Source: an uncultured Clostridia bacterium | GTDB lineage: Bacteria > Bacillota > Clostridia > Christensenellales > Borkfalkiaceae | DNA length: 64,000 bases | Assembly: GCA_944368155.1 (NCBI GenBank) | Contig: CALVWW010000001.1 | Span: 1-64,000, forward strand | Reading direction: 5' to 3' | In this document: positions 1 through 64,000 of the stretch, piece by piece | Position numbering within the stretch: the first letter of the stretch is position 1 | Layout of the letters: every line of letters starts with the position of its first letter | Position numbers and translations under genes: made by a program | Notes under the pieces: model-generated | The model's input: the letters and a program-made list of their open reading frames with translations, nothing else | Told to the model about the DNA's origin: nothing | The model's database searches: none

Positions 1-2
1 GC

Positions 3-797
3 ACTTGCTCTGTTTGCGGCTATTTAAAGGAACAGCCCGTCGCTGACGAAGGAACACTGATAGAGGCACTTGTTGAATTTTGGAACAGCAGGGCGTCTGG
101 AGTTTCTTATTACGATTCGAATGGTGATTTAGATATCACATTGTCAGGTTTATTCGGCTACAGTTATTATTTAATGGGCGGCACCTATAATAATATTGTA
201 TTCAGCTTGTACAATTACGACTATAATGAAGTTTTATCTTCGGATATGCAACTCAGCGTATCAATACTCGATGGCTATCAGGACCTTTATGTTACGCTGC
301 AGAACGACAGTAACCCCGATATTAAAATTGAGTATCACCCTATCCGTTATACGCTCTATGTATATAATGAAAGTGCAAATGGAGGAGCAGGAGATTTTGA
401 AGTGTTGAGTGACGAAAATAAAACATATCAGGATCTCACTATCAAAGAGCTCAATTCAGCACTTACCGATGGCGTTCTCAACAGAACATTTGCCAAAGGC
501 AGTGGTATGGATTTCACTTTCAGGATAGAGTGGGAGTGGGCGTTCATGTTGGATGCCGGTGAATTATTTGAAATTAAAGACGCTGAAGGGAATACCTATT
601 CTTTCAATCAGGGCAATATAGATAAATTGGACACTGATTTGGAAAATGTAATAAATGTTGGTTACCCCGAACATGGTACAATTTCAGATATCGACAATAA
701 TACTTGGACAGTTTTGAACAGGTCAGACGCTGGCGGAAATTTGCTCTATAATGATGAATTTGGTTTTGATATAAATGTGTCGCTTAACTCCATTTAA
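3..797 (+). CDS. 5'-truncated protein of unknown function
   Basis: The reading frame is open from base 3, so the window starts inside this gene. The TTG near 141 is not a convincing start. The first visible residues are TCSVCGYLKEQP, a CxxC pair that could be half of a zinc ribbon. The remaining roughly 250 residues are polar, rich in Asp, Asn, Tyr and short beta-like stretches, with no membrane segment. I recognise no family. The gene ends just before a strong terminator, so it is the last gene of its unit. Function cannot be inferred without the missing N-terminus. Confidence 0.6.
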   Translation, partial: TCSVCGYLKEQPVADEGTLIEALVEFWNSRASGVSYYDSNGDLDITLSGLFGYSYYLMGGTYNNIVFSLYNYDYNEVLSSDMQLSVSILDGYQDLYVTLQNDSNPDIKIEYHPIRYTLYVYNESANGGAGDFEVLSDENKTYQDLTIKELNSALTDGVLNRTFAKGSGMDFTFRIEWEWAFMLDAGELFEIKDAEGNTYSFNQGNIDKLDTDLENVINVGYPEHGTISDIDNNTWTVLNRSDAGGNLLYNDEFGFDINVSLNSI

Positions 798-827
798 ATA
801 CGTTGCAAAATAATAATTGAAAGAAAA

Positions 828-856
828 GAGGGGCTGAAATTTCAGCCCCTCTTTTT
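828..856. terminator. bidirectional intrinsic terminator
   Basis: A perfect stem (GAGGGGCTGAAA / TTTCAGCCCCTC, 828-851) is followed by five T on the plus strand and preceded by an A-rich run. It separates the truncated first gene from the convergent flavodoxin gene and can serve both. Confidence 0.85.
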
Positions 857-916
857 GTTTAAAAATACCCCCGCGCTGTATGAAACCGCGCGGGGAATCA
901 AAACTGACAGTTGTTT

Positions 917-1390
917 TCAGTTGCTATGTTTTTCGCGTTCAACGCTCTTCATGACGTCTTCAATAAAGCTCTGCGCCGCATCAAAGTCATCTATGTTTGG
1001 TCTGCCCTTATTTATTCCTCCGCCGATGGCGAATATAAAGAATTTGCAAAGGCCTTTACAACCGAATGAACCCAAAACCTTGCTTCCTTTTTGTTCGAGC
1101 AGTTTTATAAGTTTTGCATTGTATTTCCGGCTCTTGCCTGTGGCGCTGGTTGAAAATACGAATGAATAAGCCGGCACAGTATTCAGCTTTTCAACATATT
1201 TCAAAAGCTTGCTGTCGTGACAGCCTGCGTTTATCCCGCCGCCGAAGCCGACTGCATCGTATTGCGATAAATTATATTTATCGGCGTCTTCAAGCTCTGC
1301 AATCGTGAGGGGAGCAACTTCAGCCATGGCTTCTGCTATTTGCATTGTGTTTCCGAGGTGCATTGTATGCACTATTGCAAGAAGCTTCAT
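917..1390 (-). CDS. flavodoxin family protein
   Basis: A 157-residue flavodoxin-like protein that probably binds FMN and carries electrons in the cytoplasm. The N-terminus MKLLAIVHTMHLGNTMQIAEAM matches the phosphate-binding loop of flavodoxins (small residues followed by GNT and a helix). The middle segment YDAVGFGGGINAG and the stretch around SFVFSTSATGKS fit the later flavin-contact loops. The length is typical of short-chain flavodoxins. It lies 17 bases downstream of the PadR-like gene on the same strand, so the two are probably cotranscribed. The partner redox enzyme is not visible here. Confidence 0.8.
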   Translation of the reverse strand: MKLLAIVHTMHLGNTMQIAEAMAEVAPLTIAELEDADKYNLSQYDAVGFGGGINAGCHDSKLLKYVEKLNTVPAYSFVFSTSATGKSRKYNAKLIKLLEQKGSKVLGSFGCKGLCKFFIFAIGGGINKGRPNIDDFDAAQSFIEDVMKSVEREKHSN

Positions 1391-1407
1391 ATTTATCTCC
1401 TTATTGC

Positions 1408-3102
1408 TCAGTTCTTAGTAAAGAGATAGAAACTGAGAGTAAATATAGGTATATTCAAAGCTATTATGCAGGGCAACACAATGTTTGCGAGCACCGCGGG
1501 AGTAGATGACCAGTTTGTCTGAATTATAACGCCGAAAATGATTATCACAACCATCAGCAGAACTGTTATCACGCATGCCGTAACAATATATTTAAGGCTT
1601 GTCGGTTTGCGCATCTGTCTGCCGTATTTTGCTCCGTAGAGAATTCCGCATACAAGTACGGTAGCAAGTCCGAGAGCAAGTATCACAATCGGATAGGCAA
1701 GCCCCACTTCAAGCGAATCTCTCAGAACAAGCGTAATAATGAATTCGAGTAACATTATCACGCCGACAATCAGCGAACATTTAAACAGTGTTGCACCCTT
1801 GTTATAGGTGGTCTGTCTGACGGTTCCTGCGGCAAATGCTTCTTCCGCCGTGCTTATTCTGATTCCGTCGGCGGCTGCCTTCCTTGTAACTTCAGCATAT
1901 CCGCTGTATCTTATCTGCTGGCCGGGTTCAGTCTCCGGCTCTGACGGAGCCTGTGCATATTCCGCATACTGCTCATATGACTGCGGTTGCTGTTGCGGAG
2001 GAGGAGGCATTGGAGCCGGGTCGGTATTCTTAAGAGTGTTATCGAAAAGCTTGTCGATAAGATTCTTATAATCGCGTTCCTCAGCGGGGCGGGTATTATA
2101 AATCAGGTCGTTTGCATCTACGTTTTCCTCGTATTGAGCCGAACGGTAGGAAGAATCTCTGCGGTCATCGTCGTCGGATATAAGTTTTAAATAATTTTCA
2201 TGTGCCTGCCTGCGGCTCTCTTCGTCGGCCTGAGAAAGCTGTGATTTATATCTTTCACGCTCTGCTTCAAACTCTTCAGGTGAGAAGGGAGCGTCGCCGG
2301 TATATCCGTCGGGAACTTCCTGTTGAGCAGTTTGAACATTATTCTCCGAATAATTTTCGTTTTCTTCTTCGCCGGCCTGTAGCTCGTTTCCGGGGGCAAC
2401 TGTAGCCGTCTGAACGGGCTCCGCGGCTGCGCCGCTCTCGTATATCTGCTCGGAATAGGAGAGGGGTTTCTCTGTCTCAGAGCTGTAAACAACTTCCGGT
2501 TCTTCTTCTGCCGGCTCTTCGCTGTTTGAGGGGTCGTCGATATAAACAGGTTCTTCCTCAGAAACGGTGTATGTACGCGCCTCGACAGAGGGAGTGCCCG
2601 CGGGCTCTTCAGAATGATTTTGTTCCTGCTCATTTTCGCCGTGCACAACGGGCACGCGCGAAGTTGCCTGCTTTAAAATTTTAAAGTCGACGGGGTTGGG
2701 CGCGGGCTGATTAAAATCAAAGTTGCGGTCGGATATAAGATTATCGATTACCGTCCTTGAATATTCCCATTCAGCCTGGTTATGTTCGGTTATTTCACGT
2801 CCTCTCTGAGTGAGGCGGAAGTATTTCCTTCTGCCGCCGGCCGAAACTTCGTCGCTCTTCCAGTATGCCTGAATGTATCCCTGGTTTTCCAGTCTCTTTA
2901 ACGCGCTGTAGAGCGTTGGCTGCTTAAGAGTATACTGCCCGTGGCTCTTTGCGTTTATTTCACTAATTATCTCGTAGCCGTATTTATCTTCTTCATACAG
3001 CGAACGGAGAATTATTGTATTTATGTGTCCGCGTATAAGGTCGGCGCTGATGGAAGATTTTCCCGCTGTTCCGCCTTCAAATTCTTCGGTGTTGTCGTCC
3101 AT
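1408..3102 (-). CDS. PadR-type regulator fused to a four-helix membrane domain
   Basis: 564 residues. Residues about 22-110 form a PadR winged helix: RGHINTIILRSLYEEDKYGYEI, then LKQPTLYSALKRLENQGYI and SAGGRRKYFRLTQRGRE, which are the recognition helix and wing. Residues about 130-430 are low-complexity, rich in Glu, Ser, Pro and Gln, and probably disordered. Residues about 440-560 contain four hydrophobic segments, predicting a membrane anchor, and the protein ends in YLFTKN. Typical PadR proteins are 100-200 residues and soluble, so this is an unusual membrane-tethered one-component regulator. It is divergent from the thioesterase gene over a palindrome, suggesting autoregulation and control of that neighbour. 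What it senses is unknown. Confidence 0.8.
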   Translation of the reverse strand: MDDNTEEFEGGTAGKSSISADLIRGHINTIILRSLYEEDKYGYEIISEINAKSHGQYTLKQPTLYSALKRLENQGYIQAYWKSDEVSAGGRRKYFRLTQRGREITEHNQAEWEYSRTVIDNLISDRNFDFNQPAPNPVDFKILKQATSRVPVVHGENEQEQNHSEEPAGTPSVEARTYTVSEEEPVYIDDPSNSEEPAEEEPEVVYSSETEKPLSYSEQIYESGAAAEPVQTATVAPGNELQAGEEENENYSENNVQTAQQEVPDGYTGDAPFSPEEFEAERERYKSQLSQADEESRRQAHENYLKLISDDDDRRDSSYRSAQYEENVDANDLIYNTRPAEERDYKNLIDKLFDNTLKNTDPAPMPPPPQQQPQSYEQYAEYAQAPSEPETEPGQQIRYSGYAEVTRKAAADGIRISTAEEAFAAGTVRQTTYNKGATLFKCSLIVGVIMLLEFIITLVLRDSLEVGLAYPIVILALGLATVLVCGILYGAKYGRQMRKPTSLKYIVTACVITVLLMVVIIIFGVIIQTNWSSTPAVLANIVLPCIIALNIPIFTLSFYLFTKN

Positions 3103-3128
3103 AGTATTTCTCCCGTAAGGTTAAACAA

Positions 3129-3247
3129 ATTATAACATAATTTGTAAGCAGATGTCAATAGTTTGGCAATATTTATAGTACTATGTCATACATAGTTGCA
3201 ACTATTCGTTTCATTTATTGGACTTTTGCGGAGCACCATGATATAAT
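3129..3247. promoter_or_regulatory. divergent promoters and palindromic operator between PadR gene and thioesterase
   Basis: Leftward promoter: TTGACA (3153-3158 as complement) and TATAAT (3129-3134 as complement), 18-bp spacing. Rightward promoter: TTGGAC (3218-3223) and TATAAT (3242-3247), 18-bp spacing. Between them is the palindrome ACTATG-TCATA-CATAGT (3180-3196), which contains the ATGT...ACAT pattern known for PadR operators. Its placement between both -35 boxes suggests one regulator controls both genes; that is an inference. Confidence 0.65.
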
Positions 3248-3277
3248 AAATTCGGTTTAAATTTTAGGGGTGAAACT

Positions 3278-4012
3278 ATGTATAAACATATAAAGAATTA
3301 CGACATCCGTTATACAGACGTCGATTTCAAAGATGAATTAAAGCTCTCGTCTCTTCTTTCGATTTTGGAAGAATCGGGTTGTCTTTCGGCGGATGAGCTT
3401 GGCTTCGGATATGATGACATTACGCCGCGCGATATCGGTTTTATACTAGTAAACTGGTATATCGAATTCTACCGTCCTATCACGCTTAAAGATAAGCTCA
3501 CAGTTCATACGTGGCCTATGAAGCCTAAAAATACTATATTTTTCAGAGAGTTCGAGGTTTATTGCAACGGTATAAAAGTTTGTGCGGCAACGACGCGCTG
3601 GTGCATGGTCGACGTTAAAACTTTTGCCGTATTGCCTACAAGCGTATTTTTTGAAGGAGATACGCGTGAATATAATGAATTCCGCGCAATTGATTTTAAT
3701 TCATGGAGAATTCCCGCCGTTAAAAACGGGCATAAGAAATATGAAAAGACGGTGTCGGCTTCCGATTACGACCATTATTTTCATGTTAATAATACTAAGT
3801 ATGCCGATTTCTGTTTGGATGCTTTTACCGTCGATGAGTTGAAAAACAAGAGTCTCGGTACCGTGCAGATTACTTATGTAAAGCAATGCAAGTTTGGCGA
3901 AAAGCTGGAGTTTTTCCGGGAGGACGACGGAAATATTTCCTCAGTTGAGGGCCGTGTCGGCGATGAACCGCGCGTAAGGCTCAAAGTTGAATTTATTGAT
4001 AAAAGCGAATGA
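3278..4012 (+). CDS. acyl-ACP thioesterase
   Basis: 244 residues, FatA-like double hot-dog fold. It would hydrolyse acyl-ACP to free fatty acid plus ACP in the cytoplasm. The first hot-dog runs over residues about 5-130 (DIRYTDVDFKDELKLSSLL). The second begins near residue 145 and has the family signature DYDHYFHVNNTKYADF, in which the Asn-Asn after HV is part of the catalytic site. Length fits bacterial members. It has its own sigma-A-like promoter, start spacing is normal, and the gene is followed by a terminator. Its position opposite a membrane-bound PadR protein suggests a link to membrane lipid state, which is speculative. Confidence 0.85.
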   Translation: MYKHIKNYDIRYTDVDFKDELKLSSLLSILEESGCLSADELGFGYDDITPRDIGFILVNWYIEFYRPITLKDKLTVHTWPMKPKNTIFFREFEVYCNGIKVCAATTRWCMVDVKTFAVLPTSVFFEGDTREYNEFRAIDFNSWRIPAVKNGHKKYEKTVSASDYDHYFHVNNTKYADFCLDAFTVDELKNKSLGTVQITYVKQCKFGEKLEFFREDDGNISSVEGRVGDEPRVRLKVEFIDKSE

Positions 4013-4021
4013 ATGACAGAT

Positions 4022-4057
4022 TACCCGGGCAGCCCTTGAACTGCTCCGGGTAGTTTT
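4022..4057 (+). terminator. intrinsic terminator after thioesterase
   Basis: The stem TACCCGG/CCGGGTA continues as GCAG/CTGC with one bulge (4022-4052). It is followed by AG and then TTTT. Confidence 0.75.
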
Positions 4058-4117
4058 AAAGTGCGGGCGTAAGTAGCGAATTAGATTTTACGTCTGCTCA
4101 TTCCCTCGGTTGTTTCC

Positions 4118-4759
4118 ATGTTCAGATACGAATATACAATCATAAAAAGTGACAGGAAAACTTTTGCAATCAAGGTCACGGAAGAAAACAAAATAATAGT
4201 GCGGGCGCCGCGCCGTGCCTCGCTTGTTGAAATTGAACGCATACTTGCAGAGAAGAGCGGGTGGATAGAGCGTGCTATGCGCTTCAACCGCGCCAACACG
4301 CTTGCAACGGAGAATATAAAGTCTTACAGGGAGGCCTATGTTGGCGGCGGGGTTGTGCCTGTAATTAAGGATGCGCGGAATTTTATTGACCGCGAAGGCG
4401 TGCATGTTACGGGGGTGAAAGGCTTTAAATCTGCTTACATAAACAGTCTGGGCCAATATTTTACCGAAAAGTTCCGTGCATTGGAAAGTGCCAGCGGGAT
4501 GACTTCATCAGGCGTAAGTTTTCGCTCTTACAGAAGTATGTGGGGATGTTGCGACTCCAAAAACAATATTACATTCAATTTTAAACTTCTTATGCTTCCG
4601 TATGAACTTCAGTACTATGTGATGGTTCATGAACTTTGCCATACTGTCTGTCACGACCATTCAGCTGATTTCTGGGCGCTCGTTTCAGGCATTCTTCCAA
4701 AGTGGAAGTCTCTTAGAAAACAATTAAAAAGTTACGCCTTCCTTGTTAAGCTTTATTAA
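4118..4759 (+). CDS. YgjP-like (SprT-type) zinc metallopeptidase
   Basis: 213 residues, resembling the YgjP/DUF45 family of predicted zinc-dependent hydrolases. The C-terminal signature is VMVHELCHTVCHDHSADFW: HELCH gives two zinc ligands and the catalytic Glu, and the His before SADFW is the likely third ligand. Upstream, SYRSMWGCCDSKNNITFNFKL matches the strand region common to this family (usually RWGSCS). Its physiological substrate is not known. It lies between a terminator and the arg promoter region and so is probably transcribed alone. The ATG at 4118 was chosen because it precedes the conserved N-terminal strands, but the ribosome site is weak. Confidence 0.8.
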   Translation: MFRYEYTIIKSDRKTFAIKVTEENKIIVRAPRRASLVEIERILAEKSGWIERAMRFNRANTLATENIKSYREAYVGGGVVPVIKDARNFIDREGVHVTGVKGFKSAYINSLGQYFTEKFRALESASGMTSSGVSFRSYRSMWGCCDSKNNITFNFKLLMLPYELQYYVMVHELCHTVCHDHSADFWALVSGILPKWKSLRKQLKSYAFLVKLY

Positions 4760-4834
4760 AATACATCGTTCTTTCCGCTTTTTATTTTGTCTTCCGAATA
4801 TAATTTTGCCGCGCACCGCATTTAAACGTATATC

Positions 4835-4949
4835 TATGCATAAAATTCAGATATATTCATAATTTATGAATAAATATGCAAAAATTCAACTAATTTTTTT
4901 TAAATATGCACTATAAAAGCTTGACTTTGTATTGTTTGTGTTGTATAAT
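4835..4949 (+). promoter_or_regulatory. arginine operon promoter with two ArgR-like boxes
   Basis: A consensus promoter, TTGACT (4921-4926), 17 bp, TATAAT (4944-4949), lies before argG. Upstream are two sequences close to the Gram-positive ARG box ATGAATAAAAATTCA: ATGCATAAAATTCA at 4836-4849 and ATGAATAAATATGCA at 4866-4880. An inverted repeat TATTCAT/ATGAATA (4854-4872) overlaps the second. A further half-like ATATGCA is at 4904-4910. Repression by arginine-bound ArgR is inferred; argR is not in the window. Confidence 0.7.
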
Positions 4950-5005
4950 TTGCAAGATGAAATCAGTTTTGATTTCAAATACCGTTTAACTGGACGAAAT
5001 AAGTC

Positions 5006-6226
5006 ATGGAAAAGAAAATTAAAAAAGTAGTTCTCGCCTACTCAGGGGGGCTTGACACTTCGATTATCATCCCCTGGCTCAAAGAAAATTACGACAATTG
5101 CGAAGTTATTGCTGTTTCTGCCGATGTCGGACAGGAATCCGAACTTGAGGGCCTTGAAGAGAAGGCGTTAAAGACGGGAGCTTCCAAGCTTTATATAGAG
5201 GACCTGCGCAAGGAGTTTATCGAAGATTATATTTATCCTACGATGAAGGCAGGCGCTGTATATGAAAACAGGTATCTTTTAGGTACTTCCTTTGCACGCC
5301 CGGTAATTGCCAAGAGGATAGTGGAAATTGCAAAAAAGGAAGGCGCAGACGCCATTTGTCACGGCTGTACGGGCAAGGGTAACGACCAGGTTCGTTTTGA
5401 ACTCTCAATAAAGGCGTTCGCGCCCGAAATGCCCATTATTGCTCCTTGGCGCATCTGGAACATTAAGAGCCGCGACGAGGAAATAGATTATGCAGAGGCG
5501 CACAATGTCCCTCTTAAGATAAACAGGGAAACAAATTATTCTAAAGATAAGAATCTTTGGCATCTCTCTCATGAGGGGTTGGACCTTGAAGACCCTGCAA
5601 ACGAACCTCAGTATGATAAAATACTGGAGCTCGGCGTATCTCCATGGAATGCACCCGACAAAAGCACTTATATAACCATTCACTTTGAAAAGGGTGTTCC
5701 CACTGCAATAGACGGGCAGGAGATGGACAGCGTCTCTCTCATAGAAAAGCTCAATAAAGTAGGCGGAGAAAACGGCGTCGGTATAATCGACATGGTAGAA
5801 AACAGGCTCGTGGGAATGAAGAGTCGCGGCGTATATGAAACTCCCGGCGGAACGATTCTCTATACTGCCCACGAACTGCTTGAATCGATTTGCCTCGATA
5901 AAGCGACAGCGCATTACAAGCAGCTTATTGCGGTAAAATACGGCGAAATGGTCTATGACGGGCAGTGGTTCACTCCTTTGAGGGAGGCTCTCGATGCTTT
6001 TGTCGATAAAACGCAGGAAAATGTTACGGGTGACGTAAAGCTTCGCATTTATAAGGGCAACGTACTGCCGGCAGGTATAACTTCGCCTCACTCGCTCTAC
6101 AGCGAAGATATTGCAACTTTCGGCGAAGATAACTGCTACGACCAGACCGATTCGGCGGGTTTCATCAATCTCTTCGGCTTGCCTATAAAGATAAAGGCGT
6201 TGCTTGACGAGAAAAAATTGAAGTGA
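5006..6226 (+). CDS. argG: argininosuccinate synthase
   Basis: 406 residues. Joins citrulline and aspartate with ATP to give argininosuccinate, the penultimate step of arginine synthesis. The PP-loop near the N-terminus ([18 protein letters not shown]) binds [18 protein letters not shown] and the [15 protein letters not shown] region are characteristic of the family. Length is normal and the frame is intact. It is the first gene after the ARG boxes and promoter. The next enzyme, argininosuccinate lyase (argH), is not found in this cluster. Confidence 0.97.
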
Positions 6227-6258
6227 CTTAAAATTCAATCAGAAAAAATGATTATCGT

Positions 6259-6289
6259 GCGCCGCGCCGTAATTTTTACGGCGCGGCGC
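6259..6289 (+). other. GC-rich hairpin between argG and argC
   Basis: GCGCCGCGCCGTAA pairs with the matching arm ending at 6289 across a short T-rich loop. There is no T-run after it, so it is more likely an mRNA-stabilising or segmental-expression hairpin than a full terminator. Confidence 0.55.
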
Positions 6290-6302
6290 TGAAGCGGATA
6301 AG

Positions 6303-7235
6303 ATGTTTAATGTATTTATAGACGGCCGCGAAGGTACTACAGGCCTTCAGATTTATGAGAGGTTGCAAAGACGCGGCGATATCAATTTAATGGTTTTGCC
6401 GGATGAAAAGCGCAAGGACGTTGCAGCGAGGAAAGAGTGTTTGAACTCTGCCGATTTGTGTTTTTTATGTCTGCCCGACTCTGCCGCACGCGAGAGCGTT
6501 TCGCTCATAGAGAATGAAAAAGTGCGCGTCATAGACGCGTCGACGGCTCACAGAACTGCCGAAGGCTGGGTTTACGGTTTCCCTGAAATCGCTCCTGACA
6601 GGAGAGAGCAGATAGCGGCGGCGAAGAGGGTGGCAAATCCCGGCTGCCATGCGACCGGTTTTATATCTTTGGTTGCGCCGCTTGTAAAAGGCGGAATACT
6701 CCCGGCTGACTATCCGCTCGTCGCGCATTCTGTGACCGGCTATTCAGGCGGGGGCAAGAAAATGATTGCCGAGTATGAAGCTGAAGAAAGAGATGTCGCT
6801 CTCGATTCGCCGCGGCAGTATTCGCTCAAACTAGGGCACAAACACCTGCCCGAAATGGTAAGGGAGTGCGGGCTTGCGCATGCGCCCATATTCAACCCGA
6901 TAGTGGCAGATTTTTACTGCGGCATGTGCGTGACTGTGCCGCTATACGCGAAGTTGCTGCTCAAAAATATTGGCGTAGATGGCGTAAGAGAATATTTTGC
7001 GAAGTACTATGCGTCACATAAATTTATAAAAGTTTCCCCAAAAGATGACATTCCTGCCTATCTTGCAGCAAATGAACTGGCCGGAAAAAACTTTTTAAAA
7101 ATTTATGTGAGCGGCAACGATGAGATGATTTTGCTTTGCAGCGTGTTCGACAATCTCGGCAAAGGAGCGTCGGGCGCAGCCGTTCAGAACATGAACATAA
7201 TGCTCGGCATGGATGAGAGCATTTCGCTCATATGA
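6303..7235 (+). CDS. argC: N-acetyl-gamma-glutamyl-phosphate reductase (short, type 2)
   Basis: 310 residues. Reduces N-acetylglutamyl-5-phosphate to the semialdehyde with NADPH. The N-terminus MFNVFIDGREGTTGLQIYER is the nucleotide-binding loop of the short ArgC type. The catalytic cysteine is in VANPGCHATGF, and HSVTGYSGGGKKM is the substrate loop. Length agrees with type 2 ArgC (about 310) rather than the 340-350-residue type. It lies 76 bases after argG across a GC-rich hairpin and before a second promoter ahead of argJ. Confidence 0.95.
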   Translation: MFNVFIDGREGTTGLQIYERLQRRGDINLMVLPDEKRKDVAARKECLNSADLCFLCLPDSAARESVSLIENEKVRVIDASTAHRTAEGWVYGFPEIAPDRREQIAAAKRVANPGCHATGFISLVAPLVKGGILPADYPLVAHSVTGYSGGGKKMIAEYEAEERDVALDSPRQYSLKLGHKHLPEMVRECGLAHAPIFNPIVADFYCGMCVTVPLYAKLLLKNIGVDGVREYFAKYYASHKFIKVSPKDDIPAYLAANELAGKNFLKIYVSGNDEMILLCSVFDNLGKGASGAAVQNMNIMLGMDESISLI

Positions 7236-7302
7236 CGGTGCAGGTTAAGTATTTGTCAATTGTATTCATATTGACGGATTGAAAATTATATTATAAAGTC
7301 GA

Positions 7303-7331
7303 TTGACGGCTGGGCTTTTTTGATATATAAT
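7303..7331 (+). promoter_or_regulatory. internal promoter before argJ
   Basis: TTGACG (7303-7308), 17 bp, TATAAT (7326-7331), 47 bases before the argJ start. It would allow argJ and the genes beyond to be expressed apart from argG-argC. A weaker TTGACG lies at 7271-7276. Confidence 0.7.
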
Positions 7332-7377
7332 TGAACGGAAAAGATAGACGATTGTATTACGGACAAAAATTACAAAT

Positions 7378-8598
7378 ATGAAATTATTGCGTGAAATCAG
7401 CGGCGGTGTGTGCGCGCCTTCGGGGTTTAAGGCCGGCGGCATACACTGCGGCATCAGAAAGAATAAAGACAAAAAAGATTTTGCTCTTATTATCAGCGAC
7501 GTTCCTTGTGCGGCAGCCGGTGTGTATACACAAAATTTAGTTAAAGGTGCGCCTGTCGTCGTAACAAAGCGCAACCTGTCCGACGGGGTTGCACAGGCGA
7601 TAATCTGCAACAGCGGCAACGCCAATACCTGCAACAGCGACGGCGAAATTGTGGCGGAGGAGATGTGCTCTTTGGTTACGAAAGTTGCAGGAATTGCCAA
7701 AGAGGATGTTATAGTCGCTTCCACAGGCGTTATAGGTCAGCCGCTCGATATCCGTCCTATGTCGGAAGCCGTCGACGAGCTGTATGCCTCGCTCGGGGAC
7801 GACAGCGGGAGCGCGGCCGAAGCCATCATGACGACAGATACCGTACCCAAATCGGTAGCAGTTGAATTTGAAGCTGGCGGCAAGGTCTGCCGTATAGGGG
7901 CAATAGCCAAAGGCGTGGGCATGATTTGTCCCAACATGGCAACAACGCTTATATTTATTACTTCGGATGTAAACATATCTTCCGGAATGTTGCAGAAGGC
8001 TCTGTCTGAGGATGTGAAGACTTCGTTCAACATGGTCAGCATCGACGGAGACCAGTCGACAAACGATACTTGTTGCATACTGGCAAACGGACTTGCCGGT
8101 AACGGGAAGATATGCTCTCCCGGTCAGGATTATACCATATTCAAGAGGGCGCTGCATTACTGTACAGTAAAGCTTTCGAGAATGATTGCTAAGGACGGTG
8201 AAGGGGCGACTAAGCTCATCGAGTGCAATGTCCGCGGTGCAAAAACTGCAAAAATGGCGAGGAATGTCGCAAAATCGGTCATTAAGTCGTCGCTTGTAAA
8301 GGCGGCCATGTTCGGCGCCGACGCCAATTGGGGCAGGGTGCTGTGTGCGATAGGCTATGCGGGCGAAGCGGTAGATGTGAATAAAATAGACGTAAGTTTT
8401 CGCTCGAAGGCGGGTTCACTTCCCGTATGTAAAGACGGGAAGGGTATTCCTTTCGACGAAGACTATGCAAAAAAAGTGCTCCTGCTTGACGAAGTTGAAA
8501 TAAATATCTCGCTCAATCTCGGCGGTTGCAAGGCTTCGGCATGGGGCTGCGACCTTACGTATGAATACGTAAAGATTAACGGCGATTACAGGACTTGA
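7378..8598 (+). CDS. argJ: bifunctional ornithine acetyltransferase / N-acetylglutamate synthase
   Basis: 406 residues. Transfers acetyl from N-acetylornithine to glutamate, closing the cyclic arginine pathway; many members also make N-acetylglutamate from acetyl-CoA. The proprotein cleaves itself before a Thr in a conserved MAT motif, visible here as CPNMATTLIFIT. CNSGNANTC and NWGRVLCAIGYAG are other family motifs. The C-terminus YEYVKINGDYRT is typical. Presence of argJ explains why no separate argA or argE is needed. Confidence 0.95.
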   Translation: MKLLREISGGVCAPSGFKAGGIHCGIRKNKDKKDFALIISDVPCAAAGVYTQNLVKGAPVVVTKRNLSDGVAQAIICNSGNANTCNSDGEIVAEEMCSLVTKVAGIAKEDVIVASTGVIGQPLDIRPMSEAVDELYASLGDDSGSAAEAIMTTDTVPKSVAVEFEAGGKVCRIGAIAKGVGMICPNMATTLIFITSDVNISSGMLQKALSEDVKTSFNMVSIDGDQSTNDTCCILANGLAGNGKICSPGQDYTIFKRALHYCTVKLSRMIAKDGEGATKLIECNVRGAKTAKMARNVAKSVIKSSLVKAAMFGADANWGRVLCAIGYAGEAVDVNKIDVSFRSKAGSLPVCKDGKGIPFDEDYAKKVLLLDEVEINISLNLGGCKASAWGCDLTYEYVKINGDYRT

Positions 8599-8662
8599 GC
8601 GATAGTTCATTTTGAACAGTATGCTGAAAATATAAAAGCGTCTGACTTGTTCGGAGAATTTA

Positions 8663-9511
8663 ATGGATAAACAGGAACAGGCCGAGTTTTTGATAGAAGC
8701 TCTGCCGTACATCAAAAAATACTATAACAAGATTATAGTTATAAAATATGGCGGTAACGCCATGACCGACGGCAAACTTAAGTTCGCCGTAATGAATGAT
8801 GTTGCCGTGCTGAATGCGCTCGGCATCAAAGTCGTGCTCGTCCACGGTGGCGGACCTGAGATTTCGGATATATCCAAACGCATGGGTATTCAGACAAAAT
8901 TCGTTAACGGCCTGCGCTATACCGACGAGGAAACGGCTGAAATTGCCCGCATGGCGCTTGCCGGAAAGGTAAATAAATCTCTTGTCGACCTGCTCTGCGC
9001 CGCCGGAGGGAAAGCTATAGGCCTGTGCGGTGAAGACGGCCACATGCTCAAGTGTGAAAAACTTTCTGACGAGCTCGGATTTGTGGGTAAGATAGTAAAT
9101 ATCAACACAGCGGTCGTGGAGGACATTTTAAGTCTCGGCTATGTGCCTGTAATCTCTCCCATAGGGTTTGATGACGACGGCAATATTTACAACATAAACG
9201 CCGATACGGCGGCCGCGTCGATTGCCGGAGCTCTGGGTGCTGAGAGTCTTATTCTTATGACGGACATCAAGGGTCTGCTTGAAAATAAAGACGACCCTTC
9301 AAGCCTCATTAAAAAGGTCTATGTGTCCGATATTCCGGCGCTGGTGAAACAGGGCATAATATCGGGCGGAATGATTCCTAAAATTGAATGCTGCAAAGAG
9401 GCCATCCGCCGCGGAGTGAATAAGGTGTTCATAACCGACGGTAGGGTTTACCATTCCATTTTGGTGGAGATATTGTCTGAAGAGGGCAGCGGCACAATGT
9501 TTTACAGTTGA
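8663..9511 (+). CDS. argB: acetylglutamate kinase
   Basis: 282 residues. Phosphorylates N-acetylglutamate with ATP. Amino acid kinase fold: VIKYGGNAMTD near the N-terminus, VVLVHGGGPEIS for the substrate, and YNINADTAAASIAGAL plus SGGMIPKIECC for ATP binding. The N-terminal helix before the kinase core (EQAEFLIEALPYIKKYY) is seen in the arginine-inhibited hexameric type, so feedback inhibition by arginine is plausible. A terminator-like hairpin follows immediately. Confidence 0.96.
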   Translation: MDKQEQAEFLIEALPYIKKYYNKIIVIKYGGNAMTDGKLKFAVMNDVAVLNALGIKVVLVHGGGPEISDISKRMGIQTKFVNGLRYTDEETAEIARMALAGKVNKSLVDLLCAAGGKAIGLCGEDGHMLKCEKLSDELGFVGKIVNINTAVVEDILSLGYVPVISPIGFDDDGNIYNINADTAAASIAGALGAESLILMTDIKGLLENKDDPSSLIKKVYVSDIPALVKQGIISGGMIPKIECCKEAIRRGVNKVFITDGRVYHSILVEILSEEGSGTMFYS

Positions 9512-9543
9512 CTGATTTATGCTTTTAAATCAGTCTTTCTTTT
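9510..9543 (+). terminator. terminator-like hairpin between argB and argD
   Basis: A perfect 10-bp stem GACTGATTTA/TAAATCAGTC (9510-9519 with 9526-9535) is followed by TTTCTTTTA. It starts at the last bases of argB. It could cause partial termination and reduce expression of argD-argF-carAB relative to argJ-argB. Confidence 0.7.
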
Positions 9544-9572
9544 AATAATTTAAGATATTTTCGGAGAAGAAA

Positions 9573-10739
9573 ATGGACGGAAACTACATAATAGGAGAGG
9601 ATAAGCAATTTATTGCGGGAACGTATTCCCGTTTCCCCGTCGTGTTTAAAGAAGGCAGGGGGTGCCGCCTCTATGACTACGAAGGCAAAGAGTATCTCGA
9701 TTGCGGCAGCGGAATTGCGGTTGATATCTTCGGAGTAAACGACGAGGAGTGGAAGGCTGCAGTTATAGGGCAACTCGAAAAAGTTCAGCACACATCCAAT
9801 CTGTATTATACTGAACCGCAGGCAAGGCTGGCCAAACTTCTGTGTGAAAAGACGGGAGCAAAGAAGGTTTTCTTCGGCAACAGCGGGGCAGAGGCAAACG
9901 AATGTGCCATTAAGGCTGCAAGAAAGTACGGGGAGATTAATTACGGCAAAAACAGAAAAGAGATAATAACTTTAAAAGATTCTTTTCACGGCAGAACGCT
10001 TGCAACGCTTGCGGCAACAGGGCAGGATGAATTTCATAAGTATTACGACCCTTTCCCCGCAGGTTTTGTATACGCCGAAGCAAATATAGGGAGCGTTAAT
10101 GATTGCGTGAACGAAAATACCTGCGCAATTATGATAGAATGCATCCAGGGTGAAAGCGGCGTAAATCCGCTTGATGTAGCATTTGTGAAGCATGTGGAAA
10201 AGCTGTGCCGCGAAAGAGATATTCTCTTTATATGCGATGAGGTCCAGACAGGAAACGGAAGAACCGGATATCTGTATGCATATCAGGCATACGGCGTTCA
10301 GCCCGATATAGTTACTACGGCAAAGGGGCTGGGCGGAGGACTTCCGATAGGCGCCTGCATGCTTTTTGACAAATGCCGTGATATTTTCACTTATGGCGAC
10401 CACGGCTCGACATTCGGGGGGAATCCCGTAGTTTGCGCAGGGGCATACAGCATTTTGAGCAGAATTGACGAAAAACTGCTTGAGAAAGTGAAGAGTAACG
10501 GAGCGTATTTTGCAGAAGAGCTGAAAAAGATAAGCGGCGTGGAGCAAGTCACCGGCATGGGGCTTATGATTGGCATAAAAACAAAAAAAACTGCCGCCGA
10601 AATAGCGAAACAGTGTATCGAAAAGGGGCTTTTAGTGCTCACCGCACATTCTAAAGTGCGCCTGTTGCCGCCCCTCACAATAAGCAAAGAGGAAATCGAC
10701 TTTGCGCTTAAAATTTTAAATGAGGTAATAAGCGGATGA
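9573..10739 (+). CDS. argD: acetylornithine aminotransferase
   Basis: 388 residues, class III PLP aminotransferase. Converts N-acetylglutamate semialdehyde to N-acetylornithine. FGNSGAEANECAIKAAR binds the PLP phosphate, DEVQTGNGRTG holds the Asp facing the pyridine nitrogen, and TTAKGLGGGLPIGA has the Schiff-base Lys. Length is normal. An 'aggagaaga' ribosome site lies upstream of the start at 9573. The last four bases overlap argF (ATGA), indicating translational coupling. Confidence 0.95.
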   Translation: MDGNYIIGEDKQFIAGTYSRFPVVFKEGRGCRLYDYEGKEYLDCGSGIAVDIFGVNDEEWKAAVIGQLEKVQHTSNLYYTEPQARLAKLLCEKTGAKKVFFGNSGAEANECAIKAARKYGEINYGKNRKEIITLKDSFHGRTLATLAATGQDEFHKYYDPFPAGFVYAEANIGSVNDCVNENTCAIMIECIQGESGVNPLDVAFVKHVEKLCRERDILFICDEVQTGNGRTGYLYAYQAYGVQPDIVTTAKGLGGGLPIGACMLFDKCRDIFTYGDHGSTFGGNPVVCAGAYSILSRIDEKLLEKVKSNGAYFAEELKKISGVEQVTGMGLMIGIKTKKTAAEIAKQCIEKGLLVLTAHSKVRLLPPLTISKEEIDFALKILNEVISG

Positions 10740-11638
10740 AACATTTACTTAAACTTGGCGACCTTTCGAGGGAAGATATTTTATCGATATTGAACCTTGC
10801 AGACCAACTAAAATTCGAACGCAACAACGGCATACAGAAAGAATATCTGAAGGGCAAAAAGCTTGGAATGATATTTCAGAAAGCTTCGACGCGCACAAGG
10901 GTGTCGTTTGAAGTCGGCATGTATGAGCTCGGAGGATATGCCCTCTTTTTGTCGAGCAACGACTTGCAGATAGGCAGAGGCGAGCCTGTTCAAGATACCG
11001 CGCGCGTATTATCGCGCTATCTCGACGGAATTATGATTCGCACGTTTGCCCAGCAGGAAGTGGAAGATTTGGCAAAGTACGGCACTATACCCGTAATAAA
11101 CGGCCTCACCGACTATTGTCATCCGTGCCAGGTGCTTGCCGACCTTATGGCAATCCGAGAGTATAAAGGCACGTTCAAGGGGCTTAAGATGGCGTTTATC
11201 GGCGACGGAAACAATATGGCGAACAGTCTGATAGTCGGTGCCGTTAAAATGGGAATGAACTTTACGGTTGCCTGCCCTGAAGGATATGAGCCCGACGCTG
11301 AACTTGTCAAGTGGGGCAAAGAAAGCGGTCTTTTAACTGTAACTTCAAATGTTGACGATGCTATCGAAGGTGCCGATGTGCTCTATACAGATGTGTGGGC
11401 ATCGATGGGGCAGGAGAAGGAGAAAAAGGAGCGCGAAAGTGTATTCAAAGGTTTCCAGATAAACGAAAAGAATATTAAACGCGCCAAAGAAGATGTAATG
11501 GTGATGCATTGTCTGCCTGCGCACCGCGGCGAAGAGATTACCGACGGCGTGTTCGAGGCGCATGCAAAGGAAATATTTGACGAGGCAGAGAACAGGTTGC
11601 ACGCGCAGAAGGCCGTTATGGTTAAGCTGATGCGCTGA
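10736..11638 (+). CDS. argF: ornithine carbamoyltransferase
   Basis: 300 residues. Makes citrulline from ornithine and carbamoyl phosphate. The carbamoyl phosphate motif is STRTRVSFEVGM. HPCQVLADLMAI is the second phosphate and carbamoyl site, and the ornithine loop with its reactive Cys is VMHCLPAHRGEEI. Length is slightly short but intact. It overlaps argD and is followed by carA after 81 bases, so carbamoyl phosphate supply and use are encoded side by side. Confidence 0.96.
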   Translation: MKHLLKLGDLSREDILSILNLADQLKFERNNGIQKEYLKGKKLGMIFQKASTRTRVSFEVGMYELGGYALFLSSNDLQIGRGEPVQDTARVLSRYLDGIMIRTFAQQEVEDLAKYGTIPVINGLTDYCHPCQVLADLMAIREYKGTFKGLKMAFIGDGNNMANSLIVGAVKMGMNFTVACPEGYEPDAELVKWGKESGLLTVTSNVDDAIEGADVLYTDVWASMGQEKEKKERESVFKGFQINEKNIKRAKEDVMVMHCLPAHRGEEITDGVFEAHAKEIFDEAENRLHAQKAVMVKLMR

Positions 11639-11719
11639 AATACAGCAAAAGCGATAATATTATTTCACACATAGTACTTTGTAAACTACACAGCTGAATT
11701 TCGATTTAAGGAAGTATAG

Positions 11720-12793
11720 ATGAAAAACGGTAAAGTTTATTTAACGCTTGAAAACGGCAGGCAGTTCACCGGCTACGCCTTCGGCGCCGAAAGGGAAGTG
11801 ATTGGCGAGCTTGTGTTTACGACCGGCATGACGGGCTACATTGAAACGCTTACAGACCCGAGCTACTACGGCCAGATTGTAACACAGACTTTTCCTCTTA
11901 TCGGTAACTATGGTATGATAGAGGCCGATATTGAAAGCAGCAAACCCTGGGTCTCTGCCTATATTGTGAGAGAGAAGTGCGACAAACCGTCGAACTTCCG
12001 TTGCGGCGGGACGATTGAGGACTATTTAAAGCGGCATGATATACCGGGGATTTACGGCATTGACACGCGCGAACTCACCAAAATTGTGCGAGAGGCAGGC
12101 GTTATGAACGCTGCGATAACACGCCGTCCGCTCAAGGAGCTCGGCTGTGTCGCATCATACTCAATCAAAGACGCCGTTAAATCGGTTACCTGTAATGAAG
12201 TCGAGTATCTCGGCGACCCCGACGGGTTAAGAGTTGCCGTCTGGGATTTCGGCGCAAAACGCAACATAATGCGTGAGCTTGCAAAACGCGGCTGTTACTG
12301 CATGAGGGTGCCCTCGTATTATACGGCTGAGCAGATTCTTGCTCTCGGGCCGCAGGGGCTTATGCTCACGAACGGCCCCGGCGACCCCGCGGAGAATACG
12401 GAGCTTATTTCTAATATCCGTGAACTTGCGGGTAAACTGCCTGTTTTCGGTATCTGCCTCGGGCATCAGCTATTTGCGCTTGCCATGGGCGGTAAGACAA
12501 AAAAGATGAAATACGGACACAGGGGTTCCAATCAGCCTGTCAAAAACCTCGATACGGGCAGGGTATATATCTCCAGTCAGAATCACGGCTACGAGGTTAT
12601 TTCCTCCAGCGTTGAGGGCGGCAAGCTCAGTTTTATAAATGCCAACGACGGTACATGCGAAGGATTTGAATATCCCGAGCTTAACGCGTACACGGTGCAG
12701 TTCCATCCCGAAGCATGCGGCGGTCCCATGGACGCGTCCTTCCTTTTCGATAAATTTATTCTAAACATAAAGGAGGGCAGGTATCATGCCTAA
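11720..12793 (+). CDS. carA: carbamoyl-phosphate synthase small subunit
   Basis: 357 residues. Glutamine amidotransferase subunit that delivers ammonia to CarB. The N-terminal CPSase domain has LVFTTGMTGYIETLTDPSY. The C-terminal class I glutaminase has the nucleophile in FGICLGHQLFALA, and VQFHPEACGGPMD carries the His-Glu pair. It overlaps the next gene by eight bases, so the subunits are coupled. Position inside the arg cluster suggests this copy serves arginine synthesis. Confidence 0.96.
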   Translation: MKNGKVYLTLENGRQFTGYAFGAEREVIGELVFTTGMTGYIETLTDPSYYGQIVTQTFPLIGNYGMIEADIESSKPWVSAYIVREKCDKPSNFRCGGTIEDYLKRHDIPGIYGIDTRELTKIVREAGVMNAAITRRPLKELGCVASYSIKDAVKSVTCNEVEYLGDPDGLRVAVWDFGAKRNIMRELAKRGCYCMRVPSYYTAEQILALGPQGLMLTNGPGDPAENTELISNIRELAGKLPVFGICLGHQLFALAMGGKTKKMKYGHRGSNQPVKNLDTGRVYISSQNHGYEVISSSVEGGKLSFINANDGTCEGFEYPELNAYTVQFHPEACGGPMDASFLFDKFILNIKEGRYHA

Positions 12794-15700
12794 GAGAGAG
12801 GATATTAAAAAAGTTCTTGTTATAGGTTCCGGGCCAATCGTCATAGGTCAGGCGGCAGAGTTCGACTATGCGGGCGCGCAGGCCTGCCGTGTTTTGAAAG
12901 ACGAGGGGCTTGATGTAGTTTTATGCAACTCAAACCCCGCAACCATTATGACAGACAAGGCTCTTGCCGATGAAATATATCTCGAGCCGCTCACGATAGA
13001 TACTTTAAAGAGAATTATCATAAAGGAGCGTCCTGACAGCCTGCTTGCTTCACTCGGCGGACAGACGGGGCTTACCCTCGGCTGCCAGCTTGCAAAAGAG
13101 GGCTTTCTCGATGAGTGGGGCGTTAAGCTTATCGGCGTAAATTTAAGCGCAATCGACAGGGCTGAAGACAGAGAACTCTTTAAAGAGACCATGCAGAAGA
13201 TAAACCAGCCTGTCGTTCCTTCCGATATAGCCTATACGGTTGAGGAGTGCATCGAAGTTGCAGAAAAAATAGGCGGTTATCCCGTAATCGTGCGCCCTGC
13301 GTATACGCTCGGCGGCGCGGGCGGCGGCGTTGCGCATGACGAGGAAGAACTTAAAATCATTGCGCACAACGGACTTATGCTGTCGCCGATTACGCAGGTG
13401 CTCATTGAAAAATATATAGGCGGTTGGAAGGAGATAGAGTTCGAGGTTCTGCGCGACGGAGCGGGAAACGTGCTCACGGTCTGCTCTATGGAAAACTTCG
13501 ACCCGGTGGGAATACACACAGGCGACTCGATAGTAATTGCGCCCGCCGTGACGCTCTCAGACAAGGAGTATCAGATGCTCCGCACGGCCTCGCTCGATAT
13601 TATCACCGAACTTGGGATAGAGGGCGGCTGCAACTGCCAGTTTGCGCTCAATCCCGACTCTTTCGAGTATTCGGTAATTGAGGTCAATCCCCGTGTTTCG
13701 CGTTCTTCGGCGCTGGCTTCCAAGGCCACCGGTTATCCGATAGCCAAAGTTGCCGCCAAAATTGCGCTCGGCTATACTCTCGATGAAATAAAGAACGACG
13801 TTACCGGCAAAACTTATGCCTGCTTTGAACCTACTCTCGACTATGTTGTTGTAAAGCTCCCCAAGTGGCCTTTCGATAAATTTTTGTACGCAAAGCGTAC
13901 TTTGGGTACCAGAATGAAGGCGACCGGTGAAGTTATGGCGATAGGAACTTCCTTTGAAATGGCCATAATGAAGGCGGTGCGCGGCGCCGAAATTTCGCTC
14001 GGCACTTTAAACATGCCCAAAATGATGGAGTTTTCGGATGAGGAAATACGCGCGAAGCTCCATGAACTGACCGACGAAAGGCTGTTTGTCGTTTACAGTG
14101 CTATCAAGCGCGGAATATCGGTAGACGAAATTTTCAATATAACAAAGATTGACAGATGGTTCTTAAACAAACTGAAAAATCTTGCGGATTTTGAGAGCGA
14201 GATTGCCGGAAAACCCATCACCCGCGCGCAGTATATGCGCGGCAAAAAGCTCGGTTATCCCGATAAGGAGCTTGAAAAACTTTCGGGCAATAAATTGCCG
14301 ATGCACCGCAATTCCATATTTAAGATGGTTGATACCTGCGGTGCCGAGTTCGCCGCGCAGACGCCATATTTTTATTCAACTTATGACGAGCCCGAACACG
14401 ACGAGGCAAAACCTTTTGTCAGGCGCAGTAAAAAACGCAGAATAATCGTTATAGGTTCAGGTCCCATACGCATAGGCCAGGGTATTGAATTCGATTATTC
14501 GTCCGTGCACTGCGTGTGGACTCTGAAGGAGATGGGGTACGAGGTAATCATAATCAATAACAACCCCGAAACGGTATCCACGGACTTTGATACGGCAGAC
14601 AGGCTTTATTTCGAGGCGCTCACTCCCGAAGATGTTCAGAATGTAATCGATGTTGAAAAACCTTACGGTGTAGTTATTACCTTCGGCGGGCAGACGGCCA
14701 TTAAACTTTGCGGATATCTCGATAAGAAGGGTGTGCGAATTCTCGGCACGCCTGCCGACAGTGTTGACCTTGCCGAAGACAGGGAGAGGTTCGACGAACT
14801 TCTGGAACAGTTCTCTATAGCCCGTCCCAAGGGACTCACCGTTATGACAAAGGAGGAGGCGATTTCTGCCGCCGAAAAGCTCGGCTATCCGGTGCTTCTC
14901 CGTCCTTCATACGTAATAGGCGGGCAGAATATGACCATTGCCTTTACGCAGAACGATATCGAGAGATACATGGACGTAATACTTGCGCAGAAGATAGAAA
15001 ATCCCGTTCTCTGCGACAAGTACTTAATGGGTACCGAGCTTGAAGTGGATGCCATTTCCGACGGTGTGGATGTGCTGATTCCCGGTATCATGCAGCATAT
15101 TGAGCGTGCAGGCGTGCACAGCGGCGACTCGATAGCCGTTTATCCTCCATACAATCTGAGCGATTCCATGCTCAAGAAGGTGGTGGATATCTCTGTTGAA
15201 CTTGCCCTTTCGTTAAAGACAAAGGGGCTTATAAATATTCAGTATCTCATTTATCACAATGAGCTTTACGTAATTGAAGTCAATCCCAGAGCCTCTCGCA
15301 CGATACCTTATATTTCCAAGGTGACGGGCGTGCCGATGGTTGAACTTGCGACGAAGATTCTTATGGGCGCAAAATTAAAGCGCCTCGGCTACGGAACGGG
15401 GCTTTATCCCAATTCTCCGTATGTTGCGGTGAAGGTGCCCGTGTTCTCTTTCGAAAAGCTCAATGACGTCAACTCTCAGCTCGGTCCGGAGATGAAGTCT
15501 ACGGGCGAGGTGCTCGGCATAGGCAAGACTATAGAGGAGGCGCTGTTCAAGGGATTGGTTTCGGCGGGATTCAACATGAAGCATCCCACGAAACAGAATC
15601 CTTCCGGCATATATTTCACGGTAAACGACCAGGACAAATACGAGATAGTAAATATAGTTAAAAAGTTTGCCGACCTCGGTTTGACTCTGTATGCAACAAA

Positions 15701-16841
15701 AGGTACGGCAAACGTCATCCGCAGTCTCGGTCTGGAGTGCACAGACGTTGCCCGGCTTTCCACAAACGATGAAATTTTCAAACTCATGGATGAGGGCAAA
15801 ATCGACTACGTAGTATATACCGGCAAAACGGATATGGAGTCGATAACCAACTATATTTCGCTCCATCACCATGCAATTCTGCTGGGCATAACGGTGCTTA
15901 CATCGTTAGATACCACTAATGCGCTTGCCGACTGCATTGCGGGCAGATATACACAGTTCAATACCGAACTCGTCGATATAAATCATCTCCGCAAGGAAAA
16001 GCTCAAGCTCAATTTCTGTAAGATGCACAGTTGCGGCAACGATTACATTTTCTTCAATAACTTCGATAATAAGATTACATGCCCCGAATCGCTTGCAATA
16101 AACTTTTCCGACAGGCACTACGGCATAGGCAGCGACGGCATAGTGATGATTGAAAAATCGGATGTTGCCGACTGCAAGATGCGCGTATTCAACCGCGACG
16201 GCAGCGACGGCGGCCTTGCGGCAAATCCGCTTCGCTGTGTGGCAAAGTATGTATTTGACAAGCATATCGTAAATTCAGACACTATTAAAATTGAAGTTTG
16301 CGGTGATGTTAAAACTCTTGGGGTGGTGTCGTTCAACGGCGTCGCGAGCTCTGTTTCGGTAAATCTCGGCAGAGCGTCATTTGCTCCCGAAGATATTCCC
16401 GCAAAGAACGGCGGCGAAGTTGTGTTCGCTCCAATGAATTTCGGCGGCAGGGAATATGTTACTACGGCTGTGAAGGTGGGCAACTCTCACTGCATAATTT
16501 TCTGTGACAAGGTAGACGACGTCGACCTTGAAAATCTCGGTCAGGCGGTATTGGCATCAGGTATGTTCCCCGGCATAACATATGTGGAGTGTGCGCGTGT
16601 GGTAAACGACCGGACGCTGAAGATGCGCGTCTGGGATAAAATAAACGGTGAAACCATGGCCTGCGGTACGGCGGCTGCTGCCGTCGCCGCCGCCGCTGTC
16701 AGAGCCGGTAAATGCGCCCGTGACAAAGTAATCACAGTAAAGCTTCGCGGCGGAGACCTTTTTGTCCGCAGTCTTGAAAACGGTGATTTGGTTCTCGACG
16801 GCTCGGTGAAACAGTCGTATGAAGGTGTGATTGAAATATAA
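12786..16841 (+). CDS. carB: carbamoyl-phosphate synthase large subunit fused to a DapF-like domain
   Basis: 1351 residues in one uninterrupted frame. Residues 1 to about 1070 are a complete CarB: two ATP-grasp synthetase halves (each with a GSGPI-IGQ-EFDY start and an IEVNPR motif) and an MGS-like allosteric domain (GLTLYATKGTANV). From about residue 1073 the sequence is DapF-like: FCKMHSCGNDYIFFNNF, DRHYGIGSDGIVMIE, MRVFNRDGSDGG, VGNSHCIIF and MACGTAAAAV. DapF epimerises LL- to meso-diaminopimelate with two cysteines. Here the second is present (about Cys1293), but the first position, normally Cys in CGNGxRC, reads LAANPLRC with Ala1145. CarB activity is very likely; epimerase activity of the tail is uncertain. 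Confidence 0.93.
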   Translation: MPKREDIKKVLVIGSGPIVIGQAAEFDYAGAQACRVLKDEGLDVVLCNSNPATIMTDKALADEIYLEPLTIDTLKRIIIKERPDSLLASLGGQTGLTLGCQLAKEGFLDEWGVKLIGVNLSAIDRAEDRELFKETMQKINQPVVPSDIAYTVEECIEVAEKIGGYPVIVRPAYTLGGAGGGVAHDEEELKIIAHNGLMLSPITQVLIEKYIGGWKEIEFEVLRDGAGNVLTVCSMENFDPVGIHTGDSIVIAPAVTLSDKEYQMLRTASLDIITELGIEGGCNCQFALNPDSFEYSVIEVNPRVSRSSALASKATGYPIAKVAAKIALGYTLDEIKNDVTGKTYACFEPTLDYVVVKLPKWPFDKFLYAKRTLGTRMKATGEVMAIGTSFEMAIMKAVRGAEISLGTLNMPKMMEFSDEEIRAKLHELTDERLFVVYSAIKRGISVDEIFNITKIDRWFLNKLKNLADFESEIAGKPITRAQYMRGKKLGYPDKELEKLSGNKLPMHRNSIFKMVDTCGAEFAAQTPYFYSTYDEPEHDEAKPFVRRSKKRRIIVIGSGPIRIGQGIEFDYSSVHCVWTLKEMGYEVIIINNNPETVSTDFDTADRLYFEALTPEDVQNVIDVEKPYGVVITFGGQTAIKLCGYLDKKGVRILGTPADSVDLAEDRERFDELLEQFSIARPKGLTVMTKEEAISAAEKLGYPVLLRPSYVIGGQNMTIAFTQNDIERYMDVILAQKIENPVLCDKYLMGTELEVDAISDGVDVLIPGIMQHIERAGVHSGDSIAVYPPYNLSDSMLKKVVDISVELALSLKTKGLINIQYLIYHNELYVIEVNPRASRTIPYISKVTGVPMVELATKILMGAKLKRLGYGTGLYPNSPYVAVKVPVFSFEKLNDVNSQLGPEMKSTGEVLGIGKTIEEALFKGLVSAGFNMKHPTKQNPSGIYFTVNDQDKYEIVNIVKKFADLGLTLYATKGTANVIRSLGLECTDVARLSTNDEIFKLMDEGKIDYVVYTGKTDMESITNYISLHHHAILLGITVLTSLDTTNALADCIAGRYTQFNTELVDINHLRKEKLKLNFCKMHSCGNDYIFFNNFDNKITCPESLAINFSDRHYGIGSDGIVMIEKSDVADCKMRVFNRDGSDGGLAANPLRCVAKYVFDKHIVNSDTIKIEVCGDVKTLGVVSFNGVASSVSVNLGRASFAPEDIPAKNGGEVVFAPMNFGGREYVTTAVKVGNSHCIIFCDKVDDVDLENLGQAVLASGMFPGITYVECARVVNDRTLKMRVWDKINGETMACGTAAAAVAAAAVRAGKCARDKVITVKLRGGDLFVRSLENGDLVLDGSVKQSYEGVIEI

Positions 16842-17974
16842 TGATATACTTTGACAATGCGGCTACAACAAAGCCGGAAGATTCCGTGCTTGGTCTTGCT
16901 GCCCGCTATCTTAAAGAGCAATATTATAATCCTTCCGCGTTGTACGCGGAAGGATATAATTTGCACCTTGAACTTGAAGAATGCAGGAGGAGCATCCTCT
17001 CGCATGTTGCCGATGCCGATGATTATTCCATAATAATTACTTCATGCGGCACCGAGGCTGATAATCAAGCAATTTTCTGCGGAGGCAGGCGCGGCAACAT
17101 TGTAACTACAATGGGCGAGCATGCCGCCGTATTTGCCGCGGCAACTGAAGCCGGCCGCAGAGGAGTGGAGGCGCGCTTTGCGCAGCTCAATGCCGACGGG
17201 AGCGTCAACGTGGAAAATCTGCTGTCCCTCGTAGACGGCAAGACCTCGCTTGTATCCGTTATGCATGTAAATAATGAAACGGGCGCTGTGAATGATATAA
17301 ATGCAATAGCCGGCATGGTAAAGGCTAAAAATGCGCGTACGCTCTTTCATTCGGACGGCGTGCAGGCTTACGGCAAATTGCCTTTCAGACTAAGCGGGCA
17401 CGTCGACATGTATTCTGTAAGCGCGCACAAAATAGGCGGCTTAAAGGGCACGGGTGCGCTTATAAAAAAGAAGAAGCTTGTTTTGCAGCCGTTTATCTGG
17501 GGCGGCGGGCAGGAGAGCGGATTAAGAAGCGGCACCGAAAATGTTTACGGCATAGAGGCGTTCTGTGCCGCCGCGGCCGAACGTTACAACTATGGCAGAC
17601 ATGAAGTTAATTATAACAGGGTTCGTGAGTTGCAGGCGCGTATGTGGGAGCTGCTGGATAAGTCTCTCTTTGAGCGGATATCTCCTGGAAACGGCTCGCC
17701 GTATATTCTTACAGTCGCGGCGCGCGGCGTGCGGGGAGAAACAATTCTGCATATGTGCAATGACAGGGGGCTGATAATAGGCACAGGCTCGGCATGTTCA
17801 TCTAACGCATCTAAGCGGAATTCGCGTGTAATGCAGGCCTGCGGTATCGGACAGGATATGATAGACGGCGTTTTGCGCATAAGTTTTAATCCGCACAATA
17901 CCATTGAAGAGGTTGAAGAAGCGGCGACAATTCTTAACGAAGTTGTGGAGACAGACAGAGAGCTTACAGAATAG
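16841..17974 (+). CDS. cysteine desulfurase (NifS/IscS family)
   Basis: 377 residues, class V PLP enzyme that removes sulfur from cysteine as a persulfide. The PLP Lys lies in YSVSAHKIGGLKGTGALI. The persulfide Cys is in GTGSACSSNASKRNSRVM, a loop of the NifS-like group. The start ATG shares one base with the stop of carB-dapF (TAATG). It is followed three bases later by thiI, so it most likely donates sulfur to ThiI for tRNA 4-thiouridine, as NifZ does in Bacillus. No iscU or sufU is adjacent. A perfect 11-bp hairpin lies inside the coding sequence at 16929-16955. Confidence 0.92.
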   Translation: MIYFDNAATTKPEDSVLGLAARYLKEQYYNPSALYAEGYNLHLELEECRRSILSHVADADDYSIIITSCGTEADNQAIFCGGRRGNIVTTMGEHAAVFAAATEAGRRGVEARFAQLNADGSVNVENLLSLVDGKTSLVSVMHVNNETGAVNDINAIAGMVKAKNARTLFHSDGVQAYGKLPFRLSGHVDMYSVSAHKIGGLKGTGALIKKKKLVLQPFIWGGGQESGLRSGTENVYGIEAFCAAAAERYNYGRHEVNYNRVRELQARMWELLDKSLFERISPGNGSPYILTVAARGVRGETILHMCNDRGLIIGTGSACSSNASKRNSRVMQACGIGQDMIDGVLRISFNPHNTIEEVEEAATILNEVVETDRELTE

Positions 17975-17977
17975 TAT

Positions 17978-19132
17978 ATGGAACATGTAATTATTATCCG
18001 CTATGCGGAGATTCATTTGAAGGGAAAGAACCGCGGCTATTTTGAGCGCGTATTTGCGGCTAATATGGAAAAGTCTTTGCGCGGAATACGCCACGAAATA
18101 CGCAGGCAAAGCGGCAGATATCTCGTTGAAAATTTTGCCGAGAGCGATGTGGACAAAATCGTCAAAAAGTTGACAAAAGTTTTCGGTATGCACTCGCTAA
18201 GCGTAGGGTATAAAGTAAATTCAGATATGGACGAAATCTTTCATGCCGCTGAGGCCGTGTCTGATAAATTCGGTTCATTCAAGGTCGAAACTCATCGGGC
18301 AGACAAAACTTTTTATCTGAAGTCTCCCGAAATAAGCGCAATGATAGGCGGAAGGTTGTTAGACGGCAACAAAAATCTTAAAGTTGACGTGCACGAGCCT
18401 GATTTCGTAATAAATATCGACGTGCGGGAAAACGGGAAAACGCTTGTATTCAATAAATTCATCAAGTGTGCCGACGGAATGCCTGTCGGCACGGCCGGCA
18501 ACGGACTGTTGCTTCTTTCGGGCGGGATAGACAGTCCTGTGGCGGGGCATATGATAGCCAAGCGCGGAATGAAGATAGATTGCCTTCACTTTCACAGCTA
18601 TCCTTATACAAATATGCAGGCTCGCCAGAAGGTAAACGACCTTGCAAAAATTCTTTCTGAATACAACTGCGGCGTAAAGCTCTATGTAATCTCTGTAAAG
18701 GAGATACAGGAGGAGATTCACAAAAACTGCAACGGTGCCTACATGATAACGCTGTTGCGCCGCTTCATGATGAGGCTTGCCGAGCGTGTTGCCAGAAAGA
18801 ACGGCGACCAGTGCATAATAACGGGCGAAAGTCTCGGACAGGTTGCAAGCCAGACAATTGAAGGCATGACGTCGTCAAACAGCGTCGTGGAGAGTATGCC
18901 GGTTCTGCGCCCTCTGTGCGGCTTTGATAAGAATGAAATCATAGAGCGCAGCAGAAATATCGGAGCTTATGAAATATCTGTCCGCCCTTATGAAGACTGT
19001 TGCACTGTATTTCTTCCCGATTATCCTGTAATCAAACCGAAAATGGAGGATGTACTTGCGGAAGAGGCAAAGCTTGATGTTGAAAGATTGTTGGATAATG
19101 CTTTTGCAACTTTGGAAGTAAATGATTACTGA
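17978..19132 (+). CDS. thiI: tRNA 4-thiouridine synthase
   Basis: 384 residues. Adenylates U8 of tRNA and transfers sulfur from the desulfurase. An N-terminal ferredoxin-like and THUMP region (residues about 1-165) is followed by the PP-loop ATP site LLLSGGIDSPVAGHMIAKRG. ITGESLGQVASQTIEGM is a conserved ThiI motif. There is no C-terminal rhodanese domain, as is usual in Bacillota. It pairs with the desulfurase directly upstream. A bidirectional terminator follows. Confidence 0.95.
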   Translation: MEHVIIIRYAEIHLKGKNRGYFERVFAANMEKSLRGIRHEIRRQSGRYLVENFAESDVDKIVKKLTKVFGMHSLSVGYKVNSDMDEIFHAAEAVSDKFGSFKVETHRADKTFYLKSPEISAMIGGRLLDGNKNLKVDVHEPDFVINIDVRENGKTLVFNKFIKCADGMPVGTAGNGLLLLSGGIDSPVAGHMIAKRGMKIDCLHFHSYPYTNMQARQKVNDLAKILSEYNCGVKLYVISVKEIQEEIHKNCNGAYMITLLRRFMMRLAERVARKNGDQCIITGESLGQVASQTIEGMTSSNSVVESMPVLRPLCGFDKNEIIERSRNIGAYEISVRPYEDCCTVFLPDYPVIKPKMEDVLAEEAKLDVERLLDNAFATLEVNDY

Positions 19133-19178
19133 GCCGCTTAAAAACAAATCTGTGTCTGCAATTTATAACAGTCTGAAA

Positions 19179-19204
19179 AAGCCGTGCTGTTGCACGGCTT
19201 TAAT
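19179..19204. terminator. bidirectional terminator between thiI and the PBP gene
   Basis: The stem AAGCCGTGC/GCACGGCTT (19179-19200) has an A-run before and T after, so it can stop transcription from both convergent genes. Confidence 0.8.
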
Positions 19205-21417
19205 CATTCAAAAATCCAGTCTTTTTGTGTGATTTTCGGTAAATTTTCCTGCGGCGAGTGTGCGCCGCTTGAGGTGACTGATGGCAGAGCGACTGTTTTT
19301 CCTATATGCTTGGTTTGCCCGTCAAAGTAATAAGGGGTAACAAAGTAAGTGTACGTTCCCTCTGTAATCTCATCGCAGATTTTGTCTGTCCATTTTCCGT
19401 CGTATATGGTTACTATGCTGTCTTGTTTTTTTCTTTCAACAAGATATGAATAGTATTCTGTGTGATATAGTACTATGCAAACCGTGTTATTTTTAAGTTC
19501 GATTCGAGGGGTTTTTATGGTCGGAACGCTGAATTTTGAAGATTTTTCTTTGGGATAGCCGTCTTTCAGCACTTTAATCGTTTTTACTGCAAGGCGCGGC
19601 GCGCAGTCGTCAGCGATTATAATCCTGTTATTTTCTGAATATTCCTCTTTATCTATGCAGATTTGTTCGGTGCCTGAGTTTTTTTCAATGGCGTGCGGTG
19701 CGCTGTCCCTATACATATTTCTTAAAATTTCTCCCGCATAAACACAACAGTCTCCGCCGGTTATGTCCGACGGCGTATTGTTTCTGTCTCCGAGCCACAC
19801 GCCTATTATGTCTTCTGAAGTGTAGGCAATGCAATATCCGTCGGTGTTTCCTTTTTCATTGCCGCAGGTGCCCGTCTTTGAGGCAACGTCGAATTTGAAA
19901 TTACCAAGTTTTTTTGCTGTGCCGCACTCAATTGTCCGGCATAACATGTCGTTAATCAGCGAGGCCGTGCCTTCGGAGAATACGCTTGTGCTTGTTTTCC
20001 GCGCATTGTAAATGCTCTTTCCGTTTTTCAGCTTTATTTCCCTGATAAATTTTGTGTTGCTGTAGGCGCCGCTATTCATGAATGTGCGGTATTTTTCGCA
20101 AAGCTCTTCGAGGGAGAGTCCGTATTTCATTCCGCCGAGAGCAAGCGAAAGATTTTTTTCGTCGTTGTCGAGCGTTATGTGCATTTTGTTTGCGTATTCT
20201 CCGGCTTTTTTAATTGTAAGGGCATTCAGTGTTTTAACCGCCGGAACGTTATAACTTTTTATAAGGCTTTCGGTCACGCTTATATACCCGTGAAACTTTT
20301 TGTCGTGATTTTCGGGCGTATAGCCGTTATAGTTTATTCTTTCGTCGAGTATTTTTGTGTCGGGACACAGCAGCTTTTCTTCAATTGCGGGCGCGTATAC
20401 CAAAAGAGGTTTTATCGTTGACCCCGGCTGGCGGCGCGCTCCGTTTATGTCTGAACGATATGCCCGCACACCGCCGTCTTTGTTGGTTATTATCACCGAT
20501 TTGTCGTGTTCGCCTTCAATCGAATCGACATATTTTTGCAGGCGCGCGTCTGCATATGTTATTACTTTTATTTCGTTCAGGCTGGAGATGCCGAGGCTGA
20601 GTTCGTCAAGCTCGTCGAATACCTTGGCAAGGTACGAAGAAAATCCGTCGCCGTCAACCTGCTTTATTGCCGTCAAGTCGCTCGCCGCCGCTTTTTCATA
20701 GGTCTCCGTGTCTATATATCCGCAATCCTTCATGCACATCAAAACGATGTTTCGTTTCTCAAGGCACTTTTCCGGGTTTTTGAAAGGCGAATAATTATTT
20801 GGCGACGTCAATAAGCCTACAATGGTTGCGCTCTGCTCTAAAGTCAGGCTGTCGGCTGTGGTTCCGAAGTAGAATTCCGCTGCGCTTTCAAGCCCGTAGC
20901 AGTTGTGCCCGAAATAGATTGTATTTAGATACATTTCAAGGATATCGTTTTTGCTGTACTTCCTTTCAAGTATTCTTGTGAGCTTGATTTCGTTCAGCTT
21001 GCGTTTTATAGTTTTATCGCCTGTAAGGTGCGTATTTTTTATGAGTTGCTGACTGATTGTGGATGCGCCTTGTTTAAAAGAGTGTGAGGTAAAATTTGTA
21101 GCCAGCGCCTTAATCATTCTTTTGTAGTTCAGTCCGTTGTGCTTATAAAATGTTCTGTCTTCAGAGGCTATAAATGCATTTACCGTATAGCTGTTCAGGT
21201 CGGCGAGTTTAACGCTTTTTCGGCGCGCCGACAGCGACGCGCTGGTCATCTCGTGTCCGTCGCTGTCGCAAACCGTTATGCATCGCCCGTAGTCTGTAAG
21301 CTTCGCCTCGTCAAGCTTTGCATCTTTTGTTATAAAAGCGTAAATTGCGAATACCGTGGCTATTCCGATTGCAACAAGCGCAAGAAGTATCAGCAGTACT
21401 TTGTATATCTTTCTCAT
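19204..21417 (-). CDS. class A penicillin-binding protein (bifunctional transglycosylase/transpeptidase)
   Basis: 737 residues. Polymerises and cross-links peptidoglycan outside the membrane. A short cytoplasmic tail and one membrane segment (residues about 5-30) come first. The GT51 domain follows, with the catalytic Glu in ASEDRTFYKHNGLNY and the motifs GASTISQQLIKNT, RKLNEIKLTRILE and EMYLNTIYFGHNCYG. The transpeptidase carries the SxxK motif in QPGSTIKPLLVY, SxN in IKSYNVPA and KTG in VASKTGTCGNE. The last roughly 130 residues look like a fibronectin-type extension. It is monocistronic, divergent from miaB. Confidence 0.93.
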   Translation of the reverse strand: MRKIYKVLLILLALVAIGIATVFAIYAFITKDAKLDEAKLTDYGRCITVCDSDGHEMTSASLSARRKSVKLADLNSYTVNAFIASEDRTFYKHNGLNYKRMIKALATNFTSHSFKQGASTISQQLIKNTHLTGDKTIKRKLNEIKLTRILERKYSKNDILEMYLNTIYFGHNCYGLESAAEFYFGTTADSLTLEQSATIVGLLTSPNNYSPFKNPEKCLEKRNIVLMCMKDCGYIDTETYEKAAASDLTAIKQVDGDGFSSYLAKVFDELDELSLGISSLNEIKVITYADARLQKYVDSIEGEHDKSVIITNKDGGVRAYRSDINGARRQPGSTIKPLLVYAPAIEEKLLCPDTKILDERINYNGYTPENHDKKFHGYISVTESLIKSYNVPAVKTLNALTIKKAGEYANKMHITLDNDEKNLSLALGGMKYGLSLEELCEKYRTFMNSGAYSNTKFIREIKLKNGKSIYNARKTSTSVFSEGTASLINDMLCRTIECGTAKKLGNFKFDVASKTGTCGNEKGNTDGYCIAYTSEDIIGVWLGDRNNTPSDITGGDCCVYAGEILRNMYRDSAPHAIEKNSGTEQICIDKEEYSENNRIIIADDCAPRLAVKTIKVLKDGYPKEKSSKFSVPTIKTPRIELKNNTVCIVLYHTEYYSYLVERKKQDSIVTIYDGKWTDKICDEITEGTYTYFVTPYYFDGQTKHIGKTVALPSVTSSGAHSPQENLPKITQKDWIFE

Positions 21418-21460
21418 CTAAAATAGTATTTATAAAATAAAGATTTTGTTGCAAATTCGA

Positions 21461-21489
21461 TTGAAAAAATTGCGTTAAAATTATATAAT
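21461..21489 (+). promoter_or_regulatory. promoter for miaB-mutS-mutL-miaA
   Basis: TTGAAA (21461-21466), 17 bp, TATAAT (21484-21489), 21 bases before the miaB start, which has a GAGGAG ribosome site. Confidence 0.7.
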
Positions 21490-21509
21490 TAACTATATAG
21501 AGGAGTATC

Positions 21510-22823
21510 ATGGACAAGAAATACCATATAGTGACATATGGCTGCCAGATGAATGTGCACGATTCTGAGAGGATAGCCGGCATGCTGTCCGAGTTAGGCT
21601 ATTCGTCCTGCAACAGCATGGAGGATGCAGACATAGTTGTTTTCAACACATGCTGCATAAGAGAAAATGCAGAAAATCACGCATACGGCAACATAGGGAT
21701 GTTGAAAAAATTGAAGTCGGCAAGAAAAGATATGATTATTGCCGTCGGCGGTTGCATGCCTCAACAGATAGGCAAAGCAGATATTCTTCATAAAAAATTC
21801 CCCTATGTCGACGTAATATTCGGCACGCATAATTTGAGCAAGCTCAAAGATTATATAGAGGAGCGCAAGAGCGGAAAGAAGTCTGTAATAGAAATATTCG
21901 ATTCGGAGGGGGAAGTTATCGAAGGGGAGCGGCCGCTTAGGACGAGCTATCCCAATGCGTGGATAAATATAACTTACGGCTGCAATAATTTCTGTAGTTA
22001 CTGCATTGTGCCGTATGTACGCGGAAGAGAGCGCAGCAGGCGCTCTGAAAATGTCATCGAAGAGGCGCGTTCACTCATTTCAGAAGGTTATAAAGAGCTA
22101 ACGCTTTTAGGACAGAACGTAAATTCATACGCGCTTGGGACTGACGATATGCGTTTTCCTGAACTCATTGAAAGGATAGCTTCAATCGACGGCAAGTTCA
22201 GATTGCGTTTTATGACTAGTCATCCGAAAGACTTTTCCGGAGAACTTGCGCGTGCTATAGCTTCGAACGGGAAGATATGCAACTGCATACATCTGCCCGT
22301 GCAGAGCGGTTCAGACAGGATACTTAAGGCGATGAACAGGAAGTATACTTCCGCCGACTATCTGAAAAAGATAGAAATACTCAAAAAATACGTACCGGGC
22401 TGTGCTGTAACCACCGACCTAATAGTCGGTTTTCCCGGTGAAACGGACAGCGACTTTAGAGACACGTTAAGGCTTGTGAAGGAGGTGGGCTTTTCCTCCG
22501 CGTTTACGTTTGTATATTCAAGACGCGAGGGGACAGTAGCCGCCGGAATGCCCGACCAGATTCCCGAAGAGGTATGCAAGGAGCGCATAATGGAGCTCGT
22601 TGCCCTCGTCAATTCGCTCACGCGTGAACACAGTGCGAAATATGTCGGCAAGACGTGCGAAATTCTGTGTGAGGGTTACGACGATAAGCGCGAAATGTTT
22701 CTCGGCAGGGACGAGTATGGCAGAATGGGCTATTTTGCAAGCCGGAGAAATGTTATAGGCGAGTTTGTCAATTTAAAAGTAAACGAGGCAAACGGCGTTT
22801 CCCTCATGGGCGAGCTCGTCTGA
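21510..22823 (+). CDS. miaB: tRNA-2-methylthio-N6-dimethylallyladenosine synthase
   Basis: 437 residues. Radical-SAM methylthiotransferase that adds a methylthio group to i6A37 of tRNA. The N-terminal UPF0004 domain supplies three cysteines for one 4Fe-4S cluster (YGCQMNVHDSE, NTCCIREN and VGGCMPQ). The radical-SAM cluster motif is YGCNNFCSYCIVPYVRGRE. The TRAM domain is at the C-terminus. Its substrate base is made by MiaA, encoded three genes downstream in the same run. Confidence 0.96.
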   Translation: MDKKYHIVTYGCQMNVHDSERIAGMLSELGYSSCNSMEDADIVVFNTCCIRENAENHAYGNIGMLKKLKSARKDMIIAVGGCMPQQIGKADILHKKFPYVDVIFGTHNLSKLKDYIEERKSGKKSVIEIFDSEGEVIEGERPLRTSYPNAWINITYGCNNFCSYCIVPYVRGRERSRRSENVIEEARSLISEGYKELTLLGQNVNSYALGTDDMRFPELIERIASIDGKFRLRFMTSHPKDFSGELARAIASNGKICNCIHLPVQSGSDRILKAMNRKYTSADYLKKIEILKKYVPGCAVTTDLIVGFPGETDSDFRDTLRLVKEVGFSSAFTFVYSRREGTVAAGMPDQIPEEVCKERIMELVALVNSLTREHSAKYVGKTCEILCEGYDDKREMFLGRDEYGRMGYFASRRNVIGEFVNLKVNEANGVSLMGELV

Positions 22824-22877
22824 AATCTGCCGCAGATTTGTGCGGCTGATGTAAAATTTTTTGTTTGAAGGTTTTAT

Positions 22878-25460
22878 ATGGCGCTTTCACCGATGATGAA
22901 ACATTACCTTTCTGTAAAGGAAAAATACAAAGACTGCATTCTCTTCTACAGGTTGGGCGACTTTTACGAGATGTTCTTCGACGACGCCGAAAGGGCATCT
23001 GATTTGCTCGGGATAACTCTCACGGGCAGAGACTGCGGACTTGAAAACCGTGCGCCTATGTGCGGCGTTCCTTATCATGCTGCGGATGACTATATTGCAA
23101 AGCTCATTGAGTGCGGCGAAAAAGTTGCCATATGCGAACAGCTTGAGGACCCTTCTAAAAAGACGGGCGAAATTGTTGCGCGCGACGTTGTGAGAGTGGT
23201 GACGGCGGGCACGGTTACCGACGAAAACCACCTCGACGGCGGCTCGTCAAATTATATATGCAGCGCATGTCTTACAGAAGGGTATTCAGCGATTGCATGG
23301 GCAGATATTACGACAGGTGAATTCTGCGCCTCCCAGTATGAGGGGGATAAAACGGGTGAACAGACAGTCGCCATGATGATAAAGCTCAAGGTCAAGGAAG
23401 TCATCTGCAATGACAACTTTTTGCTGAAAACACGCAAGTTTCCTGAAGTATCACGCGGGCTTCTCCCCAAATTTTCGTCTTATCCCGAGTGGACGTACGG
23501 CAAAGCGGCCGCCGAACGCGCTCTGTGCGAACAGTTTGCCGCAAAATCGCTTGCCGCATTCTCCGTGTTCGGAAATGACGGTGCAATAAGCGCCGCGGGA
23601 GCGCTTTTGGAATATCTCAGGGAAACGCAGAAGCACGCTCTTAAAAATATTGACGGAATCAATTTCATCTCGCCTGACAGTTATCTTAAGCTGGACAATA
23701 CCGCTATAAGAAATCTTGAAATCACGGCAAACCTCGGAGAGGGTAAAAAATACGGCTCGCTGTTGTGGCTTTTAGATAAAACAAAAACGCGGATGGGTTT
23801 GCGCCTGCTTCAAAGCGTTCTTATATCCCCTCTTGTCGATATTGAAAAAATCAACTACAGACTTGACGGCGTAGAGGAATTTTGCAATGCTCCGGTCGTC
23901 ATGCTTTCGGTGGCTGACCTTCTGTCTGAGGTGAAGGATATCGGCCGCCTTGCAGGAAAAATTTCAAACGGCAACATTATGCCGCGCGATTGTCTGGCAC
24001 TTGCAAGCTCGCTTTCTGTAATACCTAACATTAAATTCCAACTTTCAGGGTTTACCTCGAGAGCTGTGCGTGATATTGCTGACGGGCTTATAGACCTCAG
24101 TTCTGTTGCCGACCTCATAAACAGTGCTATTATCGTAGAGGGAAAAACGCCGAATAACTTGAAAGAGGGCGGCTATATAAAAAAAGGTTATAGCGCGCGC
24201 CTCGATGAGTTGAGAGATATAAAAAAACACGGCGGGGATATTGTGTTGCGCATGGAATCGCGGGAGCGCGATGTTACCGGCATACGCACGCTGAAGATAG
24301 GGTTTAACAGGGTCTTCGGCTACTATATTGAAGTTTCGAAGTCATTTAAAGATAAGGTGCCCATTCATTATCAGCGCAGGCAGACTCTCGCCAATTCCGA
24401 GAGGTATACGACCGACGAGTTGAGGGACATAGAGGAGAAGATTCTCACCAGTGAAGAGTTGGCGTTAAAGCTCGAGGTTGAGCTCTATGAACAGATAAAG
24501 GATATCTTAAGCGGGAACATAAATAATCTGAAAAAACTTGCCGACGCGGTTGCGCGTCTGGATGTTGTTCTTTCTTTCGCGCAGGTTTCCAAGAGCAACC
24601 GCTATTGCCGTCCGAAGATAGTGGAAAGCGGAGCGCCCCTCATAATAAAGGACGGCAGGCATCCTGTCGTCGAGGCAATTTCCAAAGAAAAGTTTGTCCC
24701 CAACGACGTGCTTTTGGATGAGGGTGAGAACAGGACTATGATTATAACCGGTCCCAACATGGCCGGCAAGAGCACATACATGCGGCAGACTGCGCTGATT
24801 GCTATAATGGCGCATATTGGTTGCTTTGTCCCTGCAAAATCGGCAGATGTTCCCGTTACCGACAGGATTTTTACACGAGTGGGCGCGAGCGACAATCTTA
24901 TTCTCGACCAGAGTACATTTATGGTGGAGATGATTGAGGTTGCGTCTATCATTCAGAACGCCACAAAAAACAGCCTTCTCATTTTAGACGAGGTGGGCAG
25001 GGGAACGAGCACGTACGACGGCCTGAGCATAGCATGGGCGGTAATTGAACACCTGACCAACAACATAGGCGCTAAGACTATGTTTGCCACCCATTATCAC
25101 GAGCTTACAGAGCTTGAGAACAGAATGGAGGGCGTTAAAAATTATAAGATAGCCGTAAAGGAAATAAACGGCAGCATAGTCTTTCTGAGAAAGATTATGC
25201 GGGGAGGAGCTAACCGCAGTTTCGGTATCGAGGTTGCCGCCCTTGCGGGCGTTCCGCAGGCGGTGACTGACCGTGCAAAACAGATTTTAAAGGCAGTTGA
25301 GCGCGGAGAGGGTGTAGTTATAAAACAGGCTGAAGAGAACGGACCGGAGGAGAGGGAGTTTTCCGAGGTCGAGCGCATACTCCGTGAAACTGATTTGAAC
25401 AATCTCTCCCCAATGCAGGCATTCATATTGCTGTCTGATTTGGTTGAAAAGGTAAAGTAA
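22878..25460 (+). CDS. mutS: DNA mismatch repair protein MutS
   Basis: 860 residues, normal for MutS1. The N-terminal mismatch-binding domain has the Phe-X-Glu type motif in LGDFYEMFFDDAE. The connector, lever and clamp fill the middle. The ATPase carries Walker A in TGPNMAGKSTYMRQ (about residue 625), then DNLILDQSTFMVEM, LLILDEVGRGTSTYDG and FATHYHEL. It recognises mismatches and recruits MutL, encoded two bases downstream. Confidence 0.97.
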   Translation: MALSPMMKHYLSVKEKYKDCILFYRLGDFYEMFFDDAERASDLLGITLTGRDCGLENRAPMCGVPYHAADDYIAKLIECGEKVAICEQLEDPSKKTGEIVARDVVRVVTAGTVTDENHLDGGSSNYICSACLTEGYSAIAWADITTGEFCASQYEGDKTGEQTVAMMIKLKVKEVICNDNFLLKTRKFPEVSRGLLPKFSSYPEWTYGKAAAERALCEQFAAKSLAAFSVFGNDGAISAAGALLEYLRETQKHALKNIDGINFISPDSYLKLDNTAIRNLEITANLGEGKKYGSLLWLLDKTKTRMGLRLLQSVLISPLVDIEKINYRLDGVEEFCNAPVVMLSVADLLSEVKDIGRLAGKISNGNIMPRDCLALASSLSVIPNIKFQLSGFTSRAVRDIADGLIDLSSVADLINSAIIVEGKTPNNLKEGGYIKKGYSARLDELRDIKKHGGDIVLRMESRERDVTGIRTLKIGFNRVFGYYIEVSKSFKDKVPIHYQRRQTLANSERYTTDELRDIEEKILTSEELALKLEVELYEQIKDILSGNINNLKKLADAVARLDVVLSFAQVSKSNRYCRPKIVESGAPLIIKDGRHPVVEAISKEKFVPNDVLLDEGENRTMIITGPNMAGKSTYMRQTALIAIMAHIGCFVPAKSADVPVTDRIFTRVGASDNLILDQSTFMVEMIEVASIIQNATKNSLLILDEVGRGTSTYDGLSIAWAVIEHLTNNIGAKTMFATHYHELTELENRMEGVKNYKIAVKEINGSIVFLRKIMRGGANRSFGIEVAALAGVPQAVTDRAKQILKAVERGEGVVIKQAEENGPEEREFSEVERILRETDLNNLSPMQAFILLSDLVEKVK

Positions 25461-25461
25461 A

Positions 25462-27492
25462 ATGGGAAAGATTAATATACTTTCGAAGGATATCTTCAAC
25501 AGAATTGCCGCCGGCGAGGTTGTCGACAGGCCCTATTCGGCCGTTAAAGAGTTGGTTGAAAACTCTCTTGACGCCGGTGCGACTGAAATTTCGGTGTATA
25601 TCGAAAAGGGCGGACGGCAGCTGATAAAGGTGTGTGATAACGGAAGCGGGATTGAACGCGACGATATGCGCAAGGCATTTATTCCGCACGCAACGAGCAA
25701 GGTTACAAAAGTTGAAGACCTTGACTCAATTGCAACCCTCGGTTTCCGCGGCGAGGCGCTTGCCAGCATTTCTTCAATATCGCGTACGGAAATTACTTCT
25801 GTGACGGCGGGCAATCAGGCATGCAGAGTGGAGTGTGAAGGCGGATATATCGGAAAGGAAATGCCGGCCGCATTGGACAAAGGGACCGAAGTTGCCGTAC
25901 ACGACCTCTTCTACAATACTCCGGCAAGGGCAAAATTTTTGAAGTCGGACAAGGCGGAGGAGAGCGATATACAGAACTTCATGTCGCGGTTCATACTGGG
26001 CAATCCGGGAGTTTCTTTCAGATATTTTTCCGACGGTAAGTTAAAACTTCAGTCGTTCGGAAACGGCCTCGATGAAGCTGTTTCGCAGGTGTACGGGGCT
26101 AAGGTGATTGCCAATTGCTACAAGATAAATGCCGAAAAGGGTGAAATCAAGATTAGGGGCTTTATCGGCAATCAGAATTATTTCAAATCGAACAAGAGCT
26201 ATCAGAGTCTGTTTCTGAACGGCAGATATATTGTTAACAATATTGTATCTTCCGCGGTAACCAATGCTTATGCCAGCTATCTGATGAAGAGACAATATCC
26301 CTTCTATGTGCTTTTTATCGATGTACCGGCGGATTTTGTGGATGTGAATGTTCACCCCAATAAAGCAGATGTGAGATTTGCGGACGGAAGAGCTGTTTAC
26401 AGCGCGGTGTACTCTATTCTATCAGGAGTGCTCGACGGTACGGCCAGGGCTGCGGATTTTGTGGTAGATTATGCCCGCATTCCTGAAGTAAAATCTTCAA
26501 TGCAGCAGGTTTCACGGTCCTCTGCAGATGTGTCGGGCGAAACAGCGGCAGACGCAGGAATGGTAAAGCAGGAGGGCGATATTTTTGACGGCAGTGATAG
26601 GGCATATAAACCTGCCGGCAAAGGAGAGGCGGAAAAATTTTTGTCCGGGGAGCTGTCGGGAGAGAAATTGCCGTCAGTTCAGCCTCAGAAAAAGCCGCTG
26701 GGCTATAACGAAGATAAAACTGACTATTCAGTCTATGAAAACTATGAGGCTCCGAAGTTTGAGAACAGGGAACATACCTATCCGCTATACGCTTACTACG
26801 GAGCTTTAAAGGAAAAGAATGTGCTCGGGGTGAGCAGTCCGCATAAGGAATTGTCTGATTCGAAGCTTACGAGTGAAGAGGAACGCAGGCTGAAAGAAGA
26901 ACAGGAAAGGTTTGCCTGCCGCACGTTTACTTATAAAGGTAATCTGTTTAATACGTATCTTCTCTACGAGATAGAGGGGGACGTGTATATAGTCGACCAA
27001 CACGCAGCTCATGAGCGACTGATTTACGACAGATATAAAAAGCAGATGGAGGAGCGTTCGGTCGTGCGCCAGGGAATGCTCGTGCCGTATATTTTAAGTC
27101 TTACGCCTGAAGAGAATATATTCTTAGAGGAAAATATTTCTCTGATACGCGAAATGGGATTTGATATAGAACCGTTCGGATTCAATTCTTACAGAGTATG
27201 CGAGGTGCCGGCCGACCTTAAAGACCTTGATTTCGGAGCCTTTTTTCATGAACTGTTTTCAGATATATCGGGTTTGAAATCGGTTAAGATGACTGATATT
27301 CTGAAGGATAAAATCGCAATGTCGGCATGTAAACACGCTGTTAAGGGCGGCATGGAGCTGACAAGGCAGGAGGCCGACGGGTTGATTGCCGATATGCACG
27401 GCGACATGGGACTCAAATGTCCGCACGGGCGCCCCGTTGCCGTCAAGCTTACAAAGTATCAGATTGAAAAGATGTTCAAGAGGATAGTGTAG
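25462..27492 (+). CDS. mutL: DNA mismatch repair protein MutL
   Basis: 676 residues. The N-terminal GHKL ATPase is seen in VENSLDAGATEI, CDNGSGIERDD and ATLGFRGEALASI. A variable acidic linker covers residues about 330-480. The C-terminal domain has the endonuclease metal motif DQHAAHERLIYD and the partner motifs SACKHAVKGG and CPHGRPVAVKL. MutL of this type nicks the strand itself, consistent with bacteria lacking MutH. It sits directly after mutS and just before miaA. Confidence 0.96.
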   Translation: MGKINILSKDIFNRIAAGEVVDRPYSAVKELVENSLDAGATEISVYIEKGGRQLIKVCDNGSGIERDDMRKAFIPHATSKVTKVEDLDSIATLGFRGEALASISSISRTEITSVTAGNQACRVECEGGYIGKEMPAALDKGTEVAVHDLFYNTPARAKFLKSDKAEESDIQNFMSRFILGNPGVSFRYFSDGKLKLQSFGNGLDEAVSQVYGAKVIANCYKINAEKGEIKIRGFIGNQNYFKSNKSYQSLFLNGRYIVNNIVSSAVTNAYASYLMKRQYPFYVLFIDVPADFVDVNVHPNKADVRFADGRAVYSAVYSILSGVLDGTARAADFVVDYARIPEVKSSMQQVSRSSADVSGETAADAGMVKQEGDIFDGSDRAYKPAGKGEAEKFLSGELSGEKLPSVQPQKKPLGYNEDKTDYSVYENYEAPKFENREHTYPLYAYYGALKEKNVLGVSSPHKELSDSKLTSEEERRLKEEQERFACRTFTYKGNLFNTYLLYEIEGDVYIVDQHAAHERLIYDRYKKQMEERSVVRQGMLVPYILSLTPEENIFLEENISLIREMGFDIEPFGFNSYRVCEVPADLKDLDFGAFFHELFSDISGLKSVKMTDILKDKIAMSACKHAVKGGMELTRQEADGLIADMHGDMGLKCPHGRPVAVKLTKYQIEKMFKRIV

Positions 27493-27494
27493 CT

Positions 27495-28403
27495 GTGGAA
27501 AAGGTGCTTGTTGTGTGCGGCGCTACGGCGACAGGTAAAACTGCGCTGGCTGCGGAGTGCGCAAAAAAACTCGGAAGCGCCGTGATTTCTGCCGATTCCC
27601 AGCTTGTTTACCGCGGGCTTGACATAGGTACTGCGAAACCTTCTGAGGAAGAAAAGTTAGGTGTTGAGCACTACATGATAGATGTGGTCGAACCTACGGC
27701 TGATTACAGCGTATCAGACTATAAAAGTGCGGCGTTGCCGATAGTTGAAAGCTATCTTAGAGATGACAAGATACCCGTTATTTGCGGCGGTACAGGTTTT
27801 TATATAAATTCGCTGTTGTTTGATTTGAGTTACGGCGGCGTGGCGGCGGATACCGCTCTGCGCGATAATCTGCAACAGCTTGCGGCGGAGAAAGGCAGAG
27901 ATTATGTTTATGGCATGCTTCGCTCTGTCGATGAGAAATCGGCTGAAAGACTTCATCCGAACGACCTTAAAAGGGTCATACGGGCGCTGGAGATTTACTA
28001 TGCCGGAGGAAGATTGAAGTCGGATATGGCCGATAGCTGCGAGCCCAGATTCAGCTATGTCGCAGTGACTGTTGATTATCCCAGGGAAGAGCTGTATGAC
28101 CGAATAAACAGGCGCGTTGACGTTATGTTTGAACGCGGTCTGGTTGAAGAGGTACGCGGGCTTTTGGCGAGGGGAATAGATTTGAGCTGCCGAAGCATGC
28201 AGGCTATTGGCTATAAGGAAGTGGTTGAAAGTTTGAAAAATGGCGATATGCAAAGTACTATGCGTGACATAATTAAGCAAAATACCCGCAGGTATGCCAA
28301 AAGACAGCTGACATTTTTTAAAAAACTCCCCGGGATAATTTGGCTTGCTCCGAAAGACGCCAATGCCGACAATGTGCTTGAACTTTTAAACAAAGAGAAT
28401 TGA
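27495..28403 (+). CDS. miaA: tRNA dimethylallyltransferase
   Basis: 302 residues. Transfers the dimethylallyl group to A37 of tRNAs reading UNN codons, providing the substrate of MiaB. The P-loop is VCGATATGKTALA. The substrate loop is SADSQLVYRGLDIGTAKP, and VICGGTGFYINSLLF follows. A GTG start at 27495, three bases after the mutL stop, is the only start compatible with the N-terminal beta strand. No hfq gene follows, unlike in many mutL-miaA-hfq clusters. Confidence 0.96.
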   Translation: MEKVLVVCGATATGKTALAAECAKKLGSAVISADSQLVYRGLDIGTAKPSEEEKLGVEHYMIDVVEPTADYSVSDYKSAALPIVESYLRDDKIPVICGGTGFYINSLLFDLSYGGVAADTALRDNLQQLAAEKGRDYVYGMLRSVDEKSAERLHPNDLKRVIRALEIYYAGGRLKSDMADSCEPRFSYVAVTVDYPREELYDRINRRVDVMFERGLVEEVRGLLARGIDLSCRSMQAIGYKEVVESLKNGDMQSTMRDIIKQNTRRYAKRQLTFFKKLPGIIWLAPKDANADNVLELLNKEN

Positions 28404-28407
28404 CGAT

Positions 28408-29628
28408 ATGGTAAATTTTGATAAGCTTAAATATATCGAAGCATGTGAAAATAAACTTGCCTCAAAATTCAAAGTTATTGACGAGGTTGCTTTTTTTAAT
28501 CAACGCAAGGTTTGTGAGGCTTTTGCTGAAAACAAAATAGCTGTCCGTCATTTTTCGGGCAGTACCGGTTACGGTTACGGCGATGAAGGAAGAGATTGTC
28601 TCGGGAAAGTATTTGCCCGCGCTTTCGGAGCAGAGGACGGGATTGTTTCTCCTCATCTGCTTTCAGGCACGCATGCTCTTACGGTAGCTCTCTTCGGTAT
28701 CTTAAGGCCTGGCGATACGCTCTTTTGTATAAGCGGCATGCCGTATGATACAATACGCGGCGTAATTTACGGTGAAGGTAACGGCTCGCTGAAAGATTTC
28801 GGCATAAAATTCCGTTGTTGTGACCTTATTGACGGTAAGTTTGACTATGCTGCCGTTGCGGACGGATTAAAAGAAGCAAATGTTGTTTATATTCAGCGTT
28901 CGCGCGGATATGAACTGCGCGACGCTTTTTCTGTAGAAGAAATTGAAGATGTATGCCGTTTTGTACGTAAAAACGGCTTTGGCGGCTGTATCTTTGTGGA
29001 CAATTGTTACGGCGAATTTGTTGAAACAAGGGAGCCAACAGATGCGGGAGCCGATGTAATCGTTGGCTCGCTTATTAAAAATCCGGGCGGCGGACTTGCG
29101 CAGACGGGAGGATATATCTGCGGCAGGGAAAAATATGTAGACCTGATTGGCAAACGTCTGACTGCTCCGTCGATAGGTGTGGAGGTAGGCTCTCACGCGT
29201 TTGGATATCAATATTATTATCAGGGTTTTTTTATGGCTCCGCATACGGTTGCCCAGGCGCTTAAATGCAGCATGCTTATAGGTGAGGCAATGGCCGGACT
29301 CGGATATAAAAACTATCCTTCCGCCGACGAACTGCCGCACGACATAACGCGCGCAATAGAGTTCGGCGACGCCGGTAAAATGGTTAATTTCATACGTGAA
29401 GTGCAGTATGCTTCACCGGTAGACGGATATGTTACATGCGAGCCTTGGGATATGCCTGGCTATGACGACCGCATAATAATGGCGGCAGGCACATTTGTTT
29501 CAGGCGCGTCGATTGAACTTTCTGCCGACGGTCCTGTAAAACCTCCCTATATAGCCTACTTTCAGGGCGGGTTAACCTATGAACACGGTAAATACGCCCT
29601 TATGAAAATTCTCGATAAGCTTGTATAA
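28408..29628 (+). CDS. PLP-dependent methionine gamma-lyase family protein (YnbB-like)
   Basis: 406 residues, the family once annotated as aluminium resistance protein. Fold type I PLP enzyme: HFSGSTGYGYGDEGRD near the N-terminus, SPHLLSGTHALTVAL for cofactor binding, FVDNCYGEFVE with the conserved Asp, and GSLIKNPGGGLAQTGGYICG with the Schiff-base Lys. The reaction in vivo is not established, but a C-S lyase is likely. It follows miaA by four bases, as in Bacillus and many Clostridia, and ends the operon at a strong terminator. Confidence 0.88.
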   Translation: MVNFDKLKYIEACENKLASKFKVIDEVAFFNQRKVCEAFAENKIAVRHFSGSTGYGYGDEGRDCLGKVFARAFGAEDGIVSPHLLSGTHALTVALFGILRPGDTLFCISGMPYDTIRGVIYGEGNGSLKDFGIKFRCCDLIDGKFDYAAVADGLKEANVVYIQRSRGYELRDAFSVEEIEDVCRFVRKNGFGGCIFVDNCYGEFVETREPTDAGADVIVGSLIKNPGGGLAQTGGYICGREKYVDLIGKRLTAPSIGVEVGSHAFGYQYYYQGFFMAPHTVAQALKCSMLIGEAMAGLGYKNYPSADELPHDITRAIEFGDAGKMVNFIREVQYASPVDGYVTCEPWDMPGYDDRIIMAAGTFVSGASIELSADGPVKPPYIAYFQGGLTYEHGKYALMKILDKLV

Positions 29629-29632
29629 AATC

Positions 29633-29672
29633 AGCCCTGCGCAGCATGTTGCCGCGCAGGGCTCAAAAATTT
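29633..29672 (+). terminator. intrinsic terminator ending the miaB-to-YnbB-like operon
   Basis: A perfect 10-bp stem AGCCCTGCGC/GCGCAGGGCT (29633-29663) is followed by CAAAAATTTT. Confidence 0.75.
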
Positions 29673-29706
29673 TAATTTGGCATAGTAAAAATCTTAAAGA
29701 CAACAG

Positions 29707-29737
29707 TTGACTTAAAGTGTGGTTTAAGTATTACAAT
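29707..29737 (+). promoter_or_regulatory. promoter with inverted repeat operator before the CMD-like gene
   Basis: TTGACT (29707-29712), 19 bp, TACAAT (29732-29737). A perfect inverted repeat ACTTAAA-GTGTGG-TTTAAGT (29710-29729) fills the space between the boxes, as expected for a repressor operator. The regulator is unknown. Confidence 0.55.
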
Positions 29738-29789
29738 GCACTTGAAATTTCTGTTCGGAATATTTTTGTCTATTAAGGAGATTTATATT

Positions 29790-30554
29790 ATGGCCATTTC
29801 AGATTATGCAAAAAATTATGTGGACAAGGCTTTCGGCGGGCAATGGGGGGAACTCGCTGAAACGGACCCTGAGTTCTATGAGTTTTTCACAAACTTTGCC
29901 TATGGTGAGGTCCTTGACTTCTGCAAACTCGAGGGTAAAACTGCTCATATTTCAGTGCTTTCCGTACTTTTGGGTTGCGGAGGTGTTGACGAATTCAGAG
30001 TGATGCTTCCCGCCGCACTTAACTGCGGCGTTACACCCGAAGAGGCCAGAGAGGTCGTGTATCAGGCCGTTGCCTACCTCGGCATTGGAAGGGTGTTGCC
30101 TTTTATAAGTTTAATGAATGGTATTTTTTCATCGCGCGGGATAAATCTTCCGCTCGGGAAGCAGGGCACGACGACTGCCGATAGCAGACTGTCTGCCGGT
30201 AACGGGGTTCAGATAGATATATTCGGCGAGGGTATGCGCGAATTCTGGAAAGGCGCGCCGGAGGGACGTGCGCATATTAATTATTGGCTTGCAGATAACT
30301 GTTTCGGTGATTATTACACGCGCGGCGCATTAGATAATAAGCAGCGCGAACTTATCACTTTCTGTTATCTGTATGCCCAGGGTGGCTGTGAACCTCAGCT
30401 TATAAGTCACGCCATGGGGAACATTAAAGCGGGCAACAGCAGGGAAACGCTGTATGCGGTTGTTTCTCTCTGTATTCCCTATATCGGTTATCCGAGGAGT
30501 TTGAACGCTTTGTCTGCGATAGATGCGGCGGTAAAAAATCTCGGACAACAATAA
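29790..30554 (+). CDS. carboxymuconolactone decarboxylase-like (AhpD-fold) protein
   Basis: 254 residues from the ATG at 29790, preferred because AAGGAG lies at 29775-29780; an upstream in-frame ATG at 29736 lacks a site. Two tandem CMD-like helical domains are visible: one around residues 25-110 (KTAHISVLSVLLGCGGVDEF) and one around 165-250 (RGALDNKQRELITFCYLYAQGGCEPQLISH). The CxxC redox pair of AhpD is not present, since each domain has a lone Cys, so peroxidase-type activity is doubtful. It has its own operator-bearing promoter and a downstream terminator. Confidence 0.8.
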   Translation: MAISDYAKNYVDKAFGGQWGELAETDPEFYEFFTNFAYGEVLDFCKLEGKTAHISVLSVLLGCGGVDEFRVMLPAALNCGVTPEEAREVVYQAVAYLGIGRVLPFISLMNGIFSSRGINLPLGKQGTTTADSRLSAGNGVQIDIFGEGMREFWKGAPEGRAHINYWLADNCFGDYYTRGALDNKQRELITFCYLYAQGGCEPQLISHAMGNIKAGNSRETLYAVVSLCIPYIGYPRSLNALSAIDAAVKNLGQQ

Positions 30555-30563
30555 TTATGCATA

Positions 30564-30605
30564 AAATAACGGGCACGTTCTTTTAAGAGCGTGCCCGTTA
30601 TTTTT
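30564..30605. terminator. bidirectional terminator
   Basis: A perfect 13-bp stem AAATAACGGGCAC/GTGCCCGTTATTT (30564-30603) lies between the convergent CMD-like and YwaF-like genes. It has A-rich and T-rich flanks. Confidence 0.85.
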
Positions 30606-31365
30606 ATGAAATCTTCTTGCTTTTAAACGAGGAAGCCAGCTTGTTGTACCAACGTTCGCCCTTAGGACAGGCGCAGAATTCCCATATTACAGTAAATGCA
30701 AACAGCACTATTATCATCAGAAGTCCGATTCCATAGCCGTTAAAGAAGGGAACTTCGGGTATCGGGCTGTGTTGAAGGAACATGGCGTTGGGCGGATTTA
30801 AGCCGAACGCGGCAAATAGGGCGTTTAAACTCAGTCCGAGCACGAGTGTGCATGCGAGCCCGCCGCAGTAGGGAAGCACATTGCTTACCCGAATCTTTAC
30901 GTACCCGCCCGTAAACATATACAGGCAGCCGATAAGCATGGTAGAGTGACTGAGCATGCTTTTGAGCACGCCCCAGTTTGCCAGCGTAGGCGTATGCAGA
31001 TAGTAATCGGGATAGAACAGTGAAATCAATGCGCCCAATGTACCGCCGTAAGCGGTGAAAATTGCCAGCCATCTCCAGCCTGCACTCTCTTTGTTTGAGA
31101 TAAATGCGCAAATGACCAGCAGCCACATCTGCATGTTGCAGAAGTAGATGGGGAACAGCACATTATCGGGCGTTACAGAAGTTCCTGTGGTAAGAAAATC
31201 TACCCACATGGAGCTTACGTGCAGCAGCACTGTTGCGACGCCGGATAGTTTAAGAACCATGTCCTTGTGGCGCTGTTCTTTTATGTATCTGAACGCCCAC
31301 AACAGTCCTGCGGTCACAGCCAGAGAAATTACAATGTACAAACAGTGTGTCAAATCAAATAACAT
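30604..31365 (-). CDS. YwaF/TIGR02206-type membrane protein
   Basis: 253 residues with about seven hydrophobic helices starting from MLFDLTHCLYIVISLAVTAGLLW. The sequence resembles the YwaF-like integral membrane family (TMEM164-like fold), including the LPIYFCNMQMWL-like region, here FPIYFCNMQMWLLV, and a conserved His in LSHSTMLIGCLYMFTGG. The function in bacteria is unknown. It is monocistronic with its own promoter upstream and a shared terminator downstream. Confidence 0.75.
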   Translation of the reverse strand: MLFDLTHCLYIVISLAVTAGLLWAFRYIKEQRHKDMVLKLSGVATVLLHVSSMWVDFLTTGTSVTPDNVLFPIYFCNMQMWLLVICAFISNKESAGWRWLAIFTAYGGTLGALISLFYPDYYLHTPTLANWGVLKSMLSHSTMLIGCLYMFTGGYVKIRVSNVLPYCGGLACTLVLGLSLNALFAAFGLNPPNAMFLQHSPIPEVPFFNGYGIGLLMIIVLFAFTVIWEFCACPKGERWYNKLASSFKSKKIS

Positions 31366-31398
31366 AATTTATACCCTCTCAATAGAAATTATGTTTTG

Positions 31399-31472
31399 AG
31401 TATAACACTGCTGTTTTATAAAGGCAATGTAATAGCAGAAGAGAATGATTTGTAATAATTTAACATTACAAA
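31399..31472 (-). promoter_or_regulatory. promoter of the YwaF-like gene and upstream inverted repeat
   Basis: On the minus strand, TTGCCT (31422-31427) and TATACT (31399-31404) are 17 bp apart. Upstream of the -35 lies a perfect repeat TTTGTAAT-8 nt-ATTACAAA (31449-31472), a possible operator. The rest of the 31366-31630 gap holds only the terminator described next. Confidence 0.5.
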
Positions 31473-31517
31473 TTTACATTTTTGTAACAAATTAACGCAG
31501 TGAAATCGCAGAAGAAT

Positions 31518-31547
31518 AAAAGGGAGACATTAAATTGTCTCCCTTTT
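31518..31547. terminator. intrinsic terminator between small protein and YwaF-like gene
   Basis: A perfect 12-bp stem AAAAGGGAGACA/TGTCTCCCTTTT (31518-31547). It ends the leftward small-protein transcript. Confidence 0.7.
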
Positions 31548-31630
31548 GAGCTACACGCAAAAATATTCAGCCGATTTGCTGTCGGCGCCTATTATGCGTT
31601 AACGGCGATTTACAGTCGCTTGCCGTTGAT

Positions 31631-31843
31631 TTAATTGCAACCGCAGCCGCAGGAACCGTTCCCGCAGAAAATGCTCGAGAGTGTTCCGTTCTTCCACATT
31701 GCATAGAGCAGTGCTATAAGAACGGGCGTGCAGCTTCCGCTGAGAATGGATTCAAGGCCGTTACCGCTGCAACTTGCGGCGATTAGCAAGAGTATAAGTA
31801 TCCAGAGGCAGCTGTTCGAACCGCAGCCAGAGAAAATATTCAT
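31631..31843 (-). CDS. small Gly/Cys-rich membrane protein
   Basis: 70 residues. One or two hydrophobic segments (CLWILILLLIAASC and CTPVLIALLYAMW) are framed by Cys/Gly-rich ends, including the C-terminus FCGNGSCGCGCN. A ribosome site, GGAGGAAC read on the minus strand, lies just before the ATG at 31843. The C-terminal GCGC-type tail is reminiscent of small Clostridia spore-surface or leaderless peptides, but no function is assigned. The gene stands alone between a terminator and the regulatory region of the ECF gene. Confidence 0.6.
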   Translation of the reverse strand: MNIFSGCGSNSCLWILILLLIAASCSGNGLESILSGSCTPVLIALLYAMWKNGTLSSIFCGNGSCGCGCN

Positions 31844-31963
31844 ATGTTCCTCCTTGATTTATAGTTGCAAGGCGGGTATGTAAAAGCGCTTGCCTTGCCG
31901 TTAATGTTTTATAGTAAATAATATTAATTTGGGGCGAAAAATGTTACTGCGCGCTCCATTTGC

Positions 31964-32101
31964 TTGCAATAATTATTTTCAGATGTTATAATGATTGAAC
32001 TTTGAAAATTTAATCGCGGTACTTTCGGCGGATATTTTGTTAAATCCGACCGTGTAAAAGTATAATAAATTTTTTTCTGCGGATATTCCTTGTGAAATCC
32101 G
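31964..32101 (+). promoter_or_regulatory. promoters and repeated hairpin element before the ECF S component gene
   Basis: A first promoter is TTGCAA (31964-31969)-17-TATAAT (31987-31992). A second -10, TATAAT at 32061-32066, pairs with TTGTTA at 32037-32042. An element GCGGATATT...AAATCCGA occurs twice, at 32028-32049 and 32079-32102. Each copy is also an inverted repeat (CGGAT/ATCCG). The first overlaps the second promoter's -35 and the other reaches the ribosome site GGAGGT (32104-32109). This suggests a repeated operator or RNA control. The 31844-31963 stretch shows nothing clear. Confidence 0.5.
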
Positions 32102-32116
32102 ATGGAGGTATTTTTT

Positions 32117-32731
32117 ATGGAAAAGGCGAAAAAGTCCTTTTTTACGGCGAAGAACATCGCAATTCTCGCCGTGCTTCTCGCACTTGTTGTAGTGCTGCAG
32201 GTGTTCGGTCTTGCAATCCCTATGCCCGGCGGAACATCTATGTCGTTTGTTCTTGTCCCGATTATAGTAGGCGGCATGCTGCTCGGTCCCGTTGCGGGAA
32301 CCTTTCTCGGCTGTGTGTTCGGTATAATCACCATTTTTGACCCGCTTGCTATGCTGCTCATGAACTATGCTCCGGCAACAACAATAATTACTGTTGTGCT
32401 CAAGGGCACGCTTGCAGGCCTTGTGCCTTCGCTGTTGTTCGGGCTGGTATCTAAAAAGAACAGGTATGCCGCGTCGTTTGTTGCGGCCGCTTCGGCGCCT
32501 ATCGTCAATACCGGCGTATTTTTTATCGGCTGTCTGTGCATGCAGAACGCAATCGTTCAAAGCGTGGGTACTGGTTTTTGGGTGTTTATCGGTCTTATAA
32601 TGATTAATTTTGCCATTGAATTGGCCGTGAATATCGTACTTGCCCCTGCTATATACACTATAGATAATGTAATAGAAAAGAGATTTTCCGGTAAATCAAA
32701 GGCTAAAACAAAAGTTCAGGAAGAAATTTGA
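32117..32731 (+). CDS. ECF transporter S component, probably pantothenate-specific (PanT-like)
   Basis: 204 residues from the ATG at 32117, chosen for the GGAGGT eight bases upstream. Six hydrophobic helices, beginning with NIAILAVLLALVVVLQVFG and including GGMLLGPVAGTFLGCVFG and FVAAASAPIVNTGVFFIGCL. It is typical of the substrate-binding membrane subunits that share an energy-coupling module (EcfA, EcfA', EcfT) encoded elsewhere. The stop is one base from the start of coaX, which phosphorylates pantothenate. Substrate specificity for pantothenate is inferred from this tight coupling. Confidence 0.8.
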   Translation: MEKAKKSFFTAKNIAILAVLLALVVVLQVFGLAIPMPGGTSMSFVLVPIIVGGMLLGPVAGTFLGCVFGIITIFDPLAMLLMNYAPATTIITVVLKGTLAGLVPSLLFGLVSKKNRYAASFVAAASAPIVNTGVFFIGCLCMQNAIVQSVGTGFWVFIGLIMINFAIELAVNIVLAPAIYTIDNVIEKRFSGKSKAKTKVQEEI

Positions 32732-32732
32732 G

Positions 32733-33509
32733 ATGATAATTTGTCTTGACGTAGGCAACACAAATATCAAATATGCTGTATATAACGGCGATAATCTCTC
32801 TTTAAGTTTTCGTGTCGCAACCGACGTAAAGAAGACGTCAGACGAATACGGCGGACAACTGCTAACAATTCTGTCAAACAACGGTGTTAATCCCGGCGAC
32901 ATAAAGGGCGGTATAATCTCTTCGGTTGTTCCGCAGATGGACTTTACGCTGGAGAGAATGTGTGCGACGTATCTTAATATAAAGCCGCTCACGCTTGCGC
33001 CCGGACTTAAAACCGGGTTGAATCTGAAAGTAGATAATGCCCGTGAAGTCGGGGCCGACAGAGTGGTGAATAATGTTGCCGGACTGAAAAAATACGGCGC
33101 TCCGCTCATAATAATTGATTTCGGTACGGCGACTACTTTCAATGTCCTCGACGAAAAGGGAGAATTTATAGGCGGAGTTATCGCTCCCGGTATAAAAGGT
33201 TCGTTAGACAGTTTAGTAAACGGTACGGCCAAACTTCCCAGAGTTGAGATAGAACGCCCCGCCTCGGTTATAGCCAAGAATACCGTAACAAACATGCAGG
33301 CCGGCATAGTGTTCGGCTTTGCCGGTCTCGTTGGTTACATCGTAAAGAAGATTAAGCGCGAACTCAAAGTTGCTGATGTGAAAACTGTAGCGACAGGCGG
33401 TTTTTCTGAAGTTATTGCAAAAGAGATTGACTGTATCGACTGCGTTGACAAGTTGCTGACGCTCGACGGTTTAAAATACTTATACTATATGAACAGCACG
33501 GAGGCATAG
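32733..33509 (+). CDS. coaX: type III pantothenate kinase
   Basis: 258 residues. First step of coenzyme A synthesis. ASKHA-fold motifs: phosphate loop MIICLDVGNTNIKYAVY, GADRVVNNVAG for the substrate and adenine side, and LIIIDFGTATTFNVLD with the catalytic Asp region, followed by GGVIAPGIKGSLDSL. CoaX is not inhibited by CoA, unlike CoaA. It follows the ECF gene with almost no gap and precedes hom by three bases. Confidence 0.95.
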   Translation: MIICLDVGNTNIKYAVYNGDNLSLSFRVATDVKKTSDEYGGQLLTILSNNGVNPGDIKGGIISSVVPQMDFTLERMCATYLNIKPLTLAPGLKTGLNLKVDNAREVGADRVVNNVAGLKKYGAPLIIIDFGTATTFNVLDEKGEFIGGVIAPGIKGSLDSLVNGTAKLPRVEIERPASVIAKNTVTNMQAGIVFGFAGLVGYIVKKIKRELKVADVKTVATGGFSEVIAKEIDCIDCVDKLLTLDGLKYLYYMNSTEA

Positions 33510-33512
33510 ACG

Positions 33513-34796
33513 ATGAAGAAAGTCGGAGTGGCTATTTTAGGTCTTGGCGTCGTTGGCGGCGGCACTTATAAGATGCTCACCGAACACAGGGAATTTTACC
33601 GGCAGACGCAGGGCATCGATGTCGTGGTTGAGAATGTACTCGAGCTCAATAAGCAAAAAGCGCTTGCCCTTGGGGTGCAGGAGAGTAAAATCGCCTCTAA
33701 CATAGCGGAAATATGTTCCAATCCCGATGTTGATATCGTTGTCGAAGTTATGGGAGGCGTTGAGCCCGCCAAAACTTTCGTGCTCATGGCTCTCAATGCA
33801 GGTAAGTCGGTTGTAACCTCAAACAAAGAGCTCTTCTGTAAACACAGCCATGAGTTGGAGAAGGCGGCCAGGAAGAATAATTGCGGACTTTTCTTTGAAG
33901 CGAGCTGCGTCGGAGGAGTGCCGGTAATACGTGCCCTTTTGGATAATCTTCAGGGCAACAAAATTCTTTCGCTTATGGGCATAATTAACGGCACGACCAA
34001 CTATATCCTCACCAAGATGACTGATGAGAATGCTTCATACGACGAAGTTTTAAAGGAGGCGCAGCGTCTCGGATATGCCGAGGCTAATCCCACGGCAGAC
34101 GTCGAAGGTTTCGACGCGGCTTACAAACTTTCCATTCTCTCCAGTCTTGCTTTTCATACAAAGATTCCCTTCTCGAAGATTTACCGCGAGGGCATAACAA
34201 AGATAAGTTCTGCTGATATTCAATACGGTAAACAGCTGGGTTATGCACTTAAATTGCTTGCCATCGGAAAAAATACAGAAGACGGTATAGAGGTGCGCGT
34301 GCATCCCACTTACGTTAAGGAAACTCACCCTCTTGCCAGCGTCAAAGATAGCTATAATGGCGTTTATATTACAGGCGACTGCGTTGAGGATGTCATGCTG
34401 TATGGCCGCGGCGCGGGCGCAATGCCCACGGCAAGTGCTATTGTCGGTGATGTTATTTACTGCGCAACTCACCCCAACTTCAGATATTCGACTTTCAAAA
34501 ATACCGAAGAAGCCGACCCTTCGACAAAATTTATAGATAACTTCAAGAGCGCTTATTATCTTCGGTTGATAGCACACGACAAGGCGGGTGTGCTTGCTAA
34601 GGTTTCTTCAATATTCTCACGTCATAATATCTCTGTCGCTCAGATGATTCAGGAAGAGGACGGGCAGGAAGGCAGGGTGCCCCTTGTGTTTGTAACGCAT
34701 CTTACCAAGGAAAAGAGCGTTATGAAGGCGGTAGACGATATCAACGCCACAAGCGATATAGCCGAAGTTGTTTCGGTTATAAGGGTGGTTTCGTAA
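33513..34796 (+). CDS. hom: homoserine dehydrogenase
   Basis: 427 residues. Reduces aspartate semialdehyde to homoserine for threonine and methionine. NAD(P)-binding loop VAILGLGVVGGGTYKML, then VTSNKELFCKHSHEL and the catalytic region GIINGTTNYILTKM with LGYAEANPTADVEG. A C-terminal ACT domain (residues about 345-427, from YYLRLIAHDKAGVLAKVSSIF) suggests feedback control by threonine. It is last in the ECF-coaX-hom run and is followed by a terminator. Confidence 0.96.
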   Translation: MKKVGVAILGLGVVGGGTYKMLTEHREFYRQTQGIDVVVENVLELNKQKALALGVQESKIASNIAEICSNPDVDIVVEVMGGVEPAKTFVLMALNAGKSVVTSNKELFCKHSHELEKAARKNNCGLFFEASCVGGVPVIRALLDNLQGNKILSLMGIINGTTNYILTKMTDENASYDEVLKEAQRLGYAEANPTADVEGFDAAYKLSILSSLAFHTKIPFSKIYREGITKISSADIQYGKQLGYALKLLAIGKNTEDGIEVRVHPTYVKETHPLASVKDSYNGVYITGDCVEDVMLYGRGAGAMPTASAIVGDVIYCATHPNFRYSTFKNTEEADPSTKFIDNFKSAYYLRLIAHDKAGVLAKVSSIFSRHNISVAQMIQEEDGQEGRVPLVFVTHLTKEKSVMKAVDDINATSDIAEVVSVIRVVS

Positions 34797-34840
34797 AAAT
34801 AAATTATATGCCGTCGTGTGCGGCAGGGTACTGTTTAATC

Positions 34841-34869
34841 GGCGGGGCATACGCCCCGCCTTTGGTTTT
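34841..34869 (+). terminator. intrinsic terminator after hom
   Basis: A perfect stem GGCGGGGC/GCCCCGCC (34841-34860) is followed by TTTGGTTTT. A second small stem TGCCG/CGGCA lies at 34809-34824. The ATP-grasp start codon follows immediately at 34870, so read-through may supply that gene. Confidence 0.7.
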
Positions 34870-35727
34870 ATGAAAGTATTGATTGTTTTAAACGCTTATC
34901 AGCGAGACGGCGCGCAGGTCGGCAAGGCCGGTAGGCTTAAAGAGGAGCTGGAGAAACTTGGCGCGGAAGTGGAAGTGGCTCGCAATTTCAGGCTTGCCGA
35001 TGTGGTAAACGGCGAGGCTGATTCGCAATATCGCTGTAAGTGCGTGTTTTTGGACAAGGATAAATCTGCCGCATATCTTCTTGAAAAGGCAGGCTGCATA
35101 TTATATAACAGCGCCCGCGCTATGGAGCTGTGCGACGACAAAATGCTCACTCACGCCGCGCTGTGCGGTGCAGGTATCTGTATGCCGCACACAATTTATG
35201 CGCCTCTCTGCTACTATCCCGATGCTCCCCTGCCGGAAGATTTTTTAAAGGGCGTGGGGGAAAGTCTCGGCTATCCGCTTGTTGCAAAATTGTGTTACGG
35301 TTCGCTTGGTTCAGGAGTATTTTTAATTGATGACTACAACGCGCTGTGTATGTTTGAAAGCAAATATAAGCTGCAGGCGCATCTGTATCAACAGTTTATA
35401 ACTCCTGCAGGCACCGACGTCAGGTGTATTGTTGTGGGTGGTAAATTGATTTGCTCAATGAAGCGTGTGAATAAATCTGATTTCCGCTCGAATGTGGAAC
35501 TTGGCGGTCATGGCGAAAGATTCAAGGCTGATAAAGAAATGACTGCAATGTGCGAACGGGCGGCATCAGTTCTGGGACTTGATTACTGCGGAATCGATGT
35601 GCTTTTGGACAATGACGGAAGAAAGTACCTGTGCGAAGTGAATTCCAACGCATTCTTTGCTGAGGCGGAGAAAGTGTGCGGGGTGAATATAGCAAAAAAA
35701 TTTGCCGAACTTATTATTTCAGAATAA
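34870..35727 (+). CDS. RimK-like ATP-grasp ligase of unknown substrate
   Basis: 285 residues from the ATG at 34870; the longer frame would run through the terminator. The N-terminal pre-ATP-grasp region (MKVLIVLNAYQRDG) is followed by the ATP-grasp core: LVAKLCYGSLGSGVFLI is the lysine-containing glycine-rich loop, and LYQQFITPAGTDVRCIVVGGKLICSMKR and YCGIDVLLDNDGRKYLCEVNSNAFF form the Mg-binding strands. This resembles RimK/LysX ligases that attach amino acids to carboxylates. No partner gene identifies the substrate. Confidence 0.8.
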   Translation: MKVLIVLNAYQRDGAQVGKAGRLKEELEKLGAEVEVARNFRLADVVNGEADSQYRCKCVFLDKDKSAAYLLEKAGCILYNSARAMELCDDKMLTHAALCGAGICMPHTIYAPLCYYPDAPLPEDFLKGVGESLGYPLVAKLCYGSLGSGVFLIDDYNALCMFESKYKLQAHLYQQFITPAGTDVRCIVVGGKLICSMKRVNKSDFRSNVELGGHGERFKADKEMTAMCERAASVLGLDYCGIDVLLDNDGRKYLCEVNSNAFFAEAEKVCGVNIAKKFAELIISE

Positions 35728-35799
35728 AATTGCTTGATTTTTTTACGTAAATTTTATATCATATTATAGTGCTCGGTTGAAAGATTGCCGAGCAGCGAT

Positions 35800-35888
35800 G
35801 CGGAGATGGCTGAGCGGTTTAAGGCGCACGATTGGAAATCGTGTGAGGTCAAAAGCCTCCGGAGGTTCAAATCCTCTTCTCCGCGCCA
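35800..35888 (+). tRNA. tRNA-Ser (anticodon GGA)
   Basis: Class II tRNA with a long variable arm. The acceptor arm GCGGAGA (35800-35806) pairs with TCTCCGC (35878-35884). The D arm has the TGGCTGAGCGGT box. The anticodon stem CACGA/TCGTG encloses TTGGAAA with GGA at 35834-35836. The variable arm is GAGGTCAAAAGCCTC-like and the T-loop box is GGTTCAAATCC. The discriminator G and CCA (35885-35888) are encoded. It is the likely integration target of the prophage, since the integrase gene lies directly downstream with its 3' end facing the tRNA. Confidence 0.95.
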
Positions 35889-35925
35889 AACGGGGCAAAA
35901 ATGAGCGTTTTTGCCCCGTTTTTCT
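35889..35925 (+). terminator. terminator after tRNA-Ser
   Basis: A perfect 13-bp stem AACGGGGCAAAAA/TTTTTGCCCCGTT (35889-35920) is followed by TTT. Confidence 0.85.
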
Positions 35926-35975
35926 TCATTTTAGGGGTGTTTTTATAGCTTATTTTTGCATTTTTGGTATGGTTT

Positions 35976-35999
35976 GGGGAGTAAATTGGGGAGTAAATT
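35976..35999. repeat. two tandem GGGGAGTAAATT repeats near attL, likely integrase arm sites
   Basis: The 12-bp unit GGGGAGTAAATT is repeated exactly (35976-35987 and 35988-35999) between the tRNA and the integrase stop. Short direct repeats at this location commonly bind the integrase N-terminal arm domain. Confidence 0.55.
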
Positions 36000-36022
36000 G
36001 CCCTGATTTGCTTCCCCTTTAT

Positions 36023-37240
36023 TTAAGTAATAAAGACAACTTTGCTCATCTGTTCTTTCATAAAATCGTCGTCAAAGTGGGTGTAGACCCTGCCGACAAG
36101 CCGCTCCGAGCTGTCGCCCATCCAAATATCAACGATATCGGGGCGGACATACTTTTGGCATATCGTTGCAAATGTATGGCGCAAATTATAAGCTGTAAGC
36201 TCGTTCGGAAGCAATGCTGCGATTGATTTTGATATCCACTGCGGGCAGCCCGGCAACTTCAATGGAAGGGAGAAGTCTATATATTCCCGCGCCTGTTCCG
36301 GCACGGGAATTTTTTTATACTCAATTTTCCCGCCTTTGCGTTTTCGGTTGCGGCAAATCAAAAAGTCGTTTTCAAAACGTGCCTCTTCGTCGAGCTCGCA
36401 CGGTCGCACGCCGAAGAAGTACAACACATAAACCGTCTGCCTTATTTTCTCATGCTTTGCTTGCTGAACGGTTGTTAAAAACTCTTTGATTTCGGCTGCG
36501 GTTAAGTTTCTGCGGCTTTTACGCTCTGCCCGCTTGAAAGGTATCAGCGTAACAGGGTTGTGGCTTATAACGGCGTTTAACAGCGCGTACTTAAAAATCG
36601 AGTTAAGCAATATGCGCATATCTTCATATAAGCGCGGCTGGGAGGCAAACTCCAGCATGAACTTGTTAAGCTCGGCAGTCCTTATCGATTTTATATCCTT
36701 TGAAAGAAGCGCTTTTGAAAAGTAGAGGTTTGCAAAGCGCTTATACATTTCCCATGTATGGTCGACGACTTTGCCTTTTTTATAAGCGAGCCACTCATCT
36801 GCCATCTGACCAAAAGTTATACCTTTAGTCTTTGCGGGCTTATCAAGGTGGGTAGTGGCATCGACGAACAGCCTTTTTGCAATATTTATGTCTTTATTAG
36901 AAACCGATATATTATATCCATTGCGGCGATATCTTATTTCATAAAACCAGCCGCTTTTGCCGCTGGGGCGCTTAATCACATGCGCCACGCAGCCGTTTGC
37001 AATAAATTCCTTTTTAAACGTTTTCGACATTTTCATAACTTCATCCTTTGAAAATTTAATGAGTGTCGATAACGCCTTTTCCTTTTTCGTGGCAAGCCCA
37101 CCAGTTCTCTCTTCTGTTTCAATTACGGTCAAAATGGCCTCGTTAAGCGCATTAGTTGCGCGAAAAATGTCTCCGCGTTCCTGTGCGACCATAAGCATAG
37201 TAGAGATGTTTATGAGCTCGTCTGAAAGTTTTCCCACCAT
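36023..37240 (-). CDS. int: phage tyrosine integrase
   Basis: 405 residues. Site-specific recombinase that joins phage and tRNA att sites. The AP2-like arm domain is around residues 80-130 (SGWFYEIRYRRNGYNISV), the SAM-like core-binding domain around 145-240, and the catalytic domain follows. The first catalytic Arg is in YFFGVRPCELD, the second in AYNLRHTFATIC, and the Tyr nucleophile is in GRVYTHFDDD. The usual HxxR first His is Tyr here and the H/W site reads MGDSS, variants found in some phage integrases. AAGGAG precedes the ATG at 37240. Confidence 0.9.
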   Translation of the reverse strand: MVGKLSDELINISTMLMVAQERGDIFRATNALNEAILTVIETEERTGGLATKKEKALSTLIKFSKDEVMKMSKTFKKEFIANGCVAHVIKRPSGKSGWFYEIRYRRNGYNISVSNKDINIAKRLFVDATTHLDKPAKTKGITFGQMADEWLAYKKGKVVDHTWEMYKRFANLYFSKALLSKDIKSIRTAELNKFMLEFASQPRLYEDMRILLNSIFKYALLNAVISHNPVTLIPFKRAERKSRRNLTAAEIKEFLTTVQQAKHEKIRQTVYVLYFFGVRPCELDEEARFENDFLICRNRKRKGGKIEYKKIPVPEQAREYIDFSLPLKLPGCPQWISKSIAALLPNELTAYNLRHTFATICQKYVRPDIVDIWMGDSSERLVGRVYTHFDDDFMKEQMSKVVFIT

Positions 37241-37281
37241 AATTTTTTACTCCTTTGTAAAACAAATTATTTATTAGAATT

Positions 37282-37318
37282 ATTATAGCGGGGTTTACAT
37301 GACACGCGTGTGTCATGT
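37282..37318 (-). promoter_or_regulatory. integrase promoter with a perfect palindrome over the -35 region
   Basis: On the minus strand a TATAAT lies at 37282-37287. At the place of its -35 is the palindrome ACATGACAC-GCGT-GTGTCATGT (37297-37318) with perfect 9-bp arms and no recognisable -35 box. This suggests activator control or occlusion by a dimeric regulator. Confidence 0.5.
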
Positions 37319-37379
37319 TATTATAAAAATATTTAATATTTTATACAAAATAAGTGTGCCAAAATAGAACGCCTCAGAA

Positions 37380-37759
37380 TTAGTCCTTTTTATTTATCCA
37401 AGTTTCAAGCATGGTGACTACGGCAGAAAGGTGCTTTTCGCCGTATAATCTTAAAATTTCACTTCACAGCTCCAGCCAGTTCATCTCATCTTCCGAAAGA
37501 TAGGTGGGATGCCTTCCGACGCCCGCGGCCTTTTCCTCTTCCGTCCAACCGGAGAGGGGGTCGCGGGCGTTTTCTGTTCTACCGAGAAGATAGTCGATGG
37601 AAACGTTAAAAGGTCGGCCATTTTATTAAGTGCATCCTGATCGGGCTGCCACTTGTTTAGTTCCCAGCCTGATAAATTTGCATGAGATACACATAGCACA
37701 GACGCAAGCTTTTCTTGAGTATAGCCTGCGGCTTTTCGCAGTTCTCGAATGCGGTTCAT
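37380..37759 (-). pseudogene. frameshifted second Xre-type repressor
   Basis: The ATG at 37759 (GAGGAAATT before it) begins a clear Xre helix-turn-helix, MNRIRELRKAAGYTQEKLAS. Near 37608-37611 a one-base loss in an A-run (minus-strand T-run) shifts the frame; restoring it gives ADLLNVSIDYLLGRTEN, the normal Xre continuation. The following region matches the C-terminal half of the repressor at 38545-38898 (WTEEEKAAGVGRHPTYLSEDE) but has TGA at 37464-37466 where the paralogue has CGA. As it stands only a truncated product with a wrong tail would be made. A sequencing error could explain the shift but not the stop as well. Confidence 0.75.
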
Positions 37760-37766
37760 AATTTCC

Positions 37767-38528
37767 TCATTTGCGTCTGCTTGCGTTGTACGCATGGCAT
37801 CGGTTCAGGCCTCGCTTATCAAGCTCTGCTGTTATCTTATCGTCGGGGAACTCAATACCAAACTTTGAGGAGGAGACTCCAAGGCCAATATCTATCGTTG
37901 CGTAATGTTGTGCTCCTTTTGGGAAAGATAAAAATTCCTCTTTAACTGGGTCATAATAATCTTCATCCTCGTTTCGACGCCCCAGATAGATGCAGAGGTT
38001 TCTTCGTTCGCTTTTAAGTTCGTCAATGGTTATTATGCCGTCCGGAGTTTCTTCAACGAGCCCGCTGTTAAGCACTTCTGAATAGTCACAGCCGGCAATT
38101 TTTTTATGTATATCTTTACTTCTGTATGCAAAGTCGAGAAGTATCTCGCGTAGAACCTTTTGGCCATTGAGCGATAGCTGTTCCACCTTATCAACTGCGG
38201 CGGTAAAGCTCATTCCTGGTTCAGCGGGAGCAACTATTCGTGATTTGTCTTTTGAAGCACCGCCGCCTATCAGTCCAAGCTCTATTGCGAGCCTGTAAAT
38301 ATGTTTGCATGGTAGTTTGCGCCTTTTGAAATCAACACAGGTACATTCTTCAAGACTCGTTGAGTAAACGCCGTGACTTCCACTAAAAATAGCGCGTTGC
38401 TCATCAGCATATAGCTCCAGAGGGGTACACTCTGCAGTTCTCGCGCTTTTTAATCGCTTTAACTGGTCAGCGCTGCCGTTCACGCCTACCCACTTTCCAA
38501 AATCTATAGTTTGTGACTTATTGTCCAT
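37767..38528 (-). CDS. SWIM zinc-finger protein of unknown function
   Basis: 253 residues. A SWIM finger is seen around residues 62-80: CTCVDFKRRKLPCKHIYRLA, fitting CxC...CxH. Upstream, KRLKSARTAECTPLELYADEQ resembles the strand preceding SWIM domains in other proteins. The rest shows no known domain. SWIM motifs bind DNA or proteins. The gene lies between the two repressor genes in the leftward lysogeny unit, so it is probably expressed in the lysogen. A role in regulation or superinfection immunity is possible but unproven. Confidence 0.7.
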   Translation of the reverse strand: MDNKSQTIDFGKWVGVNGSADQLKRLKSARTAECTPLELYADEQRAIFSGSHGVYSTSLEECTCVDFKRRKLPCKHIYRLAIELGLIGGGASKDKSRIVAPAEPGMSFTAAVDKVEQLSLNGQKVLREILLDFAYRSKDIHKKIAGCDYSEVLNSGLVEETPDGIITIDELKSERRNLCIYLGRRNEDEDYYDPVKEEFLSFPKGAQHYATIDIGLGVSSSKFGIEFPDDKITAELDKRGLNRCHAYNASRRK

Positions 38529-38544
38529 ATTTTCCCCCTAATGA

Positions 38545-38898
38545 TTAATTTTGCTTATTTGTTAAAGCCTCGAGCGTGGTGATTAACGCCGAAAGGTATT
38601 TTTCACCATGAATTCGCAAAATCTCGCTTCGCAGCTCCAACCAATTTATCTCATCTTCCGAAAGATAGGTGGGATGCCTTCCAACACCCGCAGCCTTTTC
38701 TTCCTCAGTCCAATTTTGCTCACTAAGTCCGAGTGCGCGCTCAAGGGCTTGCATTGTATCATTGCGAGGGTTTTTTACAACACCGAATAAGATTTTTTCA
38801 ACGGTACTTTTTGCTAACCCAGCTTTGATAGCGAGTTCAGCGACAGAAAGTTTTTGACGTTTACGTTCGTTATTTAATTGTTCTACTTCCATATCCAA
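38545..38898 (-). CDS. Xre-family phage repressor
   Basis: 117 residues. N-terminal HTH (ERKRQKLSVAELAIKAGLAK, with recognition helix STVEKILFG), then a C-terminal module WTEEEKAAGVGRHPTYLSEDE and a coil-like end. It lacks a LexA-type peptidase, so induction must not depend on self-cleavage. It is the first gene of the leftward unit, reading away from a divergent switch region full of ACTCCAT sites, so it is the best candidate for the CI-like repressor. Confidence 0.8.
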   Translation of the reverse strand: MDMEVEQLNNERKRQKLSVAELAIKAGLAKSTVEKILFGVVKNPRNDTMQALERALGLSEQNWTEEEKAAGVGRHPTYLSEDEINWLELRSEILRIHGEKYLSALITTLEALTNKQN

Positions 38899-38926
38899 CT
38901 CCTTAGCAAAATTTTATATTAATTAC

Positions 38927-39027
38927 ATTGTAAAAAAAAACTCCATCTATTGCAAGATTTTTTGAAAAAAACTCTTGACAAACACCATACTTGGAGTTAT
39001 AATAAGCCCAATAACTCCATTTATGGA
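38927..39027. promoter_or_regulatory. lysis-lysogeny switch: divergent promoters and ACTCCAT operators
   Basis: Rightward early promoter TTGACA (38975-38980)-17-TATAAT (38998-39003) is a perfect consensus. Leftward repressor promoter on the minus strand is TTGCAA (38950-38955)-17-TACAAT (38927-38932). ACTCCAT-type sites occur at 38940-38946 (inside the leftward promoter), as the inverted form GGAGT at 38993-38997 (touching the -10), and as a perfect palindrome CTCCAT-TT-ATGGAG at 39014-39027. GGAGTTAT/ATAACTCC (38993-39018) forms a wider palindrome. Confidence 0.75.
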
Positions 39028-39067
39028 GCTATGGATTAAAGATTTGCAAAAATAAAGGAGGTAGCCT

Positions 39068-39277
39068 ATGAAGATGACTGCATATATAAAGAGCCGCGGA
39101 TTGGCTCCGAGGCTTGTTGCACAGAAATTAAAGGTCAGACGACAGGCACTTGACCAGTATGGCGATAAATATATGCCGCGCGTAGATACGATGGAGAAGG
39201 TCGCAAACGCTATGACCGAGCTGGGCGCTCCGACCACCGTCGTTGATATCCTTGCAGGACTATGCGCAGATAGGTAG
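39068..39277 (+). CDS. Cro-like small helix-turn-helix protein
   Basis: 69 residues, first gene of the rightward early operon with AAGGAGGT just upstream. The sequence LAPRLVAQKLKVRRQALDQYGDKYMPRVDTMEKVANAM fits an Xre-type helix-turn-helix with recognition helix around RRQALDQYG. Size, position and orientation opposite the repressor match Cro. It likely binds the ACTCCAT operators and represses the repressor gene. Confidence 0.6.
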   Translation: MKMTAYIKSRGLAPRLVAQKLKVRRQALDQYGDKYMPRVDTMEKVANAMTELGAPTTVVDILAGLCADR

Positions 39278-39301
39278 ACAGTACCACTTAAAGGAGAAGA
39301 G

Positions 39302-39595
39302 ATGAACAGGTTCTGCTTAAAGGGTTCAATTAAGGCCGTTACATACAAGTTGCGCTTATGCGCTCTCATTAATGGAGGCGGCAAAATAGCGAAAAGCTCT
39401 TTCACGGCCGCTCAGCTCGACCAGCTCGGCACATTCAAACTTTCTGGAGGAATAAAGGAAGTGACTTTTTTCTTGAAGTTCTGCGCGCTGTGGTTCGGTG
39501 GCAAGCCAATAGCCGACGTGCCGCCTGAAGAGCTTGCGGCCTTAAAGGACAAGATTATTCATATAGACAGGAGGCGGGGAAGCGCGAGATGGTAA
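39302..39595 (+). CDS. small early protein with an internal duplication
   Basis: 97 residues. Two halves repeat one another: residues about 6-42 (LKGSIKAVTYKLRLCALING) and 47-82 (LSGGIKEVTFFLKFCALWFG), each followed by a Pro/Ala-containing helix ending in QLDQL or ELAAL. No known family. The repeat includes hydrophobic strands rather than clear membrane helices. It overlaps the next gene by seven bases and has a good GGAGAAGAG site. Function unknown; the early position suggests takeover or replication control. Confidence 0.6.
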   Translation: MNRFCLKGSIKAVTYKLRLCALINGGGKIAKSSFTAAQLDQLGTFKLSGGIKEVTFFLKFCALWFGGKPIADVPPEELAALKDKIIHIDRRRGSARW

Positions 39596-40221
39596 CAAAT
39601 TACGCCTATGTGTATGGTGAGGTCGTCACCCGGCCGGCCTTCGACCACACTCTGAATAATGTGGACATTTACAGTTTCTTCATAAAGATTGCGCGCCGCT
39701 CGGGTACCTGCGATATTCTGCCGGTGCATGCTCCGGCGCAGTTGCTAAGGCGCCACAAAATAGAGCAAGGGATGACACTCGGTATAACGGGACAATTCAG
39801 GAGCTACAGTTACCGCAGCGACGGTGGTTGCCATTTGAAGCTTTACATATACGCATCGGAAGTGAAGAAGGGCCTTGTCGAAGAAGCCAATTACATAGCG
39901 CTTTCCGGTACTCTGTGCAAGTCGCCGATTTACAGAACGACTCTAAGCGGCGACGAAGTTGCTGACCTCATGGTAGCTATAAACAGGTCAAACGGGCGCT
40001 CGGACTATATACCCGCAATCGTTTGGAACGAAAACGCCCGTTTTGCCGCTGGGCTTTCAGTTGGCACGCATGTGGTACTCATCGGGCGTATTCAAAGTCG
40101 AAACTACAATAAAGTGCTGCCCGACGGCAGTATTCAACTGATGGTGGCTTATGAAGTCTCTGCCTTTTTTGTGGAGGCAACGCTGAAAATAGAATCGGTT
40201 ATAAACTACAGAAGGGGGTGA
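39589..40221 (+). CDS. tandem OB-fold, SSB-like protein
   Basis: 210 residues composed of two related domains. The first (about 3-100) has NYAYVYGEVVTRPAFDHTL, then YSFFIKIARRSG and GMTLGITGQFRSYSYR. The second (about 105-200) has NYIALSGTLCKSPIYRTTL, then DLMVAINRSNG and GTHVVLIGRIQSRNY. The pattern (strand with GxL/V at start, central substrate strands, GxxxxxxGxxxS/R) matches SSB/PriB OB folds. It likely binds single-stranded phage DNA. A fused pair in one chain is less common than single-domain SSB. Assignment is by pattern only. Confidence 0.55.
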   Translation: MVTNYAYVYGEVVTRPAFDHTLNNVDIYSFFIKIARRSGTCDILPVHAPAQLLRRHKIEQGMTLGITGQFRSYSYRSDGGCHLKLYIYASEVKKGLVEEANYIALSGTLCKSPIYRTTLSGDEVADLMVAINRSNGRSDYIPAIVWNENARFAAGLSVGTHVVLIGRIQSRNYNKVLPDGSIQLMVAYEVSAFFVEATLKIESVINYRRG

Positions 40222-40227
40222 CGTTCA

Positions 40228-40632
40228 ATGGAAATGTCGGCTGATGAAATAGTACGCGAATATCGAACCGCCAAAAATAAGGGCAAGCAGGTGACAATTC
40301 TCTCAGAGCTCAACGGATGCACGCGTGAGGATATCATTGCCATTCTATCCGCAGGCGGAATAAACCCCAAGGAATTACCTCGCAGCCGCAAGAAGGCAAA
40401 TATTGTGCCGGAGGGGCAGCAGGCTCATTGCGTTATAGAGCAAGAGATAAGAATGCTTGCCGAGCATCGGGCAATTATATTTGTTGCGCTGGGGGAGTAT
40501 CTGGCTAAGATGCGGCTCGAGCTGGAGGACGAGAACAAAGGCCATAAAGAACGCGAAGAGTATTATACTAACCAAATCGCTCTAATAAAGAAAACAATAG
40601 ATATCTTAGATTTTGATATCGAAAAATTATAA
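40228..40632 (+). CDS. phage protein with HTH-like N-terminus and coiled coil
   Basis: 134 residues. Residues about 5-40 (ADEIVREYRTAKNKGKQVTI, then LSELNGCTREDIIAIL) resemble the small sigma-like helix-turn-helix found in many Clostridia phage proteins. The C-terminal half is a predicted coiled coil (LEDENKGHKEREEYYTNQIA). It has an AAGGGGG-type site upstream. Function unknown; a DNA-binding or replication accessory role is possible. Confidence 0.5.
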   Translation: MEMSADEIVREYRTAKNKGKQVTILSELNGCTREDIIAILSAGGINPKELPRSRKKANIVPEGQQAHCVIEQEIRMLAEHRAIIFVALGEYLAKMRLELEDENKGHKEREEYYTNQIALIKKTIDILDFDIEKL

Positions 40633-40644
40633 GGAGATAACATC

Positions 40645-41631
40645 ATGGAAAACACAACTACAACCTACACCCAGCTTGTGCTGATGCCTGAGACGGAGAT
40701 GACGCCCGAGCAGCTGACATTCATGCAGGTACATACCGAGATGCTCCGCGCCGGTGAGCGTATGACCGAATGCTTGGTAATCCTTGCCAAGGATATGAAG
40801 CGGATGCGAGACGAGCAGCTCTATAAAGCTGCGGGTTTTACCGACTTCAAGGACTATGTGCAGAATGCCCTCGGCATTAAGGAACGCCACGCCTACAACT
40901 ATATAAATGTGCTTGACCTCGACGGCGACTATTTAAAGGCGCACGCCGACATGGGTATCACCAAGCTGGCGCTCATCGCGGGCGCGGCCGACGAAATCCG
41001 CGAGCGGCTTATTGCCGACGAGGAGACTCCCGAACTCACTGTCCGCCAGCTCACAGAAAAGATAAAAGAGCAGACAGCGGAGATAGAGAGCCGCCAACAG
41101 CAGCTTGATCTCCTTAGCGGCCAGCTTGATGCTCAAAAAGAGCAAGCCGAAAAAGATATTACTAACCTCAGAAATTGGAAAGAAGCGGCTGATGCAAAGG
41201 CGCAAAAGGCACAGGAGGCCGCCGCAGCCGCTCAAAAGCGCATAAAAGAGCTTGAAGAGGAGGCGGCCAAAGCAAAGGAACAGGCGGCGGAGACTGTCGA
41301 GGTCGCCGTGGACGACCCCAAGACGCTCGAGGAGCTGGAGGCGGCCCGCAAAGAGCGTGATGATGCTGTGGCTAAGGCCAAGGCAGCTATGGCGAATGCC
41401 GAAAACGCCGCCGAGGAGCTTGAGCTTTACAAAAAGGCGGGTGAGGCTCTCGCTACGTTCAAGAGCACGTTTAACCAAGTTGTTGACCTTTGGGACAAGC
41501 TCTTCTCGAGCATACGCGATATCAAGCTTGCCGACAGAGGCAAAGCTGAAAGCTGTGTGAATAAAGTTGACCAGCTCATGCGCGATATAAGCGACGATAT
41601 CAACCTCTTAAAGGAGGCGGTACAGGCATGA
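40645..41631 (+). CDS. long coiled-coil phage protein with helical N-terminal domain
   Basis: 328 residues. The N-terminal domain (about 15-125) contains KAAGFTDFKDYVQNALGIKERHAYNYI and looks like the DUF3102 or ParB-accessory helical region in phage and plasmid proteins. From about 140 to 260 the chain is almost pure coiled coil rich in Ala, Glu, Lys and Gln. A short globular end follows. A role in DNA organisation or replication is plausible. It overlaps the next gene (ATGA). Confidence 0.5.
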   Translation: MENTTTTYTQLVLMPETEMTPEQLTFMQVHTEMLRAGERMTECLVILAKDMKRMRDEQLYKAAGFTDFKDYVQNALGIKERHAYNYINVLDLDGDYLKAHADMGITKLALIAGAADEIRERLIADEETPELTVRQLTEKIKEQTAEIESRQQQLDLLSGQLDAQKEQAEKDITNLRNWKEAADAKAQKAQEAAAAAQKRIKELEEEAAKAKEQAAETVEVAVDDPKTLEELEAARKERDDAVAKAKAAMANAENAAEELELYKKAGEALATFKSTFNQVVDLWDKLFSSIRDIKLADRGKAESCVNKVDQLMRDISDDINLLKEAVQA

Positions 41632-41984
41632 ATAAGGCAGAATTTATAAAAATGCTCCGACAGGACAACGAGACCATGTCGGAGCCTAAGAAAACGCTGT
41701 TCAATCAGGTGATTGAGTGCACTATAATCGCTCTGCTCGACGAGGATGACGACTTCGAGATAGACGCCAAAATCACTATAGAAGATCTGTGGGGGGTGAT
41801 TGAGAAGAAGGGCAATTCCTCGCCCGCCCGCTGTGTGGGCCCGTTTGAGGCGGCCAACCTTATTGCCGAACACCTGCACACGAAAAACAGCGGCACGTCA
41901 CGCCTATACAAAATGGTTATGGGCACAGCGGACAGCACTTTGCCCACGCCCCGCCGCAGCCACATATCTCTCGACGATATATAG
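41628..41984 (+). CDS. small protein, possibly PcfK-like
   Basis: 118 residues. Start overlaps the previous stop. Visible features are FNQVIECTIIALLDEDDDFEI, a helix with an acidic turn, and FEAANLIAEHLHTKNSG. I base the PcfK suggestion mainly on the position directly before a PcfJ-like gene and on size, since pcfK and pcfJ are neighbours on pCF10-type elements. Sequence support by eye is modest. Confidence 0.4.
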   Translation: MNKAEFIKMLRQDNETMSEPKKTLFNQVIECTIIALLDEDDDFEIDAKITIEDLWGVIEKKGNSSPARCVGPFEAANLIAEHLHTKNSGTSRLYKMVMGTADSTLPTPRRSHISLDDI

Positions 41985-41993
41985 GGGGCGGTC

Positions 41994-44006
41994 ATGTGCT
42001 ATTACAGCGGATACAGACCCGTCACCAAGGCGGAAGCGGAACGTGCGCGGGATTATAACATATCCGAAAGGACGCGGGCCAGAATCGCCCGCAAGGGGAT
42101 AGAGAGCGTCGGCTATCTGCCTATTGACTACACTCAGTGGCGCAAGACATTATTCGCAAAAACCATGTTTTACTACAAGGTGAAACGCGGCCACTACTTG
42201 GCGCATTGCGAGGCCTGCGACGAAGTGGTGCCGCTCAAAAATGCCCGCTCATCGCGGAAAATAAAGTGCCCGCATTGCTGCTCAGACGTGGTGCTGCGCA
42301 ATGTGGATAAGATGAGCTACTTTGAAATAAAAAACTATGCCGCCGTGCTGGAAAAGGTAGCAGGCGGCTGGGTGCAGCGGTTGTTCATAGTGTACAAAGT
42401 TGTTCAGACCAACGATATATGTGCTCCAATCTCTGTTAAATATGAAGAGCGCGAGGAAGAGCGCGACTTTATAGACAGTAGCGGGGCCAGATGGTTTTTT
42501 CATCCCACATATGAAAGTTATGATAGTAGCCGCATAAAGAGCTGGCGGCGCGGTGCCGGAAGGGCGCACGGCATGGGGTGGTGCTCATGGCGCATATGCG
42601 ACCAGCCGCTCGAGTGCTACCCGAACAATCTGAAAGAGATATTCAAGGGCAGCCCCTTTGAGTATTCCTCACTCGATATAATGACCGCCCAAACGCTTAT
42701 CAATCCGTTTTTATACCTTAGCAAATATCTCGGCCGTCCTGAACTTGAAATGCTTGCAAAATTCGGCCTTTTCGGATTGGCTAAGCAACTCATGAATGAA
42801 GGCTATTATGGCAACATAGCCGAAAAATTGAAAGAAAAGAAGGGACTGAAGGCGCTCGGAATCGATTCGAAGGAAGAGTTGGCCGAGTGTAAAAATCTCA
42901 AGTTTGAAGAGCTTATCGCCCGTAAAGAGATAAAAAAGTGGCAGCTTGACGGCTTGAACGTCGATATAGCCATCAGATTTATTACAATACTGAACGCCCG
43001 TAGCGGGGAGGACTTCGAGTACAGTTTTATAAGCCGCAGGCGGCTGTTTGAGTACTATCTGCAACAGCAGCCACTGTATACGGAATACGATATGAGATAC
43101 TTCGATGCCGACTCGCCCATCAGGGCATTTTTAAACGACTACACGGACTACATTGCCGACTGTACACTGCTCAAGTATAACGTGAATGACACGGCAATCT
43201 ATATGCCGCACGATTTAAAACTTGCTCATAAGGGGACTATCGACGCCATCAAAATAAAGGAAAACGCGGTATTAGACGGACAAATATTCGCTTGGTACCA
43301 AAAACTGCACAACCTTTTAGAGTTTTCAAACGGAACATTGCAGACAGTAATGCCAAAATGTGCCGCTGAGATTATCGAGGAAGGGAGGCGGCAAAACCAC
43401 TGCGTGGGGCGCTACTGTGAGCGCGTGGCAAAGGGTGAGAGCATCATCCTGTTTGTGCGCCGTGTGGAAGATATTCAGGCCAACTACTTCACAATGGAAA
43501 TAAAGCCGGACCTGCGCAAGTTGGACGTGGTGCAGTGCCGCGATAACCACAACGCCGACTATATGCTTACCGACCAGCGGGAAGTGGTTCAAAAATTTTT
43601 AACAAAGTACGCCAGATGGTTTAAAAGACGCCCTCTGGACGGATATGAGCAGGATGTGACAGTCACCTACTACAAAGCCGTCCACAAGTGCGACGGAAAG
43701 TATATCAGCAACTACGATAAAAAGATGCAGTTTAAAATCGGCGAGTGGGCAGAGGCTCAGCTTGATAACGACCCCGACAAGGTGGCAGTCAAGGGCCTGC
43801 ACATTGCATCGCTCGAGTTTGCGCAGAACTTTGGCGACTGCTGGCGCGACGTCGCAATATTGGAAGTGGAGGCGGATATTCACGATATAGTCGTCCCCGA
43901 TGCAAAGGATCAGGTGCGCACCTCGCGCTTTAAAGTTGTCAGAGAAGTGCCGTTCTCCGAGATGGGAGAATGGGGCCAAAGGCATATGGAAATGCTGTCG
44001 GCATAA
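41994..44006 (+). CDS. PcfJ-like protein
   Basis: 670 residues. The C-terminal third carries the PcfJ family signature: EIIEEGRRQNHCVGRYCERVAKGESIILFVRR, followed by FTMEIKPDLRKLDVVQCRDNHN. Near the N-terminus CEACDEVVPLKNARSSRKIKCPHCCSD supplies two CxxC pairs for a zinc ribbon. PcfJ proteins occur on conjugative plasmids, integrative elements and some phages; their activity is unknown. The gene follows the possible PcfK partner and precedes the HUH replication gene, suggesting a role in element replication or its regulation. Confidence 0.75.
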   Translation: MCYYSGYRPVTKAEAERARDYNISERTRARIARKGIESVGYLPIDYTQWRKTLFAKTMFYYKVKRGHYLAHCEACDEVVPLKNARSSRKIKCPHCCSDVVLRNVDKMSYFEIKNYAAVLEKVAGGWVQRLFIVYKVVQTNDICAPISVKYEEREEERDFIDSSGARWFFHPTYESYDSSRIKSWRRGAGRAHGMGWCSWRICDQPLECYPNNLKEIFKGSPFEYSSLDIMTAQTLINPFLYLSKYLGRPELEMLAKFGLFGLAKQLMNEGYYGNIAEKLKEKKGLKALGIDSKEELAECKNLKFEELIARKEIKKWQLDGLNVDIAIRFITILNARSGEDFEYSFISRRRLFEYYLQQQPLYTEYDMRYFDADSPIRAFLNDYTDYIADCTLLKYNVNDTAIYMPHDLKLAHKGTIDAIKIKENAVLDGQIFAWYQKLHNLLEFSNGTLQTVMPKCAAEIIEEGRRQNHCVGRYCERVAKGESIILFVRRVEDIQANYFTMEIKPDLRKLDVVQCRDNHNADYMLTDQREVVQKFLTKYARWFKRRPLDGYEQDVTVTYYKAVHKCDGKYISNYDKKMQFKIGEWAEAQLDNDPDKVAVKGLHIASLEFAQNFGDCWRDVAILEVEADIHDIVVPDAKDQVRTSRFKVVREVPFSEMGEWGQRHMEMLSA

Positions 44007-44016
44007 CGCAAAGAAA

Positions 44017-44032
44017 TTGCAATCGATTGCAA
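44017..44032. repeat. 16-bp palindrome containing GCAATCGATTGC, copy 1
   Basis: TTGCAATCGATTGCAA is a perfect palindrome just after the PcfJ stop. The core GCAATCGATTGC recurs at 55171 and 62116 in this prophage. Confidence 0.6.
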
Positions 44033-44039
44033 AAATAAA

Positions 44040-44067
44040 GCCCCTCGCCGAAAGCTCGACGAGGGGC
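44040..44067. terminator. hairpin after the PcfJ-like gene
   Basis: The stem GCCCCTCG/CGAGGGGC is preceded by an A-run and followed by AAGAG. It lacks a T-run on the plus strand, so it is a better terminator for leftward transcription or an mRNA 3' stabiliser. Confidence 0.5.
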
Positions 44068-44129
44068 AAGAGACAACAAAAATGTCATCTCAACCTACAT
44101 AATTATTATATCAGATGCGCTTTTGTTTG

Positions 44130-44280
44130 TCAATCAAATGGCTCAAAAAAAGAGCCGTGACGGCCTCGTTATGGGTAGTAACATCTCAGCGTCTGCAACT
44201 TCGTGAACGCTAATCGGGGTGTGCCCGGCGGCAGGGGCGGAAGGTCCCTGAGAGCCGTATTCTCGTAAGGAAAAGTAATC
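44130..44280 (+). other. structured non-coding leader before the replication gene, candidate origin or RNA element
   Basis: This stretch has no plausible gene but several nested pairings: GCCG-TGA-CGGC near 44153, AGCGT/ACGCT around 44190-44214, and a strong hairpin CGGC-GG-CAGGG-loop-CCCTG-AGA-GCCG (44226-44257). It directly precedes a rolling-circle-type replication gene, where double-strand origins often lie, so either an origin or a regulatory RNA is possible. Confidence 0.45.
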
Positions 44281-44285
44281 TGTAT

Positions 44286-45155
44286 ATGATAATGCGCAAA
44301 GGCGATATCGGCGACTACGCCGAGGAGATATTCACACAACCGTTTGAGGATACAAGGGAAGAGCAGATAGATGCCGCGCTACGCAACGGGAAGGTTTCAC
44401 ATTATCGGGTCAAAACAATCATAAGCGGCCCGATGGTAGAATCGGAAATCTATCCCGTGTACAAGCGGCGTGGCGACACGCCCAAGCGGCCGAAGAAAAA
44501 GAAGTCCGACGTCGCGCAAAAAAACCTCAACGCCAAAAATGCAAAAAAGAAGTTTTGTCGGCTTGTAAACGCAAACTTCACTAAGGGCGACATACTCGTC
44601 ACCGTAACCTACGACAATGAGCATCGCCCCGCCGATGAGGATGCGGCGCACAAATCGCTCACGAAATACATTCGCCGCCTGCAATCTTTTGCCAAAAGGC
44701 GTGGGTGGCCGCAGCTTAAATATCTGTATGTAACAGAATACAGCGAATCAGACTCGCCCAAGGGGCGCATCAGAGTGCACCACCACATAATCTGCAACTT
44801 CCCCGACAGAGACGTTGCCGAAAATCTGTGGAAAGAGGGCGGCCGCACTAACACAAAGCGCCTGCAGCCTGATAGCGACTTCAATCTGCAAGGGCTTGCA
44901 ATATACCTTGTCAAAGATCCGAAAGGCAAAAAGCGGTGGGGCGGATCGCTCAACCTGAAAAAGCCCAAAGTTTACATAGCCGACCGCAAAATCCGCTCGG
45001 TAAAACAGGTTGAACAGATGCTCAACTTCGAGGGCGCAGTTTATCGTCTCGGCAAGCTCTATCCGGCTTTCAAACTGGTGGATGAGCCAAAAGTTTACGT
45101 CAACGAAACCTATGGCGGATATTACATATATACCCGCCTGCGAAAAAAAGAATGA
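44286..45155 (+). CDS. HUH replication initiator (G2P/REP family)
   Basis: 289 residues. Resembles replication-associated G2P-type proteins of phages and mobile elements. The metal-binding HUH motif is in GRIRVHHHIICNF, after YLYVTEYSESDSPKG. Downstream, LAIYLVKDPKGKKRW fits the catalytic Tyr followed by Lys. The N-terminal half is basic (KRPKKKKSDVAQKNLNAKNAKKKF), and DILVTVTYDNEHRP is the first strand pair of the fold. It would nick an origin and start rolling-circle replication. Start ATG 44286 or 44292 cannot be separated. Confidence 0.7.
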   Translation: MIMRKGDIGDYAEEIFTQPFEDTREEQIDAALRNGKVSHYRVKTIISGPMVESEIYPVYKRRGDTPKRPKKKKSDVAQKNLNAKNAKKKFCRLVNANFTKGDILVTVTYDNEHRPADEDAAHKSLTKYIRRLQSFAKRRGWPQLKYLYVTEYSESDSPKGRIRVHHHIICNFPDRDVAENLWKEGGRTNTKRLQPDSDFNLQGLAIYLVKDPKGKKRWGGSLNLKKPKVYIADRKIRSVKQVEQMLNFEGAVYRLGKLYPAFKLVDEPKVYVNETYGGYYIYTRLRKKE

Positions 45156-45174
45156 AAATAAAGGAGAAATAAAA

Positions 45175-45573
45175 ATGTCAGAAAAATTCGTAGCCTACAC
45201 AATGGACGACGCCCTGACGGCCGTCGCCGACCTTAAAGATTATTGCCAAGAGGAAGCAGGTTTTGAGACAAAGATTTCGGCGGAGCAATACCCCATCGAA
45301 ATCATTCTCACGCCCGCGGACGAGCAGCTCGACATGCTGAGCGAAGCCGAGCAGGCCACCGCTGCAGACGGGAATATAGTCATCGTGGCGGGAGCAGAAA
45401 CGAAGCTCAACTCAACGCTGCCCTTCGAAATGCCCGCTCCCGTTCTCAAAAAGATACTCAGCAAATCGGCCAAGGTGGCAACAGCCTATCTCCATGCGTT
45501 CCGTGCCGCCGCGCAGGAATTGCTCGACAACGGCGACGCATCGGCTATCCGCCTTCTGCAGGAGAGGATATGA
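45175..45573 (+). CDS. hypothetical phage protein
   Basis: 132 residues from the ATG at 45175, chosen for AAAGGAG 12 bases upstream; the longer frame would overlap the Rep gene. Acidic, alpha-beta: SEKFVAYTMDDALTAVADLK, then a Glu/Asp-rich middle and a C-terminal helix pair (KVATAYLHAFRAAAQELL). No known family. It overlaps the next gene by four bases. Confidence 0.55.
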   Translation: MSEKFVAYTMDDALTAVADLKDYCQEEAGFETKISAEQYPIEIILTPADEQLDMLSEAEQATAADGNIVIVAGAETKLNSTLPFEMPAPVLKKILSKSAKVATAYLHAFRAAAQELLDNGDASAIRLLQERI

Positions 45574-45902
45574 GTGACGAAGAATTGATAGAGCAGCCGA
45601 CAATACAGTTCACGGAAGAACAAAAACAGGCGATTGATGACTTTATTGTTGCGTGCAAAAACATGATAGTGGATATGACCCCGGTATTTAATAAGGTTTT
45701 TGAAACATTAAAAGCTATAGCGCAATCAATTAATGATTTTACCGATGAGATAAAATCATATCCCAATAAACGCGTGGTGTACCTTTGCTTTTATGCAAAA
45801 AAAGAGCGCACCCGCAATAAAAATATGAATCGCGTGCTCAGGTGGAGCAGGCAGCAGAAGAAGAGGAAGGAGGCGGACAGATGGACGAATACAAAAATCT
45901 GA
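45570..45902 (+). CDS. hypothetical phage protein
   Basis: 110 residues, coupled to the previous gene by an ATGA overlap. The N-terminal two thirds form a long amphipathic helix region (EEQKQAIDDFIVACKNMIVD); the tail is strongly basic and runs over the start of the DUF3310 gene. Unknown function. Confidence 0.45.
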   Translation: MSDEELIEQPTIQFTEEQKQAIDDFIVACKNMIVDMTPVFNKVFETLKAIAQSINDFTDEIKSYPNKRVVYLCFYAKKERTRNKNMNRVLRWSRQQKKRKEADRWTNTKI

Positions 45903-46273
45903 TGCAGTTACTTGAGAACAGCAACGACGCGGTTTATAAACCCGCTCACTATACTGACGGAAAGATAGAGGTCATCGACTTCATCAACGACAAGGGCCTC
46001 AACTTCAACCGCGGGAACATAGTTAAGTATGTCGCCCGTGCCGGCAAAAAGGACGCGGCCAAGGAGGTTGAAGATATCGAGAAGGCAATTCAGTATGCCA
46101 ACTTCGAGATCCTTCGTCTCACCGGCCGCCAGTCGGCATTCAAGGTGCAGGCCATACACGAATTTTTGACCTCTCTCGTCAACCTCTTTGCCGGCCGTAT
46201 GGATGAAAAGACCACCGTGCATGACCTGCTGATGGAGATAATCCTTTCAACCTTTGTTGTGCACAGAAAGTAG
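45881..46273 (+). CDS. DUF3310 phage protein
   Basis: 130 residues from the ATG at 45881, supported by AAGGAGG a few bases upstream. The DUF3310 signature is clear: PAHYTDGKIEVIDFINDKGL, then FNRGNIVKYVARAGKKD and KEVEDIEKAIQYANFEI. This domain is common in phages, often called a nucleotide kinase-like protein, although no activity is proven. It is placed in the replication and nucleotide metabolism module. Confidence 0.85.
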   Translation: MDEYKNLMQLLENSNDAVYKPAHYTDGKIEVIDFINDKGLNFNRGNIVKYVARAGKKDAAKEVEDIEKAIQYANFEILRLTGRQSAFKVQAIHEFLTSLVNLFAGRMDEKTTVHDLLMEIILSTFVVHRK

Positions 46274-46297
46274 CGGGCATCCCAATTTTTGAATAAA

Positions 46298-46367
46298 GGC
46301 CATGCAGGATAAAGAAGTTGGGATAATTCCCAGCTTTGGCCTGCAACACGGGGAAACCCGCTTGCAG
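46298..46367 (+). ncRNA. candidate small structured RNA or leader
   Basis: In the gap after the DUF3310 gene, AGGCCA pairs with TGGCCT around a hairpin TGGGA-TAAT-TCCCA (46319-46332). Next comes CTGCAA/TTGCAG enclosing CGGG-GAAA-CCCG (46341-46367), a stem with a GNRA tetraloop. A 34-codon frame from 46302 overlaps it but is probably not a gene. Confidence 0.35.
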
Positions 46368-46386
46368 AGTTTTAGGGGAATGAAGA

Positions 46387-46503
46387 ATGGAACGTGGATA
46401 TAGTGAAATGGTTTGGAACAATGGCGATAAACAGTTTGATTATGTATGCAAGCGTCCGTCACTCACTCGCCCGCCGCAATCATGGTATTATGTGGAGACC
46501 TGA
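46387..46503 (+). CDS. very small phage protein
   Basis: 38 residues: polar and aromatic, with DKQFDYVCKRPSLTRPPQSW. AGGGGAATGA precedes the ATG. The stop TGA is followed one base later by the next start, a spacing seen between real phage genes. No family known. Confidence 0.4.
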   Translation: MERGYSEMVWNNGDKQFDYVCKRPSLTRPPQSWYYVET

Positions 46504-46504
46504 A

Positions 46505-46687
46505 ATGCTAATCACTGTAGCTGACTACAACAACGAAATCAGCCGAGTGCAGGCGGCGCTGGACAAGACAACCTCGCCCAAGCAGCGGCGCGACTACGGC
46601 AAATATCTTGCACGCCTGAAGAAGGAACTCCACAGCGCGCAGGAAAGAGAACGAAGGAGGCGGGAAAGATGGCAGACAGTAAGATGA
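46505..46687 (+). CDS. small basic coiled-coil phage protein
   Basis: 60 residues from the ATG at 46505. Begins MLITVADYNNEISRVQAALD and continues as a charged helix (RLKKELHSAQERERRRRERW). Probably a coiled coil. It overlaps the next gene by 19 bases. Unknown role. Confidence 0.45.
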   Translation: MLITVADYNNEISRVQAALDKTTSPKQRRDYGKYLARLKKELHSAQERERRRRERWQTVR

Positions 46688-47097
46688 CCGACGAGCAGAT
46701 TTTAAACGCTCTGCGTAGCTGTGGCGACCACATAGCAATTTGCGACGATTGCCCTTATTACGGGCTTTCCGATTGTTCTCTTCGGGCAAAGCGTGACATT
46801 ATTTCACGGTTTGAAGAGCTCAAGGCGGAGAATGAGGCACTGAACTCCAAGCTCTCACAGTCGCAGCCTTTGCCGTGCAAAGTAGGCGACACGGTCTACA
46901 CGGTCACATTCTGCTTGGCTGACGGTTATGCCGAGAATGGAGAACAAATAAGCAAAAGCGGGTATTTTATGCAAAAGGTTGAAGTGACGGAGAGAAACCT
47001 ATACAGGATATGTGAACTGTTCAGGATGCGGAAGGCTTATTTTACGCCGGAGGCGGCACAGCTCCGTCTGCGGGAACTTCAGGGAGACAACGAGTGA
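46669..47097 (+). CDS. Cys-rich phage protein with helical linker
   Basis: 142 residues. The N-terminus has four cysteines suitable for zinc (CGDHIAICDDCPYYGLSDC), then a coiled-coil segment (FEELKAENEALNSKLS) and a beta-rich domain starting PCKVGDTVYTVTF. This layout is frequent in small replication-module proteins of Clostridia phages. Function unknown. The GGAGGCG site precedes the ATG. Confidence 0.6.
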   Translation: MADSKMTDEQILNALRSCGDHIAICDDCPYYGLSDCSLRAKRDIISRFEELKAENEALNSKLSQSQPLPCKVGDTVYTVTFCLADGYAENGEQISKSGYFMQKVEVTERNLYRICELFRMRKAYFTPEAAQLRLRELQGDNE

Positions 47098-47573
47098 ACG
47101 CGAAGTACTGCAAAAATACCCGCTGCTCCGTCCACAATCAAGGCCCGTGCGCGGCATGGGAATCGTGCGGCTTTTTTATGTGGGACGTAGAAAAAGAGGC
47201 GGGGACGCGGCCGGCGAAAAAGGAGCAGACCCAGCTGGAGAGCGACGAGCAAATCACTTTGTACCGCTGGTGCCGCGATAACGGCATCGAAATGGTGCAT
47301 ATCCCCAACGAGCGCGAATGCAGCAAATACACGGGATATCTGCTCTCCGAACAGGGCGTGCAAAAGGGGTTTCCAGACAACTTCTTCCCGTATGCCCGCC
47401 ACGGGTACCACGGCTTATTTATCGAGCTTAAGCGCGCAAAGAAATCTCTGTCAAAGGTCAGCGCGGAGCAAAAGAAATGGGCCGCAGCACTGTCGGCCAA
47501 CGGATATAAAGCTCTCATATGCTACGGCGCTGCAGAGGCAATCATCGAAGTCAAAAAATATATGAGCGAATAA
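47094..47573 (+). CDS. VRR-NUC domain nuclease
   Basis: 159 residues, GTG start overlapping the previous stop. A Cys-rich N-terminus (YCKNTRCSVHNQGPCAAWE) may bind zinc. The VRR-NUC domain follows: DEQITLYRWCRDNGIEMVHI, GVQKGFPDNFF with the metal Asp, and HGLFIELKRAKKSLSKVS with the catalytic Glu-x-Lys. Phage VRR-NUC proteins resolve branched DNA, so a role in recombination or packaging is likely. Confidence 0.8.
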   Translation: MNAKYCKNTRCSVHNQGPCAAWESCGFFMWDVEKEAGTRPAKKEQTQLESDEQITLYRWCRDNGIEMVHIPNERECSKYTGYLLSEQGVQKGFPDNFFPYARHGYHGLFIELKRAKKSLSKVSAEQKKWAAALSANGYKALICYGAAEAIIEVKKYMSE

Positions 47574-47585
47574 GAGGAGGAAAAC

Positions 47586-47828
47586 ATGTTTGCACGGAAA
47601 GAGGCAGAAATTCAAAATAACAAAATGAATTGGAGGAAAGTGAATAGCACTACATATCTGGCGGAAGGGGAACACGGCCATTTTGAAATTAAATTGAGCT
47701 GTTCGCACAAGCGGAGAACCTTCTGGGCAAAATATATCGGCTACGCCGGCAAGCGATTTTGTTTACCGCCGTTCGCCAGCCTGAGAGACGCCAAGGAAGC
47801 TTGCGAGGATAGCTGGTACTGGGAATGA
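47586..47828 (+). CDS. hypothetical phage protein
   Basis: 80 residues, preceded by AGAGGAGG. Contains NWRKVNSTTYLAEGEHGHFEI and FCLPPFASLRDAKEACEDSW, a small alpha-beta pattern similar to hypothetical phage proteins that modify or read DNA, but no firm family. Confidence 0.5.
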   Translation: MFARKEAEIQNNKMNWRKVNSTTYLAEGEHGHFEIKLSCSHKRRTFWAKYIGYAGKRFCLPPFASLRDAKEACEDSWYWE

Positions 47829-47869
47829 TGGACGGTTACGCTATTAATTTATGATTAAAAGGAGGCGGC

Positions 47870-48328
47870 ATGATAGATACAGGAGCAATCAAACAGCGGT
47901 TAAACAGGCATAAAAAAATGGTGGAGGACTGCGAGGCCTTAAGGGTAGAGCTCAATTTTGCCAGACAAAAGTACGGCGATATCCGCAGCTCAGGGCTATC
48001 CCCAACGGGGAAGGGAAGCGGACCGAATACCGATAAAGTGGCCAACCGCGTTATAGTCAAAATGCAGCTTGAAGAGCGCGTCAACAAAAAGCAGGAGGAT
48101 ATCAACCGCGACGAGGCCGAGCTTGTACCGCTTTTGGATGCGTTAAAGCCTGCGGAGCGCCTCCTGATTTCTCTGCGATACTTCTACGGGAGCGGCTGGC
48201 GGGAAGTGTGCAAAGGCATGTATGGCGGCAGAGAGGACTACGAGCTTGAGCTTGATACATACATGAACCGCGTGTTTAAGATGCACGGACGCGCCCTTTT
48301 GGCGCTCGCCGCCGTGTATAAGGGGTGA
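47870..48328 (+). CDS. sigma-like late transcription activator (DUF1492/ArpU-RinA type)
   Basis: 152 residues. The N-terminal half is a basic coil; the C-terminal half is a sigma region 4-like helix-turn-helix: LVPLLDALKPAERLLISLRY, then FYGSGWREVCKGMYGG, ending RVFKMHGRALLALAAVYKG. Proteins of this type sit at the end of the early module in Bacillota phages and switch on the late operon. The gene is directly followed by a promoter with four phased repeats, its probable target. The ribosome site is GGAGG. Confidence 0.7.
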   Translation: MIDTGAIKQRLNRHKKMVEDCEALRVELNFARQKYGDIRSSGLSPTGKGSGPNTDKVANRVIVKMQLEERVNKKQEDINRDEAELVPLLDALKPAERLLISLRYFYGSGWREVCKGMYGGREDYELELDTYMNRVFKMHGRALLALAAVYKG

Positions 48329-48360
48329 TTTTTAAAAATTTTTTTGCAAAAATCAAAAAA

Positions 48361-48416
48361 ATGTCAGTGATTGGCAGTAAATGGCAGTGAATGGCAGTAG
48401 GCATATGTGCTATACT
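48361..48416 (+). promoter_or_regulatory. late promoter with four phased 10-bp repeats
   Basis: Four direct repeats of the type ATGGCAGTGA occur at exact 10-bp spacing (48361-48400). After ten more bases comes an extended -10, TGC TATACT (48408-48416). No -35 box is recognisable. This is the architecture of an activator-dependent promoter and lies right after the sigma-like activator gene. Confidence 0.65.
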
Positions 48417-48452
48417 GTAAACTGTCGAAGCTTATATAGATAGCATCACATA

Positions 48453-48488
48453 GCCGTCACAGGTGCAAAAGCATCTATGGCGGTTTTT
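48453..48488 (+). terminator. terminator-like hairpin in the late leader
   Basis: GCCGTCACAGGTGC pairs with GCATCTATGGCGG across an AAAA loop, using wobble pairs, followed by TTTTT. It lies between the late promoter and the first late gene, so antitermination or attenuation is possible. Confidence 0.6.
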
Positions 48489-48512
48489 CTATACTGAAAA
48501 AAGGAGGCGGCC

Positions 48513-49148
48513 GTGTTTACAGTAAATTTGGATGAGAAGAAGTTCGATAATATAATTGATAAACTCAAAGGCATAAACCCTGAGATAAAAAAAGTGCTCG
48601 ATAAAACGGCAAAAAACTGTCAGAGTAAAGCGCCATCAGAAATAACTAAGGCCGTGACCGCTGTATACGGAATAGAAAGCTCTCGAATGAATAAAGAGGG
48701 TCGATTAGCGAAGAAATACGCTAAAACTGTAATCGGGCAAATTAAAGTTCATGGTATCCACTTAACTGTAATTAGATTGACATATATAAGTCGCAGGCTG
48801 TCACCCCGAAGCTTTGGGATGAAACCTAAATCTTTGTCTGATATAAAAAATAAAAAGAAGTATAAAATCAGAGCAACAATAGTCAAAGGAGATAGAAAAG
48901 TATTAACCGGCAAACCCAAATACGGAACGCCAGTATTTTTGGCCCCTACTCCACAAGGCATAGTTCTTCCATTTCAACGAAAGCACGAGGATAAAAAATA
49001 TCCTATATATGCTATTCGTACTGTAACTATTCCTCAAATGATTGATAGTGCAGAAGTTAATAAGGATATAAATCAGCGCATTGAAAAATTATATTTAAGC
49101 AAATTAGAAGAAAACGTGGAGAATGTCTTAAAGAAGCTCACGCCCTGA
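48513..49148 (+). CDS. minor tail protein Z-like protein
   Basis: 211 residues, GTG start after AAAGGAGGCGG. The layout resembles the gpZ/minor tail family: N-terminal helices (LKGINPEIKKVLDKTAKNCQ), basic centre with LTVIRLTYISRRLSPRSFG, and PVFLAPTPQGIVLPFQRKHE. The AT content is visibly higher than in neighbours and codons end in A/T, so it may have been acquired separately. Such genes usually lie in the head-tail joining region, but here it is first in the late operon, before the terminase genes. Confidence 0.5.
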   Translation: MFTVNLDEKKFDNIIDKLKGINPEIKKVLDKTAKNCQSKAPSEITKAVTAVYGIESSRMNKEGRLAKKYAKTVIGQIKVHGIHLTVIRLTYISRRLSPRSFGMKPKSLSDIKNKKKYKIRATIVKGDRKVLTGKPKYGTPVFLAPTPQGIVLPFQRKHEDKKYPIYAIRTVTIPQMIDSAEVNKDINQRIEKLYLSKLEENVENVLKKLTP

Positions 49149-49153
49149 ATGCG

Positions 49154-49297
49154 CAGCACCGCAATCAGGACGTTTGCTTTATCGTTCGCAGTACCCAAAG
49201 GGAAGGTTTAACGTCACCAAGACGGGGAGCGCGGAGGCTCGCGGCTCAAATTTCGCCCAAAAGGTACTGTGAACGATATTTTTTTACTGCGGTGCTG
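49154..49297 (+). ncRNA. large stem-structured element before the terminase genes
   Basis: Outer arms CAGCACCGCA (49154-49163) and TGCGGTGCTG (49288-49297) pair perfectly. Inside, a 15-bp stem joins 49181-49195 and 49263-49277 with a single G-U pair, which favours an RNA structure. The apical 67 bases are G-rich and contain further short stems. There is no plausible gene. It could be a structured RNA, a leader or a DNA packaging (cos) region, which for terminases of this type lies next to the small subunit gene. Confidence 0.5.
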
Positions 49298-49369
49298 GCG
49301 AGCCCAAAAATCGCGTAGTTTTGAAAATTTTTTTTCGGGGCATTTCGTTACGCAAAAAGGAGGTTGACA

Positions 49370-49963
49370 ATGGCGGACGGAACGGGCGCGGCCGTCAAAA
49401 AAACGATTGTTGAGACGAAGGCGGTCGCCGTATTGTTCGGCCTTACCGTTCGACGAATACAACAGCTGACACAGGACGGAATATTGGTTACAGAGACGGT
49501 AGGGCGAAAGCGCGGGTATGACCTCATGCCAACCGTTCGCCGCTATATTTCCTATTTACAGGAAAAAATCAGCCAAAAGGGTGCGAGCAGAGAGGATTCT
49601 GACAACGAGAGCCGAAAAATAAAAGCGGAGGCGGAAATAAAAGAGGCCAAGGCGGCCATGCTTGCATTAGAGAGGGACGAATTGCAGGGGCTGATGCACC
49701 GTAGCGAGGACGTGGAGGCAATGACAACCGATCTGGTGTTCACTATCCGCGGAATGTTGCTTGCACTGCCGGGAAGACTGGCGATAGACCTTGCCTCAAT
49801 AACGGCGCCTCCGGAAATTTCAGAGCGGATAAGGCAGGAGGTATACGTCATTCTGCACGAGCTCGCAAACTATAAATACGATCCGACGGCATATAAAAAG
49901 CGCGTGCGCGATCGTCAAGGTTGGCAAGATTTTGAAAAGACCGAAGCCGACGGCGACGAGTAA
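49370..49963 (+). CDS. terminase small subunit
   Basis: 197 residues from the ATG at 49370, eight bases after AAAAGGAGG; the TTG at 49364 is too close to the site. An Nu1-like winged helix at the N-terminus (TKAVAVLFGLTVRRIQQLTQ, then VGRKRGYDLMPTVRRYISYL) recognises packaging DNA. The remainder is helical (EAEIKEAKAAMLALERDEL) for oligomerisation. It overlaps the large subunit gene by 32 bases. Confidence 0.85.
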   Translation: MADGTGAAVKKTIVETKAVAVLFGLTVRRIQQLTQDGILVTETVGRKRGYDLMPTVRRYISYLQEKISQKGASREDSDNESRKIKAEAEIKEAKAAMLALERDELQGLMHRSEDVEAMTTDLVFTIRGMLLALPGRLAIDLASITAPPEISERIRQEVYVILHELANYKYDPTAYKKRVRDRQGWQDFEKTEADGDE

Positions 49964-51839
49964 GCTCAACGCGGCAATCGCACCCGCCGTCAAAAACTTC
50001 GCCCCTCCCGAAGATTTAACCGTAACGGAATGGGCGGAGAAGTATCGCAGGCTGTCGCCAGAAAGCTCGGCCGAATCGGGCCCGTGGCGAACATCCCGAA
50101 CACCTTATCTTAAGGAGCCCATGGAGGCGTTCAACGACCCGAGAGTCAGTAGCCTTGTAATGGTGGCGGCCTCGCAGGTCGGCAAGTCGGAATTCCTTCT
50201 AAACTGCATCGCCTACGCGATAGATCAAGACCCCGCCAGCACAATGCTCATACTGCCGACATTGGAGGATGCGCGAAAGTTTTCACGTCTGAGAATAGCG
50301 CCAATGATAAGGGACAGCAAGCGGCTCAAGGAAAAAGTTTCGGAAGTAAAAACGCGCGACAGCGGGAACACTATTTTGCAAAAGTCTTTCCCGGGCGGAA
50401 TGCTCACTATAACGGGCTCAAATTCGGCAAGCGCTCTTGCCTCAACGCCCGCGCGCTATATTTTTGGCGACGAACGCGACCGCTGGGCGGTAAGCGCGGG
50501 AACAGAGGGCGACCCATGGGAACTGGCCAAGGCCAGACAGACTACATTCTATAATAAAAAATCTGTGGAGACTTCAACACCCACAATTAAGGGGAGGAGC
50601 AATATCGAGGCTTCGTTTTATCGTGGCACACAGGAGAGGTGGTGCCACCAGTGCCCGCATTGCGGAGAGTGGCACGAGATACGCTTCGATCAGATTAAAT
50701 TTGAGTTTACGACCAAAACTGTAAACCGCAAAAAAGTTTACACCATAACGTCGCTTCACTGGCTCTGCCCCGATTGCGGTTGCCTGTCTACGGAGGAAGT
50801 CATGCGGCGGCAGCCTGCAAAGTGGATAGCTGACAATCCCGACGCCTATTCGCGTGGGGTACGCTCATTTTGGCTGACGGCCTTTGCCAGCCCGTGGATA
50901 ACGTGGACAACTATCGTGCAGAGATTTCTCGAGGCGCGAAAGGATCCCGAACTCCTCAAAGTAGTATACAACACGCTACTTGGCGAGCTGTGGGAGGATC
51001 GCGGTGATCTGGAGGACGAGGACAGCATTATGGCGCGCCGCGAAGAGTACGATGCTGAGCTTCCCGAAGGAGTGCTTACACTTACATGCGGCGTAGATAC
51101 TCAGGATAACCGCCTTGAATACGAAGTGGTGGGTTATGGCCACTATAACGAATCGTGGGGCATCGTCAAGGGCTTTATCATGGGTAAGCCCGACAACCCG
51201 GAAGTATGGGCAAAGCTGGATGAAGTCATCGACCATATATATAAATTCAAATCTGGCAAGGGGCTGCGAATATCAATGACGTGCGTCGACTCTGGCGGTC
51301 ACTACACTCAGGAAGTATACGCCGCCTGCCACACGCGCATGCAAAAGCGCGTTTTTGCCATCAAAGGAAAGGGCGGCCCCGACATTCCATTTGTGAATGT
51401 TCCGACAAAGGTGCCCCTACGGGACAACAAGCGCGTGTTCTGCTATCTGTATACTATCGGCGTGGACGCGGGCAAAAGCAAAATTATGGCTGGCCTTAAA
51501 GTACAGGAGCCGGGCGCGAACTATGCGCATTTTCCCCGTGGCGACAGAGGGTACGACAATAATTATTTTGCCGGGCTGCTTTCAGAAAAGCTGGTGCTCA
51601 CGCGCACATCGCGCGGCGACCGCTGGACTTGGGAAAAGCTGCCCGGGCACCAGCGCAACGAGGCGCTCGATTGCAGAAATTACGCTAATGCGGCTTTCAG
51701 GCTCGTCAACCCCGACCTCGATGCTATCGAGCGGAGGCTTAAAGGCCTCGACGATAAAAAACCGCAGGCTATTGAGCAACGCATAACACGGCCTAAAAGG
51801 ACGCGGCACAATCGGTATTTGGAAGGTGGCGACTGGTAG
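49932..51839 (+). CDS. terminase large subunit (GpA family)
   Basis: 635 residues, ATP-driven DNA packaging motor and nuclease. GpA-type hallmarks: LTVTEWAEKYRRLSPESSAE, MVAASQVGKSEFLLN as Walker A (about residue 80), then STMLILPTLEDARKFS. A zinc-like pair sits in HQCPHCGEWHEI and WLCPDCGCLS. The nuclease region is VLTLTCGVDTQDNRLEYEVVG and TCVDSGGHYTQEVY. No ATG is available before the conserved start, so TTG at 49932 is the best start. Confidence 0.92.
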   Translation: MKRPKPTATSKLNAAIAPAVKNFAPPEDLTVTEWAEKYRRLSPESSAESGPWRTSRTPYLKEPMEAFNDPRVSSLVMVAASQVGKSEFLLNCIAYAIDQDPASTMLILPTLEDARKFSRLRIAPMIRDSKRLKEKVSEVKTRDSGNTILQKSFPGGMLTITGSNSASALASTPARYIFGDERDRWAVSAGTEGDPWELAKARQTTFYNKKSVETSTPTIKGRSNIEASFYRGTQERWCHQCPHCGEWHEIRFDQIKFEFTTKTVNRKKVYTITSLHWLCPDCGCLSTEEVMRRQPAKWIADNPDAYSRGVRSFWLTAFASPWITWTTIVQRFLEARKDPELLKVVYNTLLGELWEDRGDLEDEDSIMARREEYDAELPEGVLTLTCGVDTQDNRLEYEVVGYGHYNESWGIVKGFIMGKPDNPEVWAKLDEVIDHIYKFKSGKGLRISMTCVDSGGHYTQEVYAACHTRMQKRVFAIKGKGGPDIPFVNVPTKVPLRDNKRVFCYLYTIGVDAGKSKIMAGLKVQEPGANYAHFPRGDRGYDNNYFAGLLSEKLVLTRTSRGDRWTWEKLPGHQRNEALDCRNYANAAFRLVNPDLDAIERRLKGLDDKKPQAIEQRITRPKRTRHNRYLEGGDW

Positions 51840-51847
51840 GAGGAGGC

Positions 51848-52108
51848 ATGGACAAGCAATATATAAAAAAGCAAATTGAAGAAAAGAGGGAGCGCCTGCA
51901 GGCCTACCGTCAAAAGGAGCTTGAGATCCTTGCGGGCGGCGTGCAGAGCTATGGCATCGGTAGCCGTAATTTGACAAGGTATAACGTCGACCTCTCGACC
52001 ATCCGTGAGGCTATTAAGGAACTTGAAGCTGAAATCGCGGCATTGGAAGCTCAGTATGCGGGAGGCAAGCCGCGCAAAGCCGTAGGCGTCATCCCGCGTG
52101 ACTGGTGA
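51848..52108 (+). CDS. gpW-like/DUF6148 small head protein
   Basis: 86 residues between terminase and portal, the position of head-tail joining gpW in lambda-like phages. The sequence DKQYIKKQIEEKRERLQAYR is a helical start, GGVQSYGIGSRNLTRYNVDL is the conserved loop, and a second helix follows (IREAIKELEAEIAALEAQYA). It probably forms part of the connector. Confidence 0.7.
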   Translation: MDKQYIKKQIEEKRERLQAYRQKELEILAGGVQSYGIGSRNLTRYNVDLSTIREAIKELEAEIAALEAQYAGGKPRKAVGVIPRDW

Positions 52109-52118
52109 GGAGGCCATA

Positions 52119-53723
52119 ATGAAAGACAATAAAAAAGTTCCCGCCCGCGGAACGGGCGCTCGTCCAATGCAGAATAAGGGCTACGGTGACGCCGGCGCAA
52201 GTTATACGAAAAAATCTCTTAAGGGCTTTACCGCCCGCAGCGGTTCACCGCGCGAGGATATAGACGCCAACAACTATACCCTGCGCCAGCGCGCGAGAAT
52301 GCTCTACATGAGCGCGCCTGTGGCCACCTCCGCAATTAAAACCAACCGCACCAATGTAATAGGTAGCGGACTATGGCTTAACAGCAGAATCAACCGTGCA
52401 ACGCTTGGGCTCTCAGAGGAGCAGGCGCGGGCGTGGCAGCACAAAACCGAAGAGGAATTCGAATTGTGGGCGGCAGATAAAAGAAACTGTGACGCACTCG
52501 GCGTAAGTAATTTTTACTCGGCACAGGGGCTCGCGTTCAGCGCGCAGCTTCTGTCGGGCGATGTGTTCGTAGTACTTAAACACGTTCCAACTACGCAGAA
52601 CAAACCATACGGCTTGCGTTTTCAAATGGTAGAGGCCGACAGGGTGGCAACCCCCACGGCTATGCTTGGCGCAAATCTGGCGGTATTCAATACGACGGGA
52701 ACGGCTGCAAACGGCAATCAGATATATGACGGTGTGGAGGTCGATAAGGAGAGCGGAGAGATAGTCGCCTACCATATACGCAACACATATCCGTATGAGG
52801 CGACAGTGGCGCCAACTAAATGGGCGCGTGTCGAGGCATACGGTAAGGAGACGGGGCTCCCGAATATCCTCCACATAATGGAGGCGGAGCGCCCCGAGCA
52901 ATACAGGGGAGTTACATACCTTGCGCAGGTAATAGAGCCGCTCCTTCAGGCGCGCCGCTATACCGACAGCGAGCTGACGGCCGCAGTCGTCGAGAGCTTC
53001 TATACAGCGTTCATCACCACCGAGCTTTCGCCCAACGACATGCCCTATAACGAGGTGGGCAGCGAAGGGCAGCTGCCTGTAAGCGACAACGAAAATGAAT
53101 ATGAGATGGGCCCGGGCACGATAAACTTGCTCAAACCGGGCGAAAATGTTGAGTTTGCAGAACCAAAGCGCCCCGCGGGCGGGTTCGACGCATTTATGAA
53201 TGCCGTGCTCAAACAGGTGGGCGCGGCGCTTGAGATTCCCGCCGATCTTCTGTTGAAGGCGTTCAACTCGTCATATAGTGCGAGCCGTGCGGCTCTGCTT
53301 GAAGCATGGAAGTCGTTTAAGATGCGCAGAGAGTGGTTTGTTGATGACTTCTGCAAACCTATTTACGAAGTCTGGCTGAGCGAGGCCGTGGCGAGCGGGC
53401 GCATCACAGCTCCGGGTTTCTTCTCGGATCCACGGACGCGCGCCGCATGGCTCGGTTCGGAATGGACTGGCCCATCGCAGGGACAGCTCGACCCTGTTAA
53501 AGAAATTCAGGCCGAACAACTCGCCTGTGAAAACGGGTTTACGACGCGCGAACAGGCCACCGTGCGGCTTAACGGCGGCAGCTTTGAAACCAATGCCGAG
53601 CAGCTCAAAAAGGAAAATGAATTGCTTGACGGGGCTACTGCCAACGATAATCTCGACAAGCTGGCAGCGGCGCTTTTGCCCCGTCTGCTAAATAAATTAA
53701 AACAAACAGGGAGTAATGTATGA
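52119..53723 (+). CDS. portal protein (lambda gpB family)
   Basis: 534 residues from the ATG at 52119, chosen for GAGGAGG at 52107-52113. Lambda-type portal features: DIDANNYTLRQRARMLYMSA, TNVIGSGLWLNSRI, IEPLLQARRYTDSELTAAVV and ALEIPADLLLKAFNSSYSA. The dodecameric ring is the DNA entry channel. Its last bases overlap the protease gene (ATGA). Confidence 0.92.
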   Translation: MKDNKKVPARGTGARPMQNKGYGDAGASYTKKSLKGFTARSGSPREDIDANNYTLRQRARMLYMSAPVATSAIKTNRTNVIGSGLWLNSRINRATLGLSEEQARAWQHKTEEEFELWAADKRNCDALGVSNFYSAQGLAFSAQLLSGDVFVVLKHVPTTQNKPYGLRFQMVEADRVATPTAMLGANLAVFNTTGTAANGNQIYDGVEVDKESGEIVAYHIRNTYPYEATVAPTKWARVEAYGKETGLPNILHIMEAERPEQYRGVTYLAQVIEPLLQARRYTDSELTAAVVESFYTAFITTELSPNDMPYNEVGSEGQLPVSDNENEYEMGPGTINLLKPGENVEFAEPKRPAGGFDAFMNAVLKQVGAALEIPADLLLKAFNSSYSASRAALLEAWKSFKMRREWFVDDFCKPIYEVWLSEAVASGRITAPGFFSDPRTRAAWLGSEWTGPSQGQLDPVKEIQAEQLACENGFTTREQATVRLNGGSFETNAEQLKKENELLDGATANDNLDKLAAALLPRLLNKLKQTGSNV

Positions 53724-54916
53724 AGAATATCAAGCAAAAAGGCGTTCTGCCGCAGGCGGGCGCAGCAAGCAAGTTCTGGAACGTGGTCACAAACAACGAT
53801 ACCGACAGCGCGGAAATTACGCTGTACGGCGATGTGCTTGACAGTCTGCCCCGCAACTGGTTCACTAACGAAATTATCGAAGGTCAGTACATAACGCCCG
53901 AAGGCTTCATGGACGATCTCGCCGCCGTACGCGGTAAGAGCGAGGTGGTAATCAAGCTGAACAGCTGCGGCGGTGACGTGTACACGGGCATTGCCATTCA
54001 CAATGCGCTCAAGGGGCTGTCCGGCCACAAAACGGTAATCGTTGAGGGCATTGCCGCGAGCGCAGCTTCAGTAATTGCCTGCGCGGGCGATGAGGTGCAG
54101 GTATACCCCGGCAGCATAATTATGATACACGGGGTATCGACAATGTTTGTCGACTGGATGACTCTCGCCGACATGAAGAAGGCCGCAAAATCTATTGATG
54201 CAATCGAGCGCGCTATTGCCGCCATCTACAACGAAAAGACGGGCATTGCAGAGGATACTCTCCGCACTATGATGGCGAATGAGCTGTGGATGACCGGCGC
54301 GCAGGCAATCGATAAGGGCTTTGCCGACACAATGCTGAGCGATAACGGAATAACGGCAAGCCTGAGCGCTGACAAGCGGATGCTGCTCGTCGCCGGCGTC
54401 CGTCACGACGTGCAGGCATTCCACAATATCCCGAAGGATATACCAATATCAAACGAACCCGATGCCGAACCTGTCACGGCCGGAAATAAAAATCAAAATC
54501 AGGAGGTAATCCAAATGACAGAACAAGAATTGAGGGCGCAGCATCCTGACCTCGTGGCGCAGATAGAAAACGCCGCTATGGATCGTGCCCGCCCCGAGGC
54601 AGCAGCGGCAGAACGCAAGCGCATTAAAGATATCGAAAGTATTGAAGCGCAGATTGCCGACCGCGACCTCATCAACGCCGCAAAATACGGCGAGCACCCC
54701 TATGATGCAGCCCAGCTCGCGTTCGAGGCAATGAAGAAGAATGCTCAGCTGGGACGGGAATTTCTGCAGAATTTAAATAACGATGCGGCGGCCTCTGGCT
54801 CGGCAAATGTGTCAAGCGTTCCAAACGGCGGCAATCCCGACGCGGGCGAGAGCGAGACCGCAAAGGTAATGGCGAATGCATTCAAGGCCTTTAGCGCTAT
54901 GAAAGGAGGTAAGTAA
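53720..54916 (+). CDS. ClpP-like head maturation protease with scaffold domain
   Basis: 398 residues. The N-terminal S14/S49-type protease has strands ending at KLNSCGGDVYTGIAIHNAL, the nucleophile Ser in VEGIAASAASVIACAG and the catalytic His in IIMIHGVSTM. The C-terminal half (from about 255) is a charged helical scaffold (EQELRAQHPDLVAQIENAAM) with a low-complexity tail. Protease plus scaffold in one chain corresponds to lambda gpC. It processes the prohead. Confidence 0.9.
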   Translation: MKNIKQKGVLPQAGAASKFWNVVTNNDTDSAEITLYGDVLDSLPRNWFTNEIIEGQYITPEGFMDDLAAVRGKSEVVIKLNSCGGDVYTGIAIHNALKGLSGHKTVIVEGIAASAASVIACAGDEVQVYPGSIIMIHGVSTMFVDWMTLADMKKAAKSIDAIERAIAAIYNEKTGIAEDTLRTMMANELWMTGAQAIDKGFADTMLSDNGITASLSADKRMLLVAGVRHDVQAFHNIPKDIPISNEPDAEPVTAGNKNQNQEVIQMTEQELRAQHPDLVAQIENAAMDRARPEAAAAERKRIKDIESIEAQIADRDLINAAKYGEHPYDAAQLAFEAMKKNAQLGREFLQNLNNDAAASGSANVSSVPNGGNPDAGESETAKVMANAFKAFSAMKGGK

Positions 54917-54921
54917 TAACT

Positions 54922-55338
54922 ATGCTCAACGAAAAAATCGGAACTATGGAATATGACAATCTCATCCACGATACATTTCCCGAAGCTACCACGTTTGCAG
55001 TTACGCTTGCGGCCGTTTCGGCGGAAACTCCGCTCAGTCGCGGCACGGTACTTGCGCGCAATGCCGCGGGTAAGATGGTAGTGCTCGGCTCTGATGTGTC
55101 GGATGATATCGAAGAGGGAGAGCCTGACGGCGAAGCTGCTACAACGCCCGCCATTGCAAATTGCATTCTTGCAATCGATTGCACTGCCGGTACCGCAGAC
55201 GCAGTCGTGGAGGCTTATCGCACAGGTCACTTTAACCGCAACAAGCTCGTCGTTGCCGAAGGTTATTCTCTCACGGCAGATGATGAGGAGGCGCTTCGCG
55301 GCGTCGGTATTCTGCTTTCCGACGCAATCTCATACTAA
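54922..55338 (+). CDS. head decoration protein (gpD-like)
   Basis: 138 residues. LSRGTVLARNAAGKMVVLGS and ANCILAIDCTAGTADAVVEAYRTGHFNRNKLVV follow the beta-rich pattern of HDPD/gpD decoration proteins that stabilise the expanded capsid. It sits between protease and major capsid gene as expected. GGAGGT precedes the gene. The palindrome GCAATCGATTGC occurs inside it. Confidence 0.8.
   Translation: MLNEKIGTMEYDNLIHDTFPEATTFAVTLAAVSAETPLSRGTVLARNAAGKMVVLGSDVSDDIEEGEPDGEAATTPAIANCILAIDCTAGTADAVVEAYRTGHFNRNKLVVAEGYSLTADDEEALRGVGILLSDAISY
55171..55182. repeat. GCAATCGATTGC palindrome, copy 2
   Basis: A perfect 12-bp palindrome inside the decoration protein gene, read here as part of LAIDCT. Confidence 0.6.
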
Positions 55339-55356
55339 AACGGGAGGGATAACAAA

Positions 55357-56424
55357 ATGTTAAATATCTATGACACTCATACTCTTCTCATGGCGGTGCA
55401 GCAGATTCTGCCCGCCCCCACATTCCTGCGCGACCGTTACTTCCCTACAAACGACGCGACGGATGTGTTTGCTACGACCGACGTCCTGATTGAGTACAGG
55501 AACGGAAGCAAAAGACTCGCTCCTTTCGTATCGCCACGCAAGGGTGGAGTAACCATGCTCCGCGAGGGCTCGTACATGGAGCGCTACACGCCGCCCACGA
55601 TCGCGCCCAAGCGCACGATGACGGTGGACGATCTCAACCAGCGCGGCTTTGGCGAGGCTCTTCTTTCTCAGCTCACTCCCGCCGAGAGGCAGGTGGCCCT
55701 TATGCTCAAAGACTTTGACGAGCTCACTGATTTCATAAGGCGCCGCGAAGAGGCTATGGCAGCCGAAACGCTGCTTACTAACGGCTGTGTTATGAAACAC
55801 ATTGTTGACGACGAGGCCAAACCCGTCGTAAAACAGATTCAGTTCTATGAGGGTGCCAGCAACCCTGCACAGTACACGCCCACCGTTGACTGGGACGAAT
55901 CAAATGCTGATATCCTCGGGGATATATATACAGTCTGCGAGATGCTTGCGGCAAAGGGGTTGCCCTCGTCTGACCTCATTGTATCGGCCGACGTCGGCGC
56001 TGCAATGCTCGCCAACGAGACGATATTAAAGCTGCTCGATAACCGCAATATAAATATAGGCGGCATCGACCCTCAGACTCTGCCCAGCGGCGTCACAAAA
56101 ATCATGAGGCTGAATGCAATGGGGCATGTCGTTGATGTGCTCATGTACTCTGCAAGCTATACGGGCGACGATGACAAAGACCACAAGTTCATTCCGAACG
56201 GCAAGGCTATTATCACCGCACCCGGCTGCGGCAGAACGCTCTACGGCGCAGTGTCGCAGGTTGAGCAGAGCGACGGTGCATTCCATACCTACACCGGTCG
56301 CAGGATACCCAAGTACTACAGCGACGCACACGGCAATGTGCGCACGCTCACTCTCACCAGCCAGCCCATATTGGTACCCAACCATAAAGATAGCTGGATA
56401 ACAATAAATGCAATCAATGCATAA
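55357..56424 (+). CDS. major capsid protein (family E)
   Basis: 355 residues. Matches lambda gpE-type capsid proteins: TFLRDRYFPTNDATDVFATT, KGGVTMLREGSYMERYTPPT, VDDLNQRGFGEALLSQLTPA and the C-terminal VRTLTLTSQPILVPNHKDSW. The HK97-like shell protein. The ribosome site is CGGGAGGG. Confidence 0.93.
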   Translation: MLNIYDTHTLLMAVQQILPAPTFLRDRYFPTNDATDVFATTDVLIEYRNGSKRLAPFVSPRKGGVTMLREGSYMERYTPPTIAPKRTMTVDDLNQRGFGEALLSQLTPAERQVALMLKDFDELTDFIRRREEAMAAETLLTNGCVMKHIVDDEAKPVVKQIQFYEGASNPAQYTPTVDWDESNADILGDIYTVCEMLAAKGLPSSDLIVSADVGAAMLANETILKLLDNRNINIGGIDPQTLPSGVTKIMRLNAMGHVVDVLMYSASYTGDDDKDHKFIPNGKAIITAPGCGRTLYGAVSQVEQSDGAFHTYTGRRIPKYYSDAHGNVRTLTLTSQPILVPNHKDSWITINAINA

Positions 56425-56435
56425 CGGAGGCGGAT

Positions 56436-56774
56436 ATGATAAAGATCATTAAGGGCGTGTTCGGTCTGCGCGACAACAAAATAATCCGTCCCATAAGAGC
56501 CGGAGATTCCCCCATAGAGCTCGACAGTGCTGCCGAAGAAAGGCTCGTTAAACTCGGCGTAGCGGAATATGTAAATGTTCCCGTAAAAGAGGAACCCGCT
56601 GCAGAGGAACCCGCTGCACCCGTGCCTAAAGCGTCGGTTAAAACAGGTAAGAAGGCCAAGACTCAGCAGACAAAAGAGCCTGCCGAGCCCGCTGCAGAGG
56701 AACCCGCAGGCGATATTACTGACGAGGCCGAAGCGCCCGACCTGTCGGCAGCCGACATGGTGGTAGATGAATAA
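56436..56774 (+). CDS. small Glu/Ala/Pro-rich head-region protein
   Basis: 112 residues. The N-terminal half is a small folded unit (MIKIIKGVFGLRDNKIIRPI, with an EERLVKLGVAEYV motif). The rest is low-complexity Glu, Pro and Ala with a repeated EEPA unit. Similar small proteins follow capsid genes in Clostridia phages. Role unknown. Confidence 0.55.
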   Translation: MIKIIKGVFGLRDNKIIRPIRAGDSPIELDSAAEERLVKLGVAEYVNVPVKEEPAAEEPAAPVPKASVKTGKKAKTQQTKEPAEPAAEEPAGDITDEAEAPDLSAADMVVDE

Positions 56775-57084
56775 ATTCAAAGATATTGTACAGGCCGACC
56801 GCAGTGCGGTATTTCTCAATCTTGACGAGTTCGGCGAAATGCACAGTATCGAGGGGCGCGCGGTCACAGCCGTCATAGACGAGCCATCGACGGCAAAATC
56901 CGCGATGGACGCCATAGGTTTGGCCGAATGCGACATTATAGTATTTGCCAGGGCAGAGGATCTGCCGTGCGTCCGCGCTGAGGGCGAGAGTCTGAACGTG
57001 GATGGCCGTGAGTTTACAGTGCAGTCGTGGCGTGAAGATCTCGGCATGGCTGAAATACAGCTCGCGCAGCAAATTTCGAGATAG
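56767..57084 (+). CDS. head-tail joining-like protein
   Basis: 105 residues, overlapping the previous gene by eight bases. The sequence has an FLNLDEFGEMHSIEGRAVTA start and a beta-rich end (FTVQSWREDLGMAEIQLAQQ), like the phage head-tail attachment group (PF05354-like). It lies between capsid and tail genes, which supports a connector role. The assignment is by pattern and position. Confidence 0.5.
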   Translation: MNKFKDIVQADRSAVFLNLDEFGEMHSIEGRAVTAVIDEPSTAKSAMDAIGLAECDIIVFARAEDLPCVRAEGESLNVDGREFTVQSWREDLGMAEIQLAQQISR

Positions 57085-57096
57085 CGGAGGGCAACT

Positions 57097-57663
57097 ATGA
57101 CAATAGTACAATGTATTGAAAACGTGACCGACTGGCTGAACCAGAACGTCTGCCCGCGCATACGTCTCAAATGTCCGAGCGACAGTAAACAGGGTTCAAC
57201 CTATGTCTATGAAGAGGTAGCGCCAACAGCTTTTGCCATGTTTCTGCCCGGCAACGATAAGTTGCCGGAGGGTGTGCCGTCGCAGTGCCCATACATACTT
57301 GTGCAACTGCTTGAAGGCGACCAGCGTCTATTGCTCAATACCGACCGCATAAACATTCAGCTTAGTTTCATGGCGTGGAATCCCGGGCTGCATCCGGACG
57401 AGGACGGCGTAACAGCCGCATACAGAAAAACAGCCGACGGCTGGAAGGACGTGTGGAGCCTTCTTGAACGAACGGTAGAGGACATTGTAAACGCCGAGTA
57501 TATGAACGGCGTGCGGTTTGTTAAAGAGGCGGGCATTAAATACGGCCAGTTTGCAAAGGATGGACAGCTTGCCGACACATATCCGTATTTTTATGCGTGG
57601 GCAACTATGACGGTAGAGCGCGGACTCAACGGAACAGAGTCGGCGTATTCAAAATTATTATAA
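57097..57663 (+). CDS. tail completion/neck protein-like
   Basis: 188 residues, preceding the sheath gene. Contains WLNQNVCPRIRLKCPSDSKQ, FAMFLPGNDKLPEGVPSQCP and a long alpha-beta core. By position and size it matches tail terminator or completion proteins of Myoviridae-like Bacillota phages. No diagnostic motif. Confidence 0.45.
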   Translation: MTIVQCIENVTDWLNQNVCPRIRLKCPSDSKQGSTYVYEEVAPTAFAMFLPGNDKLPEGVPSQCPYILVQLLEGDQRLLLNTDRINIQLSFMAWNPGLHPDEDGVTAAYRKTADGWKDVWSLLERTVEDIVNAEYMNGVRFVKEAGIKYGQFAKDGQLADTYPYFYAWATMTVERGLNGTESAYSKLL

Positions 57664-57681
57664 ATAAAACAGGAGGATCCA

Positions 57682-59157
57682 ATGGCAGGATACAAATATG
57701 GCGTATACGGCAATATCGGCGACGATGTCGTGCAGAGCGTATCGCGGGCGTCAGTGGTACCGGTATATTTCGGTACCGCACCGGTGAACTTGCTGGCCGA
57801 CTACAAGAATGCGGTCAATACGCCTGTAAGAATTTATAACCTTAACGAAGCGCGTGAAAAGCTCGGACATTTTGCCGATTCGTCATTATGGAGCAAATTC
57901 ACTCTCTGCGAGGCCATCGAAGCGCACTTCAACAATGAGGCCGGCAATATCGGCCCCATTTATGTTGTAAATGTGCTCGATCCGGACATACATGCAAGCG
58001 CAGAGGTGACAGAAGAGCTCACGTTTGTAAACCGCAAGGCTACCCTTGCGGAAACAGACATAATAATCAGCACCTTTGTAATCGACGGCAAGGTGCTGGG
58101 CACAGACTATACTTTAAGCTACAATTCAACAAAGGGCGTGCTTACGATAACCGACATCGGGACGACTCCTATGACGACTATAGACGCTTCGTTCAAGCGC
58201 ATAGATTTCGAGGAGATAACGGCAGAAACGGTTATAGGCGGCACAGACAGCAACGGCCTTACAACGGGTATTGCGTCGCTCAGGCAGGTATACCAGAATT
58301 ATAATGCAATACCGACCTATCTCGCAGCACCCGGCTGGTCGGAAGATCCCACGGTATACGATGCGCTTGTAGCGGCTTCGCAGGGGATAAACGACCACTG
58401 GCGCGCGTTTGTGTTTGCTGATATTCCTACGACAAACGTTGCCAATATCGCAGCGGCAATCAAGTGGAAGGAGGATAACGGATATATCTCGGGATATTCC
58501 AAGGTGTTCTGGCCGAAAGTGAAGAGCGGCAGCACAACGATATATCACCTGTCCACGCTTGCGCTGGTTGAAAAAATACGCTGCGACATAAACAATAACA
58601 ACATTCCTTTCGAGACCTGCGCGAATAAGCCCATCTCCGCGTCGGGATTGTACATAAGCGACTCTTCAAAGCTCGTCGGTTATGACCGCCCCGACGCCAA
58701 CACGCTTACGGCGGCCGGAATTACAACGGCAATCTACTGGGAAAGTAACTGGCGCATCTGGGGCGACCACACGGCCGCATATGCCGACGGCGGCGACTAT
58801 ATGGCGCGTGAGATATTCGATACGAATATGCTCATGATATTCTACATAACGAACGAGTTCCAGCGCGAGTGGGGAAACACCATCGACCAGCCCATGACGC
58901 TTGCTCTGCGCGATACTATTCTCAACCGCGAGCAGGAGAAACTGGATGCGCTTGTTTCTGTAGGCGCGCTCATCGGCACGCCTACGGTTGAGCTCACTTC
59001 CGGTCAGTCAAGCGAATCGTCCGACGTGCTGCTTGCAAGCTTTGAGTGGCATATCTCGGCGACGATCACGCCTCCGCTCAAGGCGGCGACGGTCATCGTC
59101 AGCTACACAGATGCCGGCTTTGCCGTGCTGTACGGAGATGAAGGAGGTGAGGCATAA
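57682..59157 (+). CDS. contractile tail sheath protein
   Basis: 491 residues. The sheath pattern is GVYGNIGDDVVQSVSRASVV at the N-terminus and, toward the C-terminus, TIDQPMTLALRDTILNREQE, followed by FEWHISATITPPLKAATVIV. It forms the contractile outer tube. The start ATG has AGGAGG before it. The stop overlaps the tail tube start (TAATG). Confidence 0.88.
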   Translation: MAGYKYGVYGNIGDDVVQSVSRASVVPVYFGTAPVNLLADYKNAVNTPVRIYNLNEAREKLGHFADSSLWSKFTLCEAIEAHFNNEAGNIGPIYVVNVLDPDIHASAEVTEELTFVNRKATLAETDIIISTFVIDGKVLGTDYTLSYNSTKGVLTITDIGTTPMTTIDASFKRIDFEEITAETVIGGTDSNGLTTGIASLRQVYQNYNAIPTYLAAPGWSEDPTVYDALVAASQGINDHWRAFVFADIPTTNVANIAAAIKWKEDNGYISGYSKVFWPKVKSGSTTIYHLSTLALVEKIRCDINNNNIPFETCANKPISASGLYISDSSKLVGYDRPDANTLTAAGITTAIYWESNWRIWGDHTAAYADGGDYMAREIFDTNMLMIFYITNEFQREWGNTIDQPMTLALRDTILNREQEKLDALVSVGALIGTPTVELTSGQSSESSDVLLASFEWHISATITPPLKAATVIVSYTDAGFAVLYGDEGGEA

Positions 59158-59666
59158 TGTCCAAGTGGGTAGATCAGAAAAACGCAATTCTCGCCGATAC
59201 CGTGTATTGTGACAACGAGCTTGTAGCAAAGAACGTGGCGCTCACATTGCCTGAAGTAACGTTTGCCACTGCAGAGATTAACGCAATGGGTACAACCGAA
59301 CTTCCGCTCGTCGGTCTCGTGGAGGCTATGGAAGCGGCAATGACGAAAATCGGCGCCGACAGTAAGCTCGTTGCTGTGAGTACGCCCGAGCGCCATAATT
59401 ACGAGTACCGCTTCGTGCAGAACAATATCGGTGCGGACGGCGCGGCCACGGCCGAGGGCTGCAAGGCCTTTATAACGGGTATTCCTAAAGTTATACCGGG
59501 CATATCGGTCGAGGTGGGGAGTGCCACAGAAAACGAAATAACTATAGCTGTTCTCCGTTATCAGCTGTACGTCAACGGAGAGGAGCTGCTCTGCATAGAC
59601 AAGCTCAATTCCATTTGCCGCATAAGAGGCAAAGATTACTATGCCGACATCGCGGCATACCTTTAA
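59157..59666 (+). CDS. major tail tube protein (FII-type)
   Basis: 169 residues. Inner tube protein of contractile tails: QKNAILADTVYCDNELVAKN, LPEVTFATAEINAMGTTELP and a C-terminus DKLNSICRIRGKDYYADIAA, consistent with P2 FII. Coupled to the sheath gene. Confidence 0.88.
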   Translation: MSKWVDQKNAILADTVYCDNELVAKNVALTLPEVTFATAEINAMGTTELPLVGLVEAMEAAMTKIGADSKLVAVSTPERHNYEYRFVQNNIGADGAATAEGCKAFITGIPKVIPGISVEVGSATENEITIAVLRYQLYVNGEELLCIDKLNSICRIRGKDYYADIAAYL

Positions 59667-59678
59667 TAAAATCAATCG

Positions 59679-59715
59679 TACCCCCGGGGCTGTAGCTTCC
59701 GGGGGTAACTTTTAA
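59679..59715 (+). terminator. hairpin between tail tube and tail chaperone genes
   Basis: TACCCCC/GGGGGTA (59679-59707) with an inner CCGG pairing, followed by ACTTTTAAGG. It may lower downstream transcription so that tube protein is made in excess over chaperone and tape measure. Confidence 0.6.
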
Positions 59716-59725
59716 GGAGGATGAT

Positions 59726-60094
59726 ATGAATACTTTAAAACTCAAAAACCCCATAAAAATCAACGGTAAAGAGGTCAAGGAACTGACCTACGACGTGAAT
59801 GAAATCACAGCTGAAGCATTTGTCGAGGCTGAGACGCGTAAATTCAACGCTAGCTCAAAAAAAGGCCTGAATGCTTCTGCAATCGAGATGGACTATTCTA
59901 TGCATCTGGAATTAGGTTTTGCAGCAATAGTCGCGGTCAATCCTGAAATCGATTACAACGACCTTAACCGTTTAAAGGGCCCCGACCTTATCGCGGTGGC
60001 GAGAGTGAGCCGAAATTTTATTATGCCATCGGCGGCGGAGGAGGACGAAGAGCCGGTGGAGAACTCAACGGGAAGCAAATCCGAAAGCGCATAA
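59726..60094 (+). CDS. tail assembly chaperone (gpE-like), upstream product
   Basis: 122 residues: LKLKNPIKINGKEVKELTYD and YDVNEITAEAFVEAETRK fit the E/gp41-like tail assembly proteins. It lies between the tube gene and tape measure gene. The ribosomal slippery heptamer A AAT TTT at 60013-60019 near its end and an open -1 frame allow a longer product. The unshifted protein ends ENSTGSKSESA. Confidence 0.8.
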   Translation: MNTLKLKNPIKINGKEVKELTYDVNEITAEAFVEAETRKFNASSKKGLNASAIEMDYSMHLELGFAAIVAVNPEIDYNDLNRLKGPDLIAVARVSRNFIMPSAAEEDEEPVENSTGSKSESA

Positions 60095-60264
60095 GGGACT
60101 ATGCGCGCGTGTATCACACGCCTGTTACATCAATCGGAAAGATGCGTCTCGTTGATTTTTTAATTGAGTACGCAGAGGCGAGCGAACAACTGGCGCGCGA
60201 ACAGAAAGAGCGCCAGCGGGCGGCTGCTGCGCAAATCAACAAAAAACGCCACCGGAGGAGGTAA
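60013..60264 (+). CDS. tail chaperone extension (gpE'-like) made by -1 frameshift
   Basis: After slipping back on A AAT TTT (60013-60019) the ribosome reads TAT at 60019 and continues to TAA at 60262-60264. This gives a 179-residue fusion whose tail includes a Gly-rich linker and RVYHTPVTSIGKMRLVDFLI, then a charged helix. The frame has no good start codon of its own and would otherwise leave a gap before the tape measure gene. This matches the known G/GT and E/E' arrangement. Confidence 0.8.
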   Translation, partial: KFYYAIGGGGGRRAGGELNGKQIRKRIRDYARVYHTPVTSIGKMRLVDFLIEYAEASEQLAREQKERQRAAAAQINKKRHRRR

Positions 60265-60271
60265 CTGTTAA

Positions 60272-62836
60272 ATGGCAAGTAACAGCCGCGTATTGCAGAC
60301 TGTTGTCGAAATTGCAGGCAGCCTTTCACCTACTCTGAAATCATCGGTTGAAAAGGCCTGCGGCCAACTCGATAATATCAATGTAAAATCGGTAGCGGTA
60401 GCTGCAACCGCGGCGGCCGCCTTTGCCGCGGTGGGCAAGGCAATTCTGGAGGTGGGGAAAGAGCTAATCGAGCTCGGAGACGAGTACGACAAGGCCATGC
60501 AGAAGGTATCTGCGCAGACTGGCGCCACGGGTGATGAGCTCGAGGAGCTCGGCGAAGTCGTCAAAACTGTTTACGGTGATAACTTCGGTGACAGTATGGA
60601 GGACGCGGCTGCAGCCGTGGCCGAAGTAAAGCAGATAACCGACCTCGAGGGAGAATCACTCGCAAGTGCCGCAGAAGATGCTCTTTCTTTGGCAAAGGCC
60701 TTTGAGTTTGATATTTCCGAAAGCACGCGCGCGGCATCCGCACTGATGAAAAACTTCGGGCTCACGGCCAATGAAGCCTACAACATAATAGCCTACGGCG
60801 CGCAGAACGGCGCCAATCAAAACGGTGACATGCTCGACGTGCTGAACGAGTACGCCGCTCAGTATTCTGCCTTAGGCCTTTCGGCCGACCAGTTTGTCCA
60901 AGGACTTGTCGCAGCGGGCGACGAAGGCGTATTCTCGATGGACAAAGTCGGTGATGCCGTCAAAGAGTTTAATATCAGGAGCAAAGACCTGTCGACGACG
61001 AGCGCCGAGGCCTATGCCCTGCTCGGAATGAACGCCGACGAAATGTTTGCACGCTTCGCCGCGGGCGGAGAGACTGCAAACGAGGCCTTCTTTGAAGTTC
61101 TTGACGCTCTGAACAATATGGACGACCCGCTTGCGAAGAATACAGCAGCGGTCAATTTGTTTGGTACGCAGTATGAGGATTTGGGCGAGACTATTTTGCC
61201 GATTCTCGCCAGTATGGAAGAGGCCACGCTCGATAACGTCGATGCACTCGAAGCAATCAATGAAGTGCAGTATGGCGACCTGCAGACAATGTGGCAGGGG
61301 ATCGTCCGGCAATTAGAGGTTTCGCTTCTGCCTTTGGCGGACACGGTATTGGAGAGCATTAAGGGGCTGATGCCTGCAGTATCCAGTCTGGCGGATGCAG
61401 TCATTCCGATCATCACGGAGACGTCCGAAATACTCACCCCGCTAATTACAGATACCTTCGCAGAGCTTTTGCCGATGGTTTCATCGCTGATCCAGCCGAT
61501 AACAAAGATAGCTAATATAGTGCTCAAGAAGGTTTTGCCGCCGCTTATGAGAATTATAACGGCGGTGCTCCCGGTCATAATTCAACTGGTTGAGCTCGTT
61601 GCAATTGCGGTTGAGCCTATATTGGACGTTTTGGGAGCGGTACTGCCTATCATTGCCGAGTTGATAGAGGCGATAATGACAGTCCTCGGCAGGTTGCTTA
61701 GCACTATAATGCCTGTACTCAGCGAATTGCTTGGGGAAATAACACCTATTTTGACGGGCATTGTAGAGGCTGTGCTGCCCGTTCTTATTTCGCTTCTGGA
61801 TACTCTGATGCCCATTCTCGACATCGTGCTGTCAGTTTTAGAGCCCATCCTCGACGTGGTGGTAGCCATCCTCAAGCCGATTTTGACGCTTATAAACTCG
61901 TTGCTCGGCCCGCTCATGTCGATGATACAGAATCTCGTGGGGAATGCCTTGGCACCTCTTGCAGATGCAATCAGCATGGTGGCTGACCTGTTCAGCGGTG
62001 TGCTCGGCGCAGCGTTAAATGTAGTAACTCCGCTCATAGAGATGATTACCAACGTTCTGTCGGGGCTGATAGACTTTATCACTAATATTTTTCAAGGTAA
62101 TTGGTCGGGCGCATGGCAATCGATTGCAAATATTTTTTCAAATATTTGGAATGGGATTGTCGATTTTTTCAAGGGTCTTATCAACGGCCTCATCGGCATC
62201 GTAGAGACCGGACTCAATGCCATCATAAAGCTCATAAACAGCATTACCGGTGGATTGAGCAAGGTTTGGACTTGGACGGGGCTCCCGGCCATACCAGAGA
62301 TACCCACAGTAACACTCCCCCGGCTTGCCGCCGGCGGCTTCACCGACGGAGTGAGCATAGCAGGCGAGGAGGGTACAGAGGCAGTCATTTCGTTCGATCC
62401 TGCTTATCACGCGCAGAATGTTGAGTTATGGCAGCAGGCAGGCAAACTGCTCGGCGTCATAGACACCGTAGAGATGAGCGATGAAGCTCGTTCAGGCGTC
62501 ACGGCTGCTATAAATACGCTTGACATTGCGGCGGTTCAGACGCTTGAAGTAAGCGTGGAAGAAGGCCGGCAGAACACACAACTTGCCAAGGCCGGTCAAC
62601 TTGCGGCGATGGATGAGTTTTCTCTCGGCAGTTTGACTGAGACTACAATAATTTATTACGACTTCAGCAACTTCACATGGGCGCCCAGAGTAGAGACGGA
62701 CGGCAGCACCGGTACGCAAAACGCCGACGACATTGTCGAGCGTCTGCGAGAGCATGCTTCGGAGTTCTTTGACTGGCTGGAAGAGTGGTTGCGCATGAAA
62801 GAGGAGGGACGGTATGACCGTGTTGCGGTATATTGA
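60272..62836 (+). CDS. tail tape measure protein
   Basis: 854 residues. N-terminal helices (IAGSLSPTLKSSVEKACGQL), a TP901-like central domain (AASALMKNFGLTANEAYNII and FGTQYEDLGETILPILAS), a long hydrophobic repeated region (about 345-600, units like LPVLISLLDTLMPILDIVLS) that is typical of membrane-interacting tape measures, and an AAGGFTDGVSIAGEEGTEAV motif near residue 690. It sets tail length. AGGAGG precedes the ATG. Confidence 0.93.
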   Translation: MASNSRVLQTVVEIAGSLSPTLKSSVEKACGQLDNINVKSVAVAATAAAAFAAVGKAILEVGKELIELGDEYDKAMQKVSAQTGATGDELEELGEVVKTVYGDNFGDSMEDAAAAVAEVKQITDLEGESLASAAEDALSLAKAFEFDISESTRAASALMKNFGLTANEAYNIIAYGAQNGANQNGDMLDVLNEYAAQYSALGLSADQFVQGLVAAGDEGVFSMDKVGDAVKEFNIRSKDLSTTSAEAYALLGMNADEMFARFAAGGETANEAFFEVLDALNNMDDPLAKNTAAVNLFGTQYEDLGETILPILASMEEATLDNVDALEAINEVQYGDLQTMWQGIVRQLEVSLLPLADTVLESIKGLMPAVSSLADAVIPIITETSEILTPLITDTFAELLPMVSSLIQPITKIANIVLKKVLPPLMRIITAVLPVIIQLVELVAIAVEPILDVLGAVLPIIAELIEAIMTVLGRLLSTIMPVLSELLGEITPILTGIVEAVLPVLISLLDTLMPILDIVLSVLEPILDVVVAILKPILTLINSLLGPLMSMIQNLVGNALAPLADAISMVADLFSGVLGAALNVVTPLIEMITNVLSGLIDFITNIFQGNWSGAWQSIANIFSNIWNGIVDFFKGLINGLIGIVETGLNAIIKLINSITGGLSKVWTWTGLPAIPEIPTVTLPRLAAGGFTDGVSIAGEEGTEAVISFDPAYHAQNVELWQQAGKLLGVIDTVEMSDEARSGVTAAINTLDIAAVQTLEVSVEEGRQNTQLAKAGQLAAMDEFSLGSLTETTIIYYDFSNFTWAPRVETDGSTGTQNADDIVERLREHASEFFDWLEEWLRMKEEGRYDRVAVY
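62116..62127. repeat. GCAATCGATTGC palindrome, copy 3
   Basis: Within the tape measure gene, read in a different frame from copy 2 (WQSIAN here), so the conservation is at DNA rather than protein level. Confidence 0.6.
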
Positions 62837-63038
62837 GTATGTCACGCGGCTGGGTGATACCTTCGACGAGCTTGCGCTGCAGGTTTACAATGACGAAAAG
62901 ATGGCGTCATACATAATCGCGGAAAATCCTGATTATGCGGATGTGCTTATATTCGAAGATACCGTTACTCTGCGCATTCCGATTTATAATAACAGCAGCG
63001 AGCCGGCAACACTTGCCCCTTGGAGGCGAAGTTCATGA
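62814..63038 (+). CDS. tail protein X (LysM-like)
   Basis: 74 residues. Short LysM-like tail hub protein of the P2 gpX type: YVTRLGDTFDELALQVYNDE, then MASYIIAENPDYADVLIFED and a TLRIPI end. It overlaps the tape measure gene at the start and gpD at the end. Confidence 0.85.
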   Translation: MTVLRYIEYVTRLGDTFDELALQVYNDEKMASYIIAENPDYADVLIFEDTVTLRIPIYNNSSEPATLAPWRRSS

Positions 63039-63955
63039 ACGTGTTCTATGAAGGTACCGATATAACTAAAGATGTCTATATAAATCGTTGTGAGCATGAG
63101 ACCTTTGCGGAAAAGCGGGCCGACAGGCTCATGATACGGTTTGTCGACAGCAAAAAAATGTGGGACTCATGGGGGCCGCGCAGCGGTGACAGGTTGCGCT
63201 TTGTAAACGGCGCGGCAGACACCGGCACAATGTATGTAACGGACGTGAGGCCGTCAAACGGCGCAATGACATTTTTTGCAACTGCGCTGCCCCCTTCTTG
63301 TAATACTAAAAAAAGCCGCGTCTGGGAGAATTTCAGCCTGATTCAAATTGCCGAGGATATAGCCTCCCAGCATGGATTGCAATTTGCGAGTTACGATGTC
63401 ACCGACTACAAATATTCATACATACAGCAGGTATGTCAAACCGACTTTGATTTTTTGCAAAGTCGCTGTCTGCTTGAGGGCTGTGCAATGACGGTATACA
63501 ACGGCATACTCATTCTGTATGATGAGCAGGCAAGAGAGCAAGAGGCGGCCGTAACTACTTTCAAAATCGGAGATGACGGAGTGTATGAATATTCCGACAG
63601 GTCGTCGCAGGCGTACAGTTCCGCCGAAATAGTTTCCGGCAAGTATATCGGCACATACTATGCCCGGGATGTTGAGACGGGGCTTGTACTCAGACCTATG
63701 CGCGAGATTGCCTGTGCAAGCAATGCCGAGGCTATTCGCTTTGCACGGGGAATACTCCGTGACGCTAATAAAATGCAGTATTGCGGGGCATTCAGGCGCG
63801 GGATAACGTGCGATTATGCCGCAGCAAGCATTATTAATATCGAGACGTCAAAGGCGGCTTCGTGGAACGGCAAAGTTTTTATCACGCGGCTGCGCACAGA
63901 CCATGTCCGCGGAGAGACCAAAGTGTTTTTCCGTAAACCTTTGGAGGGTTACTGA
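63035..63955 (+). CDS. late control/hub protein D (gpD-like)
   Basis: 306 residues from the ATG at 63035, with GGAGGCG at 63022-63028; the TTG at 63020 lies before that site. Baseplate hub homologue of P2 gpD: RLMIRFVDSKKMWDSWGPRS, TMYVTDVRPSNGAMTFFATA, EDIASQHGLQFASYDVTDYK and QTDFDFLQSRCLLEGCAM, then a CDYAAASIINIETSK domain. Contacts gpX and the next hub protein. Confidence 0.88.
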   Translation: MNVFYEGTDITKDVYINRCEHETFAEKRADRLMIRFVDSKKMWDSWGPRSGDRLRFVNGAADTGTMYVTDVRPSNGAMTFFATALPPSCNTKKSRVWENFSLIQIAEDIASQHGLQFASYDVTDYKYSYIQQVCQTDFDFLQSRCLLEGCAMTVYNGILILYDEQAREQEAAVTTFKIGDDGVYEYSDRSSQAYSSAEIVSGKYIGTYYARDVETGLVLRPMREIACASNAEAIRFARGILRDANKMQYCGAFRRGITCDYAAASIINIETSKAASWNGKVFITRLRTDHVRGETKVFFRKPLEGY

Positions 63956-64000
63956 TGAACGTGCAGAAGGGAGAGATAAGCACTATAGAAACAACGCGCG
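63955..64000 (+). CDS. start of a baseplate gene, probably gpV-like (3'-truncated)
   Basis: The ATG at 63955 shares its first base with the gpD stop (TGATG). Only MNVQKGEISTIETTR is visible. KGEIS-type starts followed by TxR and hydrophobic strands are usual for the OB domain of baseplate spike proteins (gpV or Mu gp45), which follow gpD. Cut by the window end. Confidence 0.45.
   Translation, partial: MNVQKGEISTIETTR

Follow-up and report, generated by a model that had tools for sequence, protein, structure and literature searches.

The window, a stretch of 64,000 nucleotides from an uncultured Clostridia bacterium, encodes a carbamoyl-phosphate synthase (CPSase) large subunit, CarB, that continues into a diaminopimelate (DAP) epimerase domain, DapF, and this protein very probably goes back to an ancient fusion with two enzyme activities, in which the DapF half later became a retained pseudoenzyme domain of an arginine CPSase. 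The open reading frame (12786-16841, + strand) begins with ATG and runs for 1351 amino acids with no internal stop. In profile searches, TIGR01369 (CPSaseII_lrg) matched residues 2-1050 with 1401 bits against a cut-off of 1027, which exceeds the curated threshold for CarB over the full length, and TIGR00652 (DapF) matched residues 1076-1349 with a sequence score of 196.8 bits against a curated cut-off of 114.65; the Pfam matches agreed with this two-domain layout. The in-frame fusion of a complete CarB to a complete DapF domain, proposed in an earlier note made from the sequence, is thus confirmed as real. Compared with the CarB/PyrAB proteins of TIGR01369, the window's protein has the same two ATP-grasp halves and the same oligomerisation and MGS domains, with carA adjacent and in an arginine operon, but it has an extra C-terminal DapF domain of ~280 residues and carries Arg at the Lys993 position of MGS. 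The features of the locus are collected in Table 1.

Table 1. Features of the carB::dapF locus, in positions of the window
Feature	Position	Strand	Evidence or remark
argG, argC, argJ, argB, argD, argF, directly upstream of carA	5006..11638	+	NCBIfam match each
carA, encoding the small subunit of this CPSase; its last bases overlap the beginning of carB	11720..12793	+	TIGR01368, 422 bits
CarB part (residues 1-1068), including the MGS domain and the conserved tail NTELVDINHLRKEK	12786..15989	+	TIGR01369, NF003671, Pfam CPSase_L_D1/D2/D3, MGS
DapF-like domain fused to CarB (residues 1069-1351), with a predicted loss of catalysis; Cys217 kept	15990..16838	+	TIGR00652, active-site columns, AlphaFold model
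Cysteine desulfurase (NifS/IscS-like) and thiI, directly downstream of the fusion	16841..19132	+	gene order common to several related genera

The two halves had been described as joined by a smooth linker that requires no frameshift. The second part of this description held, but the supposed linker, FNTELVDINHLRKEK, is the conserved tail of the CarB part, and the DapF part begins directly after it. Among 50 fused proteins compared (out of 116 collected), 49 shared one junction length, the sole exception being that of G734, which has seven extra residues. No ATG, GTG or TTG stands in frame in the window at the position of DapF's own start, and the first in-frame ATG near the junction, the Met of KMHS, lies eight codons past the last codon of the CarB tail; internal initiation yielding a separate DapF from the fused frame therefore appears unlikely. 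A frameshift or an assembly artefact, and with it the single-base error at the junction that had been raised as a concern, was excluded, since the same full-length frame was matched over residues 1-1351 in 72 of the 93 genomes of the window's genus and the fusion occurs in many other families. Among the other genomes of the genus, in seven (G019, G020, G026, G048, G056, G060 and G074) the only match was to a separate DapF, and in the remaining 14 the matches were partial, split, interrupted or weak, or absent (G007). In a sample of the order, at least 87 of 297 genomes, from at least 16 family codes, contained a full or nearly full unbroken match to the MGS-DapF part (17 of the 87 in the window's family), and in a sample of the class at least 40 of 291, from at least 20 family codes, contained an unbroken one (3 of the 40 in the window's family). 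The search for other proteins with both domains, which the earlier note had suggested, thus revealed that the fusion is more widespread than expected. A literature search, to which subscription journals and bioRxiv were mostly out of reach, found no apparent paper on a carB-dapF fusion, which is not proof that it is unpublished.

The DapF domain of the window has kept its fold. The AlphaFold model of the domain (mean pLDDT 79.4, pTM 0.66, with low confidence at the junction) matched solved DapF structures: its ten best hits had TM scores by target length of 0.86-0.89, apart from one at 0.76, and the best were the DapF structures 2otn_A and 8qzy_A (0.86 and 0.88). Its active site is altered: in H. 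influenzae numbering Cys73 is replaced by Ala, Asn190 by Tyr, Glu208 by Asp and Arg209 by Lys. The domain therefore lacks one of the two catalytic Cys residues of a functional DAP epimerase (Ala/Cys) and retains five of the eight substrate-binding residues (Asn11, Asn64, Asn75, Asn157, Asn190, Glu208, Arg209 and Thr219), so that it resembles DapF proteins (TIGR00652, PF01678) in its full-length fold, its second catalytic Cys and these five residues, and differs from them in the four replacements and in its fusion to CarB. According to PMC5296763, Ala mutants of both Cys residues and of eight binding residues of C. glutamicum DapF are nearly inactive; the mapping of these residues onto the H. 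influenzae numbering, by motif, is our own. The replacements are shared within the genus: in an alignment of 34 fused sequences position 73 holds Ala in 32 and Ser in 2, position 190 Tyr in 23 and Phe in 11, position 209 Lys in 27, and position 208 Asp in 15 and Glu in 15. Separate DapFs have Cys at both catalytic sites in 10 out of 10 cases in the genus alignment and in 49 out of 49 in a wider one.

A separate copy of dapF, which the earlier note had proposed to look for, is present in the window's genome beside pyrG-dapL (C2:152734-153558, in the order dapF-pyrG-dapL), which ruled out the possibility that the fused domain is the only one; this copy is canonical and 42% identical to the fused domain. 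Ddh was not found in the window's genome, where DapL and the separate DapF would be expected to supply meso-DAP. We infer from its residues that the fused domain of the window is not an epimerase, and Ala73 (overlooked in the earlier note), the altered Asn190, Glu208 and Arg209 and the separate dapF together indicate that, contrary to what had been supposed, the fused protein of the window probably does not combine two working enzymes.

To place the window among its relatives, we classified the fused DapF domains of 116 out of 120 genomes as live (Cys/Cys) or dead (one or both Cys missing); the fused-domain sequence was missing for G477, G430 and G411, and carB and dapF are unfused in G540. 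Live fusions were found in 53 of the 116 genomes, and 49 of these 53 had no other DapF by TIGR00652, the other four having an additional separate one. A search for Ddh in 30 of the 49 found it in 15, and the other 15 had neither Ddh nor another DapF. Among the 63 dead fusions, position 73 was Ala in 30, Gly in 16 and Ser in 15, and two had Cys73 with Ser217; the proteins with Ser in place of Cys73 might have residual activity. A full separate DapF accompanied the dead fusion in 49 of the 63 genomes, two had fragments only and 12 had none, so that a strict rule by which the domain is dead only where a separate DapF exists is inexact; Ddh accounts for 11 of these 12, and G398 has neither. The association between a dead domain and a separate DapF was strong in Fisher's test (5e-16 over 114 genomes, after removal of the two that have fragments only). 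In an independent-pairs test, of six pairs an average of 1.4 went the same way and 0.8 the other way, which is not significant. The dead proteins are in large part related, 39 of the 63 forming one clade, and the tree has at least six switches between the live and the dead state on well-supported branches and 12 in its best form.

The dead and live domains also differ in their genomic surroundings. In the window carB::dapF is the last gene after argG, argC, argJ, argB, argD, argF and carA, and with argG to argF directly upstream its CPSase is therefore an arginine-operon CPSase. Arginine genes were found upstream of carA (within 3.5 kb, on the same strand, where at least 1.5 kb was readable upstream of carA) in 22 of 34 dead-domain loci, the window not counted, compared to 0 of 22 live-domain loci. 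These 56 loci were taken from 66; in three of those left out carA was not found (G448, G548 and G572) and seven had less than 1.5 kb upstream (G186, G127, G693, G252, G284, G345 and G531), and argF lies nearby in four of the ten (G448, G548, G186 and G127), all of them dead. Twelve of the 34 dead domains lie outside arginine operons, and an independent-pairs test of the dead state against the arginine operon gave five pairs, almost none informative. As the independent-pairs tests were not significant, the small values in Fisher's test are in part due to common descent. Downstream of the fusion, dapL was present within 3 kb in seven of 15 live loci and pyrG in six of 15, and neither was found in 14 dead loci and the window, for which flank lengths vary and some are short. 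Upstream, a glutamine synthetase gene and an ANTAR-domain gene precede carA in the live-type loci L346, L350 and L353, and purF adjoins carA in L347, L348, L351 and L359. These surroundings fit a working epimerase in the live loci. The coupling of the two enzymes, which does not apply to the window, hence found a place elsewhere: with both Cys residues present, no other DapF in most genomes and dapL often nearby, the fusion of other lineages is probably a working bifunctional CPSase/DAP epimerase. To our knowledge, arginine-specific CPSases of the Bacillus subtilis type have no DapF domain. The window's CPSase resembles these enzymes, as they appear in PMC6245113, in being encoded beside arginine genes; Bacillus subtilis is given there as an example of an organism with two specialised CPSases, whereas the window's genome has one CarB at an E value of 1e-100 or better.

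These observations suggest the following history. In an ancestor, carA, carB and dapF would have followed directly one upon another in a glutamine/nitrogen cluster (often with pyrG and dapL), and carB would have joined the adjacent dapF end to end, giving a bifunctional CPSase/DAP epimerase; such an ancestor is suggested because the junction is uniform and live relatives exist. Several lineages would subsequently have lost a catalytic Cys in the DapF half in a setting in which meso-DAP can come from a separate DapF or through the Ddh bypass, and in many of these lineages carAB::dapF lies in an arginine operon, as in the window. Under arginine control the epimerase half may have been unable to serve the cell wall, so that another DapF took over. 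The CarB half would have kept the DapF domain, which in the window's genus would be a pseudoenzyme domain found only with CarB. We infer that this domain, devoid of epimerase activity, now serves CarB, possibly as a structural or oligomerisation element and/or, where the pocket is kept, as an amino-acid-binding regulator situated next to an MGS domain with an altered nucleotide site. That the fusion arose once is suggested mainly by the uniform junction and not proved by the tree. On a quick tree the fusion state changes five times, with at least three changes forced; the fused groups of G734 and of G256 (six rows) fall outside the main fused group, and the separate DapFs of G508, G595 and G243 fall inside it. 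The same tree argued against fission of the fused gene as the source of the separate dapF in the window's family, as it places this separate dapF outside the main fused group.

We considered how firmly the dead domain is held by CarB. In a sample of the window's family, 77 CarB 3' ends of the fused kind (at least 65% identity, with the match reaching residue 1065 or beyond) were found in 76 genomes, and 76 of them continue into the DapF part; at the 77th (G158) the contig ends 11 bases past the match, and a DapF match starts on another contig, at its base 14. G183 has a second copy, whose MGS-DapF part is interrupted by an in-frame stop. The remaining CarBs of the family, which show 44-52% identity where they are full length, lack a DapF domain; their frames do not exceed 1118 residues and are sometimes followed after the stop codon by a separate dapF (L066 and L067). 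In the genus, the dead domain had a median dN/dS of 0.105 (19 sequences give 171 non-independent pairs, of which the 47 with a dS smaller than 1.5 were used). The ratio of dN in the DapF part to dN in the CarB part had a median of 4.2 in the genus (171 pairs, 19 sequences) compared to 1.04 in live proteins (36 pairs, 9 sequences). These values indicate that the dead domain in the genus is under purifying selection that is relaxed but not absent, although such selection could act via folding alone. Pseudoenzyme domains are those in which a catalytic residue is gone and the fold is kept under selection. The domain of the window's genus shares both properties with them and differs from pseudoenzyme domains generally in that relatives carry the same fusion in either state, live or dead.

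What keeps the domain in place may be structural. In the reading that we regard as plausible, if somewhat short of even, the C-terminal domain of CarB depends on the DapF domain in order to fold or oligomerise, with nothing bound. The loss of the domain from none of the 77 CarB ends and the dN/dS of about 0.1 are consistent with this, and the presence of Tyr or Phe at position 190 in all 34 genus sequences suggests a filled pocket. If no ligand is bound, however, the pocket should decay faster than the fold, and outside the genus it has not: in 58 dead proteins, of which 56 have lost Cys73, nine pocket positions (Asn11, Asn64, Asn75, Asn157, Asn190, Glu208, Arg209, Gly218 and Thr219) are kept at 95%. 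In a first comparison this stood against 84% in 57 other columns, one of them an artefact of an N-terminal extension, which suggested special protection of the pocket. This was rejected when the nine columns (95.4%) were compared with 39 others matched for conservation at 98% or more (94.3%; Mann-Whitney p 0.77), since the earlier excess had come from less conserved comparison columns. Outside the genus the pocket thus decays no faster than the fold after the loss of Cys, and it enjoys no special protection, a result that lowers the probability of ligand sensing and raises that of structural retention. In the window's genus (5 sequences) the pocket was kept at 71% compared to 76% in matched other columns, and this altered pocket makes structural retention the likelier reason in that genus.

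It is also possible, though we consider it doubtful, that the dead pocket binds DAP, lysine, ornithine or arginine without turnover and regulates the arginine CPSase, offsetting the altered MGS site. The retention of the nine pocket positions in spite of the loss of Cys73 is in keeping with this, as is the finding that the eight residues tested in C. glutamicum are all present (with Ser accepted at Thr219) in 44 of the 63 dead proteins. Two positions of the MGS domain also bear on it, that of Lys993 and a second one, which we take to be that of Thr1017 of E. coli. All 53 of the live proteins retain both Lys and Ser at these positions, as do nine of 12 dead ones outside arginine operons, compared to two of 23 dead ones inside arginine operons (window included); in the window the second position is Gly. 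In E. coli CPSase, Thr977 and Lys993 matter for UMP inhibition and binding, as stated in PMC6245113. The changes in MGS point to arginine-specialised CPSases with altered nucleotide control, but they would also fit plain arginine specialisation, and both the level of pocket retention, no higher than in equally conserved columns, and the altered pocket of the window's own genus speak against sensing. More tentative still is the fuller scenario in which a lysine/cell-wall enzyme fused to CPSase, repeatedly lost catalysis and became, in arginine-specific CPSases, an amino-acid-sensing allosteric domain that replaced the nucleotide control by a changing MGS domain, with the window's genus representing a later stage in which an aromatic residue fills the pocket.

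Two further readings concern the epimerase itself. The dead domain could form a heterodimer with the separate active DapF and so tie the epimerase to CPSase; DapF dimers are general according to PMC5296763, and a full separate DapF is present in most dead genomes, but the 11 dead genomes with Ddh in which no separate DapF was found would offer no partner and the identity of the two domains in the window's genome is low, so that we consider this improbable. That the fused protein is a working bifunctional enzyme in the window's organism too, as its complete fold, its score above the family cut-off and the many relatives in which a Cys/Cys fusion is apparently the sole DapF might suggest, is very improbable in view of the replaced Cys73, Asn190, Glu208 and Arg209, equivalents of which nearly abolished the activity of C. 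glutamicum DapF when singly changed to Ala (PMC5296763), the canonical dapF next to pyrG-dapL and the raised dN of the domain. The preferred reading, that of a retained pseudoenzyme domain, also sets the protein apart from other CPSase fusions. In fusions of the CAD/Ura2 type the partner is the next enzyme of the pathway and is active. The window's protein likewise joins CPSase to another enzyme, but here the partner belongs to the lysine pathway and is predicted to be dead (URA2 is mentioned in PMC6245113).

One gene fusion can thus be seen in both states, live where it is apparently the sole epimerase of its host and dead after at least six switches on the tree, with the domain kept in the family examined, which makes it testable why dead enzyme domains persist, be it through ligand sensing or structural entrenchment. 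If sensing were true, it would add a new kind of regulation to carbamoyl phosphate synthesis. For annotation, the window's domain passes the DapF cut-off, yet should not be counted as a DAP epimerase, and CarB apparently supplies the sole DapF of many live relatives. Among the closest named relatives are metagenome-assembled genomes of Candidatus Coproplasma (class Clostridia at NCBI), and Candidatus Borkfalkia showed ~60% identity over the MGS-DapF part. The host of the CarB::DapF fusion is a gut bacterium.

The gene company of live carB::dapF loci, those in which the DapF domain fused in frame to CarB retains both catalytic cysteines, is a glutamine and nitrogen cluster, with purF, pyrG and dapL as frequent neighbours. 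Upstream of carA-carB::dapF in three loci (L346, L350 and L353) lie glnA and a gene for an ANTAR-domain protein. The separate canonical dapF of the window's own genome is adjoined, together with pyrG and dapL, by genes for a GXGXG-motif (glutamate-synthase-like) protein, an oxidoreductase, a ferredoxin-like protein and adenylosuccinate synthetase.

In loci L066, L067 and L185, a CarB of another kind (~50% identity, a figure for L066 and L067) ends at a stop codon and is followed, a few codons on and with the frame unchanged, by a separate canonical dapF. This arrangement is an unfused counterpart to carB::dapF. The dapF of L066 (genome G145, from the window's family) is nearly identical to that of L225 (G540, from a different family), with tree branch lengths of 0 and 0.005, which suggests recent transfer or contamination. 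The two overlapping frames of carB::dapF in genome G620 are probably due to a frameshift or an assembly error.

When the C-terminal MGS and DapF part of the window's fused protein was used as query, no match was found in 7 of the 11 genomes with family code f28 that were listed for the order sample; genomes of this family, which lies within the order, are nearly complete and small (0.8-1.2 Mb).

Elsewhere in the window, genes of a prophage-like region matched integrase, replication initiation protein, terminase, portal, head protease, major head protein, tail sheath and tape measure.

Coordinates of the features discussed
Feature	Sequence	Position (strand)	Basis
Prophage-like region	window	36026-37240 (-) and 44286-62833 (+)	scan of 10 ORFs
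Separate dapF, pyrG, dapL and neighbours	L005 (own genome, contig C2)	4447-13389	
carB::dapF in two overlapping frames	L360 (G620)	3050-7092	
Junction of carB stop and separate dapF	L066	7804-7830
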